From: Citrobacter gillenii
GTDB taxonomy: Bacteria; Pseudomonadota; Gammaproteobacteria; Enterobacterales; Enterobacteriaceae
Length of the DNA: 64,000 nt
Reading direction: 5' to 3'
Assembly: GCF_013337685.1 (NCBI RefSeq)
Contig: NZ_SUQN01000007.1
Location: 1 to 64,000 of the forward strand
Shown here: in pieces, positions 1 through 64,000 of the stretch
Layout of the letters: every line of letters starts with the position of its first letter
How positions within the stretch are numbered: position 1 is the stretch's first letter
Translations under genes and position numbers: made by a program
The notes under the pieces: generated by a model
The model's database searches: none
Seen by the model: only the letters and a program-made list of their open reading frames with translations
What the model was told of the DNA's origin: nothing

Positions 1-129
<129 letters not shown>

Positions 130-169
130 TTATAGAGAGAGCACGGGATTTTGGTTTTTAACCTGCGGC

Positions 170-2296
<2,127 letters not shown>

Positions 2297-2380
2297 TTAT
2301 CTTTTAGGCGTTCAATTTAAGTAGCCCAAAGCGGGCTGCTTACAAGAAGCGCCCGCCTGGTGACTATTACTCCGAAGGGA

Positions 2381-3424
<1,044 letters not shown>

Positions 3425-3446
3425 GAAATATACAACGATCCCGCAA

Positions 3447-3734
3447 TTACCAGGCAATCTGGTTGGGATGCTTCACCGTAAGTCTGACGAAGTCAGTATA
3501 GCTAACCCTGACGACACTGTCTGAAATTTGACCACCCAACCCGCGAGCCTTAATGTCTTCTTCCAGTACATAAACCTTAATGGAGGCATTTTGCAGCGTT
3601 TCAAGGAAACGGCTGCCTTCTATGGCTGCAGTCACGCCGTCCTGAAGCAATAAAAGCTCATCGTCTGCGCCAACAAGACGCAGCAGGGAGGAGAAGTCAG
3701 TCAGCCACGGTGAGCGATGTAGAGTATGCAGCAT
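3447..3734 (-). CDS. tusB: tRNA 2-thiouridine relay protein TusB
   Basis: TusB is part of the cytosolic TusBCD heterohexamer. The complex takes persulfide sulfur from TusA and passes it to TusE for MnmA-dependent 2-thiolation of wobble uridine (mnm5s2U). The 95-residue length equals the family norm, and the start [10 protein letters not shown] is typical. It lies 6 bp downstream of tusC in the tusDCB order. The E. coli gene order yheO-tusD-tusC-tusB-rpsL is fully kept. Confidence 0.95.
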
Positions 3735-3740
3735 GCGCGT

Positions 3741-4100
3741 TTAGAACCTCATAATGACGTCATAGTTGCCCAGTTCACGGCGCAGTTCTTCAGGTTCAAG
3801 TACCGTCGCATCGACAACGAATTTCATGTCCGTATCAAGGCCACGTTCGCGCAATGAGGCAGCGCACAGCCAACATTGTTCTATATCGTACAGCCCCAAC
3901 AATTTGAAGGTCGCAATATAGTCCCGTGCCAGAATGAGATCAGGTTTTTGCTCTGGCAGGATTTGGAAGACGCCGTCCCCGATAAAAAAGACGCCGAGAT
4001 CTTCTGTTAGTGCTGATGTCGCCAGTAGTGCATCCAGACCTTCACGGCCCGATGCGCTCCCGTGAGGCACGGTGGAAAATACAAAAGCGATTCGATTCAT
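3741..4100 (-). CDS. tusC: tRNA 2-thiouridine relay protein TusC
   Basis: TusC is the second DsrE/F-fold subunit of the TusBCD sulfur carrier. I chose the start at [14 protein letters not shown] (119 residues) rather than an 8-residue extension. It gives the family length and the usual 1-nt stop/start overlap with tusD at 4100. The fold is recognisable from [15 protein letters not shown] and [13 protein letters not shown]. It is translationally coupled to tusD and tusB. Confidence 0.95.
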
Positions 4101-4486
4101 TAGAACTGCACCACGCGATCGCACGTCAGGGATGCCTCAGCGAGCGAACCCAGCCCACTCAGGTTAAAACCCGCTTGTAAATTAGCCCCAGCCAACGCCA
4201 ACCTCTCTGCTTCAGTTTCATCAACAACGCCGCGGCGTAGCGCCGCTGCCACGCAGATATTTAGCTCTACGCCATGCTGTTGATTAAGCTGTTGCCAGGC
4301 GCGAACCAGATCAAATTCATCACTGGCGGGCGACGTCAGCAGATTGGCGTTATACACGCCTTCACGATAGAAAAAGACACGGCTTAACTCATGACCTTCT
4401 TCAATCAATGCGTGAGCAAATTGCAATGCGCTGCTCGCCTGCTGCGTACCATAAGCAGGTCCAGTCACGACAATAGCAAAGCGCAT
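4100..4486 (-). CDS. tusD: tRNA 2-thiouridine relay protein TusD (sulfur acceptor)
   Basis: TusD is the DsrE-type subunit of TusBCD that receives the persulfide on a conserved cysteine. The 128-residue product begins [20 protein letters not shown], and a conserved Cys occurs in the segment [12 protein letters not shown] (near residue 78). Its stop overlaps the tusC start and its start touches the yheO stop at 4486. Expression is therefore probably coupled across yheO-tusDCB. Confidence 0.95.
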
Positions 4487-5208
4487 TACTTGTCTTGCCC
4501 CTGGAAATCACCGCTCTTGAACTGGCGAATATAAAGATAAACCGTGTGCTTGGAGATGTTCAGGCGGTCAGCAACCTGGTTAATAGCATCTTTGATATCG
4601 AAGATACCTTTCTCATACAAGTTCAGGACAATCTGACGATTCTTCGCATTGTTGGAGACGTTACGATCGGCATTCACTTCTTCAATCGTGAACTCCAGCG
4701 TCTGGGTAACCAGATCTTCCACTGATGAGGCGAAGTTCACGGCAGAACCCACTTCTGGGGTTTCCGGTGGAATAAAGGTATTCATTATCTGCGAGAAAGG
4801 AACATCAAGGTTCATATTGATACACAGCAGACCAATTACGCGATGCTCACGGTTGCGAATGGCAATCGTCACCGACTTCATCAAGACACCGCTTTTCGCA
4901 CGTGTGAAGTAACACTTCGACACGCTGCTATCCGCACCCGTCATATCATGCAGCATGCGCAACGCCAGATCGGTAATCGGTGAGCCAATTTTACGACCCG
5001 TATGTTCACCGTTAGCAATGCGAATAGCCGAGCATTTCAAATCCTGCAAAGAGTGCAATACGATTTCACAATGGGAACCAATGAGCATCGCCAACCCGTC
5101 CACTACCGCTTCGTAGGATTTAAGGATATCGAAGTCGGTTTGATCGAAAGGACGTTGATCCAGCAAATCTAGCTCACTGGTTTCGTTGGTTAAAAGCGAC
5201 CTGGACAT
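4486..5208 (-). CDS. yheO: PAS/HTH transcriptional regulator YheO
   Basis: YheO is a 240-residue DNA-binding protein of unproven target. It has an N-terminal PAS-like YheO domain (about residues 20-150) and a C-terminal helix-turn-helix (about 190-230, around [20 protein letters not shown]). I start it at [13 protein letters not shown] (ATG at 5206-5208). The in-frame GTG four codons upstream sits too close to the GGAG site to be used. It is the first gene of the tusDCB transcription unit and is separated from fkpA by a strong terminator. Confidence 0.9.
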
Positions 5209-5334
5209 GAAAAAAAGCACTCCTTTTCAGGAGCCTGTCGTTATGTTGTCAGGGCAGGCTCATCACTATTAGGGGCATCTAAAGTAATACAGCGCACGAG
5301 GCGCTTTCCAGTATTAATTATATCCTGTCGATAA

Positions 5335-5367
5335 TAAAAAACCGCCGCCCTGTGGGCGGCGGTTTTA
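5335..5367 (-). terminator. Rho-independent terminator of fkpA
   Basis: The perfect inverted repeat CCGCCGCCC-TGTG-GGCGGCGG is followed on the minus strand by a T-rich run (TTTTTTATT). It lies immediately after the fkpA stop codon. A-rich flanks on the other side could allow weaker activity in the opposite direction. Confidence 0.9.
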
Positions 5368-5373
5368 GGTAAC

Positions 5374-6192
5374 TTATTTTTTGCTGCTGTCTGCAGCTTT
5401 TTCAGCCGGGGCAGCATCTGGTTTAGCGTCGGCTTTAGGGGCCGGTTTGATGTCCAGCAGCTCAACATCAAACACCAACGTGGAGTTTGCCGGGATACCC
5501 GGAACGCCGGTTTTGCCATATGCCAGATCCGGTGGAATAACCAGCTGGATTTTACCGCCTTTCTTGATGTTTTTCAGACCTTCGGTCCAGCCTGGGATAA
5601 CACCGTCAAGACGGAAAGATAGCGGCTCACCACGCGTGTAAGAGTTATCAAACTCTTTACCATCGATCAGTGTGCCTTTGTAGTTCACTACAACGGTATC
5701 GCTGTCTTTCGGTGCTTCACCAGTACCTGCTTTCTCTACTTTGTAGACCAGGCCAGTAGAAGAGGTTTTAACGCCTTTCTCTTTAGCAAACTTCTCGCGG
5801 TACACTTTACCTTTGGCTTCGTTATCAGCCGCGTCTTTTTCCATTTTCGCCTGAGCGGAAGACTTCACGCGCGCTTCGAACGCCTGCAGGGTTTGCTCGA
5901 TTTCCTGGTCGGACAGCTTGCTCTTATCAGCAAACGCGTCCTGAACACCAGCGATCAGCTGGTCTTTATCCAGTTTGATGCCCAGTTTTTCCTGTTCTTT
6001 CAGGGAATTTTCCATGTAACGACCCAGAGACGCGCCCAGCGCGTAAGCAGATTTTTGGTCGTCATTTTTGAATGCGGCTTTGCTGTCAGCAGTAGCGGCT
6101 GGTTTCGCAGCATCGGCGGCGAAGGTGATCGGGGCATGTAGAGCTACGGCCATCGTGGTCGCCAGCAGCGTTACTTTAAACAGTGATTTCAT
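5374..6192 (-). CDS. fkpA: Periplasmic FKBP-type peptidyl-prolyl isomerase/chaperone FkpA
   Basis: FkpA is a periplasmic dimeric chaperone and proline isomerase that assists outer-membrane and secreted protein folding. The 272-residue precursor has a Sec signal peptide (residues 1 to about 25, MKSLFKVTLLATTMAV...ITFA). A helical dimerisation domain follows at about 40-140, then a C-terminal FKBP domain (about 150-255) with VVNYKGTLIDGKEFDNSY and the VIPGWTEGL core. The Lys/Ala/Pro-rich tail is typical. A sigma-E-like promoter lies upstream at 6304-6331, and a terminator follows. Confidence 0.96.
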   Translation of the reverse strand: MKSLFKVTLLATTMAVALHAPITFAADAAKPAATADSKAAFKNDDQKSAYALGASLGRYMENSLKEQEKLGIKLDKDQLIAGVQDAFADKSKLSDQEIEQTLQAFEARVKSSAQAKMEKDAADNEAKGKVYREKFAKEKGVKTSSTGLVYKVEKAGTGEAPKDSDTVVVNYKGTLIDGKEFDNSYTRGEPLSFRLDGVIPGWTEGLKNIKKGGKIQLVIPPDLAYGKTGVPGIPANSTLVFDVELLDIKPAPKADAKPDAAPAEKAADSSKK

Positions 6193-6303
6193 CCATCTCT
6201 CCAGGGCCGGGGCATCTCACCCCAGGGTTAACTAACACAAAAATGTACTATAAAGCGTTGCAGAACAAATCAACATACGGGCACGCCCTATTATCACCAC
6301 TTT

Positions 6304-6331
6304 TCAGACTCTTTTTGTTTAAATTAGTTTC
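6304..6331 (-). promoter_or_regulatory. Probable sigma-E promoter of fkpA
   Basis: On the minus strand GAAACT (complement of 326-331 in the 6000 block) is followed after 16 bp by GTCTGA (complement of 6304-6309). This resembles the RpoE consensus GGAACTT-N15/16-GTCTRA. E. coli fkpA is a known sigma-E gene. The promoter is placed about 110 bp upstream of the fkpA start. Confidence 0.65.
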
Positions 6332-6423
6332 GTTGCGAAGGAATGAGTGCTGTGCAAACAGACAAAGTTGAGTAAAATTCGCCGCAGTCCGCGATCTGCC
6401 GGAAATAACAGAAGAGGTGAATC

Positions 6424-6642
6424 ATGCAGGATACAACGATGGAAACCCGCCTGGCTGAGCTGGAAAGTCGCCTGGCATTTCAGGAAATCACCATTGAAGA
6501 ACTCAACGTGACGGTCACCGCTCACGAACTGGAAATGGCTAAACTGCGCGATCATCTGCGTCTATTGACGGAGAAGCTTAAAGCAACGCAGCCATCCCAT
6601 ATTGCGTCGCAGTCTGAAGAGACGCCACCACCGCATTATTAA
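6424..6642 (+). CDS. slyX: SlyX family coiled-coil protein
   Basis: This is a small cytosolic protein of unknown biochemical role, named from its place beside slyD. The 72-residue product begins [20 protein letters not shown]. It is almost wholly a heptad-type coiled coil over residues 6-55, followed by a polar Pro-rich tail. An AGAGG ribosome binding site lies just before the ATG. It faces slyD convergently, with a terminator and a REP pair between them. Confidence 0.92.
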
Positions 6643-6647
6643 GACGT

Positions 6648-6677
6648 AAAAAAAGCGGGGTTTCCCCGCTTTTTTTG
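6648..6677. terminator. Bidirectional terminator between slyX and slyD
   Basis: The stem AGCGGGG-TTT-CCCCGCT is flanked by seven A residues on the left and a run of T residues on the right. It can therefore end transcripts arriving from either side. It sits 6 bp past the slyX stop. Confidence 0.88.
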
Positions 6678-6747
6678 TGCCGGATGACGACGTAAACGTC
6701 TTATCCGTCCTACGGTAGGCCTGATAAGCGTAGCGCCATCAGGCAAT
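6678..6747. repeat. REP/BIME element (two inverted REP units)
   Basis: The units TGCCGGATGACG...TTATCC and GTAGGCCTGATAAGCG...CATCAGGCA form the standard enterobacterial REP pair in opposite orientation. The pair sits between the convergent ends of slyX and slyD. Confidence 0.85.
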
Positions 6748-6755
6748 CATACCGA

Positions 6756-7373
6756 TTAGTGGCAACCGCAGCCGCCGCCGTTACCTTTGCCTTTACCGCC
6801 GCCACCGCAGCAGCCTTCGCCGCCGTGTTCATGACCATGATCGTGGTCATGGCCGTGACCGCCGCAGCAACCATCGTGACCATGTTCGTGATCGTGGTCA
6901 TGGCCGTTTGCACCGTGAACGTGGCCGTGAGCCAGTTCTTCTTCGGTTGCTTCACGGATAGCGATAACTTCTACGTTGAATTTCAGATTCTGGCCAGCCA
7001 GCATGTGGTTACCGTCAACCACGACGTGGTCATCTTCCACTTCGGTAATTTCTACCGGTACTGGACCCTGGTCGGTTTCCGCCAGGAAACGCATGCCAAC
7101 CTGCAGTTCGTCAACGCCCATGAAGACGTCTTTCGGCACGCGCTGCACCAGGTTTTCATCATACTGACCGTAAGCGTCGTTTGCGCCAACAGCAACATCG
7201 AATTTATCGCCAACTTCGTGACCGTCCAGCGCTGTTTCCAGGCCAGAAATCAGGGAACCGTGACCATGCAGGTAGTCCAGCGGTGCACTCACCGGAGACT
7301 CATCAACCAACACACCGTCTTCTGTACGTACCTGATAGGCCAGGCTGACCACCAGGTCCTTTGCTACTTTCAT
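6756..7373 (-). CDS. slyD: FKBP-type peptidyl-prolyl isomerase and metallochaperone SlyD
   Basis: SlyD is a cytosolic prolyl isomerase/chaperone that binds Ni and helps [NiFe]-hydrogenase maturation with HypB. It is also the host factor for phiX174 E-protein lysis. The 205-residue product has the FKBP domain split by an IF insert in the first 150 residues. Its metal-binding tail (from about residue 148) is rich in His, Cys and Gly, with repeats such as HDHDHEHGHDGCCGG. The tail is slightly longer than in E. coli (196 residues total). The gene is monocistronic and convergent with slyX. Confidence 0.96.
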   Translation of the reverse strand: MKVAKDLVVSLAYQVRTEDGVLVDESPVSAPLDYLHGHGSLISGLETALDGHEVGDKFDVAVGANDAYGQYDENLVQRVPKDVFMGVDELQVGMRFLAETDQGPVPVEITEVEDDHVVVDGNHMLAGQNLKFNVEVIAIREATEEELAHGHVHGANGHDHDHEHGHDGCCGGHGHDHDHGHEHGGEGCCGGGGKGKGNGGGCGCH

Positions 7374-7467
7374 GATATCTCCTGAGCATGGAAAGAATAG
7401 TGGCGCAGATTGTAGCGGAATTCTGCACCTGTGTACCCTCTAGCTTAAAAAAAGCTGCGGCATATCG

Positions 7468-7668
7468 CTAGTCCGGATGAAAAATCCCTATTACTTGCTC
7501 TTCTTTGCGAACGTGCTCGCGGGCTTCTTTATCCGCTTCCCGCATCTGGTGACCACACTTAACACACTCAACAATATCGATATTATTTTCGCGCCACATC
7601 GCCAGTGAATCCTGCGCCTGGCAGGATGGGCATTTTGCACCTGCAATAAAACGTTTACGAATTGCCAT
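7468..7668 (-). CDS. yheV: Zinc-ribbon protein YheV (YheV/DUF2387 family)
   Basis: This is an uncharacterised 66-residue protein. It has two CxxC pairs, CPSC (near residue 13) and CVKC (near residue 35), that should bind one zinc ion. A charged helical tail follows. It lies 9 bp downstream of kefB on the same strand and so is probably the last gene of kefG-kefB-yheV. Its function is unknown; a nucleic-acid or protein-binding zinc ribbon is only a structural inference. Confidence 0.88.
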   Translation of the reverse strand: MAIRKRFIAGAKCPSCQAQDSLAMWRENNIDIVECVKCGHQMREADKEAREHVRKEEQVIGIFHPD

Positions 7669-7677
7669 GGTTATCCT

Positions 7678-9483
7678 CTACTCAAATTCATCCCAGCCGT
7701 CCGGCTGACGTCGCTCTCGCTGCATTTCACGCTGGAAAATCTCTTCCAGTTCGCGCCTGGCTTCTCGGGCTCGAGAGATTTGTACCGTATCTGTGTGGAT
7801 AGGGATCAGCTCCCGCAACATGCTCATGTCCAGCCGACGAAAATGCAGCTGGGCACGCTGCGCCTGATGCGGGTGCATCCCCAATGACACCAGCGTTTTT
7901 CGCCCCAACTCCAGTGCGCTGGAGAAGGTTTCGCGGGAAAACTGTGTCACACCAGCCTGTATTAACTCATGCGCCTCTACACGTCCGCGCGCGCGCGCAA
8001 GAATATGCAAATGTGGAAAATGCTGTTGGCACAATTCCACTAACTTCATCGTATCTTCGGGTTCGTTACAGGTAATGACGATCGATTGTGCCGCTTCTGC
8101 ACCAGCAGAACGTAACAGTTCCACCTGCGTGGCATCGCCGTAATACACCTTATAACCGTATTTACGCATCAGGTTCACCGCGCTGATATCCCGCTCCAGC
8201 ACGGTAATACGCATTTTGTTCGCCATCAGCAAACGCCCAATTACCTGACCAAAGCGGCCAAATCCCACCACAATCACCTGCGGCTTATCGTCTTCCACCC
8301 AGGGTTTTTCATCTTCTTCATCCGGGCCGTTAATCTGGCGGGAGAGCCATTTATCAATCAGCTTCATCAATAGCGGCGTGGTCATCATCGATAGCGTGAC
8401 GGCCACCAGCAGCAGCGCCATTTGATCGCCCTGAAACAGTCGTTGCGAGGACGCGGTTGAAAACAGTACGAACGCGAACTCGCCCCCCTGGCTTAATACT
8501 CCGGCAAACTGCATCCGTTCCGAACTTCTCATGCCATTCAGGCGCGCCAGCACATACAGTACCAGCGCTTTAACCACCACCAGCACAATAACGCTTACCG
8601 CCACCCACAGGATATGGGTATACAGCACGCCAAGATTGAGCGACATCCCCACAGAAATAAAGAACAGCCCCAACAGCAGCCCCTTGAAGGGATCGATAGC
8701 CGTTTCCAGCTCATGTCGGTATTCGCTTTCCGCCAGCAACACGCCGGCGATAAACGTTCCCAGCGCCATCGACAGCCCCAGCGCGTCCATGAATAAAGCA
8801 GAACCGAGCACCAACAACAGCGTGGCGGCAGTAAACACTTCCCGCACGCCGGAATCCGCAATAAAGCGGAAAACGGGGCGCAGCAAATAGCGTCCACCAA
8901 TCAACATGCCAGCAAAAGCCAGCACCTTCATGCCCACTTTGATCCAGTCAAAATGCTCATCGGCAGAGCCCGCCAATAACGGCACCAGCGCCAATGCCGG
9001 GATCACCGCCAGATCCTGAAACAGCAGTACCGAAAAGCCCAGCTGTCCGGATTCGCTGCGGTTCATCCCCTTTTCCCGCATCAACTGGAGCGCCATCGCA
9101 GTGGACGACATCGCCAGACCAATCCCTCCCACCACGGCTGCTTGCCAGGAGAAGTGGGTCAGCATCAGCAGCCCGGCCAAAATCACCGCGCTGAGCATCA
9201 CCTGCGCGGCTCCGACGCCAAAGATAGAGCGCCGCAGTTGCCACAGTTTGGCCGGGTTAAGCTCCAGCCCAATAATGAACATCAGAAAGACCACACCCAG
9301 CTCGGCGAAATGGAGAATTTCATCCACATCGCTGATGAATCCTAATCCCCACGGCCCAATCGCCATCCCTGCCAGCAAATACCCTAACACCGGGCCGATA
9401 CCCAGTTTTGACGCCAGCGGCACCGCCGCTACCGCCGCGAAGAGGAACAGCACTCCCGCAGTCAATAAATCAGAACCTTCCAT
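7678..9483 (-). CDS. kefB: Glutathione-regulated potassium efflux antiporter KefB
   Basis: KefB is an inner-membrane K+/H+ antiporter gated by glutathione and its electrophile adducts. It acidifies the cell to protect against methylglyoxal. The 601-residue product has about 12-13 membrane segments (residues 1-380) of the CPA2 family. A cytosolic KTN/Rossmann domain follows, with [17 protein letters not shown] near residue 405. The start is [10 protein letters not shown]; a 12-residue upstream extension is rejected because this ATG overlaps the kefG stop (TGATG), the conserved coupling. Confidence 0.96.
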
Positions 9484-10037
9484 CAGCGGCCTCCCGCAGG
9501 GATTGGATTTGCCAGCCATTCACCATACGCTTTGGCATGGCTGTCCAGTTCCTGCTTCGTTTGCCGTCTGGCCCAGTAAACGATGATGGGGCTCATCCAG
9601 TGCATTCGACACATACCGGCTGTCAGCTCAAAGGGGCGCAGCACATCGCTCATTGGATAGCGGTTCAGCGCGTCATAGCGGTACGCGCTTTCGGGTTCAC
9701 CGGTGGTGATGACGCTCCGCCAGTACTTTCCCGCCAGCTGATTTCCTCCCAGCCCACTGGCAAACCCACGACTCAGCACACGGTCAAACCACTCTTTGAG
9801 CAGCGCTGGACAGCTATAGGTATACAGCGGATGCTGAAAAACAATCACATCATGGTCACGCAGCAGCGCCTGCTCATGCGGGATGTCGATAAAAAAATCA
9901 GGATAGTGCGCATAAAGATCGTGCACGGTAACGTTACTGAGCTGCATGGCCGGTTTAAGCAGCACCCGGTTCGCGACCGAGTCCTGAGATTCCGGATGGG
10001 CATACAGCAGCAAAACTTTCGCTGGCTGGAACATCAT
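9483..10037 (-). CDS. kefG: KefB ancillary quinone oxidoreductase KefG
   Basis: KefG is a flavodoxin-fold NAD(P)H quinone oxidoreductase family protein that binds KefB and is needed for full K+ efflux. The 184-residue product begins [20 protein letters not shown]. It shows the family motif [27 protein letters not shown] (positions about 68-94) around the flavin/quinone pocket. It overlaps kefB by 1 nt and is divergent from yheS across a 128 bp spacer. Confidence 0.95.
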
Positions 10038-10165
10038 CCCCCTCCCGGTTATGTCTTTGTCTATTTTCGGCGTTTTGGGCTACCATTGCGCCTCGGTGCG
10101 GCAAACCGCCCACACATTACATTATCATAATGATAAATTAACATAGTCTGAACATACGGCGCCTT

Positions 10166-12070
10166 ATGATTGTTTTCTCCTCGTTACAAATTCGTCGCGG
10201 CGTGCGCGTCCTGCTGGAAAATGCCACGGCCACCATTAATCCAGGTCAGAAAGTGGGCCTGGTGGGTAAGAATGGCTGCGGTAAATCTACCCTGCTGGCA
10301 TTGCTGAAAAATGAAATCAGCGCCGACGCTGGCGGGTTTACATACCCAGGTAACTGGCAGCTCGCTTGGGTAAATCAGGAAACGCCCGCGCTTGCTCAGC
10401 CTGCGCTGGAATACGTCATTGACGGCGACCGCGAGTATCGTCAACTGGAAGCACAGTTGAACGAGGCCAACGAACGTAACGACGGGCATGCGATTGCCAC
10501 CGTGCACGGCAAACTGGACGCCATCGACGCCTGGACCGTGCGCTCGCGTGCCGCCAGCCTGCTGCACGGCCTCGGTTTTTCTAACGAACAACTTGAACGC
10601 CCGGTCAGCGATTTCTCCGGTGGCTGGCGTATGCGTCTTAACCTGGCTCAGGCGCTGATTTGCCGTTCTGACTTGCTGCTGCTTGATGAACCGACCAACC
10701 ACCTCGATCTCGACGCCGTAATCTGGCTGGAAAGATGGCTGAAAAGCTATCAGGGTACGCTGATCCTGATCTCCCACGACCGTGACTTCCTCGATCCGGT
10801 GGTGGATAAGATTATTCATATCGAACAGCAAACCCTGTTCGAGTACACCGGGAACTACAGCGCGTTTGAAGTACAGCGTTCCACTCGCCTCGCACAGCAA
10901 CAGGCGATGTACGAAAGCCAGCAGGAGCGCGTGGCGCATCTGCAAAGCTATATCGACCGCTTCCGGGCGCAGGCCACCAAAGCCAAGCAGGCGCAGAGCC
11001 GTATCAAGATGCTGGAACGCATGGAGCTGATTGCCCCGGCCCATGTTGATAACCCGTTTCACTTCAGCTTCCGCATACCCGAAAGCCTGCCTAACCCACT
11101 GCTGAAAATGGAGAAGGTCAGCGCAGGTTATGGCGAGAACATTATTCTCGACTCCATCAAGCTGAACCTGGTGCCAGGGTCACGCATCGGCCTGTTAGGC
11201 CGTAACGGCGCGGGTAAATCCACACTGATTAAACTGCTGGCAGGAGAACTGGCGCCGATTAGCGGTGAAATCGGTCTGGCGAAAGGTATTAAGCTCGGTT
11301 ACTTCGCCCAGCATCAGCTGGAGTTTTTACGCGCGGATGAATCGCCCATTCAGCATCTGGCCCGTATGGCGCCACAGGAGTTAGAACAGAAGCTGCGTGA
11401 TTACCTCGGCGGCTTCGGCTTCCAGGGCGATAAAGTCACCGAACAGACCGCTCGCTTCTCGGGGGGTGAAAAGGCACGACTGGTACTGGCGCTTATCGTT
11501 TGGCAGCGTCCGAACCTGCTGCTGCTCGATGAACCGACTAACCACCTGGATCTCGACATGCGCCAGGCACTGACCGAAGCGTTGATCGATTTTGAAGGCG
11601 CACTGGTGGTGGTGTCGCACGACCGTCATCTGATTCGCTCCACCACCGACGACTTCTATCTGGTGCACGACAAGAAGGTTGAACCGTTCGACGGTGATCT
11701 GGAAGATTATCAACAGTGGCTGAGCGACGTACAAAAGCAGGAAAGTCAGAGCGATGAACCTGCAAAAGAGAGCGTCAACAGCGCCCAGGCGCGTAAAGAC
11801 CAGAAGCGCCGTGAAGCCGAACTGCGCACCCTGACCCAGCCGCTGCGTAAAGAGATTACCCGTCTCGAAAAAGAGATGGAGAAGCTGCAGGCACAGCAGG
11901 CACAAGCGGAAGAAAAACTCGGTGACAGCGAGCTGTACGACCAAAGCCGCAAGGCCGAACTGACCGCATGTTTACAACAGCAAGCCAGCGCTAAATCGGG
12001 GCTGGAAGAGTGTGAAATGGCCTGGCTGGACGCGCAAGAGCAACTTGAGCAGATGCTGCAGAACGACTAA
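10166..12070 (+). CDS. yheS: ABC-F family ATPase YheS
   Basis: YheS is a soluble ABC-F ATPase of the translation-factor type. It is thought to act at the ribosomal E site and has been linked to relief of arrest-peptide stalling. The 634-residue product has two ABC modules: Walker A GKNGCGKST (about 35) and GRNGAGKST (about 345), signatures FSGGWRMRL and FSGGEKARL, and two LLDEPTNHLDLD Walker B motifs. A P-site-type linker lies between them and a C-terminal coiled coil at about 540-634. There is no membrane domain. Only 16 bp separate it from mdcR. Confidence 0.95.
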   Translation: MIVFSSLQIRRGVRVLLENATATINPGQKVGLVGKNGCGKSTLLALLKNEISADAGGFTYPGNWQLAWVNQETPALAQPALEYVIDGDREYRQLEAQLNEANERNDGHAIATVHGKLDAIDAWTVRSRAASLLHGLGFSNEQLERPVSDFSGGWRMRLNLAQALICRSDLLLLDEPTNHLDLDAVIWLERWLKSYQGTLILISHDRDFLDPVVDKIIHIEQQTLFEYTGNYSAFEVQRSTRLAQQQAMYESQQERVAHLQSYIDRFRAQATKAKQAQSRIKMLERMELIAPAHVDNPFHFSFRIPESLPNPLLKMEKVSAGYGENIILDSIKLNLVPGSRIGLLGRNGAGKSTLIKLLAGELAPISGEIGLAKGIKLGYFAQHQLEFLRADESPIQHLARMAPQELEQKLRDYLGGFGFQGDKVTEQTARFSGGEKARLVLALIVWQRPNLLLLDEPTNHLDLDMRQALTEALIDFEGALVVVSHDRHLIRSTTDDFYLVHDKKVEPFDGDLEDYQQWLSDVQKQESQSDEPAKESVNSAQARKDQKRREAELRTLTQPLRKEITRLEKEMEKLQAQQAQAEEKLGDSELYDQSRKAELTACLQQQASAKSGLEECEMAWLDAQEQLEQMLQND

Positions 12071-12086
12071 CCACGAAAGGCGGACG

Positions 12087-13019
12087 ATGAACTTATCAAT
12101 CACCGATGATATTACCTTCCGCAAACTGACCATCTTCATGACCTTTATGGAGAAGGGCAACATCGCCCGTACCGCCGAGGCGCTGGATATCAGCGGCGTG
12201 AGCGTGCATCGGGCGCTGCATACGCTGGAAGAGAACGTTCGTTGTCCGCTGTTTGTACACAAAGGGCGTAACCTGATTGCGCAACCGGCGGCGTGGACGC
12301 TGCTGGAGTACTGTCAGGAAGTGACCCAGTTGATGGAACGTGGGCTGGAAGAGACGCGCAAAACGGCGGGCGTCGGTCAGGGCCGTCTGCGTGTCGGCAC
12401 GCTCTACTCGTTAACGCTGGAAACAGTGCCACGCCTGATTATGGGTATGAAGCTACGTCGTCCGGATCTGGAAATGGATCTGACGATGGGATCAAACGAA
12501 GCCCTGCTGAATATGCTGGAGAGCGGTACCCTGGATGCGATTCTGATCTCGATCTCTGAAAGCGAGATCGACCGTAACAGTCTGGAAGTGTTGCCGCTGT
12601 TCCACGATGACATCTACCTTGCTGCACCGATCACGGCAGCGCTGGATCCCAGCAAAACAGCGGATCTTCGCAATTATCGCAATGAGAAGTTCGTCTCGTT
12701 GGCGGAAGGCTTTGCCACCTATGCGGGCTTCCAGGAAGCGTTTCATGTCGCCGGGTTTGAGCCTTCAATCGTCACTCGCGTGAACGATATTTTCTCGATG
12801 CTCAGTCTGGTGCAGGCAGGGGTTGGATTCTGTTTGATGCCAGGGCGAATGAAGAAGATGTATGAGAATACCGTGAAGCTGCAAAAGCTGTCCGAGCCCT
12901 ATCAAATGCAGCAACTTATCGCGATTGTCTTTGCCCGCAACCGCGAGCGCGACCCGAGTTTGCTGGCGTTAGCTGCCGAAGGGCGGATGTATGCGCGGAG
13001 TTTGAAGAGCGGAGCCTGA
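12087..13019 (+). CDS. mdcR: LysR-type regulator of malonate utilisation MdcR
   Basis: This 310-residue LysR-family regulator has an N-terminal winged helix-turn-helix (about residues 10-70, with RTAEALDISGVSVHRALHTLEE) and a C-terminal periplasmic-binding-like effector domain. Its place next to mdcABCDEFGH marks it as the malonate-responsive activator. The start at ATG 12087 is supported by AAAGG seven bases upstream; a 25-residue upstream extension would overlap yheS and is rejected. It is co-directional with yheS and convergent to mdcH, with a BIME between. Read-through from yheS could contribute to its expression. Confidence 0.88.
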   Translation: MNLSITDDITFRKLTIFMTFMEKGNIARTAEALDISGVSVHRALHTLEENVRCPLFVHKGRNLIAQPAAWTLLEYCQEVTQLMERGLEETRKTAGVGQGRLRVGTLYSLTLETVPRLIMGMKLRRPDLEMDLTMGSNEALLNMLESGTLDAILISISESEIDRNSLEVLPLFHDDIYLAAPITAALDPSKTADLRNYRNEKFVSLAEGFATYAGFQEAFHVAGFEPSIVTRVNDIFSMLSLVQAGVGFCLMPGRMKKMYENTVKLQKLSEPYQMQQLIAIVFARNRERDPSLLALAAEGRMYARSLKSGA

Positions 13020-13020
13020 T

Positions 13021-13098
13021 TGCCGGATGGCAACGCTAACGCGTTTTATCCGGCCTACCGATTTTGTAGGCCCGATAAGCGCAGCACCATCAGGCAAT
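13021..13098. repeat. REP/BIME element between mdcR and mdcH
   Basis: TGCCGGATGGCAACGC...TTATCCGGCCTAC is followed by the inverted unit GTAGGCCCGATAAGCG...CATCAGGCAA. These are the same REP types as elsewhere in the window, at a convergent gene junction inside the accessory block. Confidence 0.85.
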
Positions 13099-13102
13099 AC
13101 CA

Positions 13103-13999
13103 CTATGCACGCAGCCGTTTCGCCAAATGTACAGCAACATCCACGCCGCTGCGTTCCAGCGAAATTGACTCCCCTTCCCACGCCGCCTGACGCGTCAGGC
13201 AGGTCAGCACACCGCCGGGTGGCATTTCAATCGCCAGCCGGGCTTCACGCTCATTGGCGGAGACAACCGCCTCCTGCCAGCGCACGGTGCGCGCCATATT
13301 CATCGCCAAATCGTCAGCAATGCGCTCCGGCTGCCACAGCACGCGTCCAGTGCTGCCGCTGAGATAAGCGTAGCGAGGACGAGAAAGTGTCACCTGGCTA
13401 AACGCCTCTGCCAATTTTTGCGCAGGTTCTGCCAGGAGTTCGCAGTGTGACGGTACGCTAACCGCCAGACGATGCGCTTTGCTCGCCCCTTTCTCCAACG
13501 CCCGTTTTGCCACTCCAGCCATTGCCTCATCAGTCCCGGCAATCACAATCTGCGTTTCGGCATTGAGGTTGGCGATATACGTTCCGCTCCCCGCCACCAG
13601 CGATTCCACCTGCGATAACGTCAGCCCCATGATCGCCGTCAGGCCGTAGCCATGTGGATAGGCCTGCTCCATCAAATCACCGCGCAACGCCACCAGTTTA
13701 AGCGCGTCGGTAAAGTCGAGCGCCCCGGCCACCACCGCTGCCGGATATGCACCAATCGACAGCCCGCTCACAATGTCTGGTGAAACGCCGCGACGTTCCA
13801 GCTCGCGCGCCCAGGCAACCCCGGCAATCAACAGCGCTAACTGTACCGCTCGGGTGTGTTGCAATGCGTCAGGGGAATCCAGCGTATCCGCTTCTGCACC
13901 CAGCACTTCACGTGCCAGCGCCAATTCCGTTCCCGGCAGGTTATGCAGCATCTCTGGATGCTGGGTTCCCTGTCCCGGAAAGGTGAACAGAATTTTCAT
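13103..13999 (-). CDS. mdcH: Malonyl-CoA:ACP transacylase of malonate decarboxylase, MdcH
   Basis: MdcH primes the malonate decarboxylase cycle by loading a malonyl group from malonyl-CoA onto the ACP subunit MdcC. The 298-residue product belongs to the FabD-type acyltransferase fold: FTFPGQGTQ at the N terminus, the nucleophile Ser81 in GLSIGAY, and His185 in VPSHCE. It is the last gene of the mdcABCDEFGH operon, with its ATG directly abutting the mdcG stop. A BIME follows. Confidence 0.92.
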   Translation of the reverse strand: MKILFTFPGQGTQHPEMLHNLPGTELALAREVLGAEADTLDSPDALQHTRAVQLALLIAGVAWARELERRGVSPDIVSGLSIGAYPAAVVAGALDFTDALKLVALRGDLMEQAYPHGYGLTAIMGLTLSQVESLVAGSGTYIANLNAETQIVIAGTDEAMAGVAKRALEKGASKAHRLAVSVPSHCELLAEPAQKLAEAFSQVTLSRPRYAYLSGSTGRVLWQPERIADDLAMNMARTVRWQEAVVSANEREARLAIEMPPGGVLTCLTRQAAWEGESISLERSGVDVAVHLAKRLRA

Positions 14000-14617
14000 T
14001 TACTCCTCCCTGCTCCACGGGTCGCTCACCAACCGCGGCCCCTGCGATGTTTTTAACAGTGCCCTGCCGTCGCGCAGCCATTCGTTTAGGGCAAACGCGC
14101 CATACGGCGTTTCTACCTGAGTGTCCGCGCGGCACAGGCCGTCCGTGAGCTGTTGCTGCCATTTTTCCAGCACCTCGCGTGATAGCGCCTGCGGGGCACG
14201 GATCAGCAAATCCAAATCGCTACTGGCATGAATCACCGGGATCCCGGTCGCCAGCGCATAACCGGTGCTACCGGTAATACCCCATATCCACGGCCACGCT
14301 TGCTGTGACAGCAACAAAGCCACCTGAACCGGTGGCTGAGAGATAAACGGTGAACGCAGCATCGCCTGCGGGTCAACCAGCGACTCCGGGGTACAGACGC
14401 GGGTGACGGCATCAGGATTCACCCAACCCGCCGCCCGCTGACAGCGCTTCATGCCGCGCACACCGACGGGGATACGCCCCGCCTCGTCAACATCACGCCG
14501 CACAACCACCGGCAGGCCGGTATGCCAAACGTCATCCACCCAGGATTCCGTGGTCTCTTCCAGCGCGTCACGCGCATTCAGCCAGATAAGATCGTGTGGG
14601 CGTAATGTTGAGGTCAT
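14000..14617 (-). CDS. mdcG: Phosphoribosyl-dephospho-CoA transferase MdcG (holo-ACP synthase)
   Basis: MdcG attaches the 2'-(5''-phosphoribosyl)-3'-dephospho-CoA prosthetic group to the serine of MdcC, using the precursor made by MdcB. The 205-residue product has the nucleotidyltransferase signature GSTGYALATG (about 116-125) followed by SSDLDLLIRAP (about 132-142), whose two aspartates should bind metal. It lies 3 bp after mdcF and abuts mdcH. Confidence 0.9.
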   Translation of the reverse strand: MTSTLRPHDLIWLNARDALEETTESWVDDVWHTGLPVVVRRDVDEAGRIPVGVRGMKRCQRAAGWVNPDAVTRVCTPESLVDPQAMLRSPFISQPPVQVALLLSQQAWPWIWGITGSTGYALATGIPVIHASSDLDLLIRAPQALSREVLEKWQQQLTDGLCRADTQVETPYGAFALNEWLRDGRALLKTSQGPRLVSDPWSREE

Positions 14618-14620
14618 GAT

Positions 14621-15580
14621 TTACATTCCTGAAGTCAGCGAGATAAACAGCGGCAGCGACAGGATACACAGGACTGAGCTCAACAGCAGCACGGCTTCTG
14701 CATCCGGCGACTGCACGCCAAAGCGGTTACCGAACACCACACCGAAGAAACCGGCAGACAGCGCAATCATCAGAATAGCGGTAATGGCTACGGAGCCATG
14801 CAGACCGAAGATAAGCACGATGCCCCAGGCAATTGCAGGCTGAATCAGCAGCTTGGTAATAGTCGACGTAATGACCACGGTATTGATCTGCAGTTTACGG
14901 GCAGACAAGATAACCCCGGTCAGGAACAGCGCGGCGGCGGTTGCAGACAGGCCCAGCGGTTTAATGGCCGCCAGTACCAGTTCCGGCATTTTGATGCCGA
15001 TCGCCGAGAGAATAACCCCCAACAGCGGGCCCATCACGATAGGTTTCTTGATAGAGCGCCACATCAATACCGGCAGCATTGACAGTGTGGAGCCGGTATT
15101 TCCACCTGCTGCCAGCGCTTTTTCACGCTCCAGAATCAGCAGGCAGAACGGCGTCATCAGCACGGAACCGCAGGCAATAGACACGGCAACCGAAAGCGAC
15201 GTTGATGACGCTTCACCGAGGACGCTACCAAGAATCGGCAAGCCAAGCGCCGCGTAGTTTGGCAGCGCGACGGTCAACGTCAGCACGGCGGCATCCTGCG
15301 GAGATTTTTTGAAGACTTTGGTCGCCATAAAGTAGATGACGGCATAGGTAATCCACATTGCCAACGTCAGCACCACAATCAGCGGCGACTGCGCAACAAT
15401 ACCGGCCCATGGGGTTTGTACCGTCGCGCTAAACAGCGCAGCGGGTAAAGCAAAGTCCATCACGAAGATATTGAGCAGGGAGACGTTTTTGTTGTCCACC
15501 ATTTTGGCCTTCCCGGCCCAGAATCCTAGTAGCATGATGACGAAAATCGGAGCAAGAGCATGAACAATTACGTAAGTCAT
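14621..15580 (-). CDS. mdcF: Malonate transporter MdcF (auxin efflux carrier family)
   Basis: This 319-residue integral membrane protein of the AEC family has about ten hydrophobic segments in two blocks. Conserved polar kinks occur at PNYAALGLPIL and near the C terminus (GNRFGVQ). Its place between mdcE and mdcG is that of mdcF in the Klebsiella operon, where it is the proposed malonate carrier. The start MTYVIVHALAPIFV has a good AGGTGAAAT ribosome binding region. The 121 bp gap before it is the widest in the operon, which may allow an internal promoter. Confidence 0.9.
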   Translation of the reverse strand: MTYVIVHALAPIFVIMLLGFWAGKAKMVDNKNVSLLNIFVMDFALPAALFSATVQTPWAGIVAQSPLIVVLTLAMWITYAVIYFMATKVFKKSPQDAAVLTLTVALPNYAALGLPILGSVLGEASSTSLSVAVSIACGSVLMTPFCLLILEREKALAAGGNTGSTLSMLPVLMWRSIKKPIVMGPLLGVILSAIGIKMPELVLAAIKPLGLSATAAALFLTGVILSARKLQINTVVITSTITKLLIQPAIAWGIVLIFGLHGSVAITAILMIALSAGFFGVVFGNRFGVQSPDAEAVLLLSSVLCILSLPLFISLTSGM

Positions 15581-15701
15581 ATTTCACCTGTAATTTAAAA
15601 AGTTAGCACTGTCGCGATGATTATTATTTTTCAGATGCAGTGGCCCGCATGAGCGCACGAAAGCGCCCACGGAGCCTTATATCTGGCAGGTCTCTTTTTA
15701 C

Positions 15702-16505
15702 TTACCAGCTTGCTCGCATACGTTCGCGTACGAGGGCAGAGCTGCGGCGATTGTCAGCGCCCAGACGGCTTTTCAGCGTTGGATCCTGACGAGCGTCATT
15801 GATGGCCTGCTGCAGGGTGTTTTTAACCTGCGTCAGATCGTTTGCAGATGGCGCATCTGGGTTGCTGATATCCAGCAGATTTTCCAGCAGCCCCAGCGTG
15901 GCGTAGTTGCTGATGTCGTACGCCATTGGCGGAATGGTTGCCGCCAGTTTTTCCAGCGCCTCAACGGAACGCAGCGTGATACGCGCGGCAGATTCTTTAC
16001 CCATCGCATGAATCAGCACACCTTTGTCGTTGAACGCAATCAGACGGTTTGCCTGGTAACCGTGTGCCAGGAAGGCACCGGACATGGCTTTACCGACAAT
16101 CAGGCCAATGACCGGGTGGCCCGCCAGACGCGCATTGGCATACGCCGCCGCAGCACCGGCCAGCGCCTGGTGAATACCGAAGCCTTCTTCACGACGACCG
16201 TATGCCTGGCTTGGCACATCAATCACCGCCACAATCGGACGTTTCACCGCGTTATTGGCGTCGGCTGCGATGGTTTCGCTCACCACTTTCGCCAGTGTCC
16301 AGCCTTCCAGCAGACCGACTTCACCGCCAGCAGCACGTGGGTAATGGTTATTGGCATCCGGAACAACGGCAATAAAGCGCACCGTTTCACCGTTCAGTTC
16401 ACCATCAGCGGCCTGTACGGACGGGCACAGCCCGGCAATACGTTTAGCGTTCGGTACGAGGGTTTCCAGCCATAATTCGCCACGGCTTATTGAGTTACTC
16501 ATCAT
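15702..16505 (-). CDS. mdcE: Malonate decarboxylase gamma subunit MdcE
   Basis: MdcE and MdcD form the biotin-independent carboxy-lyase that decarboxylates malonyl-S-ACP to acetyl-S-ACP. The 267-residue product is of the crotonase-like carboxyltransferase fold, with GRREEGFGIHQALAGAAAAY (about 103-122) and GKAMSGAFLAHGYQANRL (about 138-155). Two tandem ATGs are possible: the first overlaps the mdcD stop (ATGA), and the second has the better 7-base spacing from GGAGG. I give the longer form. Confidence 0.92.
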   Translation of the reverse strand: MMSNSISRGELWLETLVPNAKRIAGLCPSVQAADGELNGETVRFIAVVPDANNHYPRAAGGEVGLLEGWTLAKVVSETIAADANNAVKRPIVAVIDVPSQAYGRREEGFGIHQALAGAAAAYANARLAGHPVIGLIVGKAMSGAFLAHGYQANRLIAFNDKGVLIHAMGKESAARITLRSVEALEKLAATIPPMAYDISNYATLGLLENLLDISNPDAPSANDLTQVKNTLQQAINDARQDPTLKSRLGADNRRSSALVRERMRASW

Positions 16506-17335
16506 TTCACCTCCCGGGCGAAAAGCGCATGAATCTGTTCGGTATCGGCCTGTTTACGGGTGTCGAAATTCGTTAAACGGTCGAGATACCAGTCGTAGTT
16601 ATCGGTGCGGTGTTTTGCCGGTACGCCTTTTGCCAGCGCGTCGTTCATTGCCGCTTTCACGGCGTTAACGCCATCGCCGACCAGTGCTTCCACCAGCCCG
16701 CTTTGGTAGCGAATTTCACCACCGGTCATGCTCCAGATAAACGGACGGTCACGGGAGTCATACTCTTCAATCCCCGCTTCCTGCTCGATAACCTGCGGGC
16801 CGTTCAGCCCCAGACGCGCTTCACGGGTCACTATCAGGTAGCTACACAGTGCCGCAGCGATAGACATCCCGCCAAAGCAGCCCACGGTACCGGCGACAAT
16901 GCCGACTACCGGGGTGTAACGACGCAGGTCAACAATCGCCGCATGAATATCGGCAATCGCCGCCAGGCCAAGGTTGGCCTCCTGCAAACGCACGCCGCCG
17001 GTTTCCAGGCTTAAAACAGCCTGAGTTGGGATGCCGTTGCGGTTATCTTCCGCCGCCAGCTCCAGCGCCGCTGCCATTTTGGCACCGGACACTTCACCCA
17101 TGCTGCCACCCTGGAATGCGCCTTCAATCGCCACCACCACTGCCGGTTTGCCGTTGATGGTGCCTTTAGCAACGACCATGCCGTCATCCGACTGCGGAAC
17201 GATGCCCTGCGCGCCAAGCCAAGGCGACATCACGCCGTCAAACGGGTCGAGCAGTTCGCGGTAGCTGCCTTCATCAAGCAGCGCGTGGGCACGCTGGCGT
17301 GCTTTTAATTCGATAAAACTGCTGTCATCACGCAT
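16502..17335 (-). CDS. mdcD: Malonate decarboxylase beta subunit MdcD
   Basis: MdcD is the partner of MdcE in decarboxylating malonyl-ACP. The 277-residue product has the carboxyltransferase core: GALQGG-like loop VVAIEGAFQGGSMGEVSGAK (about 68-87), LETGGVRLQEANLGLAAIAD, and GTVGCFGGMSIAAALCSYLI. It overlaps mdcC by 8 bp and mdcE by 4 bp, showing tight translational coupling. No biotin-dependent partner is seen, in agreement with the soluble biotin-independent enzyme type. Confidence 0.93.
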   Translation of the reverse strand: MRDDSSFIELKARQRAHALLDEGSYRELLDPFDGVMSPWLGAQGIVPQSDDGMVVAKGTINGKPAVVVAIEGAFQGGSMGEVSGAKMAAALELAAEDNRNGIPTQAVLSLETGGVRLQEANLGLAAIADIHAAIVDLRRYTPVVGIVAGTVGCFGGMSIAAALCSYLIVTREARLGLNGPQVIEQEAGIEEYDSRDRPFIWSMTGGEIRYQSGLVEALVGDGVNAVKAAMNDALAKGVPAKHRTDNYDWYLDRLTNFDTRKQADTEQIHALFAREVK

Positions 17336-17627
17336 GGCTCACCTCTTCAAATACCTGTTCGATACGAATACGTGCAACACCTGGGGTTGCACCAAAGTCG
17401 TGGATCGTCAGTTTTCCTGCAGGCAGGCTGCTGACCGTTTGCAGACGGTTCAACAACGCTTCCCAGCGACTACGGCTGTTATCGACAGAAGTGGTGATAT
17501 CAATGGTTAACGTCTGGCTCTGGTCGGCGGTGAATAACACCTCCATATCCCCGGAGCCCACAACGCCTGCCAGCGCTTTACCGCTTAAGGTGCGGCTGGC
17601 CGGTACGGTTAACGTAATGTGTTCCAT
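17328..17627 (-). CDS. mdcC: Malonate decarboxylase acyl-carrier protein (delta subunit) MdcC
   Basis: MdcC carries the acetyl/malonyl thioester of the decarboxylase. The 99-residue protein has the expected length for the citrate-lyase-like ACP family. The attachment serine is Ser25 in VVGSGDMEVLF, the position modified in the Klebsiella protein. It lies 9 bp after mdcB and overlaps mdcD. Confidence 0.93.
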   Translation of the reverse strand: MEHITLTVPASRTLSGKALAGVVGSGDMEVLFTADQSQTLTIDITTSVDNSRSRWEALLNRLQTVSSLPAGKLTIHDFGATPGVARIRIEQVFEEVSHA

Positions 17628-17636
17628 AACATCCTC

Positions 17637-18494
17637 TTAATGCTTTAAATACGGCGAATCGATGCGGTCAACAAACAAGGTGGCGGCGAGTAAATCTGCT
17701 GCCCCGCCCGGCGAGGCGTTCAGCGCCAGCATATGGCTATCGAGTGCGGCCAATGCCGCCTGACCTGCTGGATGAGCGCTGCCGCCAGCATTCAGCACCG
17801 CACGGGCGCCGTCCTGCATGGCATCCAGCCCTTCCATGCCTGCGCGAGACAGCACGCAGGTATCGGTCAGCGAGGTCATGATCGCCATCAGCGCGTCGAG
17901 TCTGGCGTGCGTTTCACTGCTGCCGTTAAACCGGCTTAAACGCAGTTGCGGCAGCGCACGTTGCATCACATGCGGAAACGCCTGCTGTGCCTCTTCACGT
18001 GCACCCGGCACCTGATAACGGTGCGTCGCACGCAGCCCTTTGCTGAACACTTTAGGTGCGGCGGCATCCGGCAGTTTTGCCAGTTCGGCGGCGGTCGCCG
18101 CGACCTGCTGTGCACTCGCGGTGCCACCGTGCATTGCCACCGCGCTCACCAACAATCCCAGTGCCCAAATCGCGCCACGGTGGGTGTTCACACCGTCCGT
18201 GGCCGCCATCATCTGTTGCTCGCCTTCGCGACCGAGTCGCCCTATGGTTTGTCTGAGCGCAATATCCGCTGGACGCTGCCAGCTTTGTTGCGCTAACGAC
18301 TGAAATGTAGAGGTCAGGCTGTGCGCAGAGCGCTCCATTAACGCAAGCGACAAGTCGTGATGCGCGCCATTCCCCCGACTGTCCACCAGACCGGGTTTCG
18401 GGCTGAGTCGCGCTTCGTCAATCAGACACTGCGTGGCAGTTTGCGCCAGCCATTCGGCACCGCCTTCAACCTGAATCGGGGACAGAAGTTTCAT
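17637..18494 (-). CDS. mdcB: Triphosphoribosyl-dephospho-CoA synthase MdcB
   Basis: MdcB makes the cofactor precursor from ATP and 3'-dephospho-CoA, as CitG does for citrate lyase. The 285-residue product shows the family motif SPKPGLVDSRGNGAHHDL near residues 31-48 and a conserved GVNTHRGAIW block near 100. I start at MKLLSPIQVEGG because its ATG overlaps the mdcA stop (TAATG). A 16-residue upstream extension runs inside mdcA and is rejected. Confidence 0.92.
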   Translation of the reverse strand: MKLLSPIQVEGGAEWLAQTATQCLIDEARLSPKPGLVDSRGNGAHHDLSLALMERSAHSLTSTFQSLAQQSWQRPADIALRQTIGRLGREGEQQMMAATDGVNTHRGAIWALGLLVSAVAMHGGTASAQQVAATAAELAKLPDAAAPKVFSKGLRATHRYQVPGAREEAQQAFPHVMQRALPQLRLSRFNGSSETHARLDALMAIMTSLTDTCVLSRAGMEGLDAMQDGARAVLNAGGSAHPAGQAALAALDSHMLALNASPGGAADLLAATLFVDRIDSPYLKH

Positions 18495-20149
18495 TACCAG
18501 CTCCGGAATTTCGCAGGTGGGTTGTAAAGACCGCCAGACCATTCAACGAGATCGGACACGCTACCGGCGGCCAGCAGAGAACGGGTCGCGTCGGTACGAC
18601 GAATGCCCATATCTTCTGGATACACCACCTTGCCACTCTGACGCAGTTCAGCGACGCGTTTCGCATCAACGCCCAGACCGATGTCGGTGATCCCGGCAAC
18701 CGCAGCCACCATCGCCCGGCGCTCTTCAAGATCTTTTGCCCGGTAGAGGTAAGCGATCCCTTCTTCGGTCAGGACGTGGGTGACGTCATCGCCATAAATC
18801 ATCACCGGTGCCAGCGGCATCCCGGAGGTTTTGGCGACTTCAACCGCATCAAGTTTCTCGACGAAGGTCGGTTTCACACCGGCCTGGAAGGTTTCAACCA
18901 TCTGAACAACCAGTTTTTTACCGCGCTGCATTGGGTCAGGTTCGGTAATCATGTTCAGCCAGGCAGGTGTTGCATGACGACGGCCGTGCGGGTCATGGCC
19001 CATGTTTGGTGCGCCGCCGAAACCAGACAGGCGTCCACGGGTCACCGTTGAGGAGTTGGCATAGCCATCAACCTGCAAAGTGGAACCGATAAACATATCG
19101 ACCGCGTACTGACCCGCCAGCTGACAGAAAGCACGGTTAGAACGCATTGAACCATCGGCACCGGTGAAGAACACGTCTGGGCGGGCACGGATGTACTCTT
19201 CCATCCCTAATTCACCGCCGAAGCAGTGCACGCTTTCAACCCAGCCGCTTTCGATAGCAGGAATCAGCGTTGGATGCGGGTTCAGCGTCCAGTGTTTACA
19301 GATTTTGCCTTTCAGACCCAGCTGTTCGCCGTAGGTCGGCAACAGCAGCTCGATTGCCGCAGTGTTAAAGCCGATACCGTGGTTGAGCGACTGGACCTGG
19401 TGTTCTGCGTAGATACCTTTAATGGCCATCATCGCCATCAGGATATGTTCTTGTTTGATCAGGCGCGGGTCACGGGTGAACAGCGGTTCAATGAAGAACG
19501 GCTTATCGGCGACGACCACGTAATCAATCCATGAGCCCGGAATATCAACGCGCGGCAGGTCGCATTCATCGTCGACCAGTTCGTTAACCTGCGCGATGAC
19601 GATACCGTCATGGAATGCGGCGGCTTCAACCAGCGCCGGGGTATCTTCAGTACTCGCCCCGGTGTAGAGGTTACCTTTGCGGTCGGCTTTAAAACCGGCA
19701 ATCAGCGCCACGTTTGGTGACAGGTCAACATACAGACGGGAGTAAAGTTCGATGTAGGTGTGGATGGCGCCAATTTCCAGCTGACCATCTTCCAGTAGCT
19801 GCGAAATACGCAGGCTTTGGGTACCGGAGAAAGAGAAGTCCAGCTTGCGAGCGATACCTTTTTCGAAGATATCCAGATGCTCGCTGCGTCCGACGCTGGG
19901 CATAATCATGTGCAGGTCGTGCACTTTTTGCGGGTTAACTTCAGCCAGCATGCGAGATAAGAAATCTGCCTGCTTTTGGTTATTCCCTTCTAATACCACG
20001 CGGTCACCCGGCGCGATAAGTAATTCCAGCATCGCGGTCAGGTCTGCGGTCGGCAGAACCTTGCCCTGCACCGGAACGGAAGCCAGACGCCGCTGTTTTT
20101 CTGTGCGGCGGGTGTTCCAGACTCGAGCTGGCGTTTGCCCAGATAACAT
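18494..20149 (-). CDS. mdcA: Malonate decarboxylase alpha subunit MdcA (acetyl-S-ACP:malonate ACP transferase)
   Basis: MdcA swaps malonate for acetate on the ACP, releasing acetate and forming malonyl-S-ACP in each turnover. The 551-residue product is of the CoA-transferase-like family, matching the known alpha subunit in length. Recognisable stretches are FKADRKGNLYTGASTEDTPA (about 155-174), NHGIGFNTAAIELLLPTYGE (about 259-278) and GRLSGFGGAPNMGHDPHGRR. It is the first gene of the operon. A strong AGGAGG sits 6 bases before the ATG, and an inverted repeat abuts that site. Confidence 0.93.
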   Translation of the reverse strand: MLSGQTPARVWNTRRTEKQRRLASVPVQGKVLPTADLTAMLELLIAPGDRVVLEGNNQKQADFLSRMLAEVNPQKVHDLHMIMPSVGRSEHLDIFEKGIARKLDFSFSGTQSLRISQLLEDGQLEIGAIHTYIELYSRLYVDLSPNVALIAGFKADRKGNLYTGASTEDTPALVEAAAFHDGIVIAQVNELVDDECDLPRVDIPGSWIDYVVVADKPFFIEPLFTRDPRLIKQEHILMAMMAIKGIYAEHQVQSLNHGIGFNTAAIELLLPTYGEQLGLKGKICKHWTLNPHPTLIPAIESGWVESVHCFGGELGMEEYIRARPDVFFTGADGSMRSNRAFCQLAGQYAVDMFIGSTLQVDGYANSSTVTRGRLSGFGGAPNMGHDPHGRRHATPAWLNMITEPDPMQRGKKLVVQMVETFQAGVKPTFVEKLDAVEVAKTSGMPLAPVMIYGDDVTHVLTEEGIAYLYRAKDLEERRAMVAAVAGITDIGLGVDAKRVAELRQSGKVVYPEDMGIRRTDATRSLLAAGSVSDLVEWSGGLYNPPAKFRSW

Positions 20150-20160
20150 TATTAACCTCC

Positions 20161-20175
20161 TGATTCAGCGAATCA
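20161..20175 (-). promoter_or_regulatory. Inverted repeat directly upstream of the mdcA ribosome binding site
   Basis: TGATTC-AGC-GAATCA is a perfect 6 bp dyad that touches the GGAGG (complement of 20156-20160) of mdcA. A further copy of GAATCATT (20170-20177) occurs at 20244-20251, 74 bp upstream. Either could be part of the MdcR-binding region. The dyad could also act in the mRNA leader. This is a sequence observation with an inferred role. Confidence 0.45.
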
Positions 20176-20312
20176 TTTTTGATTGCTTAACACTGGAAAG
20201 AGTGTGCGCTCTGGTGAGAAAGTCATCAATTAAGCGTAGGCGTGAATCATTAGCTTGAGAGTAATAATTGAAGTAACGATTTGTGATGAGGATCAATTTA
20301 AGCGGGGTAAGT

Positions 20313-20336
20313 AAAGCGGGTATCGCTACCCGCTTG
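20313..20336 (-). terminator. Probable terminator of nadV
   Basis: The perfect stem AAGCGGGTA-TCGC-TACCCGCTT lies 9 bp after the nadV stop. On the minus strand it is followed by only a short T stretch, so termination may be partial and transcripts could continue toward mdcA. Confidence 0.5.
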
Positions 20337-20343
20337 CAGGAAA

Positions 20344-21834
20344 TTATTTTTGCGCCGCCAGGCGCTGGCGGATATCGTCGAAATGTTGACGGTGATAAAG
20401 CTTACCGTCGAGGAAGCGGGTTTTCAGCTCGCCTTCCTGCTCCTGTTGCCAACGTTGTTCATCATGCAGTCGTAACTCGCCCTGCTCATCACGTGCAACG
20501 CGCAGCAGCCCGCGGGCAGAGCGTTTCAGACCATTGTCGGTTTTCGGCTCCTTAAAGATGGTCCGGCCTTTACCGTTCACTTCTCCCCAGGTCGCTTTCA
20601 TCGCAAAGCCAAAGGTATCTCGCGTGTTGTACTGATAGGTAAACGATCCCACCCCGAACACCACGTTTGAGCTGGCAAAGCCTTTAGCCTCGAGGCGACG
20701 CAAGATTTCATTCGCCCGCTCCAGCGTAATGGAGTCGCCATAAATCAGCCCTACATGCGGGTCGAGCACCTTATACCCTTTGGCGTTTACCGTACCGCCA
20801 AAAATCTCCCACAGCACCTCCACGGAACCTTTTTCCTCTGGCGTACGTTCGGCACGGTTATCGTCATCTAACCCAGTGCCACACAGAATATCGACCGGGT
20901 TACCGCTGTCCGGGCGGAACACCACCCGCCCCTCACGCGCCAGAATGATGTGCTTCAGTTCCCGGGTATACTCCGTCAGCACCTGCCAGTAGTCCCAGGT
21001 ATCGGAGACTATCGACACAAATCCCTGCGGGTACAGATCGGCAATCAGACGACGGAAGGTTTCGATCTCGTGTTCGCGCTCGCCCATGCACATCACGCTG
21101 TGCTCGGTGGCTGGAATGCTGGCGCCGATGAAATACGCCTCGCCGTCGGTGTAGTAATCACGGGCATACAGCAGCGACGGAATACTGTCAGTGCCTTTAA
21201 AGCTCAGCAGATGCCCGCCGCCCGCCTGCATGGTGTCCTGCAATCCTGACATACCGCGAAACGAAAAGTCATGGCACTGGAAGTCAAGGTGCGTCATATC
21301 GCTACAGGTTTTTTCTGCCCAATGCGCACAGATTTTGCGGTAGTGATGCGCGATGGTGGCATTGGTTGAGGCTTTCCACAGCTCAGCCGACAGTACCGTC
21401 TCGAGGTAATTCACCAGCCAGAAAAACTCAGGTTGAGTATTGATGATGGTTAATACCGGCACAGCCATCGGGACTTTGCTGCCTTCATCCAGTGCTTTAA
21501 TGTGCAACGGCAGATAACCCAGCTGATGCAGCGCACGAATGTGATCAACCGCCACGGCATCTTTTCCCAGATACCCGTCCATCACCTGTTTGTATTCACT
21601 GACCACCTCTTCCTGCGGTCGGGCAAAGAACGCCTCGTTAAACAAATCAACCAAAAACCACTGCAAAAAACCCTGCAGACCGAAGAACACCAGCTTGCCA
21701 TCCGGCAACGGCGACGAGAAAAAGCGATCGCTGCGCGGGGTAAAGTTGGAATAGACCCGGCTGGTGCCCTGCGGATACTGCACGCGGTGAGACACTTTGT
21801 AGCCATCAATAGCCAAGATTGGATTCATTTTCAT
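20344..21834 (-). CDS. nadV: Nicotinamide phosphoribosyltransferase NadV
   Basis: NadV condenses nicotinamide with PRPP to give NMN. This bypasses the PncA deamidation route usual in enterobacteria. The 496-residue product has the NAMPT family length and motifs: AIDGYKVSHRVQYPQGTSRV at the N terminus, YSNFTPRSDR, SDTWDYW (about 279), the PRPP-site stretch FRPDSGNPVDI (about 308), LIYGDSITLER and the segment GVGSFTYQYNTRDTFGFAMK. It is 14 bp downstream of the PRPP-synthetase-like gene and probably co-transcribed with it. It is an accessory gene in this family, often carried by phages and plasmids elsewhere. Confidence 0.93.
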   Translation of the reverse strand: MKMNPILAIDGYKVSHRVQYPQGTSRVYSNFTPRSDRFFSSPLPDGKLVFFGLQGFLQWFLVDLFNEAFFARPQEEVVSEYKQVMDGYLGKDAVAVDHIRALHQLGYLPLHIKALDEGSKVPMAVPVLTIINTQPEFFWLVNYLETVLSAELWKASTNATIAHHYRKICAHWAEKTCSDMTHLDFQCHDFSFRGMSGLQDTMQAGGGHLLSFKGTDSIPSLLYARDYYTDGEAYFIGASIPATEHSVMCMGEREHEIETFRRLIADLYPQGFVSIVSDTWDYWQVLTEYTRELKHIILAREGRVVFRPDSGNPVDILCGTGLDDDNRAERTPEEKGSVEVLWEIFGGTVNAKGYKVLDPHVGLIYGDSITLERANEILRRLEAKGFASSNVVFGVGSFTYQYNTRDTFGFAMKATWGEVNGKGRTIFKEPKTDNGLKRSARGLLRVARDEQGELRLHDEQRWQQEQEGELKTRFLDGKLYHRQHFDDIRQRLAAQK

Positions 21835-21848
21835 AACAGGTGTCTCCC

Positions 21849-22709
21849 TCAGGCGCGGTAAATCGCGTCAATGTCGATAAGTTCAAGCTGCGGATGGGCC
21901 AGCGTAGAGGACGCTAACGATGTGGTGGTGTAAACGGCGTCAATGCCGTTGGCAAACAGGTGCTCAACGCCCTTAGAAAAGATCCCGTGGGTGACGTACA
22001 GGCTGACGCTGCGCGCGCCGGCATCGCGTAAAACCTGGGCAGAGCCAATGAAGGTGCCGCCAGCGTCGCACAGGTCGTCGACAATCAGCACATCCCGGCC
22101 TTTAACATCCCCGGCAACCAACGCGAAACCCGTCAGGTTGCCGCTGGCGACATCGCGTTTTTTGCTCAAAATGGCGTACTCAGCAACCCCTGCGGCTCTG
22201 GCGACAGCATCAATTTTCTTTAATGCTCCGGCATCAGGAGCCACCAGCATCAGCGCATTTTGCTGGAACTGGCGCTGCAAGGTCACGCTTTGCAGCAGAC
22301 AGACTTCCTGGGGAAGAGTGATGAAATTATCGATAGCCGCTGCCGCCGCGTCGCTGTGTGGATCAAGTACCTTCACCTTGTCGAACTGCAACGTATTGAG
22401 CTGACGGGCAAAAACCTTCAGCGCAAAGCTGTCGCCCGCAACCATATGTCGGTCCTGGCGCGCCCACGGCAGCCAGGGAAGTTCAAGATGGCTGACCCGT
22501 ACATCGGTCTGATGGCGCACCGCGTCGACCAACTGCGCCAACAGCATAAAGTCGTTCATATCGCGCATCGCCGTGGCACGAATGCGCATCTGGTGAGCGA
22601 AGGATGGCAACGCGTCGGTGACTTTCAACCAGACGGCCCCATCAGGAAAAATACCGCTGGCAATAGCGTAAGCCTGGTCATCCAGCGTTAAGGTTAATTT
22701 TACGCTCAT
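21849..22709 (-). CDS. Ribose-phosphate pyrophosphokinase-like protein (PRPP supply for NadV)
   Basis: This is a PRPP synthetase paralogue of 286 residues, shorter than the housekeeping PrsA (about 315). Visible motifs are LPWLPWARQDRHMVAGD (flexible-loop region, about 78-94), LDPHSDAAAAAI in place of the usual LDLHADQIQGFF, and the ribose-5-phosphate loop DVLIVDDLCDAGGTF (about 209-223). The reaction would be ATP plus ribose 5-phosphate to PRPP plus AMP. Its linkage to nadV suggests dedicated PRPP supply. The divergence of the histidine loop leaves activity and allosteric control open. Confidence 0.82.
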   Translation of the reverse strand: MSVKLTLTLDDQAYAIASGIFPDGAVWLKVTDALPSFAHQMRIRATAMRDMNDFMLLAQLVDAVRHQTDVRVSHLELPWLPWARQDRHMVAGDSFALKVFARQLNTLQFDKVKVLDPHSDAAAAAIDNFITLPQEVCLLQSVTLQRQFQQNALMLVAPDAGALKKIDAVARAAGVAEYAILSKKRDVASGNLTGFALVAGDVKGRDVLIVDDLCDAGGTFIGSAQVLRDAGARSVSLYVTHGIFSKGVEHLFANGIDAVYTTTSLASSTLAHPQLELIDIDAIYRA

Positions 22710-22724
22710 CTCGCTTCCCCTTTA

Positions 22725-22747
22725 AATTGTGTCCCTTCGACACAATT
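22725..22747 (-). promoter_or_regulatory. Putative NrtR operator 1 (proximal to the prs-like gene)
   Basis: A near-perfect palindrome with arms AATTGTGTC and GACACAATT around CCTTC lies 16 bp before the prs-like start codon. The GTC-N5-GAC layout is like NrtR sites described in other bacteria. It shares the core TGTCCCTNNGACA with the next site. Confidence 0.7.
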
Positions 22748-22752
22748 AATAA

Positions 22753-22765
22753 TGTCCCTAAGACA
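22753..22765 (-). promoter_or_regulatory. Putative NrtR operator 2
   Basis: TGTCCCTAAGACA repeats the core of operator 1 (TGTCCCTTCGACA at 22730-22742). The centres are 23 bp apart, about two helical turns, which suits two dimers on one DNA face. It is flanked by AT-rich imperfect arms (AATAAT/ATTATT). Confidence 0.65.
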
Positions 22766-22901
22766 ATTATTAAGCAAGCATAAAATAAAGTATTTTTGAA
22801 CGTGCGCTAATCAACTGATAATCAATGGAAAAAAAACGTACCTTGCCCACCGATACCGGGCTGGTACACTTGGCAGCGTTGCACATCATCGTGAGTACCT
22901 T

Positions 22902-23621
22902 ATGACCACCGAAGCCGACTACCTGAATCAGTACGATGCCCGCCGCTTTCCCTCCCCGCTGGTAACGGTGGATAGCGTGTTGTTTACCGTGCATCAACAG
23001 GCGCTGTGCGTGCTGCTGGTCGAACGGGCAAACCAGCCGCAGAAAGGACGTTGGGGATTACCCGGCGGCTTTATTGATATGGCACACGATGATTCCACTC
23101 GCGCCACAGCGCTGCGTAAACTCACTGAAAAAACAGGCGTTTCGCCTTCGTGGCTGGAACAGCTGGACACATTTTCCGGGCCAGATCGTGACCCGCGTGG
23201 CTGGAGCCTGACGGTCACCTGGTTTGCGCTGATCGCCTGGGTGGACTGCGAACCGCATATTGCCAGCGTCAGCGATGCCCGCTGGGTCCCGGTTGATAAG
23301 CTTGCCGACTATCCGCTGGCCTTCGACCACCAGGCGATCATTGATGCCGCCCTGAACCGGCTGCGGCAAAAAACGAAGTATTCTTTACTGCCCGTTTATT
23401 GTTTGCCGGATACCTTTACCCATGGTCAGCTACAGGAAGCCACAGAGGTTATCCTCGGCCAGCCGATTCAGCGCAAAAGCCTGATCCGCCGCTTTGAGGC
23501 CTCAGATATGTTTGAAGATACCGGTGAAAGCATGGCCACCGGCACGCGGAAAGCCCGCCTGTGGCGACGTAAACCGGGTGTGGATTTTCATCTTTTCTCA
23601 CGTAACCTGCTGGCTGAATAA
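22902..23621 (+). CDS. nrtR: NrtR-type transcriptional regulator with degenerate Nudix domain
   Basis: NrtR proteins repress NAD biosynthesis genes and are released by ADP-ribose or related NAD derivatives. The 239-residue product has an N-terminal Nudix fold (about 15-150) and a C-terminal winged-helix domain (about 160-235, TKYSLLPVYCLPDTFTHGQL). The Nudix box is altered: RKLTEKTGV replaces REUXEEXGU, and the upstream Glu is His (GGFIDMAHDD). Catalysis is therefore unlikely, as expected for a sensor. It is divergent from the prs-like gene and nadV across 192 bp holding two matching palindromes, which supports local control of that pair. Confidence 0.9.
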   Translation: MTTEADYLNQYDARRFPSPLVTVDSVLFTVHQQALCVLLVERANQPQKGRWGLPGGFIDMAHDDSTRATALRKLTEKTGVSPSWLEQLDTFSGPDRDPRGWSLTVTWFALIAWVDCEPHIASVSDARWVPVDKLADYPLAFDHQAIIDAALNRLRQKTKYSLLPVYCLPDTFTHGQLQEATEVILGQPIQRKSLIRRFEASDMFEDTGESMATGTRKARLWRRKPGVDFHLFSRNLLAE

Positions 23622-23702
23622 GTACAAAATCACATATTGGCTAACCCGCAGGCTCTGTGCGCGGTATAGTTGCTGTTTTCGATGATTAATTGCTCTGGTG
23701 TT

Positions 23703-24719
23703 ATGGTTGAAATCACTCCAACAGAAATGAATCTCCCTGCCGATGATTCGCGAGAATTCCGCCCGATGCGCGGGATCAGTAATCGCCATCTGCAGACCAT
23801 GCTGCCGCGTTTAATTCGCCGTAAGGTGAAGTTCGACGCCCACTGGCAGCGTCTGGAATTACCCGACGGCGACTTTGTCGATCTGGCATGGAGTGAAGAT
23901 CCGCATCAGGCGAAGCACAAACCGCGTCTGGTGGTTTTTCACGGTCTGGAAGGTAGCCTGAACAGCCCGTACGCCCACGGTCTGATTGAGGCGGCGCAAA
24001 AGCGCGGTTGGTTAGGCGTGGTGATGCATTTTCGCGGCTGCAGCGGCGAGCCGAATCGCCTGAACCGCATTTATCACTCCGGCGAGACCGAGGACGGTAC
24101 CTGGTTTTTACGCTGGCTGGAGCGCGAGTTCGGCCGCGTGCCAACCGCAGCGGTCGGCTACTCGCTCGGTGGCAACATGCTGGCCTGCCTGTTGGCCAAA
24201 GAAGGGAACGCTATCCCGATTGATGCCGCGGTTATTGTCTCCGCCCCCTTTGTGCTGGAGGCCTGTAGCTATCATATGGAAAAAGGGTTCTCCCGCGTTT
24301 ACCAGCGCTATCTGCTTAATCTGTTAAAAGCCAATGCCTCGCGTAAGCTCGAAGCTTATCCTGGCTCGCTGCCGGTAAGCCTGGCACAGCTGAAGTCCCT
24401 GCGCCGCATTCGTGACTTTGACGATCTGATCACCGCCAAAATCCACGGTTTTGCCGATGCGATAGACTATTATCGTCAGTGTAGCGCCATGCCACTACTC
24501 AACCTGATCGCCAAACCGACGCTGATTATTCACGCCAAGGACGATCCTTTTATGGATCACCACGTGATCCCCAAACCGGAAAATCTGCCCTCACAGGTGG
24601 AATATCAGTTAACCGAGCACGGTGGACACGTCGGGTTTATTAGCGGCACGCTGCGCCATCCTGAGATGTGGCTGGAATCCCGTATCCCCGACTGGCTGAC
24701 AACGTATCTGGAGGCATAA
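23703..24719 (+). CDS. yheT: Alpha/beta hydrolase YheT
   Basis: This predicted esterase/hydrolase of unknown substrate belongs to the AB-hydrolase 4 family. The 338-residue form begins [10 protein letters not shown]; an 11-residue upstream extension is possible, but this start better matches the E. coli length of about 340. The visible triad is the nucleophile Ser in GYSLGGNML (about 149), an Asp in KDDPF (about 280) and a His in HGGHVGF. The FHGLEGS oxyanion segment is near residue 80. It is followed 2 bp later by yheU. The accessory block ends 81 bp upstream. Confidence 0.92.
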
Positions 24720-24721
24720 TC

Positions 24722-24940
24722 ATGCAGATCCCCTGGCAGGACTTATCCCCTGAAGCGCTGGACAATCTGATTGAAAGCTTTGTCTTGCGCGAAGGTACCG
24801 ATTATGGTGAACATGAACGTTCGCTCGAACAAAAAGTCGCCGACGTCCGACGCCAGTTACAATCTGGCGAAGCTGTACTGGTATGGTCAGAACTGCATGA
24901 AACGGTCAACATTATGCCGCGAAAACAGTTTCGCGAATAA
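24722..24940 (+). CDS. yheU: UPF0270 family protein YheU
   Basis: This 72-residue conserved protein of unknown function begins [20 protein letters not shown]. It contains the family segment [21 protein letters not shown] start at ATG 24722, just after the yheT stop, rather than an upstream extension inside yheT. It is probably co-transcribed with yheT and perhaps prkB (52 bp downstream). Confidence 0.93.
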
Positions 24941-24992
24941 CCCGCAGCCGGCGGCTGACTATAATAAAAACTAACCTATCCATGGAGTTATT

Positions 24993-25862
24993 ATGTCTGC
25001 CAAACATCCGGTGATTGCGGTAACAGGATCCAGCGGCGCGGGGACCACCACCACCAGCCTCGCGTTTCGTAAAATTTTCGCCCAGTTAAATCTGCGCGCC
25101 GCCGAGGTGGAAGGCGACAGTTTTCACCGCTATACCCGTCCGGAGATGGACATGGCGATCCGCAAAGCGCGCGACGCCGGGCGACACATCAGTTACTTCG
25201 GCCCCGAAGCCAACGACTTCGGCCTGCTGGAACAAACCTTCAGCGAGTACGGCCAGACCGGCAAAGGCCAGTCACGAAAATATCTGCACACCTACGATGA
25301 GGCCGTACCGTGGAATCAGGTTCCGGGAACGTTTACCCCGTGGCAGCCGCTGCCTGAACCCACAGACGTCTTATTCTATGAAGGCCTGCACGGTGGCGTG
25401 GTGACGCCGCAGCAAAACGTGGCGCGGCATGTTGATCTGCTGGTCGGCGTGGTACCGATCGTCAATCTGGAGTGGATCCAGAAGCTGACCCGCGACACCA
25501 GCGAGCGCGGTCACTCCCGCGAGGCGGTAATGGATTCGGTGGTACGTTCAATGGACGACTACATTAATTACATCACCCCGCAGTTTTCCCGTACGCATAT
25601 TAACTTCCAGCGTGTACCGACCGTCGACACCTCCAATCCTTTTGCCGCCAAAAGCATTCCGTCACTGGATGAAAGCTTTGTAGTGATTCATTTTCGTAAT
25701 CTGGAAGGCATCGACTTCCCGTGGCTGCTGGCGATGCTGCAGGGCTCATTCATTTCTCATATCAATACATTAGTGGTGCCGGGCGGCAAGATGGGGCTGG
25801 CGATGGAATTGATTATGCTGCCGCTGGTCCAGCGACTGATGGAAGGCAAAAAAATCGAGTGA
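24993..25862 (+). CDS. prkB: Phosphoribulokinase-like protein PrkB
   Basis: PrkB belongs to the P-loop kinase family of phosphoribulokinase. Enterobacteria lack a Calvin cycle, so the true substrate is not known. The 289-residue product has Walker A GSSGAGTTTTS (about 11-21), a YEGLHGG motif (about 129) and VPIVNLEWIQKLTRD. The start has GGAG seven bases upstream. The E. coli length (289) is kept. A REP unit follows before convergent yhfA. Confidence 0.93.
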   Translation: MSAKHPVIAVTGSSGAGTTTTSLAFRKIFAQLNLRAAEVEGDSFHRYTRPEMDMAIRKARDAGRHISYFGPEANDFGLLEQTFSEYGQTGKGQSRKYLHTYDEAVPWNQVPGTFTPWQPLPEPTDVLFYEGLHGGVVTPQQNVARHVDLLVGVVPIVNLEWIQKLTRDTSERGHSREAVMDSVVRSMDDYINYITPQFSRTHINFQRVPTVDTSNPFAAKSIPSLDESFVVIHFRNLEGIDFPWLLAMLQGSFISHINTLVVPGGKMGLAMELIMLPLVQRLMEGKKIE

Positions 25863-25873
25863 AGCGTGGGAAG

Positions 25874-25904
25874 TGCCCGATGGCGTTACGCTTATCGGGC
25901 CTAC
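25874..25904. repeat. REP unit between prkB and yhfA
   Basis: TGCCCGATGGCGTTACGCTT followed by ATCGGGCCTAC is a single REP unit, with a short degenerate second half (CATCCGGCATCAGG) just downstream. It sits at a convergent junction. Confidence 0.75.
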
Positions 25905-25934
25905 AAATCAACATCATCCATCCGGCATCAGGGA

Positions 25935-26339
25935 TTACGCGGCAATCACTTCATAGGAATGGGTAATATTCACCGCTTTTTCCAGCATCAGCGCCACGGA
26001 GCAGTATTTTTCCGCGGAGAGATCGACGGCGCGAGACACCGAAGCGTCTTTCAGATCGTTGCCGGTAACGATGAAATGCAGATTAATATGGGTAAACAGA
26101 CGCGGCGCTTCTTCACGACGCTCGGAAGTGAGCTTCACTTCGCAGTTGGTCACATCCTGACGACCCTTTTGCAGGATCGACACCACATCAATGGCACTAC
26201 AGCCACCCGCAGCCATGAGTACCATTTCCATCGGGCTCGGCGCTTTATCACCGGAGTTACCGTCCATCAAGATTTGGTGGCCTGAGGCGGACTCACCGAG
26301 GAAGGTTAACCCCTCAACCCACTTTACACGCGCTTGCAT
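25935..26339 (-). CDS. yhfA: OsmC-family protein YhfA
   Basis: This is an OsmC/Ohr-like small protein, probably a thiol-dependent peroxidase relative; its substrate is unknown. The 134-residue product begins MQARVKWVEGLTFLGESASG. The two family cysteines are visible in AAGGCSAIDVV (about residue 47) and EKYCSVAL (about 113). The start agrees with the E. coli length, so a five-codon upstream extension is rejected. It is divergent from crp. Confidence 0.93.
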   Translation of the reverse strand: MQARVKWVEGLTFLGESASGHQILMDGNSGDKAPSPMEMVLMAAGGCSAIDVVSILQKGRQDVTNCEVKLTSERREEAPRLFTHINLHFIVTGNDLKDASVSRAVDLSAEKYCSVALMLEKAVNITHSYEVIAA

Positions 26340-26508
26340 ATTTCGTAACTCCAATGTTTCAATTTTCCTGACAGATTACGCGTACATAACAATTCTCGCA
26401 ACGGAAGGCGACCTGAGTCATGCTGAAGCGAGACACCAGGAGACACACGGCGAAAGCTATGCTAAAACAGTCAGGATGCTACAGTAATACATTGACGTAC
26501 TGCATGTA

Positions 26509-26524
26509 TGCAGAGGACATCACA
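26509..26524 (+). promoter_or_regulatory. Candidate CRP autoregulatory site in the crp leader
   Basis: TGCAGAGGACATCACA fits TGTGA-N6-TCACA with a good right half. It lies downstream of the region (about 26470-26490) matching the E. coli crp start, where cAMP-CRP autoregulates. The assignment rests on similarity to the E. coli leader. Confidence 0.5.
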
Positions 26525-26648
26525 TTACAGGCTGCAGTTCACTTTTTAGCAGCCCCTTTCCCAGGTAGCGGGAAGCATATTTTTGCAACCCCAGAGGCAG
26601 CGTCGTGTTCTGACTCTGGAGACAGCTTATAACAGAGGATAACCGCGC

Positions 26649-27281
26649 ATGGTGCTTGGCAAACCGCAAACAGACCCGACTCTCGAATGGTTCTTGTCTC
26701 ATTGCCATATTCATAAGTACCCATCGAAGAGCACGCTGATTCACCAGGGTGAAAAAGCGGAAACGTTGTATTACATCGTTAAAGGCTCAGTGGCAGTGCT
26801 GATCAAAGATGAAGAAGGGAAAGAAATGATCCTCTCTTATCTGAATCAGGGCGATTTCATTGGTGAATTAGGCCTGTTTGAAGAAGGCCAGGAACGTAGC
26901 GCCTGGGTACGTGCCAAAACCGCATGTGAAGTTGCTGAAATTTCATACAAAAAATTTCGTCAATTAATCCAGGTTAACCCGGATATTCTGATGCGCCTGT
27001 CTTCTCAGATGGCTCGTCGCCTGCAGGTAACGTCCGAAAAAGTGGGCAACCTGGCCTTCCTGGATGTCACCGGTCGTATCGCCCAGACCCTGTTGAACCT
27101 GGCGAAACAACCTGACGCGATGACCCACCCGGACGGCATGCAGATCAAAATCACCCGTCAGGAAATTGGCCAGATCGTTGGCTGCTCCCGTGAAACCGTT
27201 GGTCGTATCCTGAAAATGCTGGAAGATCAGAACCTGATCTCCGCGCACGGTAAGACCATCGTCGTCTACGGCACGCGTTAA
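26649..27281 (+). CDS. crp: cAMP receptor protein CRP
   Basis: CRP is the global cAMP-dependent regulator of carbon metabolism genes. The 210-residue product has the cyclic-nucleotide domain (residues 1 to about 135, with [15 protein letters not shown] and the phosphate-binding [17 protein letters not shown]). A hinge helix and a C-terminal helix-turn-helix (about 169-190, [20 protein letters not shown]) follow. It matches E. coli CRP almost exactly; one visible difference is Ser for Ala in RLSSQMA. GAGGATAACCGCGC precedes the ATG. Candidate CRP sites occur at ppiA/tsgA and pckA in this window. Confidence 0.98.
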
Positions 27282-27288
27282 CCTCGTC

Positions 27289-27326
27289 GAAATGGCGCGT
27301 TACCTGGTAATGCGCCATTTTTGTTT
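27289..27326 (+). terminator. crp terminator
   Basis: The stem AAATGGCGC...GCGCCATTT is followed by TTGTTT, 8 bp past the crp stop. It matches the E. coli crp terminator. It lies right before the yhfK start, so yhfK needs its own promoter or read-through. Confidence 0.85.
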
Positions 27327-27332
27327 GCACCG

Positions 27333-29420
27333 ATGTGGCGAAGACTGATTTATCACCCCGAGATCAACTACGCACTACGACAAACGCTGGTGCTGTGTTT
27401 ACCCGTGGCTGTCGGTCTTATCATCGGTCAGCTTCATCTGGGGCTGCTGTTCTCCCTCGTCCCCGCCTGCTGCAATATTGCCGGTCTTGATACCCCGCAT
27501 AAGCGATTTTTTAAACGCTTAGTTATTGGCGCGTCACTGTTTGCCGGATGCAGCCTGATCATGCAGCTATTGCTGGCAGAAAGCATTGCGCTCCCGCTGA
27601 TCCTTACCGGCCTGACGCTGATTCTCGGCGTGACCGCCGAGTTAAGCCCGCTGCATGCACGACTGCTGCCCGCCTCACTGATTGCGGCAATTTTCACGCT
27701 AAGCCTGGCTGGCAACATGCCGGTCTGGGAACCGCTGCTGATCTATGCGCTGGGAACTTTGTGGTACGGCGCGTTCAACTGGTTCTGGTTCTGGCTGTGG
27801 CGTGAGCAGCCGCTGCGCGAATCGCTCAGCCTGTTATATCGCGAACTGGCCGATTACTGTGAAGCGAAATACAGCCTGCTAACCCAGCACGTCGATCCCG
27901 AAAAAGCGCTGCCCCCGCTGCTGGTTCGCCAGCAAAAAGCGGTGGATCTGATCACCCAGTGCTATCAGCAAATGCATATGCTGTCGGCGCATCACAACAA
28001 CGAGTACAAACGCCTGCTACGGGCCTTTCAGGAGGCGCTGGATTTGCAGGAGCATATTTCCGTCAGCCTGCATCAACCAGAAGAGGTGCAGAAGCTGGTC
28101 GAACGCAGTCATGCAGAACAGGTGATTCGCTGGAATGCGCGCACCGTCGCCGACCGGTTACGAGTACTGGCAGATGACATTCTGTATCACCGCTTGCCAA
28201 CACGCTTTTCGATGGAAAAACAGATTGGCACGCTGGAGAAAATTGCCAACCAGCACCCGGAAAACCCGGTCGGGCAGTTTTGCTACTGGCACTTTAGCCG
28301 CATTGCCCGCGTGCTGCGCACCCAGCGTCCGCTGTATGCCCGAGATTTAATGGCCGACAAACAGCGCCGCCTGCCGTTACTCCCGGCCCTGAAAAACTAT
28401 CTGTCGCTGAAATCTCCCGCGTTGCGTAATGCCGGGCGTATCAGCGTCATGCTGAGCATCGCCAGCCTGATGGGCAGCGCCTTACACCTGCCCAAACCTT
28501 ATTGGATCCTGATGACGGTCCTGTTCGTCACGCAAAATGGCTACGGTGCCACGCGGGTACGCATTCTGCATCGTTCGCTGGGTACGCTTGTCGGGCTGGT
28601 GATTGCCGGCGTCACGCTGCACTTTCATATTCCGGAAGGGTTTACACTGGCGGCCATGCTGGTCATCACCCTCGTCAGCTATCTGATCATGCGCAAAAAC
28701 TACGGCTGGGCCACCGTCGGGTTTACGGTTACGGCGGTGTATACCCTGCAGTTGCTGACGCTGAACGGAGAACAGTTTATTGTGCCGCGCTTTGTCGATA
28801 CGGTGCTGGGCTGTTTGATTGCCTTTGGCGGCACGCTCTGGCTGTGGCCACAGTGGCAAAGCGGCCTGCTGCGCAAAAACGCCCACGATGCGCTGGAAGC
28901 CGACCAGGAAGCCATTCGCCTTATCCTCAGCAACGATCCACAGGCCACACCGCTGGCGTATCAGCGTATGCGGGTCAACCAGGCGCATAACACGCTGTTT
29001 AACTCACTGAACCAGGCGATGCAGGAGCCAGGATTTAACTCACATTACCTGGCCGATATGAAACTGTGGGTCACGCACAGCCAGTTCATCGTCGAACATA
29101 TTAATGCGATGACCACGCTGGCCCGGGAACACACCATGTTGACGCCGGATTTGGCGCAGCGGTATCTGCAGTCCTGTGAAATTGCGATTCAGCGCTGTCA
29201 GCAGCGGCTGGAATATGACGGGCCGGGGAGCTCCGGTGATGTGAACATTCTCGAGTCGTCGGAGATGCTGTCCCACGGTCCATTAAGTACCCTGGAGCAG
29301 CATCTGCAACGTATACTGGGGCATCTGAATACCATGCACACCATTTCGTCGGTGGCATGGCGTCAACGCCCGCACCACGGTATCTGGCTGAGCCGCCGGT
29401 TGCGGGATATGAAAGGTTAA
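27333..29420 (+). CDS. yhfK: FUSC-family inner membrane protein YhfK
   Basis: This 695-residue membrane protein of the FUSC/YccS-YhfK family is related to aromatic-acid efflux components; its substrate is unknown. Two membrane blocks (about residues 10-150 and 380-510) flank cytosolic helical regions. The FUSC signature is KNYGWATVGFTVTAVYTLQL. The start at MWRRLIYHPE matches the E. coli protein (696 residues). A four-codon upstream TTG start is less likely. No clear ribosome binding site is seen, as the crp terminator occupies the leader. Confidence 0.9.
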   Translation: MWRRLIYHPEINYALRQTLVLCLPVAVGLIIGQLHLGLLFSLVPACCNIAGLDTPHKRFFKRLVIGASLFAGCSLIMQLLLAESIALPLILTGLTLILGVTAELSPLHARLLPASLIAAIFTLSLAGNMPVWEPLLIYALGTLWYGAFNWFWFWLWREQPLRESLSLLYRELADYCEAKYSLLTQHVDPEKALPPLLVRQQKAVDLITQCYQQMHMLSAHHNNEYKRLLRAFQEALDLQEHISVSLHQPEEVQKLVERSHAEQVIRWNARTVADRLRVLADDILYHRLPTRFSMEKQIGTLEKIANQHPENPVGQFCYWHFSRIARVLRTQRPLYARDLMADKQRRLPLLPALKNYLSLKSPALRNAGRISVMLSIASLMGSALHLPKPYWILMTVLFVTQNGYGATRVRILHRSLGTLVGLVIAGVTLHFHIPEGFTLAAMLVITLVSYLIMRKNYGWATVGFTVTAVYTLQLLTLNGEQFIVPRFVDTVLGCLIAFGGTLWLWPQWQSGLLRKNAHDALEADQEAIRLILSNDPQATPLAYQRMRVNQAHNTLFNSLNQAMQEPGFNSHYLADMKLWVTHSQFIVEHINAMTTLAREHTMLTPDLAQRYLQSCEIAIQRCQQRLEYDGPGSSGDVNILESSEMLSHGPLSTLEQHLQRILGHLNTMHTISSVAWRQRPHHGIWLSRRLRDMKG

Positions 29421-29427
29421 GATCGAC

Positions 29428-29512
29428 TGCCGGATGCGCTACGCTTATCCGGCCTACGAATCACACCTTACCCTGTAGGCCGGATAAGGCGTTTACGCCG
29501 CCATCCGGCAAT
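29428..29512. repeat. REP/BIME element between yhfK and argD
   Basis: TGCCGGATGCGCTACGCTTA followed by the inverted GTAGGCCGGATAAGGCG...CATCCGGCAAT form a typical two-unit BIME at the convergent ends of yhfK and argD. Confidence 0.88.
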
Positions 29513-29519
29513 CAACCAA

Positions 29520-30752
<1,233 letters not shown>

Positions 30753-30767
30753 TTAAGCAGAAATGCT

Positions 30768-30806
30768 AGTGAAATTATAATCACAAAATATGAATAAAAA
30801 GTCACT
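30768..30806 (-). promoter_or_regulatory. Tandem ARG boxes (ArgR operator) upstream of argD
   Basis: Two 18 bp ARG-box-like sites lie 3 bp apart, the spacing bound by the ArgR hexamer. The first, 30768-30785, has TGAAA-N4-AATCA. The second, 30789-30806, has TGAAT-AAAA-AGTCA. Against TGAAT-N4-ATTCA each half-site has at most one mismatch. Confidence 0.75.
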
Positions 30807-30822
30807 GAATAGCAACTACAAA

Positions 30823-31386
30823 TCACCGATTGAGGAAATTAGCCAGCAGCTGATGCCCCTGCTCACTGAGGATACTCTCCGGGTGAAACTGCACGCCTTC
30901 CAAATCCCACTCGCGGTGGCGAATGCCCATAATCTCCTGCGTTTCACTCCAGGCCGTTACCTCAAAGCAGGCCGGCAGCGTCTCAGGTGCAACCACCAGA
31001 GAGTGGTAGCGCGTCACCGTTAGCGGGTTCGCCAGCCCCTGAAAAACGCCCTGCCCGGTATGCGTAATCGGGGAGGTCTTACCGTGCATGACTTTCGCCG
31101 CCCGCACGACGCTGGCACCAAACGCCTGCGCCATCGCCTGGTGGCCCAGACAGACGCCCAGCATCGGGGTTATTCCCGCATAGTGACGGATGACATCCAG
31201 CGAAATCCCGGCATCATCCGGCGTGCAGGGACCGGGGGAAATAACGATTTTTTGCGGACTTAACGCATCAATTTGCGCCAGCGTCAGCTCGTCGTTGCGC
31301 CTGACAAGGACCTCTGCGCCCAGTTCGCAGAAATATTGATACAGGTTCCAGGTAAAAGAATCGTAGTTATCGATAAGCAGGATCAT
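30823..31386 (-). CDS. pabA: Aminodeoxychorismate synthase glutaminase subunit PabA
   Basis: PabA releases ammonia from glutamine for PabB to make 4-amino-4-deoxychorismate in the folate pathway. The 187-residue class I amidotransferase has the nucleophile Cys79 in LGVCLGHQ and the His/Glu pair in VQFHPES (about 168-170). Length equals the E. coli protein. It lies 31 bp downstream of fic on the same strand, the conserved order. Confidence 0.96.
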
Positions 31387-31417
31387 GGCGGCTCCGGTAC
31401 AGAAAAACCGCGCTATT

Positions 31418-32020
31418 CTACCCAGTTTCTCGGGCTTCGCTTACCACTTTACGAAATATCGCCCGCAGCGCCGACAGGTCGCCCATCGCACCACTCTGGT
31501 TGGCCTGATTCCACTCTTCGACCGGGATACCCTCCCAACTGAGCATATACCCGGCATGAACCGCTAACTGTTCGAAGAAAATACGTTGGGCCAGACCGCT
31601 GCCAATACGAAATGGGTGTAGCACATTAATTTCGCAATAATAATGCGCAAGTCGGTCGATAAACTTATCCGCCGACAGCCCTACCAGCCAGGACTCGTCT
31701 TCCAGGTCCTGCATCAGCGCGTTGCCCTCTTTCTCAATGTAAGCAAAGTGGCAGAAGCGGGTATCGCCCTGGTAAATATCGACCTCGCGTAGATGGCCCG
31801 CCCAGTCAAAAATATCCTGATAGAGCTGGCGATGAATAGCGCACAGATGCGGCAGGCCGCGTTTTAGCGGGCCCAGCCCAATCGTCGCCGCCCGCAGCGC
31901 CGTCAATTCGTAGGCCGCCTGCGCCAGACGCTGGGCCTGATGGACCCCGAGACGATTACGCATCACGTTCAGGCCCGGATACAAATAGGGATCTCGCCCA
32001 TCACCGAATTTATCGCTCAT
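31418..32020 (-). CDS. fic: Fic-domain protein (FicT) with non-canonical active-site motif
   Basis: Fic proteins transfer AMP to hydroxyl groups of targets. This 200-residue class I-type protein has [12 protein letters not shown] at residues 135-146 where the consensus is HPFxxGNGRxxR. The catalytic His is kept, but Asn is Ser and the first Arg is Leu, which predicts weak or no AMPylation. Its start overlaps the end of yhfG by 11 bp, the arrangement of the FicTA toxin-antitoxin pair. Neighbouring pabA follows. The target is not known from sequence. Confidence 0.93.
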
Positions 32021-32177
32021 AGTGCCTCCTCAATTCTTCAAGGCGCGCCAGGGCATCTTCAGCGCTCAGCGTAACCCGTGGAATCTCCACGCCTTCCAGA
32101 CGTCGGCTAGCCTGGAAATTGCCGTTTCGCAGTTGCTCCCAAAGACAGGACTTTTGTTTATCGGTGAGTTTTTTCAC
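32010..32177 (-). CDS. yhfG: Fic antitoxin YhfG (FicA-like)
   Basis: This small 55-residue partner of Fic has a GTG start (complement of 32175-32177) with a GGAGG four bases upstream. The product begins [20 protein letters not shown]. It carries the Fic inhibitory helix motif (S/T)xxxE(G/N) as S24-RRL-E28-G29. In the VbhA/VbhT family this motif blocks ATP binding by the toxin. Its stop overlaps the fic start, so the two are coupled. It was called by translating the strand directly. Confidence 0.9.
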
Positions 32178-32252
32178 GTGACCTCCCTGAATGAGCCAGC
32201 ACTTGCCACAAGTATAAGCAGCAATTTCGGGTTACGCAGAGAAGGGAGAGAA

Positions 32253-32273
32253 CGCGGGCAGGAACCGCCCGCG
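32253..32273 (-). terminator. Possible terminator of ppiA
   Basis: CGCGGGC-N7-GCCCGCG forms a 7 bp GC stem 12 bp past the ppiA stop. The following minus-strand sequence is only moderately T-rich, so strength is uncertain and yhfG-fic may receive read-through. Confidence 0.4.
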
Positions 32274-32284
32274 CAAAAATACGA

Positions 32285-32932
<648 letters not shown>

Positions 32933-32984
32933 TTACTTAATTTTACGAACCTGAAACAAATGTAAATGCTTTGCAACGCGCATC

Positions 32985-33004
32985 AATGTGATCATGATCA
33001 CATT
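32985..33004. promoter_or_regulatory. Perfect CRP palindrome between ppiA and tsgA, with two GATC sites
   Basis: AATGTGATCATGATCACATT is a perfect 20 bp palindrome that fits TGTGA-N6-TCACA exactly. It is placed between divergent ppiA and tsgA and could serve either. Each arm contains a Dam site GATC (32990-32993 and 32996-32999). Confidence 0.85.
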
Positions 33005-33121
33005 GAAATATGTAATAGAAACAGCAGTTGCTAAAAAATATTTAAATACATCAACAAAACGCCTAAAATCCGCCCGCTCACGGCGCCTTCAATGCGCCTT
33101 ACACTTCTATACAGGCCAGTC

Positions 33122-34303
33122 ATGACTAACAGCAATCGTATCAAGCTCACATGGATCAGCTTTCTCTCCTACGCCCTGACAGGCGCGTTGGTTATTGTCA
33201 CCGGGATGGTGATGGGAAACATCGCAGACTATTTCCATTTGCCCGTTTCCAGTATGAGTAACACCTTCACCTTTCTGAATGCCGGTATTCTGATCTCTAT
33301 TTTTCTGAATGCGTGGTTGATGGAAATTGTCCCGTTGAAAACGCAACTACGTTTTGGCTTTATTCTGATGCTGCTGGCTGTCGCCGGACTGATGCTCACG
33401 CATAGCCTGGCGCTGTTCTCCGCCGCCATGTTTGTGCTGGGGGTCGTCAGCGGGATCACCATGTCGATTGGTACTTTCCTGGTCACCCAGATGTATGAAG
33501 GTCGCCAGCGTGGATCTCGCCTGCTGTTTACAGATTCCTTCTTCAGCATGGCGGGCATGATTTTCCCGATGGTTGCCGCGTACCTGCTGGCACGTAGCAT
33601 CGAATGGTACTGGGTCTACGCCTGTATCGGCCTGGTGTACGTCGCCATTTTCCTGCTGACCTTTGGCTGTGAGTTCCCGGCGCTGGGTAAACACGCGCAG
33701 CAACCGGAAACACCGGTGGCGAAAGAGAAGTGGGGCATCGGTGTGCTGTTTTTGTCCATCGCCGCGCTGTGCTACATCCTCGGTCAGTTGGGTTTTATCT
33801 CCTGGGTGCCGGAATACGCCAAAAGCCTCGGCATGAGCCTGAACGATGCAGGTAAACTGGTCAGCGATTTCTGGATGTCCTACATGGTGGGTATGTGGGC
33901 GTTTAGCTTTATCCTGCGCTTCTTTGATTTGCAGCGTATCCTGACCGTGCTGGCAGGACTGGCAACCGTATTGATGTATCTCTTCATCACCGGTACGCCA
34001 GAGCACATGCCGTGGTTCATCCTGACGCTGGGCTTCTTCTCCAGCGCCATCTATACCACCATTATCACCCTCGGCTCCCAGCAGACTAAAGTGGCCTCAC
34101 CGAAGCTGGTTAACTTCGTCCTGACCTGCGGCACCATTGGGACCATGTTAACCTTCGTGGTGACCGGTCCGATCGTTGCCCACAGCGGTCCTCTGGCCGC
34201 ACTACAAACCGCGAATGGCCTGTATGCTGTGGTATTCGTGATGTGCTTTATCCTTGGGTTTGTCACGCGTCATCGCCAGCATAACGCACCGGCTGTGCAG
34301 TAA
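33122..34303 (+). CDS. tsgA: MFS transporter TsgA
   Basis: This 393-residue major facilitator protein of unknown substrate is named from Salmonella, where it was found as a selenite-affected gene. About 12 hydrophobic segments span the length, with the MFS loop after segment 2 partly kept and a charged mid-loop at about 200-215. I start at [14 protein letters not shown]; a 10-residue extension upstream is less conserved. It lies between the CRP site and the nir operon, with a stem-loop after its stop. Confidence 0.92.
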
Positions 34304-34308
34304 ACCTG

Positions 34309-34343
34309 AATGCCGGATAGCGGCTCTGATTATCCGGCATTTA
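34309..34343 (+). terminator. Stem-loop after tsgA (terminator-like, REP-related)
   Basis: AATGCCGGATA and TATCCGGCATT form an 11 bp stem with an 11 nt loop, followed by TTAT. The arms contain the REP half-site TGCCGGAT, so it may be a REP-derived terminator. Confidence 0.6.
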
Positions 34344-34473
34344 TCACTCCCCTTTCTAACCCTTAGGATCCTGACCTATTCACACTAAAACCCCTTAATT
34401 TGTACGCTAATCATACAAACATGAAAAGCCTGTCAATTCCGTGACTTATAAAAACGCTGACAAATCAGTTATA

Positions 34474-34489
34474 TACCTCTTAAGGAGTA
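34474..34489 (+). promoter_or_regulatory. NarL/NarP 7-2-7 site of the nirB promoter
   Basis: TACCTCT-TA-AGGAGTA fits the inverted heptamer consensus TACYYMT-N2-AKRRGTA. Its centre is 28 bp upstream of the FNR site centre, i.e. at -69.5 if FNR is at -41.5. This is the E. coli nirB geometry for nitrate/nitrite activation. Confidence 0.85.
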
Positions 34490-34502
34490 TATAAGGGCGA
34501 AA

Positions 34503-34516
34503 TTGATTTGTATCAA
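34503..34516 (+). promoter_or_regulatory. FNR box of the nirB promoter
   Basis: TTGATTTGTATCAA is a full match to the FNR consensus TTGAT-N4-ATCAA. Placed at -41.5, it puts the start near 34551 with a -10 around TAAGGT (34538-34543). This is a class II anaerobic promoter. Confidence 0.9.
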
Positions 34517-34574
34517 TAAGCGGGGTTGCTGAATCGTTAAGGTAGGCAGTAATAGAAAAGAAATCGAGGCAAAA

Positions 34575-37118
34575 ATGAGCAAAGTCAGACTCGCTATTAT
34601 CGGTAATGGTATGGTCGGCCATCGCTTTATTGAGGATCTTCTTGATAAATCCGATGCGGACAAGTTTGATATTACCGTCTTCTGTGAAGAACCCCGCAAA
34701 GCATACGACCGCGTACACCTGTCTTCTTACTTCTCTCACCACACTGCTGAAGAGCTGTCTCTGGTGCGTGAAGGCTTCTACGAGAAGCACGGCGTGAAGG
34801 TATTAGTCGGCGAACGCGCGATTACCATCAACCGCCAGGAGAAGGTGATCCACTCCAGCGCTGGTCGTACGGTTTATTACGATAAACTGATCATGGCAAC
34901 CGGCTCCTACCCGTGGATCCCGCCAATTAAAGGTTCGGAAACGCAGGACTGTTTCGTTTACCGTACCATTGAAGACCTCAACGCCATTGAGTCTTGCGCT
35001 CGTCGCAGTAAACGCGGCGCCGTTGTCGGTGGTGGCCTGCTGGGTCTGGAAGCCGCAGGTGCCCTGAAAAGCTTAGGCGTTGAAACCCACGTGATTGAAT
35101 TCGCCCCGATGCTGATGGCTGAACAGCTGGATCAGATGGGTGGCGAGCAGTTACGTCGCAAAATTGAAAGCATGGGCGTGCGTGTGCACACCAGCAAAAA
35201 TACCAAAGAGATCGTCCAGCAAGGCACTGAAGCGCGTAAAACCATGCGCTTTGCCGACGGCAGCGAACTGGAAGTCGACTTCATTGTCTTCTCCACCGGT
35301 ATTCGCCCGCGCGACAAACTGGCAACCCAGTGCGGCCTTGATGTGGCACAGCGTGGCGGTATCGTGATCAACGACACCTGCCAGACCTCTGACCCGGATA
35401 TCTACGCTATCGGCGAATGCGCCAGCTGGAACGACCGCGTTTATGGCCTGGTCGCACCGGGGTACAAAATGGCGCAGGTCGCCGTTGACCATATTCTCGG
35501 TAGCAAAAACGCGTTCGAAGGCGCAGACCTGAGCGCCAAGCTGAAACTGCTGGGCGTAGATGTCGGCGGTATCGGCGACGCACATGCGCGTACACCGGGC
35601 GCCCGTAGCTACGTTTACCTCGACGAAAGTAAAGAAGTCTACAAACGCCTGATCGTCAGCGAAGATAACAAAACGCTGCTGGGCGCGGTTCTGGTGGGTG
35701 ACACCAGCGATTACGGCAACCTGCTGCAGCTGGTGCTGAACGCCATCGAACTGCCGGAAAACCCGGACTCACTGATCCTGCCAGCACACTCAGGCAGCGG
35801 TAAGCCGTCCATCGGCGTGGATAAACTGCCGGACAGCGCGCAGATTTGTTCCTGCTTCGACGTCACCAAAGGCATGCTGGTTGCCGCCATTAACAAAGGC
35901 TGCCACACCGTTGCAGCGCTGAAAGCCGAAACCAAAGCCGGTACTGGCTGCGGTGGTTGTATTCCGCTGGTTACCCAGGTGCTGAATGCCGAACTGGCGA
36001 AACAGGGCATCGAAGTCAACAACAACCTGTGCGATCACTTCCCGTACTCACGTCAGGAACTGTTCCATCTCATCCGCGTGGAAGGCATTAAAACCTTCGA
36101 GGAATTGCTGGCGAAACACGGTAAAGGTTACGGCTGCGAAGTATGTAAACCAACCGTCGGTTCCCTGCTGGCCTCCTGCTGGAATGAATACATCCTCAAG
36201 CCGCAGCACACGCCGCTGCAGGATACCAACGACAACTTCCTGGCCAACATCCAGAAAGACGGTACCTACTCCGTTATCCCACGCTCTGCCGGTGGCGAAA
36301 TTACCCCGGAAGGTCTGGTTGCCGTGGGCCGTATCGCTCGTGAGTTCAATCTGTACACCAAGATCACCGGTTCTCAGCGTATTGGTCTGTTCGGCGCGCA
36401 AAAAGATGACCTGCCGGAAATCTGGCGTCAGTTGATTGAAGCGGGCTTCGAAACCGGTCATGCGTATGCTAAAGCGCTGCGTATGGCGAAAACCTGCGTG
36501 GGTAGCACCTGGTGCCGTTATGGTGTCGGCGATAGCGTAGGCTTCGGCGTTGAGCTTGAAAACCGCTACAAGGGCATTCGTACCCCGCACAAAATGAAGT
36601 TTGGCGTCTCTGGCTGTACCCGTGAGTGCGCAGAAGCCCAAGGTAAAGACGTGGGTATCATCGCTACTGAAAAAGGCTGGAACCTGTACGTCTGTGGTAA
36701 CGGCGGGATGAAACCACGCCATGCGGATCTACTGGCAGCGGATCTCGACCGTGAAACGCTGATGAAATACCTTGACCGCTTCATGATGTTCTACATCCGT
36801 ACTGCGGACAAACTGACCCGTACCGCACCGTGGTTAGATAACCTGGAAGGCGGCATCGAGTATCTGAAGTCTGTCATCATTGACGACAAACTGGGCCTGA
36901 ACGAGCATCTGGAAGAAGAGATGGCGCGTCTGCGTGAAGCCGTCGTATGCGAGTGGACAGAAACCGTCAACACGCCGTCCGCGCAGGTTCGCTTCAAGCA
37001 CTTTATCAACAGCGATAAACGCGATCCGAATGTCCAGGTTGTGCCTGAACGTGAACAACATCGCCCGGCCACGCCGTATGAGCGTATCCCGGTCACTCTG
37101 GTGGAGGAAAACGCATGA
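34575..37118 (+). CDS. nirB: NADH-dependent assimilatory/detoxifying nitrite reductase large subunit NirB
   Basis: NirB reduces nitrite to ammonium in the cytosol with NADH, using FAD, Fe-S and siroheme. The 847-residue product has an N-terminal FAD/NAD module (IIGNGMVGHRFIEDLL near residue 8; VVGGGLLGLEAAGAL near 152) and a BFD-like Cys cluster (ICSCFD near 419, GTGCGGC near 455). C-terminal siroheme/4Fe-4S cysteines appear in TWCRYG, SGCTRECAEA and YVCGNGG. Length equals E. coli NirB. It overlaps nirD by ATGA. FNR and NarL/NarP sites lie upstream. Confidence 0.97.
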   Translation: MSKVRLAIIGNGMVGHRFIEDLLDKSDADKFDITVFCEEPRKAYDRVHLSSYFSHHTAEELSLVREGFYEKHGVKVLVGERAITINRQEKVIHSSAGRTVYYDKLIMATGSYPWIPPIKGSETQDCFVYRTIEDLNAIESCARRSKRGAVVGGGLLGLEAAGALKSLGVETHVIEFAPMLMAEQLDQMGGEQLRRKIESMGVRVHTSKNTKEIVQQGTEARKTMRFADGSELEVDFIVFSTGIRPRDKLATQCGLDVAQRGGIVINDTCQTSDPDIYAIGECASWNDRVYGLVAPGYKMAQVAVDHILGSKNAFEGADLSAKLKLLGVDVGGIGDAHARTPGARSYVYLDESKEVYKRLIVSEDNKTLLGAVLVGDTSDYGNLLQLVLNAIELPENPDSLILPAHSGSGKPSIGVDKLPDSAQICSCFDVTKGMLVAAINKGCHTVAALKAETKAGTGCGGCIPLVTQVLNAELAKQGIEVNNNLCDHFPYSRQELFHLIRVEGIKTFEELLAKHGKGYGCEVCKPTVGSLLASCWNEYILKPQHTPLQDTNDNFLANIQKDGTYSVIPRSAGGEITPEGLVAVGRIAREFNLYTKITGSQRIGLFGAQKDDLPEIWRQLIEAGFETGHAYAKALRMAKTCVGSTWCRYGVGDSVGFGVELENRYKGIRTPHKMKFGVSGCTRECAEAQGKDVGIIATEKGWNLYVCGNGGMKPRHADLLAADLDRETLMKYLDRFMMFYIRTADKLTRTAPWLDNLEGGIEYLKSVIIDDKLGLNEHLEEEMARLREAVVCEWTETVNTPSAQVRFKHFINSDKRDPNVQVVPEREQHRPATPYERIPVTLVEENA

Positions 37119-37441
37119 GCCAGTGGAAAAACATCTGCAAAATCGATGACATTCTGCCTGCAACAGGCGTCTGCGCCCTGTTAGGTAAAGAGCAAGTCGC
37201 GATTTTCCGTCCTTATCACAGCGACCAGGTGTTTGCGATCAGCAACATCGACCCGTTCTTCCAGTCCAGCGTACTTTCACGCGGGATTATTGCTGAGCAC
37301 CAGGGCGAGCTATGGGTTGCCAGCCCGCTGAAAAAACAGCGCTTCCGCCTCAGCGACGGTCTGTGCATGGAGGACGAAAGTCATTCCGTGGCGCACTACG
37401 AAGCCCGGGTGAAAGACGGCATGGTGCAGTTGCGCGGTTAG
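37115..37441 (+). CDS. nirD: Nitrite reductase small subunit NirD
   Basis: NirD is the small subunit of NADH nitrite reductase. The 108-residue product has a Rieske-like fold but lacks the CxH...CxxH cluster ligands, as is normal for this family. It starts MSQWKNICKIDDILPATGVC. The 4 bp overlap with nirB (ATGA) shows coupling. A terminator-like hairpin and a BIME follow before nirC, so nirC-cysG may get a lower transcript share. Confidence 0.95.
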   Translation: MSQWKNICKIDDILPATGVCALLGKEQVAIFRPYHSDQVFAISNIDPFFQSSVLSRGIIAEHQGELWVASPLKKQRFRLSDGLCMEDESHSVAHYEARVKDGMVQLRG

Positions 37442-37450
37442 TAAATTATT

Positions 37451-37475
37451 GGGAGGCGCAATGCCTCCCTTTTTA
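37451..37475 (+). terminator. Terminator-like hairpin after nirD
   Basis: GGGAGGC-N5-GCCTCCC is followed by TTTTTA. It is strong in form but lies inside the nir operon, so attenuation rather than full termination is likely. Confidence 0.75.
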
Positions 37476-37497
37476 GACGTATTGGTAGGCCTTTTTA

Positions 37498-37567
37498 GTA
37501 GGCCTGATAAGCGTAGCGCCATCAGGCACATTGCCGGATGGCGGCATAACTGCCTTATCCGGCCTAC
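37498..37567. repeat. REP/BIME element between nirD and nirC
   Basis: GTAGGCCTGATAAGCG...CATCAGGCA is followed by TGCCGGATGGCGGC...TTATCCGGCCTAC in inverted orientation. It is the only BIME in this window found between co-directional genes. Confidence 0.85.
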
Positions 37568-37614
37568 GGTTACGATTTTATTTTACTTTTTGTTCTTCAA
37601 GGATAATCAAACAC

Positions 37615-38424
37615 ATGTTTACAGACACTATCAATAAGTGTGCGGCTAACGCTGCGCGCATTGCACGCCTGTCGGCCAACAACCCATTCGGTTTCTGGGT
37701 CAGTTCCGCCATGGCGGGCGCTTATGTCGGTCTCGGCATCATTCTTATTTTCACTCTCGGCAATCTGCTTGATCCATCCGTACGCCCTCTGGTGATGGGT
37801 GCAACCTTTGGTATTGCCTTAACGCTGGTGATTATTGCCGGTTCAGAGTTGTTTACCGGGCACACCATGTTCCTGACGCTTGGCGTCAAAGCGGGCACCA
37901 TCAGCCACGGTCAGATGTGGGCCATTCTGCCGCAAACCTGGCTGGGAAATCTGCTCGGTTCCGTGTTCGTCGCCCTGCTGTACAGCTGGGGTGGCGGTAG
38001 CCTGCTGCCGGTCGATACCAGCATCGTACATAGCGTTGCCCTGGCGAAAACTACAGCCCCTGCCAGCGTACTGTTCTTTAAAGGTGCGTTGTGTAACTGG
38101 TTGGTTTGCCTGGCAATCTGGATGGCGATCCGTACTGAAGGTGCGGCGAAGTTCCTCGCCATCTGGTGGTGCCTGCTGGCGTTTATCGCTTCCGGCTATG
38201 AACACTCCGTTGCCAACATGACGCTATTTGCGCTCTCCTGGTTCGGTCATCACAGCGATGCCTATACCTTGTCCGGAATTGGCCATAACCTGCTGTGGGT
38301 GACACTCGGTAATACTTTGTCCGGTGTCGTATTCATGGGGTTGGGTTATTGGTATGCTACGCCAAAATCGGAGCGTCCCGTTCCGGCAAAAATCAACCAA
38401 ACTGAGGCTGCTGCCAATAATTAA
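37615..38424 (+). CDS. nirC: Nitrite transporter NirC
   Basis: NirC is an inner-membrane nitrite channel/antiporter of the formate-nitrite transporter (FNT) family. The 269-residue product has six membrane segments with FNT motifs near GSELFTGH (about 76-83) and NWLVCLAIW (about 161). I start at [15 protein letters not shown] with AAGGA upstream. A 28-residue extension into the BIME is rejected. It is followed 11 bp later by cysG. Confidence 0.95.
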
Positions 38425-38435
38425 GGGGTAATGTC

Positions 38436-39809
38436 GTGGATCATTTGCCTATATTTTGTCAACTACGTGACCGCGACTGCTTGATCGTCGGCGGTGGTGA
38501 TGTCGCAGAACGCAAAGCGCGGTTACTGCTGGAAGCAGGCGCCCGTTTAACGGTTAATGCGCTAGCGTTTATTCCACAGTTCACCGTATGGGCAAATGAA
38601 GGCATGCTGACGCTGGTTGAGGGGCCGTTTGACGAAGCCCTGCTCGACTCCTGCTGGCTGGCGATCGCCGCCACCGATGACGATGCCGTCAACCTTCGCG
38701 TCAGCAACGCCGCTGAATCACGTCGCATCTTCTGTAACGTGGTCGACGCCCCAAAAGCGGCCAGTTTCATCATGCCCTCCATTATTGACCGTTCACCACT
38801 GATGGTGGCGGTCTCCTCTGGCGGCACCTCTCCTGTTCTGGCACGACTGCTGCGTGAAAGGCTCGAATCCGTGTTGCCACAGCATCTGGGCCAGGTCGCG
38901 CAGTATGCAGGACAGCTGCGTTCCCGGGTGAAAAAGCAGTTCGCCAGTATGGGTGAACGTCGCCGCTTCTGGGAAAAGCTGTTTGTTAACGACAGGCTGG
39001 CGCAGTCTCTGGCAAACGACGATCGGCAGGCAATAGAAGAAACGACCGAGCAGATGCTCAGCGAACCGCTGGACCATCGTGGCGAAGTAGTGCTGGTTGG
39101 TGCCGGTCCAGGCGATGCCGGACTGCTGACGCTGAAAGGGCTACAACAGATCCAGCAGGCCGATGTCGTGGTGTATGACCGCCTGGTTTCCGATGACATC
39201 ATGAACCTTGTTCGTCGCGATGCCGATCGTATTTTCGTCGGCAAGCGTGCGGGTTATCACTGCGTACCGCAGGAAGAGATCAACCAGATCCTGCTAAACC
39301 AGGCGAAACAGGGCAAACGCGTAGTGCGCCTGAAAGGCGGCGACCCGTTCATCTTTGGTCGCGGTGGCGAAGAGCTGGAAACCCTGTGCCACGAAGGTAT
39401 CCCGTTCTCTGTTGTTCCCGGTATTACCGCGGCGTCCGGCTGTTCTGCCTATTCCGGCATTCCGCTGACGCATCGTGATTACGCCCAGAGCGTACGCCTG
39501 GTCACCGGACACCTGAAGACCGGCGGCGAGCTGGACTGGGAAAACCTGGCAGCAGAAAAACAGACGCTGGTGTTCTATATGGGGCTGAATCAGGCGGCCA
39601 CTATCCAGGAAAAATTGATCGCGTTTGGGATGCCAGTAGACATGCCGGTTGCGCTGGTCGAAAACGGGACCTCCGTGAAACAGCGCGTTGTCAATGGTGT
39701 ACTGACGCAACTCGGTGAACTGGCGCAACAGGTGGAAAGCCCGGCGCTGATCATTGTTGGTCGCGTGGTTGGCCTGCGCGATAAGCTGAACTGGTTCTCA
39801 AACCATTAA
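38436..39809 (+). CDS. cysG: Siroheme synthase CysG (multifunctional)
   Basis: CysG makes siroheme from uroporphyrinogen III; siroheme is the cofactor of NirB and sulfite reductase. The 457-residue fusion has an N-terminal dehydrogenase/ferrochelatase ([19 protein letters not shown] near 12-30; [15 protein letters not shown] near 128) and a C-terminal SUMT methyltransferase ([15 protein letters not shown] near 222; [13 protein letters not shown] near 302). The start codon is GTG with AAGGGG upstream, as in E. coli. It closes the nirBDC-cysG operon and supplies the cofactor where it is needed. Confidence 0.97.
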
Positions 39810-39815
39810 TATTCA

Positions 39816-39848
39816 GGCGCTATGTTTTCTGCATAGCGCCGTCTTTTG
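39816..39848 (+). terminator. Terminator of the nir-cysG operon
   Basis: GGCGCTATG-TTTTCTG-CATAGCGCC followed by GTCTTTTG makes a 9 bp stem with a T-rich tail, 7 bp after the cysG stop. Confidence 0.8.
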
Positions 39849-40049
39849 ATTACTCTTCCAGTCATTATCCTTCATCTTTACTCATCATCAATTATTATTA
39901 TTTAAAAATTCTTAAACCTACTATTAAGTTAAAAGAACAAGTAATAACTTCCTGGTCGCGTTATATATAGCAAGCTTAATTCACTACGTGTTTTTCGAAG
40001 CATATGGAATTGGCATACTGATATTTTATTGATTGATAGGGATTATTAA

Positions 40050-40217
40050 ATGAAAAACATGCTTAAAGCTGCTGCAGTATTGCTGGCTCTCTCCACATTG
40101 ACTGCCTGCACCGGTAGCGTTCAGAACAAAAACAAGACCTGTGATTACGATTATTTTCTGCACCCAGCCATTTCTATTTCTAAAATCATTGGCGGCTGCG
40201 GTGACACTGCGCTGTAA
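40050..40217 (+). CDS. yhfL: Small lipoprotein YhfL
   Basis: This 55-residue predicted lipoprotein begins MKNMLKAAAVLLALSTLTAC. The lipobox LTAC puts the lipidated cysteine at residue 20, leaving a mature peptide of 36 residues. Its C-terminal block HPAISISKIIGGCG is conserved with E. coli YhfL. It was found by direct translation. AGGGA lies 8 bases before the ATG. An AT-rich 200 bp region upstream probably holds its promoter. A large bidirectional terminator follows. Its function is unknown. Confidence 0.88.
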   Translation: MKNMLKAAAVLLALSTLTACTGSVQNKNKTCDYDYFLHPAISISKIIGGCGDTAL

Positions 40218-40242
40218 TTATTTATATTCCGTATAAATATAT

Positions 40243-40303
40243 AAAGCCGGGTTATCTCCCATGCCGTTATAATATTAAACAGTATGGGAGATAATCCGGC
40301 TTT
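40243..40303. terminator. Bidirectional terminator between yhfL and trpS
   Basis: Two 20-base arms (40243-40262 and 40284-40303) are complementary except for one G-U pair, with a 21 nt loop. The A-rich and T-rich ends (AAAGCCGG / CCGGCTTTT) allow termination in both directions. Confidence 0.85.
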
Positions 40304-40323
40304 TATTTTAGCCGTACGTTACA

Positions 40324-41328
40324 TTACGGCTTCGCAACAAATCCAATTGCTTCATACACCGCTTTCAGTGTTTCTGCTGCGCGCGCACTGGCTTTTTCTG
40401 CACCATCTTTCATCACTTGCTGCAAGAAGGCTTCATCGTTACGGAAACGGTGGTAACGTTCCTGAAGCTCAGTCAACATACCGGAAACGGCATCGGCAAC
40501 TTCACCCTTCAGGTGGCCATACATCTTGCCTTCAAAGTGCTGCTCCAGTTCTGGGATGCTCTTACCCGTTACGGCAGAGAGAATATCCAGCAAGTTGGCA
40601 ACACCCGCTTTATTCTGCACATCGTAACGAACAACTGGCGGCTCATCGGAATCCGTCATGGCGCGTTTGATTTTCTTCACCACAGATTTCGGATCTTCCA
40701 ACAGGCCGATCACGTTGTTGCGGTTGTCATCCGACTTAGACATTTTCTTCGTCGGCTCCAGCAGGGACATCACGCGCGCACCGGATTTCGGAATAAACGG
40801 CTCAGGCACTTTGAAGATGTCACCATACAGTGCGTTAAAACGCTGGGCGACGTCACGGCTCAGTTCCAGGTGCTGTTTCTGATCTTCCCCTACCGGTACC
40901 AGATTGGTCTGGTACAGCAGAATATCGGCTGCCATCAGTACCGGGTAGTCGAACAGACCGGCATTGATGTTTTCAGCGTAACGGGAAGATTTATCTTTGA
41001 ACTGGGTCATGCGGCTCAGTTCACCAAAATAGGTGTAGCAGTTCAGCGCCCAGCCTAACTGTGCATGTTCCGGCACGTGGGACTGAACGAAAATGGTGCT
41101 TTTCTCAGGATCGATACCACACGCCAGATACAGCGCCAGCGTATTCAGCGTAGCATTACGCAGCTTCTGCGCGTCCTGGCGGACGGTGATAGCATGCTGG
41201 TCCACGATACAGTAGATGCAGTGGTAATCATCCTGCATGTTTACCCATTGACGCAGCGCACCCATATAGTTGCCAATGGTCAATTCACCTGAGGGCTGTG
41301 CGCCACTAAAAACGATGGGCTTAGTCAT
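40324..41328 (-). CDS. trpS: Tryptophanyl-tRNA synthetase
   Basis: TrpS is a class I synthetase that charges tRNA-Trp in the cytosol. The 334-residue product matches the E. coli length. The HIGH-like motif is within [12 protein letters not shown] (about 11-22) and the KMSKS loop is KKMSKSDDN (about 193-201). It overlaps gph by 8 bp and ends the aroK-to-trpS same-strand cluster. Confidence 0.97.
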
Positions 41329-42079
41329 TTTTCAATTCCTGATTTTCGCTATGCGGAAGCCCGAGTGCGGGCAGAAGGTCATTAATGCTGTCATATATTA
41401 CATCCGGCTGGCTGAGGTCGATCCCTTCACCGTAGTTATACCCATACGTAAGACCAACCGAAGGACAGCCAGCGGCTTTTGCCGCCTGAATATCATTGCG
41501 CGAATCACCCACAAAGAGCAATTTTTCAGGCGCAATCCCCATACGTGAGGCCACTAGCAGCAGCGGATCGGGATGCGGTTTTTTATTTTTCACGTCGTCA
41601 CCGCCGATGACCACACTAAAATACTTGGCGATGTCCAGTGCGTTAAGCAGCGGTGCCACAAACGGTGTCGGCTTGTTGGTTACCAGACCTAACGGCAGGC
41701 CTTTCGCATACAGCGCGCCCAGCGTATCGGCAACGTGGGGAAATAAGAACGTCCCTTCTTCGGCAACATCACCGTAATAGCGGTCAAACAGCTTACGTAA
41801 AATACGCACCTGCTCAACGGCAGGAATGTCGTCATCGATGGGCGGTTTGCCCGTCGTTTTACGCAGCGTAGCGCGCTCAAGGCGAGCCCAGGTGAGTGCA
41901 CGCTCCATCAATACATCTGCGCCATTACCAATCCAGGTAATCACACGTTCTTCGCCTGCAGTGGGTAATTCCAGCGCGTACAGCGCCATATCCACTGCGG
42001 CGGCTAATCCCGGCGCGCTATCAACCAGCGTACCGTCGAGGTCAAAAGCTACGCCCCGAATATCCTGAAATTTATCCAT
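41321..42079 (-). CDS. gph: Phosphoglycolate phosphatase Gph
   Basis: Gph removes 2-phosphoglycolate, formed chiefly during repair of oxidised DNA ends. The 252-residue HAD phosphatase has motif [11 protein letters not shown] (about 12-21), motif II LVTNKP (about 135) and motif [13 protein letters not shown] (about 190). It overlaps rpe and trpS by 8 bp each, a compact coupled set. Confidence 0.96.
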
Positions 42080-42749
42080 GACTTACCTTCGCCAGTTCAT
42101 GGCGCATTTCATCAATGACTTTTTTGTAGTCAGGTTGGTCGAAAATCGCGGAACCTGCGACAAACATATCCGCACCCGCTGCGGCGATTTCGCCGATATT
42201 GTTCACCTTAACGCCGCCATCAACTTCCAGACGAATGTCATAGCCAGACTCATCAATACGACGGCGGACTTCACGCAGTTTTTCCAGCGTTTGCGGAATG
42301 AAAGATTGGCCGCCAAAACCGGGGTTAACGGACATCAGCAGGATCACATCCAGCTTATCCATAACGTAGTCCAGGTAGCTCAGCGGCGTGGCCGGGTTGA
42401 ACACCAGGCCCGCTTTACAGCCATTCTCTTTGATCAGCTGTAAGGTGCGATCGACGTGTTCGGAGGCTTCCGGGTGAAAAGTAATGATGCTGGCGCCAGC
42501 GGCAGCGAAGTCCGGGATAATACGGTCAACCGGCTTCACCATCAGATGCACATCAATAGGGGCGGTAATCCCATAATTGCGTAGCGATTTCAGTACCATC
42601 GGCCCGATAGTCAGGTTAGGTACATAATGGTTGTCCATGACGTCGAAGTGCACGACATCGGCACCGGCGGCCAGAACGCTCGCGGTGTCCTCACCCAGGC
42701 GGGCAAAATCAGCCGACAGAATTGAGGGGGCAATCAAATACTGTTTCAT
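42072..42749 (-). CDS. rpe: Ribulose-phosphate 3-epimerase Rpe
   Basis: Rpe interconverts ribulose 5-phosphate and xylulose 5-phosphate in the pentose phosphate pathway. The 225-residue TIM barrel shows [15 protein letters not shown] (about 7-21), [13 protein letters not shown] (about 33-45, metal ligands), VHLMV and VDGGVK near 177. It is 17 bp downstream of dam and overlaps gph. Confidence 0.97.
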
Positions 42750-42766
42750 CCGCTTCTCCTTGAGAA

Positions 42767-43603
42767 TTATTTTTTCGCAGGCGTTACGACTCCTGGTTTG
42801 TACAGAGCCAGCAGTTCATTCACCTTTTTACGTGTGCCGCCGTTGCTGCTTATACTGCGCCGCACTTTTACCTGAAAATGCTTCGCCGCTCGGTACCACT
42901 CGCGCGTATCGGGCGTGTCATGGTTCGAAATTAACACCGGGATCTGCTTACTGACCAGCTTTTCTGCCATTTCGGCCAGATGCGCCTGCTCTTTCGGGCT
43001 AAAGCTATTGGTGTGATACGCGGTGAAATTCGCCGTCGCCGACAGCGGCGCATAAGGCGGGTCGCAATAAACCACAGAGTTGATATCAGCACGCTCCATG
43101 CACTCTTCATAGGAGAGGCAATGAAACTCTGCATTCTGCGCTTTTTCGGCAAAATGATACAACTCTGCTTCCGGGAAGTAGGGTTTTTTATAACGGCCAA
43201 ACGGCACGTTAAATTCGCCACGCAGGTTGTACCGACACAGGCCGTTGTAACCAAAACGGTTGAGGTATAAGAACAGTACCGCACGTCGGAACGGATCCTG
43301 GCTGGCGTTAAATTCTGTCCGAAACTGATAGTACACCTCAGACTGATTGGTCTCAGGGACAAACAGCTCGCGCGAAGCCTGCACATACTCATCGGTACGC
43401 GACTTCACGATGTTATAGAGACTGATGAGGTCGCTGTTGATATCGGCAAGAATATAACGAGAAAAGTCGGTGTTGAGGAACACCGACCCTGCACCCACGA
43501 AGGGTTCGACAAGACATTCGCCCTGAGGCAAATGCCGTTTGATATCATCAAGCAGGGGGTATTTTCCCCCTGCCCACTTCAGAAAAGCGCGATTTTTTTT
43601 CAT
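42767..43603 (-). CDS. dam: DNA adenine methyltransferase Dam
   Basis: Dam methylates adenine in GATC and so guides mismatch repair, SeqA-controlled replication timing and some promoters. The 278-residue alpha-group N6 methylase has [12 protein letters not shown] and the SAM motif [12 protein letters not shown] (about 34-45) and the catalytic DPPY in [10 protein letters not shown] (about 178-187). Length equals E. coli Dam. It lies in the conserved aroKB-damX-dam-rpe-gph-trpS order. Many of its sites occur here, including two in a CRP palindrome at 32985. Confidence 0.97.
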
Positions 43604-43720
43604 GCTGACTAACTAATTACACCTTCTCCGGCTGTGGAGAAAGCTCCGACAGCATCCTGCGCTTTAGTCTTTGTCCCGCAATTGGGCGAAACATCAAACC
43701 ATTGCAGAACATATCCTATC

Positions 43721-45031
43721 TTACTTCAGATCGGCCTGAACCTGATGCAGCGGTTTCGCCCACGGGTTTTTCGCCTGAATGTCGGCTGGCAACGTAGACA
43801 CCGCACGTTTTGCATCGTCTTTAGATGCATATACACCCGTCACCAGAACATACCACGGTTGACCGTTACGCGTCGTCTGATACACCACGTAGTTCTTCAG
43901 GTTCTCTTTCTTCGCCCAACCGTTCAGGTTGTCGTAGTTAGAAGAACTGCTGAGCTGCAGAGTGTAATGACTGGACGGCGCTGATTTTAACGCCCCAACA
44001 TTACCTGCCGTTTTTGCTCCGCCCGCTACAGGCGTTGCCGCAGTTGGCGCAGGAGTAGCAGTCTGCGCAGGTGTGGTGGTACTGACGGTTGCTTTAGGCT
44101 CAGCTGTCGCTTTTGGCGCAGTCGTTGCCGCAGGTGCTTTGGTCGTAGTAACCGGTGCAGTCACTGGCGCAGTCGGTTCAGTGCGCTTCGCCTGGGCAAC
44201 AGGTTTTGGCTCTGTCGGCGTTGCTTTCACGGTCGTCTGCGGTTTGCTCTTCGGCTCAATAACGGCCTGTTTGCGTTCCGGACGCGCAGTCGCGTGACGC
44301 TCAGCAGGCTCCGTTGTTGCAGGACGCGCCGTAGTGCCATTGCGAACAGGTGCAACGGTAGCAGGTTCGGTTGGCAGCGTGGAGTTCACAACCACGTTGT
44401 TCACCTGTTCCTGACCTTGCGGTTGCGTCAGGGCATTATTCAGATCGCCCTGAACTTCAACACGCTGTTGACCTTCAGCGGCAACAGGTGCTTGCCCCTG
44501 AGTTGGCGTAGAAGAAATTGGCGGCAGAGAAACATCCTGCTGCGCATTGCCAGCCGGTTGCTCAGCAGTCGTTGCAGGCTGAGTGGTGCTCGCCTGATCG
44601 GTCGCGCTATTGCCAGAAAGATCGATACTCTTCTCGCCAGACGCCGTCTGATCGCTGGAAGAGGGAGATGAGGGGGCTTTCAACGCTGAACCGATGCCGA
44701 CTATCAACAGCAGCAGCACCAGTACCCCCACACCCATCATCATATATTGACGAGAGGCAGGTTTGCTGGCGGCCTTCTTACGCTTACGCGGACGGCGTTC
44801 TACACGCTCTTCATCCACGGTATCGTCATCAGATTCATAGTCTTCTTCAATGTCTTGCTCTTCGTCACGTTCTTTACGCGCGCGCGCTGGACGACGATCG
44901 TCAGTATCCAGATCAACATCATCAAAATTGATTTGCGGCTCATTATCGCGTTCAGACGATTGACGAGAACGACCAGTACGACGATCGCTGGGATCGGGTT
45001 TCAGCTCGTCTTCTGGTTTGAATTCATCCAT
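43721..45031 (-). CDS. damX: Cell division protein DamX (SPOR domain)
   Basis: DamX is an inner-membrane septal-ring protein that binds denuded peptidoglycan at the division site. The 436-residue product has an acidic/charged cytosolic N terminus (about 1-90), one membrane segment ([19 protein letters not shown], about 96-114) and a long Pro/Thr/Ala/Gln-rich periplasmic linker. A C-terminal SPOR domain (about 355-430, [20 protein letters not shown]) closes it. The linker is low-complexity and is expected to vary between genera. It lies between aroB and dam. Confidence 0.95.
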
Positions 45032-45127
45032 TTAACACCCCACTCAAAGGTTAATGCTTACGACGTTGCACATAACCTGAAGCTAAAAGACTTACGCCTT
45101 ACAACGCAAGCCGGACCTTTCTTGTTG

Positions 45128-46216
45128 TTACGCCTGCTGGCAATCAGCAATAGCGTTAAGAACCACCTCGTGCGACACTCCGCCGCGCACTTCACTCTTC
45201 CCTATTGCCAACGGAAGCACTAAACGCATCTCCCCCGCCAACACTTTTTTATCTCGCAGCATGTGCGGTAAATAGGCCTGAGTGGACATCTCACGTGGTC
45301 CATCAACCGGTAAGCCTGCCCGCTTCAGCAGCGTAATGATGCGCTGCGTGTCCGCGGAGCAAAACTGACCCAGACGTTCTGACGTACGAGCAGCCATTAC
45401 CATACCTGCGGCCACCGCTTCACCATGTAACCAATTGCCATAACCCATTTCAGCTTCGATTGCATGGCCAAACGTATGTCCCAGATTCAGTAAAGCACGT
45501 AAGCCCATTTCGCGCTCGTCTGCTGCGACAACTTCTGCCTTCAGCTCACAACAACGGCGGATACAGTACGCCATTGCCGGACCGTCCAGATGCAGTAATG
45601 CGTCCAGATTGTCTTCCAGCCAGCTGAAAAATTCACCGTCAAGGATGATGCCGTATTTGATCACTTCCGCCAGACCCGACGCCAGTTCACGCGCAGGAAG
45701 CGTTTTCAGACAGTCGAGGTCCACCACCACGGAAGCGGGTTGGTAAAAAGCACCAATCATGTTCTTGCCGAGGGGATGGTTTACGGCGGTTTTGCCGCCA
45801 ACGGAGGAATCAACCTGCGACAACAGCGTTGTCGGAACTTGAATAAAACGTACGCCGCGCTGATAGCTGGCGGCTGCAAAACCGGTAAGATCGCCAATCA
45901 CGCCGCCGCCAAGAGCAACCAACGTGGTATCGCGACCGTGCGGTTTTTGCAGTAATGCTGTGAATACCGTATCCAGCACCGTCAGGCTTTTATACTGCTC
46001 GCCGTCGGGAAGGATGACGCTATCAACATTAACACCCGCCTGTTCAAGTACGCCGCGAATCTTATCGAGATAAAGGGGAGCCAGGGTTTCGTTGGTCACC
46101 AACATAACCTGATCGCCCGATTTCAGCGGTAAGAATGAAGCCGGCTCATTAAACAAACCAGCCGCGATGGTGATAGGGTAACTACGTTCCCCGAGAGTGA
46201 CTGTAATCCTCTCCAT
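45128..46216 (-). CDS. aroB: 3-dehydroquinate synthase AroB
   Basis: AroB is the second enzyme of the shikimate pathway and forms dehydroquinate from DAHP with NAD and a metal ion. The 362-residue product shows DGEQYKSL (about 81-88), the NAD-binding [16 protein letters not shown] (about 103-118), [20 protein letters not shown] (about 132-151) and the metal-ligand helix [12 protein letters not shown]. It lies 55 bp downstream of aroK in the same direction. Confidence 0.97.
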
Positions 46217-46271
46217 GACGCGACATCCACCTTAGTTACTTGTACCCGCAGACGAGTGTATTAAGCCAGAA

Positions 46272-46793
46272 TCAGTTGCTTTCCAACATATGAATAATCT
46301 GGTTTGCCACGACTTTAGCGCTCTGATCATCGGTGCGAATGGTCACGTCAGCAATCTCTTCATACAGAGGATTGCGTTCGTCAGCCAACGCTTCCAGAAC
46401 TTCGCGAGGCGGTGATTCTACCTGCAGCAGTGGGCGTTTCTTGTCGCGTTGAGTTCGCGCAAGTTGTTTTTCAATTGTCGTTTCAAGATAGACCACGACG
46501 CCACGCGCGGAAAGACGGTTACGTGTTTCACGTGATTTAACAGAGCCACCGCCAGTTGCCAGCACAATACCCTGTTTTTCCGTCAACTCGTTGATGACTT
46601 TTTCTTCGCGATCGCGGAAGCCGTCTTCACCTTCTACATCGAAGACCCAGCCCACATCAGCTCCGGTTCGTTTCTCAATCTCTTGATCAGAATCGTAAAA
46701 TTCCATATTGAGTTGTTGAGCTAACTGGCGCCCAATAGTGCTTTTTCCGGCACCCATAGGCCCAACCAGAAAGATATTGCGTTTCTCTGCCAT
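46272..46793 (-). CDS. aroK: Shikimate kinase I AroK
   Basis: AroK phosphorylates shikimate with ATP. The 173-residue NMP-kinase-like protein has the P-loop [11 protein letters not shown] (about 11-21), the shikimate-binding [11 protein letters not shown] (about 34-44) and ATGGGSV (about 79-85). It heads the aroK-aroB-damX-dam-rpe-gph-trpS cluster. The ribosome binding site is weak. A possible short leader ORF lies 20 bp upstream at 46813-46863. Confidence 0.97.
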
Positions 46794-47196
46794 TTTTTCG
46801 GTACTACTAAGACTATTCGTTAATGGTAAACCCGCTTCGCAGACACTCAGCGCAGCAGGACATGAACTGAAACCTCATAAGATATTGCGAGAGTCAGACT
46901 GAAAATTATCTCAATACTCAAGCGGGTTTGGCAACTGAATAAATCACCAAACCTTTCGCATTTCTGGTCGTGGCAGGCGTATTGCCCTGCAAACATCAGG
47001 CCTGGCAACGAATCGCACGGCCAAATGACGCCAAATCAACCCATGACACACCACCAGAAAGGCAAAGCGTATTACCGGTGCACAAGTAAAGAAAACGACC
47101 GACGCTCAAATCGGTACTCCTTGTATGCTAAATACACCCGCACGTCAAATTTCTGAAACATGTCCAGTGCAAAAACAACGGCTTTTCATGCATAAA
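46794..47196 (-). other. 403 bp non-coding region between hofQ and aroK
   Basis: No full gene is seen. It should hold the promoter(s) of the aroK cluster. It contains a widely spaced inverted repeat (AAACCCGCTT at 46828-46837 and AAGCGGGTTT at 46920-46929) that brackets the possible 16-codon leader ORF at 46813-46863. No clear terminator for hofQ was recognised. Confidence 0.5.
46813..46863 (-). CDS. Possible 16-residue cysteine-rich leader peptide upstream of aroK
   Basis: An ATG (complement of 46861-46863) preceded by GAGG nine bases upstream opens a reading frame encoding [16 protein letters not shown], ending TAG 19 bp before the aroK ATG. The ORF has a better ribosome site than aroK itself. 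Part of it (AAGCGGGTTT) pairs with an upstream repeat. Translation is unproven; the ORF is short enough to be chance. Confidence 0.3.
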
Positions 47197-48435
47197 TTAT
47201 TCGCTCGAGACCAGTCTGGGCGTGATAAAAACCACTAACTCGCGCCGCTCATCCTCTTTACCGTCATGGCGAAATAAATATCCAAGCCAGGGGATATCGC
47301 CTAACAACGGCACGCTGTCCGCCGCAGATTTATTTTTATGCGAAAAAATCCCACCCAGCGCGATTGTCTCTCCGCTTTTTACCTCGACCTGCGTTTCAAT
47401 TTCCTGCTTATCGATAGCCAGTACTTCGCCATCCGCCTGCTGTAACACCTGCCCGGGGACATTCTGGCTGATATGCAACTTTAGTCTAATTCGCCCTTTT
47501 TGCAGCACGGTTGGCGTCACCTCCATTCCCAGTACGGCTTCTTTGAACTCAACGGACGTGGCTCCGCTTTCCCCGCTGGAGACCTGATAAGGGATCTCGC
47601 TGCCCTGCTTAATACTGGCAGGTTGCAGGTGAGAAGCCAGTAATCGTGGGCTGGCGATGATATCAAGCTGCTGTTTTTGCTCCAGTGCAGACAGCTCCAG
47701 TTCCAGTAGACGACCATTGATACGACCAATGTTAAACCCCACACGCGACGTCGCTGCGGACACAGAGAGATCGCTGGTCATTGTAGTGGCGTTGCCCACC
47801 GTCCCCGCTTGCGTGCCGTCGGCCAGCGACCATTTCACGCCCAACTCGTGTAGGCTTTTTTCGTTAATCGTCACAATGTGTGCCGCCAGTTCGACCTGTT
47901 CAACCGGCAAGTCCATCTGTGCCACCCACGTTTCCAGCGCCATCAGCGCAGGTTTGTTATCACGAAGCAGCAGTCGGTTCGTGCGTTTATCTACCGTCAT
48001 ACTGCCTTTGGCGCTCAGCAGTTTCTCACCCGCTTTTGCCAGATCGGTGGCGTCAGCGTACTGCAAAACAATGCTGCGATGTTCCAGCGGGAGACTGGCC
48101 TGCCGCCGCGCCTGCTCGATCTCCAGGCGTGCCACATTTTCATTCTGCCAGCCTACCGAATGCACATGCAGGATGCTCCCCTCCTGGCGCAACACCAGTC
48201 CGGCGCTTTTCACCACCGTCTGGAATGCCTGCTTCCACGGGACATCCGTCAGATGCAACGACATCACGCCGCTGACATCGGGCGAAATCACCAGATTTTT
48301 TCCTTCCTGCTCAGCCATCGCCTGCAATACCTGAACCACGGGAACATCATCCACCACCAGCGTCACGTTTGGCGCTTTTCCCGCCAGCACGCTGGGGATG
48401 ACGATCATCAGCACCACGGCTATCCATCGCTTCAT
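47197..48435 (-). CDS. hofQ: Outer-membrane secretin HofQ
   Basis: HofQ is a PilQ-like secretin thought to form the outer-membrane pore for DNA uptake as a nutrient source. The 412-residue product has a signal peptide (MKRWIAVVLMIVIPSVLAG). An STN/secretin N-domain (about 25-190) and the secretin domain (about 235-410, with GSEIPYQVSSGESGATSVEF and LPLLGDIPWLGYLFRHD-like end) follow. I start at ATG 48433-48435 with AAGGAGAAGG upstream. A 20-residue extension is rejected. It overlaps hofP by 89 bp, as in E. coli. Confidence 0.94.
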   Translation of the reverse strand: MKRWIAVVLMIVIPSVLAGKAPNVTLVVDDVPVVQVLQAMAEQEGKNLVISPDVSGVMSLHLTDVPWKQAFQTVVKSAGLVLRQEGSILHVHSVGWQNENVARLEIEQARRQASLPLEHRSIVLQYADATDLAKAGEKLLSAKGSMTVDKRTNRLLLRDNKPALMALETWVAQMDLPVEQVELAAHIVTINEKSLHELGVKWSLADGTQAGTVGNATTMTSDLSVSAATSRVGFNIGRINGRLLELELSALEQKQQLDIIASPRLLASHLQPASIKQGSEIPYQVSSGESGATSVEFKEAVLGMEVTPTVLQKGRIRLKLHISQNVPGQVLQQADGEVLAIDKQEIETQVEVKSGETIALGGIFSHKNKSAADSVPLLGDIPWLGYLFRHDGKEDERRELVVFITPRLVSSE

Positions 48436-48751
48436 GCCCTTCTCCTTGTCGTTGCCACTGCCAGCGTGACGGCTCACAGTCTTTACCCATCTCAATAGTT
48501 ATGCTTTGTGCCGAGATATGAGAAACCGTCCATCCCCCCTTCAGCGCCTCATGCAATTCGATCCGCCGCCATGTATTTTTACTATCCTGAACCAGGCCAA
48601 TCAGGCGCCCTCCCCGACTTACCGCGCCTTGATAACGCCACGTCGACAGCTCAGTAGTATGGCAACGATCCTCCGGCGGCTGGAAAGGATCACGCATCCC
48701 GGTCAGTATCAGCAGGCTAATCCCCACCAACAGTCCACGCTTAACCGTCAT
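48347..48751 (-). CDS. hofP: PilP-like protein HofP
   Basis: This 134-residue predicted periplasmic or membrane-attached protein of the DNA-uptake set has an N-terminal hydrophobic segment (MTVKRGLLVGISLLILTG). It shows the PilP-like phrase RDPFQPPED near residue 20 and WRYQGAV. Sequence conservation to E. coli is only moderate, but length and place agree. It overlaps both hofQ (89 bp) and hofO (11 bp). Confidence 0.88.
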   Translation of the reverse strand: MTVKRGLLVGISLLILTGMRDPFQPPEDRCHTTELSTWRYQGAVSRGGRLIGLVQDSKNTWRRIELHEALKGGWTVSHISAQSITIEMGKDCEPSRWQWQRQGEGHEAMDSRGADDRHPQRAGGKSAKRDAGGG

Positions 48752-49211
48752 TCAGGCGCTCCAGCTGCAGTGTTAGCATCAGCTCGGCATTCTCCAGGTG
48801 AAGAGAAAAACCGTTGACCTGCATCCCCCGTTCCGCCAGCCGGACAAACAATGCTGGAACAGCATCCCAGGCGGGCTTCAGCGTCATCTCCCCGCCCTGT
48901 GCAGAAGGCTGCCAGTGAGTCAGGCGTGAAAGCGGAGTCTGAAAATCCAGAGCGGAAAAAGGCATCGTATTCTCGTCATTAGCCCAAAGTGTGGGGTCAG
49001 CCGGTGTAACCAGTTGGTACAGATTCCGCCATTGCGCCTGGTTCGCCGCATGTTGCTGCCGCAGTTCCTCCCGTTGTACGTTCCATTCTTGCCGTAGCGG
49101 ATAAAGCAGGCACAACATGACCATCAGCGCCATGGTGACACTCCAGCCACCCCAGCAGACGATTCGACAACGCGGCGACAAGGCCAGCCAACGATCACAG
49201 AGTACGTTCAT
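48741..49211 (-). CDS. hofO: PilO-like protein HofO
   Basis: This 156-residue inner-membrane protein has one N-terminal membrane segment (about residues 18-38, VCWGGWSVTMALMVMLCLLY), a short coiled coil and a periplasmic domain with PFSALDFQTPLSRL. It corresponds to PilO of type IV pilus alignment complexes. It is a little longer than E. coli HofO (146) and strongly diverged. It overlaps hofN by 17 bp and hofP by 11 bp. Confidence 0.87.
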   Translation of the reverse strand: MNVLCDRWLALSPRCRIVCWGGWSVTMALMVMLCLLYPLRQEWNVQREELRQQHAANQAQWRNLYQLVTPADPTLWANDENTMPFSALDFQTPLSRLTHWQPSAQGGEMTLKPAWDAVPALFVRLAERGMQVNGFSLHLENAELMLTLQLERLNDG

Positions 49212-49734
49212 GCATTACGCTCCGCGTCAGACGATAGTGAAATTGCCAACGTCCCAACGCATCCTTCTGAGTTTCGCCGGGGTCGCCTAAGCGAAAAAAG
49301 GACTGTTTGCGTAATTGCGTTTCCAGCGCATTGAGGGCGCTAAAGTTCTGCGCCATTCCGCTCAGTTCCAGCACTTCATGTTGCCAGGTCAGGGTTGTCA
49401 GCCACACCTGTTCGGGCAGTAAATTTGCCAGTCCTTCGAGCATCGGTTGCCAGCTTCGCGTCTGATCTCGCTGCGTTTTACGCAGCTGTCGCTGTTGCCA
49501 TTGTTGCTGGCGCAGGAGTAAATGCGGTTTTTGGGCCACAAGCGTCTCGCCCCGCATTTTCTCCGCAGCTATCTTCACCGTTTTTGCCCGGTTGTCTTCG
49601 ATGACGACAGCGTAATAGCTCAGTGCACAGCCAACGATCAACAGCAGCGATCCGCTAAATAAAACAGCCCAAAACCGCAGGCAGGCGCGCCGCTGTGACT
49701 GACGCCAGGGGAGAAGGTTGATGGTCGCTATCAT
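49195..49734 (-). CDS. hofN: PilN-like protein HofN
   Basis: This 179-residue PilN-type inner-membrane protein begins MIATINLLPWRQSQRRACLR; the INLLPWR motif is the PilM-binding signature. One membrane helix follows at about 20-42, then a coiled coil and a periplasmic ferredoxin-like region. Its start overlaps the hofM stop by 1 nt, so hofM and hofN are coupled. Confidence 0.92.
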   Translation of the reverse strand: MIATINLLPWRQSQRRACLRFWAVLFSGSLLLIVGCALSYYAVVIEDNRAKTVKIAAEKMRGETLVAQKPHLLLRQQQWQQRQLRKTQRDQTRSWQPMLEGLANLLPEQVWLTTLTWQHEVLELSGMAQNFSALNALETQLRKQSFFRLGDPGETQKDALGRWQFHYRLTRSVMHERTL

Positions 49735-50513
49735 CAGTCTGTTCCCCCCATTGCCAGCCCAAGCGCAATAGTAAATATATGACTTTCAGGCGGAATGGGC
49801 GGCTGACGAACAGACACCACGCTTAAGGGGTCAAAACGGCCTGGCCCGCACAACGCAATCTCTTCCGGGGAAAGCGATAATGTTGCAGCAAGATCGTCGA
49901 TAGCGTGACTGTCGCCCACCGGTTTACGCCCCCATGCATAACGAGTCGCCCACAACCACTGCGCGTCATCGCGCCAGGCCAGACACTGCTGATGCGCCGA
50001 TAAGTACGGTATAAAGCGCTGTAACGCGCTGGCATCCGGCGTAATGGCGGTTATCTGTACTTTCAGCGTTTGCATCAGCGTCAGGAGGGTCGACACCTCT
50101 TTGCTTTGCGCGGCGGTCACGTTAAAGGCCGGACTTAAGGTGTCTTCGCTATAATCGAATTGCAGCGCATCTGGGTCCATATCCAGCTCACGCGCCATCG
50201 ACCCAGACAACCATGCCGTTTGTTCTGGCTCACGCAGCGTCATGACTGGGCGGGGGATCTTTTTTTGTAACGTCCTGTGGGCGGGAAAGGACAGATGAAT
50301 GTGGTGTCTGCGAGGGAGTTCACGACTCCACGGCAATAACACCTTGCTGAGCTGTTCAGGTGCGCGAATGTGCCCGTCGACAATCGTCTGGTTCGCCAGC
50401 GGCAACCGCCACCAGCGCTGTAGAAACCAACCGGAGGCGTCGCGAACGACGGCCACAGCCAGCACGTCATGTTGCTGAATATGCAGACCAATTTGCCAGA
50501 TATTGAAAGCCAT
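49734..50513 (-). CDS. hofM: PilM-like actin-fold protein HofM
   Basis: HofM is a cytosolic PilM-like protein that should bind the N-terminal tail of HofN at the inner face of the membrane. The 259-residue product begins MAFNIWQIGLHIQQHD. Recognisable stretches are LPWSRELPRRHHIHLSFPA, MARELDMDPDALQFDY and CLAWRDDAQWLWATRYAWGR. I chose ATG 50511-50513 (AAGGAG upstream) over a 15-residue extension. It is divergent from mrcA. Confidence 0.9.
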   Translation of the reverse strand: MAFNIWQIGLHIQQHDVLAVAVVRDASGWFLQRWWRLPLANQTIVDGHIRAPEQLSKVLLPWSRELPRRHHIHLSFPAHRTLQKKIPRPVMTLREPEQTAWLSGSMARELDMDPDALQFDYSEDTLSPAFNVTAAQSKEVSTLLTLMQTLKVQITAITPDASALQRFIPYLSAHQQCLAWRDDAQWLWATRYAWGRKPVGDSHAIDDLAATLSLSPEEIALCGPGRFDPLSVVSVRQPPIPPESHIFTIALGLAMGGTD

Positions 50514-50633
50514 TGCTGATGATCTCCTTATCACCCGTTGCTTTAACGGGTATATCAATGCGTCTGGCTTGCCTTTATACTACCGCGCGTTTGTTTATAA
50601 ACTGCCCAAATGCCACTAAATGGGAAATCTCCA

Positions 50634-53186
50634 GTGAAGTTCGTAAAGTATTTATTAATCCTTGCAGTATGTTGCATCCTGCTGGGAGCAGGCTCGATTT
50701 ATGGCCTCTATCGCTATATTGAGCCGCAATTACCTGACGTCGCGACGTTAAAAGATGTGCGTTTGCAGATCCCGATGCAGGTTTACAGCGCTGACGGCGA
50801 ACTGATCGCGCAATATGGCGAGAAACGTCGTATTCCGGTCACGCTGGATCAGATGCCGCCGGAAATGGTCAAAGCCTTTATCGCCACCGAAGACAGCCGC
50901 TTTTATGAGCACCACGGCGTTGACCCGGTGGGGATCTTCCGTGCGGCCAGCGTTGCGCTGTTCTCCGGGCACGCGTCGCAAGGGGCGAGTACCATCACCC
51001 AACAGTTGGCGAGAAACTTCTTCCTCAGCCCGGAACGCACGCTGATGCGTAAGATCAAAGAGGTCTTCCTCGCGATCCGCATCGAGCAACTGCTGAGCAA
51101 AGATGAGATCCTCGAGCTTTATCTGAATAAGATCTACCTGGGGTATCGCGCCTATGGCGTTGGTGCCGCAGCACAAGTCTATTTCGGTAAGACGGTCGAC
51201 CAGCTCAGCTTAAGCGAGATGGCAGTCATCGCCGGTCTGCCAAAAGCACCGTCAACCTTCAACCCGCTCTATTCAATGGACCGGGCTACCGCGCGACGTA
51301 ACGTAGTGCTGTCGCGTATGTTGAGCGAAAACTACATCACGCAGGCCCAGTACGATCAGGCACGCAGCGAAGCTATTGACGCCAACTATCACGCGCCGGA
51401 AATTGCCTTCTCTGCGCCGTATCTGTCTGAAATGGTGCGCCAGGAAATGTATAGCCGTTATGGTGAAAAAGCCTATGAAGACGGGTATCGCATCACCACC
51501 ACCATTACGCGTAAAGTCCAACAGGCGGCCCAGCAGGCGGTCCGTAATAACGTCATGGATTACGACATGCGCCACGGCTACCGTGGCCCGTCAAACGTGC
51601 TATGGAAAGTGGGCGAAAGCGCCTGGGACACCAAGAAAATCACCGACTCACTAAAAGCGCTGCCGACCTACGGACCGCTGCTGCCGGCGGTGGTCACCAA
51701 CGCAAATCCACAGGAAGCGACCGCCACGCTGGCGGACGGCACATCGGTGGCGCTGCGTATGGAAAGCATGCGCTGGGCGCGTCCTTACCGCTCCGATACC
51801 CAACAGGGCCCGACGCCGCGAAAAGTGACCGATGTTGTCCAGACGGGTCAGCAAATCTGGGTCCGCCAGGTCGGTGACGCCTGGTGGCTGGCGCAGGTTC
51901 CTGACGTCAATTCCGCGTTGGTCTCCATCAATCCGCAAAACGGCGCGGTAATGGCGCTGGTTGGTGGCTTTGATTTCAACCAGAGCAAGTTTAACCGTGC
52001 TACCCAGGCGTTACGTCAGGTCGGTTCGAATATCAAACCGTTCCTCTACACCGCGGCAATGGATAAAGGCCTGACGCTGGCCAGTATGCTGAATGACGTC
52101 CCAATTTCCCGCTGGGATGCGGGCGCAGGTTCTGACTGGCAGCCGAAAAACTCACCGCCGCAATATGCCGGCCCTATCCGCTTACGTCAGGGGCTGGGTC
52201 AGTCGAAGAACGTGGTGATGGTCCGCGCCATGCGCGCGATGGGCGTAGATTACGCAGCAGAGTATCTGCAACGTTTTGGCTTCCCGGCGCAAAATATTGT
52301 TCATACCGAGTCGCTGGCGCTGGGTTCCGCCTCGTTCACCCCGCTGCAGGTTGCCCGCGGCTACGCGGTGATGGCCAACGGTGGTTTCCTGGTTGATCCG
52401 TACTTCATCAGCAAGATTGAAACCGATCAGGGCGGTATTATCTTCGAAGCGAAGCCCAAAATTGCCTGTCCGGAGTGTGATATTCCGGTGATTTATGGCG
52501 ACACCCAGAAATCTAACGTGCTGGAAAACAGTAACGTTGAAGACGTTGCCATTTCTCAGGAACAGCAGAATGCCGCGGTGCCAATGCCGCAACTTGAGCA
52601 GGCGAATCAGGCGCTGGTCGCGCAAAGCGGGACCCAGGAATACGCCCCGCATGTGATCAACACGCCGCTGGCGTTCCTGATTAAAAGCGCGCTGAACACC
52701 AATATCTTTGGTGGGCCAGGCTGGATGGGTACCGGCTGGCGTGCAGGTCGTGATTTACAGCGTCGAGATATCGGCGGTAAAACCGGGACCACCAACAGCT
52801 CGAAAGATGCCTGGTTCTCCGGCTACGGCCCAGGGGTCGTGACCTCGGTATGGATTGGTTTTGATGACCATCGCCGTAACCTTGGACACTCTACGGCCTC
52901 GGGTGCGATCAAAGATCAGATCTCCGGCTATGAAGGGGGGGCGAAGAGTGCCCAGCCAGCGTGGGATGCCTATATGAAGAGTGTGTTAGAGGGCGTACCA
53001 GAGCAGCCGCTGACGCCACCGCCAGGTATCGTAACGGTCAATATCGATCGCAGCACCGGTCAACTGGCGAGCGGCGGCAACAGTCGCGAAGAGTATTTTA
53101 TTGAAGGGACTCAGCCCACACAGCAGGCGGTACATGAAGTGGGGACCACCATTATTGATAATGGTGAGGCTCACGAACTGTTCTGA
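50634..53186 (+). CDS. mrcA: Penicillin-binding protein 1A (bifunctional transglycosylase/transpeptidase)
   Basis: PBP1a polymerises and cross-links peptidoglycan in the periplasm with its activator LpoA. The 850-residue form starts at GTG 50634 (MKFVKYLLILAVCCILLGAG), as in E. coli. An ATG eight codons earlier lacks a ribosome site. There is one N-terminal membrane anchor, then the GT51 domain with EDSRFYEHHGVDPVGI (about 85-100) and QGASTITQQLARN. An OB-like ODD domain follows, then the transpeptidase with SNIKPFLY (serine near 470) and KTGTTN. It is followed by a BIME. Confidence 0.95.
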   Translation: MKFVKYLLILAVCCILLGAGSIYGLYRYIEPQLPDVATLKDVRLQIPMQVYSADGELIAQYGEKRRIPVTLDQMPPEMVKAFIATEDSRFYEHHGVDPVGIFRAASVALFSGHASQGASTITQQLARNFFLSPERTLMRKIKEVFLAIRIEQLLSKDEILELYLNKIYLGYRAYGVGAAAQVYFGKTVDQLSLSEMAVIAGLPKAPSTFNPLYSMDRATARRNVVLSRMLSENYITQAQYDQARSEAIDANYHAPEIAFSAPYLSEMVRQEMYSRYGEKAYEDGYRITTTITRKVQQAAQQAVRNNVMDYDMRHGYRGPSNVLWKVGESAWDTKKITDSLKALPTYGPLLPAVVTNANPQEATATLADGTSVALRMESMRWARPYRSDTQQGPTPRKVTDVVQTGQQIWVRQVGDAWWLAQVPDVNSALVSINPQNGAVMALVGGFDFNQSKFNRATQALRQVGSNIKPFLYTAAMDKGLTLASMLNDVPISRWDAGAGSDWQPKNSPPQYAGPIRLRQGLGQSKNVVMVRAMRAMGVDYAAEYLQRFGFPAQNIVHTESLALGSASFTPLQVARGYAVMANGGFLVDPYFISKIETDQGGIIFEAKPKIACPECDIPVIYGDTQKSNVLENSNVEDVAISQEQQNAAVPMPQLEQANQALVAQSGTQEYAPHVINTPLAFLIKSALNTNIFGGPGWMGTGWRAGRDLQRRDIGGKTGTTNSSKDAWFSGYGPGVVTSVWIGFDDHRRNLGHSTASGAIKDQISGYEGGAKSAQPAWDAYMKSVLEGVPEQPLTPPPGIVTVNIDRSTGQLASGGNSREEYFIEGTQPTQQAVHEVGTTIIDNGEAHELF

Positions 53187-53191
53187 TCTAT

Positions 53192-53274
53192 TGCCGGATG
53201 GCGCTTCGCTTATCCGGCCTACTTAACGCAACATGGTAGGCCGGATAAGACGCCTCTGGCGTCACCTTCCGGCG
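53192..53274. repeat. REP/BIME element between mrcA and nudE
   Basis: TGCCGGATGGCGCTTCGCTT and the inverted GTAGGCCGGATAAGACG...CCTTCCGGCG form a two-unit BIME at a convergent junction. Confidence 0.87.
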
Positions 53275-53281
53275 CTATACG

Positions 53282-53842
53282 CTACAGTCGTCCCTGCCCT
53301 TTCAGCCATTCACGCACCAGAAACAGCGCGCTTACATTACGCGCTTCGTGAAAGTCCGGGTCTTCTAACAAATCCATCAAATGTGCCAGCGGCCAGCGCA
53401 CCTGCGGCAACGGCTCGGGTTCATCACCTTCCAGCGATTCAGGATACAGGTCCTCGGCCACGACGATGTTCATCTTGCTGGAGAAATAGGACGGTGCCAT
53501 GCTGAGTTTTTTCAAAAACGTCAGGTCATTTGCCCCAAACCCGACCTCTTCTTTCAGCTCCCGATTCGCCGCTTCAAACACGCTTTCACCGGGATCGATT
53601 AACCCTTTGGAAAAACCAAGCTCATAAGATTCGGTCCCGACCGCGTACTCGCGGATGAGAATCAGATGGTCATCAACAATCGGCACAATCATTACCGCTT
53701 CGCGCGTGGACGGACGCATACGTTCGTAGACGCGGCGTACGCCGTTGCTGAACTCAAGGTCAACACTTTCGACTTTAAACAGCCGGGATTGTGCGACGGT
53801 TTCCACTTTCAGAATCGTGGGTTTTTGTAATGATTTGCTCAT
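53282..53842 (-). CDS. nudE: ADP compounds hydrolase NudE
   Basis: NudE is a Nudix pyrophosphatase acting on ADP-ribose, NADH and diadenosine polyphosphates. The 186-residue product has a fully canonical Nudix box, GLIDPGESVFEAANRELKEE (about 94-113) followed by VGF. I start at MSKSLQKPTILKVET, the family length; an 11-residue extension is rejected. The intact box contrasts with the degenerate box of NrtR in this window. It is divergent from igaA. Confidence 0.95.
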   Translation of the reverse strand: MSKSLQKPTILKVETVAQSRLFKVESVDLEFSNGVRRVYERMRPSTREAVMIVPIVDDHLILIREYAVGTESYELGFSKGLIDPGESVFEAANRELKEEVGFGANDLTFLKKLSMAPSYFSSKMNIVVAEDLYPESLEGDEPEPLPQVRWPLAHLMDLLEDPDFHEARNVSALFLVREWLKGQGRL

Positions 53843-54165
53843 CGTGAGAGTCTTTGCCGTGAAATCTGGGGTCATTGTGCGATATACCGCACGGTTTCGG
53901 CAATGTGAATTGCCGTTTATTTACATTTATGTAACGTACTAAAAGTTAATTCCCATTTCAAATTAAAAGTCAATAGGTTGAAATAACTCCAGGAATTTGC
54001 TGATATGCCGTTTTTGGTGATTTTGCTATGATTCGCATTTACTGGGCTGTACTTTAAAGATGCTCAAGTTCAACTCCACGCTTGCCGATAGCCAACGACA
54101 GAATCACGATTATTTTCCAGGGTGCGACTGACCACGCCTGACAGACTAAGTAAGATGGGGAAAGC
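53843..54165. other. 323 bp divergent intergenic region nudE-igaA
   Basis: No gene is seen. For igaA there is an extended -10 element TGCTATGAT at 54024-54032, about 135 bp before its ATG, in an AT-rich stretch. The start of nudE lies at the left edge. A further TAATAATG-like weak site was not convincing. Confidence 0.45.
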
Positions 54166-56301
54166 ATGAGCACCATTCTGATTTTTTTAGCTGCTTTGCT
54201 GGCCTGCTCGTTACTTGCAGGGTGGCGACTCAGATCAAAATCCAGGCGGCAAAAACTGCCCTGGAGTAACGTTTTCTCAGACGCCAATAAGCGTAAACTG
54301 ACGCCCGAAGAGCGCAGCGCAGTCGAAAACTACCTGGAAAACCTGAGTCAAAATCAGCAGATACCTGGCCCAACAGGCGCCAGCGCCGCCCCTGTATCGC
54401 TCACACTGAATGCCCAAAGTAATAGCGTCATCGTGCTGACCCATTCGATTACGCGCTACGGTATCACCACGGACGATCCCAATAAGTGGCGTTATTATCT
54501 GGATTCCGTCGAAGTGCATTTGCCTCCCTTCTGGGAACAATACATCAATGACGAAAATAGCGTTGAGCTGATCCACACAAATACGCTACCGCTGGTGATC
54601 TCGTTAAACGGTCATACGCTGCAAGAGTACATGCAGGAAGCGCGTGGCTATGCGCTACAGCATACTGCATCGACGCAGGCCTCTATTCGTGGTGAAGAAA
54701 GCGAGCAAATTGAGCTGCTAAATATTCGCCAGGAAACACATGAAGAGTATGCGCTGAGCCGCCCGGCAGGACTTCGCGAGGCGTTGCTGATTGCCGCATC
54801 TTTCCTGTTGTTCTTCTTTTGCCTAATCGTGCCGGATGGCTTTGTACCGTGGCTGGCCGGTGGTGCCGTATTGCTGCTGGCTGCGGGCCTGTGGGGACTG
54901 TTCGCCCCGCCGTCTAAAACTGCCCTGCGGGAGATCCATTGCCTGCGCGGAACCCCGCGTCGTTGGGGGCTGTTTGGCGAAAACGACCAGGAACATATTA
55001 ATAATATCTCACTGGGTATTATCGATCTGATTTATCCGCCTCACTGGCAGCCCTACATTGCGCAAGATCTCGGGCAACAAACGGATATCGATATTTATCT
55101 CGATCGCCATGTTGTCCGCCAGGGGCGTTTTTTATCCTTGCATGACGAAGTGAAAAACTTCCCCTTGCAGCACTGGCTACGTAGCGCTGTTATCGCAGGG
55201 GGATCGTTGCTGGTCCTGCTGATGCTGCTGTTCTGGATCCCGCTGGATATGCCGATAAAATTCACGCTGTCCTGGATGAAAGGCGCGCAAACTATCGAGG
55301 CCACCAGCGTTAAGCAGCTCGAAAACGCCGGGGTTCGCGTCGGCGATACCCTGCATCTGAGCGGTACGGGAATGTGCAATATTCACACATCCGGAAGCTG
55401 GAACGCACAGCCCACCACGCCTTTTCTACCTTTCGATTGCTCACAGATTATCTGGAATGATGCACGCGCGCTGCCGCTGCCCGAGTCCGATTTGGTGAAT
55501 AAAGCGACGGCACTCACGCAGGCCGTCAGCCGCCAACTACACCCCAAACCCGATGATGATTCCCGTGTCAGCGCATCGTTACGATCGGCCATTCAGAAAT
55601 CCGGCATGGTATTACTGGATGACTTTGGTGAGATTGTCCTGAAGACTGCCGACCTGTGCGCCGCCGAAGATGAATGTGTGCGCCTGAAAAATGCGCTGGT
55701 CAATCTGGGTAACAGTAAAGACTGGACCGCGCTGGTGAAGCGGGCCAACGCAGGTAAGCTGGATGGTGTAAACGTGTTGCTGCGCCCGGTCAGCGCCGAG
55801 TCGCTGGATAACCTGGTCAATACCTCCACTGCGCCGTTTATTGCACGTGAGACCGCCCGCGCCGCTCAGGCACTGAACAGCCCTGCGCCTGGCGGCTTCC
55901 TGATTATCAGTGACGAAGGCAGCGATCTGGTCGATCAGCCCTGGCCTGCCACATCGTTGTATGACTATCCGCCTCAGGAGCAGTGGAACGCCTTCCAGCG
56001 TCTGGCGCAGATGCTCATGCAGACACCATTCCGCGCGGAAGGGATCGTCACCAATGTCACGACCGATGCCAATGGAACCCAGCACATCGGGCTGCACCGT
56101 ATCCCGGATCGTTCAGGCCTGTGGCGTTACCTCGGCACCACCTTGCTGATGTTTTCCATGCTGGGTTGTGCGCTCTATAACGGCATTCAGGCGTTCAGAC
56201 GCTACCAGCGCCACCGCTCACGCATCGCAGAAATTCAGGGATACTACGAAAGTTGCCTAAATCCCACGCTGATTGACGATCCGGAAAGCCTCATTCGATA
56301 A
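54166..56301 (+). CDS. igaA: Rcs phosphorelay inhibitor IgaA (YrfF)
   Basis: IgaA is an essential inner-membrane protein that restrains the Rcs envelope-stress phosphorelay by contacting RcsD. RcsF relieves it. The 711-residue product has an N-terminal membrane helix (MSTILIFLAALLACSLLAGW) and cytosolic region 1 (about 25-200). Two membrane pairs lie near 205-255 and 340-360, a large periplasmic domain with four cysteines at about 375-650, and a last helix at about 655-672. Length equals the family. It begins a run with yrfG, hslR and hslO. Confidence 0.95.
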   Translation: MSTILIFLAALLACSLLAGWRLRSKSRRQKLPWSNVFSDANKRKLTPEERSAVENYLENLSQNQQIPGPTGASAAPVSLTLNAQSNSVIVLTHSITRYGITTDDPNKWRYYLDSVEVHLPPFWEQYINDENSVELIHTNTLPLVISLNGHTLQEYMQEARGYALQHTASTQASIRGEESEQIELLNIRQETHEEYALSRPAGLREALLIAASFLLFFFCLIVPDGFVPWLAGGAVLLLAAGLWGLFAPPSKTALREIHCLRGTPRRWGLFGENDQEHINNISLGIIDLIYPPHWQPYIAQDLGQQTDIDIYLDRHVVRQGRFLSLHDEVKNFPLQHWLRSAVIAGGSLLVLLMLLFWIPLDMPIKFTLSWMKGAQTIEATSVKQLENAGVRVGDTLHLSGTGMCNIHTSGSWNAQPTTPFLPFDCSQIIWNDARALPLPESDLVNKATALTQAVSRQLHPKPDDDSRVSASLRSAIQKSGMVLLDDFGEIVLKTADLCAAEDECVRLKNALVNLGNSKDWTALVKRANAGKLDGVNVLLRPVSAESLDNLVNTSTAPFIARETARAAQALNSPAPGGFLIISDEGSDLVDQPWPATSLYDYPPQEQWNAFQRLAQMLMQTPFRAEGIVTNVTTDANGTQHIGLHRIPDRSGLWRYLGTTLLMFSMLGCALYNGIQAFRRYQRHRSRIAEIQGYYESCLNPTLIDDPESLIR

Positions 56302-56361
56302 CACGCCCGCGCGACAGGATATGCTACCCTGTCGCGCATCTGTTTTCCTTTGGGAGTTCCT

Positions 56362-57030
56362 ATGCATATTGATATCGCCTGGCAGGACGTCGACACCGTG
56401 CTGCTGGATATGGACGGCACACTGCTCGATCTGGCGTTCGATAACTATTTCTGGCAAAAACTGGTGCCGGAAACGTATGGCGCGCAGCAGGGGATCTCTC
56501 CCGAGGAAGCCCAGAACTATATTCGCCAGCAATATCACGCCGTGCAACATACGCTAAACTGGTACTGCCTGGATTACTGGAGCGAACGCCTGGGTCTGGA
56601 TATTTGTGCCATGACGACAGCCCAAGGGCCACGCGCCGTGCTGCGCGAAGATACTGTCCCCTTTCTTGATGCCTTAAAGGCCTGCGGCAAGCGCCGTATT
56701 TTGCTGACCAACGCGCATCCACATAACCTGGCGGTGAAGCTGGAGCATACCGGTCTGGCCTCACACCTTGATTTATTACTTTCCACCCATACATTTGGTT
56801 ATCCCAAAGAGGATCAGCGGTTATGGCACGCTGTAGCTGAAGAAACGGGAATGCGTGCTGAGAAAACGCTGTTTATTGACGACAGCGAAGCCATTCTCGA
56901 CGCCGCTGCTCAATTCGGCATTCGTTACTGCCTCGGCGTGACCAATCCCGATTCAGGTATTGCGGAAAAACAGTATGCACGCCATCCGTCACTGAATGAC
57001 TACCGCCGACTGATCCCCTCACTGATGTGA
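56362..57030 (+). CDS. yrfG: HAD-family GMP/IMP nucleotidase YrfG
   Basis: This HAD hydrolase is reported in E. coli to dephosphorylate GMP and IMP. The 222-residue product starts MHIDIAWQDVDTVLLDMDGT; a four-codon upstream start is less conserved. Motif I is LLDMDGTLLDL (about 17-27), motif II LLTNAHPHN (about 115), and motif IV FIDDSEAILDAA (about 173). It is 10 bp before hslR, with a GGGAG ribosome site. Confidence 0.93.
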   Translation: MHIDIAWQDVDTVLLDMDGTLLDLAFDNYFWQKLVPETYGAQQGISPEEAQNYIRQQYHAVQHTLNWYCLDYWSERLGLDICAMTTAQGPRAVLREDTVPFLDALKACGKRRILLTNAHPHNLAVKLEHTGLASHLDLLLSTHTFGYPKEDQRLWHAVAEETGMRAEKTLFIDDSEAILDAAAQFGIRYCLGVTNPDSGIAEKQYARHPSLNDYRRLIPSLM

Positions 57031-57040
57031 AGGAGATGCC

Positions 57041-57442
57041 ATGAAAGAGAAGCCCCCTGTTGACGTCAGGCTGGATAAATGGCTGTGGGCTGCGCGTTTT
57101 TATAAAACGCGTGCGATAGCTCGCGAAATGGTTGAAGGCGGTAAGGTGCATTACAACGGGCAGCGCAGTAAGCCGAGCAAGATTGTCGAGCTGAATGCCA
57201 CCCTCACCTTGCGCCAGGGAAATGACGAGCGGACGGTGATTATTAAGGCCATTACCGAACAGCGTCGCCCGGCAACGGAAGCCGTTACGCTGTACGAAGA
57301 AACCGCGCAAAGCGTGGAAAAGCGCGAAAAAATAGCGCTGGCGCGTAAACTTAACGCGTTGACCATGCCGCACCCGGACAGGCGACCGGACAAAAAAGAG
57401 CGCCGCGACCTGTTACGATTTAAACACGGCGACAGTGAATGA
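57041..57442 (+). CDS. hslR: Ribosome-associated heat shock protein HslR (Hsp15)
   Basis: Hsp15 is a small S4-domain RNA-binding protein. It binds free 50S subunits carrying peptidyl-tRNA after abortive translation and helps recycle them. The 133-residue product shows the S4 motif VDVRLDKWLWAARFYKTRAI (about 6-25) and GGKVHYNGQRSKPSK, with a basic C terminus. AAGGAG lies upstream. The hslR-hslO pair is heat-regulated in E. coli. Confidence 0.95.
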   Translation: MKEKPPVDVRLDKWLWAARFYKTRAIAREMVEGGKVHYNGQRSKPSKIVELNATLTLRQGNDERTVIIKAITEQRRPATEAVTLYEETAQSVEKREKIALARKLNALTMPHPDRRPDKKERRDLLRFKHGDSE

Positions 57443-57466
57443 CTGTCACCCGCAAGAGAGATGATT

Positions 57467-58345
57467 ATGCCGCAACATGACCAATTACATCGTTATCTGT
57501 TTGAAAACTTTGCCGTGCGCGGCGAGCTGGTAACCGTTTCACAAACCCTGCAACAGATCCTCGAAAACCATACTTACCCACAGCCGGTTAAAACCGTGCT
57601 GGCCGAGCTGCTGGTCGCCACCAGCCTGCTGACCGCTACGCTAAAGTTTGCCGGTGATATCACCGTACAGCTCCAGGGCGATGGCCCGCTGAGCCTGGCG
57701 GTGATTAACGGTAACAACAAGCAGCAGATGCGCGGTGTCGCGCGCATTCAGGGCGATATCCCTGAAGATGCAGATCTGAAAACGCTGGTCGGTAACGGCT
57801 ATCTGGTGATCACCATTACACCGGAAGAAGGTGAACGCTATCAGGGCGTGGTGGGTCTGGAAGGAGACACGCTGGCCGCCTGTCTGGAAGATTACTTCCT
57901 GCGTTCAGAACAGCTGCCAACGCGTCTGTTTATCCGCACTGGCGACGTCGATGGCAAGCCAGCAGCAGGCGGTATGCTGTTGCAGGTGATGCCAGCACAA
58001 GACGCGCAGGCCGATGATTTTACCCACCTCGCCACGCTGACGGAAACCATTAAAGCCGAAGAGCTGCTGACGCTGCCAGCGAATGATGTGCTGTGGCGTT
58101 TGTATCACGAAGAAGAGGTGACTCTGTACGATCCGCAGGACGTGGTGTTCAAATGCACCTGTTCACGTGAGCGTTGTGCAGATGCGCTAAGAACCCTGCC
58201 GGACGAAGAAGTGGACAGCATTCTGGCTGAAGAAGGCGAGATCGATATGAATTGCGATTACTGCGCGAGCCACTATCTGTTTAACGCGATGGATATTGCT
58301 GAGATCCGCAACAACGCATCCCCTGCTGACCCACAAGTGCATTAA
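57467..58345 (+). CDS. hslO: Redox-regulated chaperone Hsp33
   Basis: Hsp33 is a cytosolic holdase activated by oxidation and unfolding. The 292-residue product starts [21 protein letters not shown] prefer this ATG because the one two codons earlier touches the ribosome site. The C-terminal redox zinc centre is intact: CTC (about 231-233) and CDYC (about 264-267). It is followed by a strong bidirectional terminator before convergent yhgE. Confidence 0.95.
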
Positions 58346-58349
58346 GTTC

Positions 58350-58390
58350 ATAGCCCGGCAGACAGTCCATTCTGCCGGGCTACTTGTTCC
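58350..58390. terminator. Bidirectional terminator between hslO and yhgE
   Basis: AGCCCGGCAG and CTGCCGGGCT form a perfect 10 bp stem with a 10 nt loop between convergent hslO and yhgE. T content on either side is modest. Confidence 0.75.
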
Positions 58391-58395
58391 AGCGT

Positions 58396-60114
58396 TTACT
58401 CAGCGTAGTAGTTAATCTCTAACCGTTTCCCATCGAGAGTGATATCCCGCCAGATTCTGGGGGCTGTAGTCAGCCTGTGATTTTCCACCGCCTGCAAAAG
58501 CGTCGCTTTCGTGAATCCTTCAGGTAACTGGGCTGCGCCGAGCAAAGACCATTGCTTTTCCTTCATGCCAAAGATCAGACTTTCTCCCTCGCCAAAAGCA
58601 TAAAGCACCTGCTCCGGCTGACCATCTGCGTTAAGATCCTGATTCACTAACACGCATGCATCCTGCTCAACACAGGAGCTAATACGGTAGCTTTGCTGTT
58701 TTACAAACCGCCAGAATGCGTCATCGGGTTTTTTGCTACCCGGCGCAATCATCACCATCAGTGCCAGTTGCGTTGTGGTCAGTTCCCGCATGGGATCGAG
58801 GTTCCCGCGTAGAATGGCGTTTAAATCACGTCTGCGCTTACTGTCCTTAGTGAAAGCGTCATCCTTTTGTAACGCCTCCAACGCAGCACGCCCCGGTTTT
58901 CCGCTATTACGCAACATGTACAGGCTGACCTGATCCGGTGAAATTTGGCCACTATGATAACGGGCCATATGGCTGTTGACGCTAATACGCCAGACATCAA
59001 TGACCGGCGATGTCAGCAGAATCAACAGTCCCAGAGACAGTAACGAAACACTGAGGATGACTTTGCTCTGAATTTCCAGTGGATTGTGTCCACGGCGCAT
59101 AATGCTCGCCATGTAGCCGAATGACCAAACCAGCAGCACTGCGATGATCAGCGCACCATGCAGACGCTCAGGCGTCCAGCCATACTGATTGACGCGGACC
59201 CAGAGCGCCCAGCTGGCTATCAACATATAAACCGGGGCGACGAGAAGTGAGGTGTTAATCAGATAACGTAATGCCCCTGGATAGGGTAAGTCGCGTTTTT
59301 GCGGCTCGCGCACAACGACCATCAATAGCAGGAGCAGCAACGTCAGCGTCGACATCAGCCCCGCCGCAGACACCCGTTGCGAAATCGCCTCCAGACCGGT
59401 AAAGGGTAATGTCAGCATAAACATCAGCGCTAACAACGCGACCAGAGGCAACAGACCCGTGGCGATCAACGTCAGAAGCTTTTGTACCGCCGTCACCAGG
59501 CGTGACTGCGTACGTGCCAGAATCACCGCCAGCGCGGTAATAAGGCCAAACGTTACATAACCAAACCAGTCGGTCTCAAAGAATAGCGTGTTAAAAAAGG
59601 GAATACCGACCAGCTTAAACATCTCGCTCCACAGCAAGAGGACCATCCAGAACAGGCCGTTGGCGACAAAGACGATCAGCAATGTCAGAACATTCAGCCA
59701 TATCTGGCTGTAAAACTGCGGATAGCGCGCCTGGTCGGTACGCGTATGGAGTTGGTACTGGATCCAGGGTAACGCCAGCATAGCCATGAGAAAGAGGCGC
59801 CAACCGTAGACAAAGAAAATCTCATTCTCATTCCACCGGTTCCCTCCTGCAACGTGCCCCTTCAACCAGATGCTCATCGCCAGTACGACGCAGAAGATCA
59901 CCGCCATCCAGCACCACAGCGCGCGCTGTTTAAACGAGACCACAGAAAGCAGAATCGCCGACGTCAGCGCTATCGTTACAGGCATTCCATAGAACAGCCA
60001 GCTACTGTTATGGGGGATGAGGTAAGTCATCAGCAGGTAACACACTACGCCTTGCAGCAGACCAATAAACATCATGCCCCAGCGGGTCGTACGTGAAAGC
60101 TCAACACTGTCCAT
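58396..60114 (-). CDS. yhgE: Inner membrane protein YhgE (DUF4153 family)
   Basis: This is an uncharacterised 572-residue membrane protein. The first about 370 residues hold some ten hydrophobic segments. The rest is a soluble, probably periplasmic, domain with two cysteines in SSCVEQDACVLVNQD. Length is close to E. coli YhgE (574). The DUF4153 assignment is from memory of the family. It is divergent from pckA and convergent with hslO. Confidence 0.9.
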   Translation of the reverse strand: MDSVELSRTTRWGMMFIGLLQGVVCYLLMTYLIPHNSSWLFYGMPVTIALTSAILLSVVSFKQRALWCWMAVIFCVVLAMSIWLKGHVAGGNRWNENEIFFVYGWRLFLMAMLALPWIQYQLHTRTDQARYPQFYSQIWLNVLTLLIVFVANGLFWMVLLLWSEMFKLVGIPFFNTLFFETDWFGYVTFGLITALAVILARTQSRLVTAVQKLLTLIATGLLPLVALLALMFMLTLPFTGLEAISQRVSAAGLMSTLTLLLLLLMVVVREPQKRDLPYPGALRYLINTSLLVAPVYMLIASWALWVRVNQYGWTPERLHGALIIAVLLVWSFGYMASIMRRGHNPLEIQSKVILSVSLLSLGLLILLTSPVIDVWRISVNSHMARYHSGQISPDQVSLYMLRNSGKPGRAALEALQKDDAFTKDSKRRRDLNAILRGNLDPMRELTTTQLALMVMIAPGSKKPDDAFWRFVKQQSYRISSCVEQDACVLVNQDLNADGQPEQVLYAFGEGESLIFGMKEKQWSLLGAAQLPEGFTKATLLQAVENHRLTTAPRIWRDITLDGKRLEINYYAE

Positions 60115-60492
60115 GTCGTAATCCAGAATGAAGGGAAAAGATCATTATCGCATCAACATCACAATTATTGGCACTTACCGGTGTCTTTCAGCCCCTCACA
60201 ACGCGACGTGAATCGATATTTCATATGTTTGAGTTACGTTATTTTCCTACATGAATGCGATTACACTCACAAGATTCCCGCCAAATATACTCTCCATTAA
60301 CGTTTTAGGAACATTTTCCACAACAAAAAAGGGTTTCCTGCCATAATATCCGCCTATTTGCGACAGGAGTCGCAGCGTATTCAGTTATCTGTGATTTTGC
60401 CGGATGCGTAAATCTATGAGCCTTGTCGCGGTTAACAATCCCTAAAAAACCTTACTATTCCAGGTAATACATATTGGCTAAGGAGCAGTGAA
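60115..60492 (+). other. 378 bp yhgE-pckA divergent intergenic region (pckA promoter region)
   Basis: No gene is recognised. A CRP-like site lies at 60256-60271. A -10-like CATAAT at 60342-60347 would place the pckA start near 60354, putting the CRP site near -90. A 13-codon ATG ORF at about 60404 has no convincing ribosome site and is not called. Confidence 0.5.
60256..60271 (+). promoter_or_regulatory. Candidate CRP site upstream of pckA
   Basis: TGCGATTACACTCACA matches TGTGA-N6-TCACA with one mismatch. E. coli pckA is CRP-activated from a site in a similar context. The role here is inferred. Confidence 0.65.
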
Positions 60493-62115
60493 ATGCGTGT
60501 GAACAACAGTTTAACCCCGCAAGATCTCGAGGCTTATGGTATCAATGACGTTCAGGATATCGTTTACAATCCCAGCTACGACCTGCTGTACCAGGAAGAG
60601 CTTGATCCAAATCTGGAAGGCTACGAGCGCGGAGTGTTAACTAATCTGGGCGCCGTTGCTGTTGATACCGGTATCTTTACCGGGCGTTCACCAAAGGATA
60701 AGTACATTGTCCGTGACGACACCACGCGAGATACGCTCTGGTGGTCCGACAAGGGTAAAGGTAAGAACGACAACAAACCGCTTTCCCAGGAAACCTGGCA
60801 GCACCTGAAAGGATTAGTCACCCAGCAACTCTCAGGCAAACGCCTGTTTATCGTTGATGCATTCTGCGGCGCGAACGCCGATACCCGCCTTTCAGTGCGC
60901 TTTATTACCGAAGTCGCCTGGCAGGCACATTTCGTTAAAAACATGTTTATCCGCCCAAGCGATGAAGAACTGCTTGATTTTAAACCTGATTTTATCGTGA
61001 TGAACGGTGCGAAATGCACCAACCCGCAGTGGAAAGAACAGGGGCTCAACTCTGAGAACTTCGTGGCTTTCAACCTGACTGAACGTATTCAGTTAATTGG
61101 CGGGACCTGGTACGGCGGAGAGATGAAAAAAGGCATGTTCTCCGTGATGAATTACCTGCTGCCGCTGAAAGGCATTGCCTCCATGCACTGCTCGGCAAAC
61201 GTCGGTGAAAAAGGTGATGTGGCGGTGTTCTTTGGCCTGTCCGGTACCGGTAAAACCACGCTGTCTACCGACCCGAAACGTCGCCTGATTGGCGATGATG
61301 AGCACGGCTGGGACGACGACGGTGTGTTCAACTTCGAGGGCGGCTGCTACGCGAAGACCATCAAGCTGTCTAAAGATGCAGAACCAGAAATCTACAATGC
61401 GATTCGCCGCGATGCGCTGCTGGAAAACGTCACCGTACGTGAAGATGGCTCTATCGACTTCGATGACGGTTCTAAAACCGAGAATACCCGCGTTTCCTAC
61501 CCGATTTATCACATCGATAATATCGTTAAGCCAGTGTCAAAAGCGGGCCATGCCACCAAGGTTATCTTCCTGACCGCCGATGCGTTTGGCGTTCTGCCAC
61601 CGGTATCCCGTCTGACCGCAGATCAAACCCAGTACCACTTCCTGTCTGGCTTCACCGCCAAACTGGCTGGAACCGAGCGCGGCGTGACTGAACCGACCCC
61701 AACATTCTCTGCCTGTTTCGGTGCGGCCTTCCTGTCACTGCACCCGACGCAGTACGCAGAAGTGCTGGTGAAACGCATGCAGGCTGCTGGCGCACAGGCC
61801 TATCTGGTTAACACCGGCTGGAACGGTACCGGCAAACGTATCTCGATTAAAGATACCCGCGCCATTATTGATGCCATCCTGAACGGTTCTCTGGATGACG
61901 CAGAAACGTTCCGTCTGCCGATGTTTGACCTGGCGATCCCAACCGAACTGCCGGGCGTAGACACACGTATTCTCGATCCGCGTAATACCTACGCGTCACC
62001 AGAACAGTGGCAGGAAAAAGCCAATGCGCTGGCGAAACTGTTTATCGAAAACTTCGAGAAGTATACCGATACCCCAGCGGGTGCCGCGTTAGTCAGCGCC
62101 GGTCCGAAGCTGTAA
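60493..62115 (+). CDS. pckA: Phosphoenolpyruvate carboxykinase (ATP)
   Basis: PckA converts oxaloacetate and ATP to PEP, CO2 and ADP, the entry to gluconeogenesis. The 540-residue product has [13 protein letters not shown] (about 64-76), [20 protein letters not shown] with the P-loop GLSGTGKTT (about 248-256), and the metal/kinase-2 region [26 protein letters not shown] lies upstream. A CRP site and a terminator flank it. Confidence 0.97.
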
Positions 62116-62132
62116 TTTTTGATTCGTTATAT

Positions 62133-62166
62133 AGCCCCTTATCTGAAAGGATAAGGGGCTTTTTAT
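62133..62166 (+). terminator. pckA terminator
   Basis: AGCCCCTTATC-TGAAAG-GATAAGGGGCT followed by TTTTATT is an 11 bp perfect stem with a T tail, 17 bp after the pckA stop. Confidence 0.9.
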
Positions 62167-62177
62167 TGTATTTACCC

Positions 62178-62212
62178 TTTTAAAATGTACTCTGTACACC
62201 TATAATTTGTAC
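62178..62212 (+). promoter_or_regulatory. Promoter and embedded operator of the toxin-antitoxin pair
   Basis: A perfect -10 TATAAT (62201-62206) lies 33 bp before the toxin ATG, with a weak -35-like TTTTAA 17 bp upstream. The palindrome TGTAC-TCT-GTACA (62186-62198) sits in the spacer. A third TGTAC (62208-62212) follows the -10. The layout suggests autorepression by the antitoxin. Confidence 0.65.
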
Positions 62213-62238
62213 TATTAGCCCCATGCGCAGGAAGCGCC

Positions 62239-62556
62239 ATGTTCACATTTATTGAGCTACAGGGATTTAGTAAACGCCGTCCGTTACTTTTACCTGACGA
62301 TGAGTTTCGTGCCTTTCAAGAGGCGCTTATTGAAAACCCTGAGGCAGGGGATACTATCGCTGGTACGGGGGGATTCAGAAAAATTCGCTGGAGTCGCTCT
62401 GGTATGGGTAAGCGCAGCGGTATTCGGGTTATCTATTACAACGTGACGCGTAAAGGTCGAATCTATCTGGCTTTGCTCTATCCTAAGAATGAACAGGATG
62501 ATTTAACCGAAGAGCAAAAAAGAGTTTTAATGCACTTATCCGATATGCTGATTTAA
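62239..62556 (+). CDS. RelE/HigB-like toxin
   Basis: This 105-residue RelE-superfamily toxin of the HigB-2 type is probably a ribosome-dependent mRNA interferase. Visible are FIELQGFSKRRP, the core GTGGFRKIRWSRSGMGKRSG (residues about 42-61) with several basic residues, and IRVIYYNVTRKGRIYLALLY, the usual beta-hairpin end. It precedes its antitoxin, the reverse order typical of hig loci. The pair is inserted between pckA and envZ, which are adjacent in E. coli. Exact target is unknown. Confidence 0.85.
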   Translation: MFTFIELQGFSKRRPLLLPDDEFRAFQEALIENPEAGDTIAGTGGFRKIRWSRSGMGKRSGIRVIYYNVTRKGRIYLALLYPKNEQDDLTEEQKRVLMHLSDMLI

Positions 62557-62608
62557 TTATGAGAATTTTAATCATCAGGACACCGCGATCCGGTGTGGTG
62601 AGGCCAAA

Positions 62609-62905
62609 ATGAAAGACGAATTATTTGCCGATTTGCTGGCCAGTGCAGAAGAAATGGTACGTATAGAGAAAGGTGAAGAAACACCTAAACCTGAACATGT
62701 ACATACTTTTAGCGAAATTGATGTTAAAGCCATCCGCGAAGCAACAGGGTTACGCCAACAGGATTTTGCCATAGCGGTTGGTGTGAGTTATGACCTGGTT
62801 AAAAGCTGGGAAACGAAACGACGCCAACCCACTGGAGCACCAAGAAAACTGCTTTTATTAATTCAAAAAAACCCATTTATAATTAATCAATTAAAAGCAA
62901 TTTAA
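62609..62905 (+). CDS. XRE-family antitoxin (HigA/NadS-like)
   Basis: This 98-residue antitoxin has an N-terminal helical region expected to cover the toxin and a C-terminal helix-turn-helix (about 45-80, AIREATGLRQQDFAIAVGVS then YDLVKSWETKRRQP). It lies 52 bp after the toxin, with GAGG seven bases before the ATG. The spacer holds a small stem (ACACCG/CGGTGT). It probably autorepresses via the TGTAC palindrome upstream. The family is often called NadS; no link to NAD metabolism is implied. Confidence 0.85.
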   Translation: MKDELFADLLASAEEMVRIEKGEETPKPEHVHTFSEIDVKAIREATGLRQQDFAIAVGVSYDLVKSWETKRRQPTGAPRKLLLLIQKNPFIINQLKAI

Positions 62906-62938
62906 GCCAGAGGTTTTACTGTTTACCCCATAAACAGA

Positions 62939-62960
62939 GGGAGGCCTTCGCCTCCCTTTT

Positions 62961-62963
<3 letters not shown>
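62939..62963 (+). terminator. Terminator after the antitoxin gene
   Basis: GGGAGGC-CTTC-GCCTCCC followed by TTTTTTA is a 7 bp stem with a UUCG-like loop and a T tail in the plus direction. It touches the envZ stop codon. In the minus direction no T tract follows. Confidence 0.8.

Positions 62964-64000
<1,037 letters not shown>

Follow-up and report, generated by a model that had tools for sequence, protein, structure and literature searches.

The window, a 64,000-nucleotide stretch of Citrobacter gillenii DNA, carries three adjacent genes. Two of them lie side by side on the reverse strand, separated by 14 bp, as is characteristic of NARP1: an adps-like gene, prs by family name (21849..22709, 286 aa), and behind it a namat-like gene, whose family names are nadV or 'nicotinate phosphoribosyltransferase' (20344..21834, 496 aa). 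The third, nrtR (22902..23621, forward strand, 239 aa), is divergent from this pair. All three open reading frames start with ATG, confirming the arrangement described in the earlier note. The namat-like protein belongs to the domain family NAPRTase/NAMPT_N, the adps-like protein has Prs-type domains, and the regulator combines NUDIX with NrtR_WHD. The adps-namat pair is presumably read as one transcript; a scan for promoters and terminators gave a yield no greater than with shuffled sequence. On one side, the set is flanked by yheS and by what we take to be an mdc operon, on the other side by yheT-yheU-prkB-yhfA-crp (names by E. coli annotation, mdc excepted). Inspection by eye of the ORFs listed between positions 6000 and 27500 revealed no recognisable phage or plasmid genes, and the G+C content over the three genes, 0.49–0.58, is within the range of the flanks, in line with the core-genome setting that the earlier note had proposed. 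The same genome also encodes PncA, a canonical Prs elsewhere, and NadR, implying that the three-gene set constitutes an extra route. A family search of the genome for TIR_2 and SIR2_2 NADases found neither, and a TIR or SIR2 NADase of the host's own was therefore rejected as a source of ADP-ribose (ADPR).

In a tree of 33 Adps and 28 Prs rows, the adps-like protein groups with Adps, apart from canonical Prs, with a split support of 100/100. The Adps rows, sampled from 144 distinct Adps, include the window protein as well as the DyoEdafos and ICP1 proteins, which come from pairs with experimental support; DyoEdafos has a very long branch, and the tool gives a warning about long branches. One long-branch Prs row (L244), which sat with Prs in an earlier tree, was omitted. 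Against phrog_619 the window protein reaches 263 bits, against the Prs model TIGR01251 140 bits, an order that recurs in five other Adps tested and is reversed for the host's own Prs (193 and 418 bits, respectively). The curated subfamily cut-off of TIGR01251 (113 bits) is exceeded by the window protein and also by two of the five other Adps, L263 (135 bits) and L167 (125 bits), indicating that this model does not separate Adps from Prs. The diagnostic residues lie in the loop DDLCDAGGTF (residues 211–220), the equivalent of the DDxxDT(A/G)GT loop of Prs, which has a role in R5P binding. Position 216 is Thr or Ser in all 29 Prs (27 Thr, 2 Ser) and in 0 of 144 Adps; in the window protein it is Ala, so that the residue typical of canonical Prs is missing. 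The AlphaFold model of the protein is confident (mean pLDDT 93.8), and a sequence search of the PDB set returned Prs-type entries only. The phylogeny suggests that the gene product is likely an ADP-ribose pyrophosphate synthetase, producing ADPR-PP from ADPR and ATP.

Over 475 aligned residues, the namat-like protein shares 54.5% identity with SPbetaL1 Namat (PDB 9W5X), and 19 of the 20 NAD+-contacting residues listed for the latter are identical, the single difference being S368 in place of A362. Codon 37 (21724..21726, reverse strand) encodes the clamp-loop Arg that equals SPbetaL1 R40. As defined in the main text of PMC12774641, the clamp helix of Namat reads GSX-Phi-X-Phi-X-Phi-TRD, its third and seventh positions being aromatic. 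The window protein has GSFTYQYNTRD at codons 396–406 (20617..20649, reverse strand), including the adenine-stacking F398 and Y402, which agrees with this definition; it has neither the GGxLLQ-type helix equivalent nor the adps-free neighbourhood of PRPP-using Nampt/NadV. In SPbetaL1, the double change R40A/F392G, equivalent to R37A/F398G in the window protein, abolishes most of the NAD+ synthesis while NMN synthesis is retained (PMC12774641). A tree calculated without the clamp columns, sampling 65 of 214 Namat/Nampt rows, also assigns it to the Namat side, separate from 18 Nampt. Among 183 distinct proteins, 144 have both clamp aromatics and an adps gene within 2 kb, 31 have neither, and there are four exceptions of each kind; His and Trp were scored as aromatic, and related sequences are included, so the counts are not independent events. 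Despite a neighbouring adps, four distinct proteins do not have both clamp aromatics, and two of the four with aromatics and no adps have less than 1 kb upstream. Because the flank of most Nampt and Pasteurellaceae-type loci is only about 1.5 kb, 'no adps' means none within that flank. In the one group on the Namat side for which adps was not found in the fetched flanks, both aromatics are absent in 9 of 9 rows, Haemophilus ducreyi pNAD1 included. The product of the namat-like gene is thus likely a nicotinamide ADP-ribose transferase, which would form NAD+ from ADPR-PP and nicotinamide.

Given the Adps grouping of the prs-like protein and the Namat clamp in the nadV-like one, the enzyme pair probably acts on ADPR and yields mainly NAD+. 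The earlier note had proposed a nicotinamide salvage module in which a dedicated PRPP synthetase feeds a NAMPT to yield NMN. The two-gene, nicotinamide-using pair with its divergent NrtR stands, whereas the NAMPT/PRPP-synthetase chemistry is probably wrong in view of the Adps grouping and of a clamp selective for ADPR-PP.

The window NrtR consists of a Nudix-type sensor, in which the Nudix box is degenerate (GGFIDMAHDDSTRATALRKLTEKTGV), and a winged helix. Its score against the NCBIfam NrtR equivalog NF050029 is 227 bits, below the cut-off of 400, and it is 50% identical to Shewanella oneidensis NrtR, for which structures in complex with DNA and with ADPR have been published. Published work also reports that ADPR releases relatives in this repressor family from DNA, in the case of Mycobacterium smegmatis NrtR at the very high level of 50 mM ADPR. 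Immediately upstream of adps there are two tandem TGTC-N5-GACA palindromes, the candidate operators O1 (22725..22747, core 22730–22742; AATTGTGTC-CCTTC-GACACAATT) and O2 (22753..22765; TGTCCCTAAGACA), 23 bp from O1. At least two TGTCN5GACA sites per region occur in 40 of 40 enterobacterial regions examined, with conservation assessed for the pair at 22730 and 22753 alone. Genome-wide, the motif has 41 matches, and the backward control likewise has 41, meaning that TGTCN5GACA by itself is not evidence; a wider NrtR regulon drawn from it alone was rejected. The tandem palindromes are putative NrtR sites.

Taken together, we consider it highly probable that the three genes form a NARP1 module that is chromosomal and controlled by NrtR. 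Observed here are the order and family placement of the genes, the residues of the clamp and of the NAD+ contacts, the conservation of the palindromes, the purifying selection and the shared locus; the reactions of Adps and Namat and the release of NrtR by ADPR come from published relatives, and the window proteins would act in the same way. Cleavage of NAD+ would cause ADPR to build up, and binding of ADPR to NrtR would make the repressor leave both of the tandem operators that precede adps. The Adps enzyme would then convert ADPR to ADPR-PP at the expense of ATP, and Namat would join ADPR-PP and nicotinamide to give NAD+ in one step, until the drop in ADPR lets NrtR repression resume. Given that NrtR is in the ADPR-released family and that the palindromes precede adps, the substrate of the pathway would be its own inducer.

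Overlapping with the NARP1 reading is the possibility, which we hold only tentatively, that at high ADPR levels the pair makes NAD+ from this compound, and at other times some NMN from PRPP. According to the main text of PMC12774641, phage Namat keeps about half of the NAM+PRPP activity of human Nampt in vitro, which leaves room for PRPP-dependent NMN synthesis, and the available text of PMC6095924 reports that S. oneidensis 'NadV' expressed in E. coli raised NMN; close Shewanella-type relatives of that protein have the Namat clamp (MR-1 itself was outside the comparison). However, should NrtR repress whenever ADPR is absent, the genes would be silent with PRPP alone available, and the loop residues of the Adps are unlike those of Prs. 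A purely NMN-forming module, with a NAMPT supplied by its own PRPP synthetase and NadR carrying NMN on to NAD+, appears unlikely. It agrees with the family names given by curated models, the TIGR01251 score, the presence of NadR and the two published activities just cited; it is at odds with the Adps/Prs split, Ala216, the complete clamp, the lack of both aromatics throughout the group without adps in its fetched flanks, and the canonical prs already present elsewhere in the genome.

Compared with four Citrobacter genomes (L173–L176), dN/dS is 0.04–0.09 for all three genes, indicating purifying selection; across the ten genomes compared it reaches 0.22 (adps versus Erwinia), with one value undefined. 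In most enterobacterial loci examined, the module lies near yheS/yheT, with remnants where it was lost; the E. coli genomes searched gave no match to the locus DNA. The module is long established at this place, and a recent phage or plasmid island was rejected on the basis of these locus comparisons. It is very improbable that the module is an anti-defence cassette captured from phages recently and without a role in the host: homologues are plentiful in phages (1469 and 1936 matching records, counts that take in proteins other than Adps or Namat), but the closest phage-encoded Namat is a single record at 60–80% identity, all other Namat and all phage Adps lie below 60%, and the shared locus, conserved palindromes, purifying selection and remnants argue against recent capture. 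NrtR is found nearby in five of six named non-enterobacterial chromosomal loci versus 0 of 77 viral contigs with adps and namat.

A broader view, to which we give even chances, is that bacteria have long had, in chromosomal NARP1, a third route of NAD+ salvage, recycling intact ADPR under an ADPR-sensing NrtR; that the NrtR 'prs-nadV' regulon of 2008–2009 is the same pathway, in which case the inducer of the regulator is the substrate of the pathway; and that phages later took both enzymes without the regulator. The locus offers bacterial NARP1 a regulator and a testable logic in which ADPR is both signal and substrate. The assignment would provide a rationale for ADPR control by this type of NrtR, would correct the 'prs-nadV' naming in Citrobacter, the Klebsiella oxytoca group, Kosakonia, Serratia, Erwinia and Shewanella-type genomes, and bears on the origin of the phage anti-defence NARP1.

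The remaking of NAD+ from ADPR and nicotinamide was first described in phages defeating bacterial immunity. The NARP1 of phages and of Paenibacillus foliorum (PMC12774641) has the same adps-namat gene order; the window differs from the systems treated in the main text of that paper in being chromosomal in Enterobacteriaceae and in having a divergent NrtR and tandem palindromes. Bacterial NARP1 is already known, and Lan et al. state that its role calls for more study (PMC12774641); their main text contains no mention of NrtR, Shewanella, Citrobacter or Enterobacter. SPbetaL1 NARP1, the source of the Namat compared above, has a clamp motif identical to that of the window. The NrsAB pair of ICP1, according to the available text of PMC11559045, raises NAD+ during SIR2-HerA defence; it is an adps-namat pair like the one in the window, but phage-borne and with no NrtR match in the 10.3 kb fetched. 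The NadV of H. ducreyi, the top NMN producer among three tested in E. coli in the accessible part of PMC6095924, is nested on the Namat side of the tree, as is the window protein. In contrast to the window, its 5.6 kb plasmid pNAD1 has no adps match, and its clamp helix, GAQTYQRNTRD, has lost both aromatics. NrtR control of 'prs-nadV' has reportedly been published already: Rodionov (2008) and Huang (2009) are said to have described an NrtR regulon of S. oneidensis with these genes, naming the enzymes PRPP synthetase and NAMPT. Among the open-access papers searched, we found none that links NrtR and NARP1. Two genomes whose NrtR is 93% identical to that of S. oneidensis have nrtR, adps and namat and the same TGTC-N5-GACA palindromes as the window; in this Shewanella-type order, nrtR>adps>namat run on one strand, whereas in the window nrtR is divergent.

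The three genes lie where an earlier note had placed them, as the ORF listing confirms: a nadV-like gene (20344–21834) and a prs-like gene (21849–22709), separated by 14 bp on the minus strand, with nrtR (22902–23621, plus strand) divergent from the pair. The enzyme identities proposed there are probably wrong. Judged by its sequence, the nadV-like product is probably a nicotinamide ADP-ribose transferase (Namat) rather than the previously proposed Nampt, as Namat is closest in the PDB, contact and clamp residues are kept and the protein falls on the Namat side of the tree. The PDB search placed the Namat of phage SPbetaL1 (9W5X/9W5W) first with 561 bits, compared to 240 bits for human Nampt; identity to this protein is 54.5% (259/475 aligned), 19 of the 20 NAD+-contacting residues listed by Lan et al. 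(PMC12774641) are identical, and the SPbetaL1 clamp residues R40, F392, Y396, T398 and D400 correspond to R37, F398, Y402, T404 and D406. Across 214 aligned relatives, GSFTYQYNTRD or close forms accompany an adps gene, and the Nampt rows mostly carry GGxLLQ..NRD. Both clamp aromatics, together with an adps no more than 2 kb away, were found for 144 of 183 distinct proteins and neither feature for 31, with four exceptions having the aromatics only and four adps only. A quick tree calculated without the clamp columns placed the window protein with Namat, opposite a group of 18 Nampt (SH-aLRT 100). The NCBIfam equivalog NF006629, "nicotinate phosphoribosyltransferase", captures the product of 20344–21834 at 614 bits (cut-off 405), and public annotation therefore probably misnames Namat-type proteins.

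The prs-like protein, described earlier as a dedicated PRPP synthetase, is probably an ADP-ribose pyrophosphate synthetase (Adps) rather than a Prs, considering that it groups with Adps in a careful tree that splits 33 Adps from 28 Prs rows at 100/100 and carries long-branch warnings, above all for phage DyoEdafos. On phrog_619 it reaches 263 bits and on TIGR01251 140, whereas the host's own Prs shows the reverse order (193 and 418). The TIGR01251 cut-off of 113 is also passed by the Adps of two other loci (L263 and L167), so this model does not separate Adps from Prs. In Prs, a loop binds the 5-phosphate of ribose-5-phosphate. Position 216 of this loop is Thr or Ser in each of 29 Prs and in none of 144 Adps, which were gathered for resembling the window protein and for their location near namat; 135 of these Adps have Gly or Ala there, and 142 have Phe220, which occurs in no Prs. 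AlphaFold models the window Adps with confidence (mean pLDDT 93.8). The same genome carries a canonical prs as well, at G000:C19:465121.

Together, Adps and Namat would form the NARP1 pathway, converting ADPR to ADPR-PP and, with nicotinamide, to NAD+. Against this reading count the PRPP activity left in Namat (PMC12774641), the higher NMN seen in E. coli with S. oneidensis NadV (PMC6095924), the NrtR score below its equivalog cut-off and, from Lan et al. (PMC12774641), the failed transplant of the clamp into human Nampt and the stated lack of a published Adps structure. PncA, NadR and canonical Prs are all present in the window's genome, so nicotinamide is already recyclable and NMN usable; no TIR_2 or SIR2_2 domains were found there, and a different kind of NADase, the turnover of ADP-ribosylation or invading elements may supply the ADPR. 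An enzyme pair accepting both ADPR and PRPP, which overlaps with the NARP1 reading, is favored by Namat's PRPP activity and the NMN increase; in view of the evidence counted against NARP1, we therefore keep dual use as a possible, if rather unlikely, reading beside it.

Nine rows including H. ducreyi pNAD1 NadV (L217, L042, L138–L144; eight named by closeness to pNAD1) nest inside the Namat side, with no adps nearby in the fetched DNA (about 0.3–1.5 kb to either side, or for pNAD1 the entire plasmid) and both clamp aromatics missing in every row. The H. ducreyi enzyme gave the highest NMN of three tested in E. coli (PMC6095924). This type looks like a Namat returned to PRPP use after Adps loss and offers a natural test of what determines substrate choice. 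A genome from the window's own taxonomic family (G194, locus L270) has a different salvage set: a Nampt-type gene whose clamp region reads GGELLQ lies close to a second NrtR-like gene and a Nudix protein, with no adps hit.

The window NrtR combines Nudix and NrtR_WHD domains, scores below its equivalog cut-off and is 50% identical over 234 residues to S. oneidensis NrtR, with a similarly degenerate Nudix box. For the latter, DNA-bound and ADPR-bound structures exist, and ADP-ribose releases the M. smegmatis (stated 50 mM) and S. sobrinus proteins from DNA (PMC6800001, PMC12735969). Just in front of adps, two TGTC-N5-GACA palindromes (22730–22742 and, 23 bp away, 22753–22765) are candidate operators to which NrtR would bind, and adps and namat would be co-transcribed. 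In a survey of 52 loci with 47 usable regions (four were too long, one missed a gene), at least two sites occurred in 40/40 enterobacterial regions, the window and many close relatives included, at least one in all four same-order regions (L263–L266), and none in three regions of other phyla (L211, L214, L215); mononucleotide shuffles predict at most 0.01 per region. L263 and L264 have the gene order nrtR>adps>namat, the same palindromes and an NrtR sharing 93% identity with the S. oneidensis protein of the crystal structures, so that in these two genomes the NrtR type used to establish ADPR control sits on an adps-namat pair. A second close pair of palindromes, 21 bp apart with AT-rich spacers, lies at G000:C23:159426–159459.

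Beyond the enterobacteria, the NrtR winged helix scored above cut-off in 10/10 loci from three phyla preselected for an NrtR-like hit, L213 matching without the Nudix half; a fairer count is 5 of 6 named loci with NrtR within the fetched DNA, L216 being without. Same-order L145 has adps and namat and no NrtR hit within its 3.7 kb. With the window NrtR as query (E up to 1e-5), 0/77 adps+namat loci from viral contigs (flanks up to 3 kb, some shorter at contig ends) and 1/8 from phage records gave a hit. The latter, L170 (adps-namat-NrtR at 2099–5313), is on an Acinetobacter-like contig filed as phage; it looks like misfiled chromosomal DNA, as do H121 and H122, two A. baumannii records filed as plasmids that are about 4 Mb long and match at 59%.

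The named locus that matches best, from Citrobacter sp. Res13-Sevr-PEB04-36, does so at 99% in the nadV-like protein. The gene is present in 13 of 17 Citrobacter genomes searched, the window's included, and matched in 36/295 genomes family-wide: 29 at 79% identity or more, four at 37–38%, two short remnants and one broken copy, probably a sequencing error, in a genome 49% complete. By blastn, the 3.3 kb module had no match in 5,426 E. coli genomes; in a single E. coli record inspected, yheS adjoins yheT. Comparing neighborhoods, as the earlier note had suggested, places the module near yheS/yheT in most of the 39 named enterobacterial loci: nrtR is divergent from adps-namat in all, yheT lies within the fetched DNA in 31 and yheS behind namat in 28, with mdcA replacing yheS in nine and neither present in two. 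Here yheS (10166–12070) is separated from the module by 12012–20149, which we take to be an operon for malonate decarboxylase (mdc) and its LysR-type regulator. The dN/dS is 0.04–0.09 in comparisons with four Citrobacter genomes and rises to at most 0.22 with Erwinia, and namat remnants persist in G207 (3' end, between mdcA and yheT) and, more weakly, in G241 (38 residues, 55%, near yheT); the module is therefore an old resident lost in some lineages.

NrtR control of 'prs-nadV' was reportedly published in 2008–2009. In open PMC full text, which leaves subscription papers outside, we found no paper combining NrtR with NARP1, Namat or ADPR-PP, or Citrobacter with NARP1. An active bacterial NARP1, that of P. 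foliorum, has already been published (PMC12774641), and chromosomal NARP1 was surveyed by Tesson 2024, as cited there.
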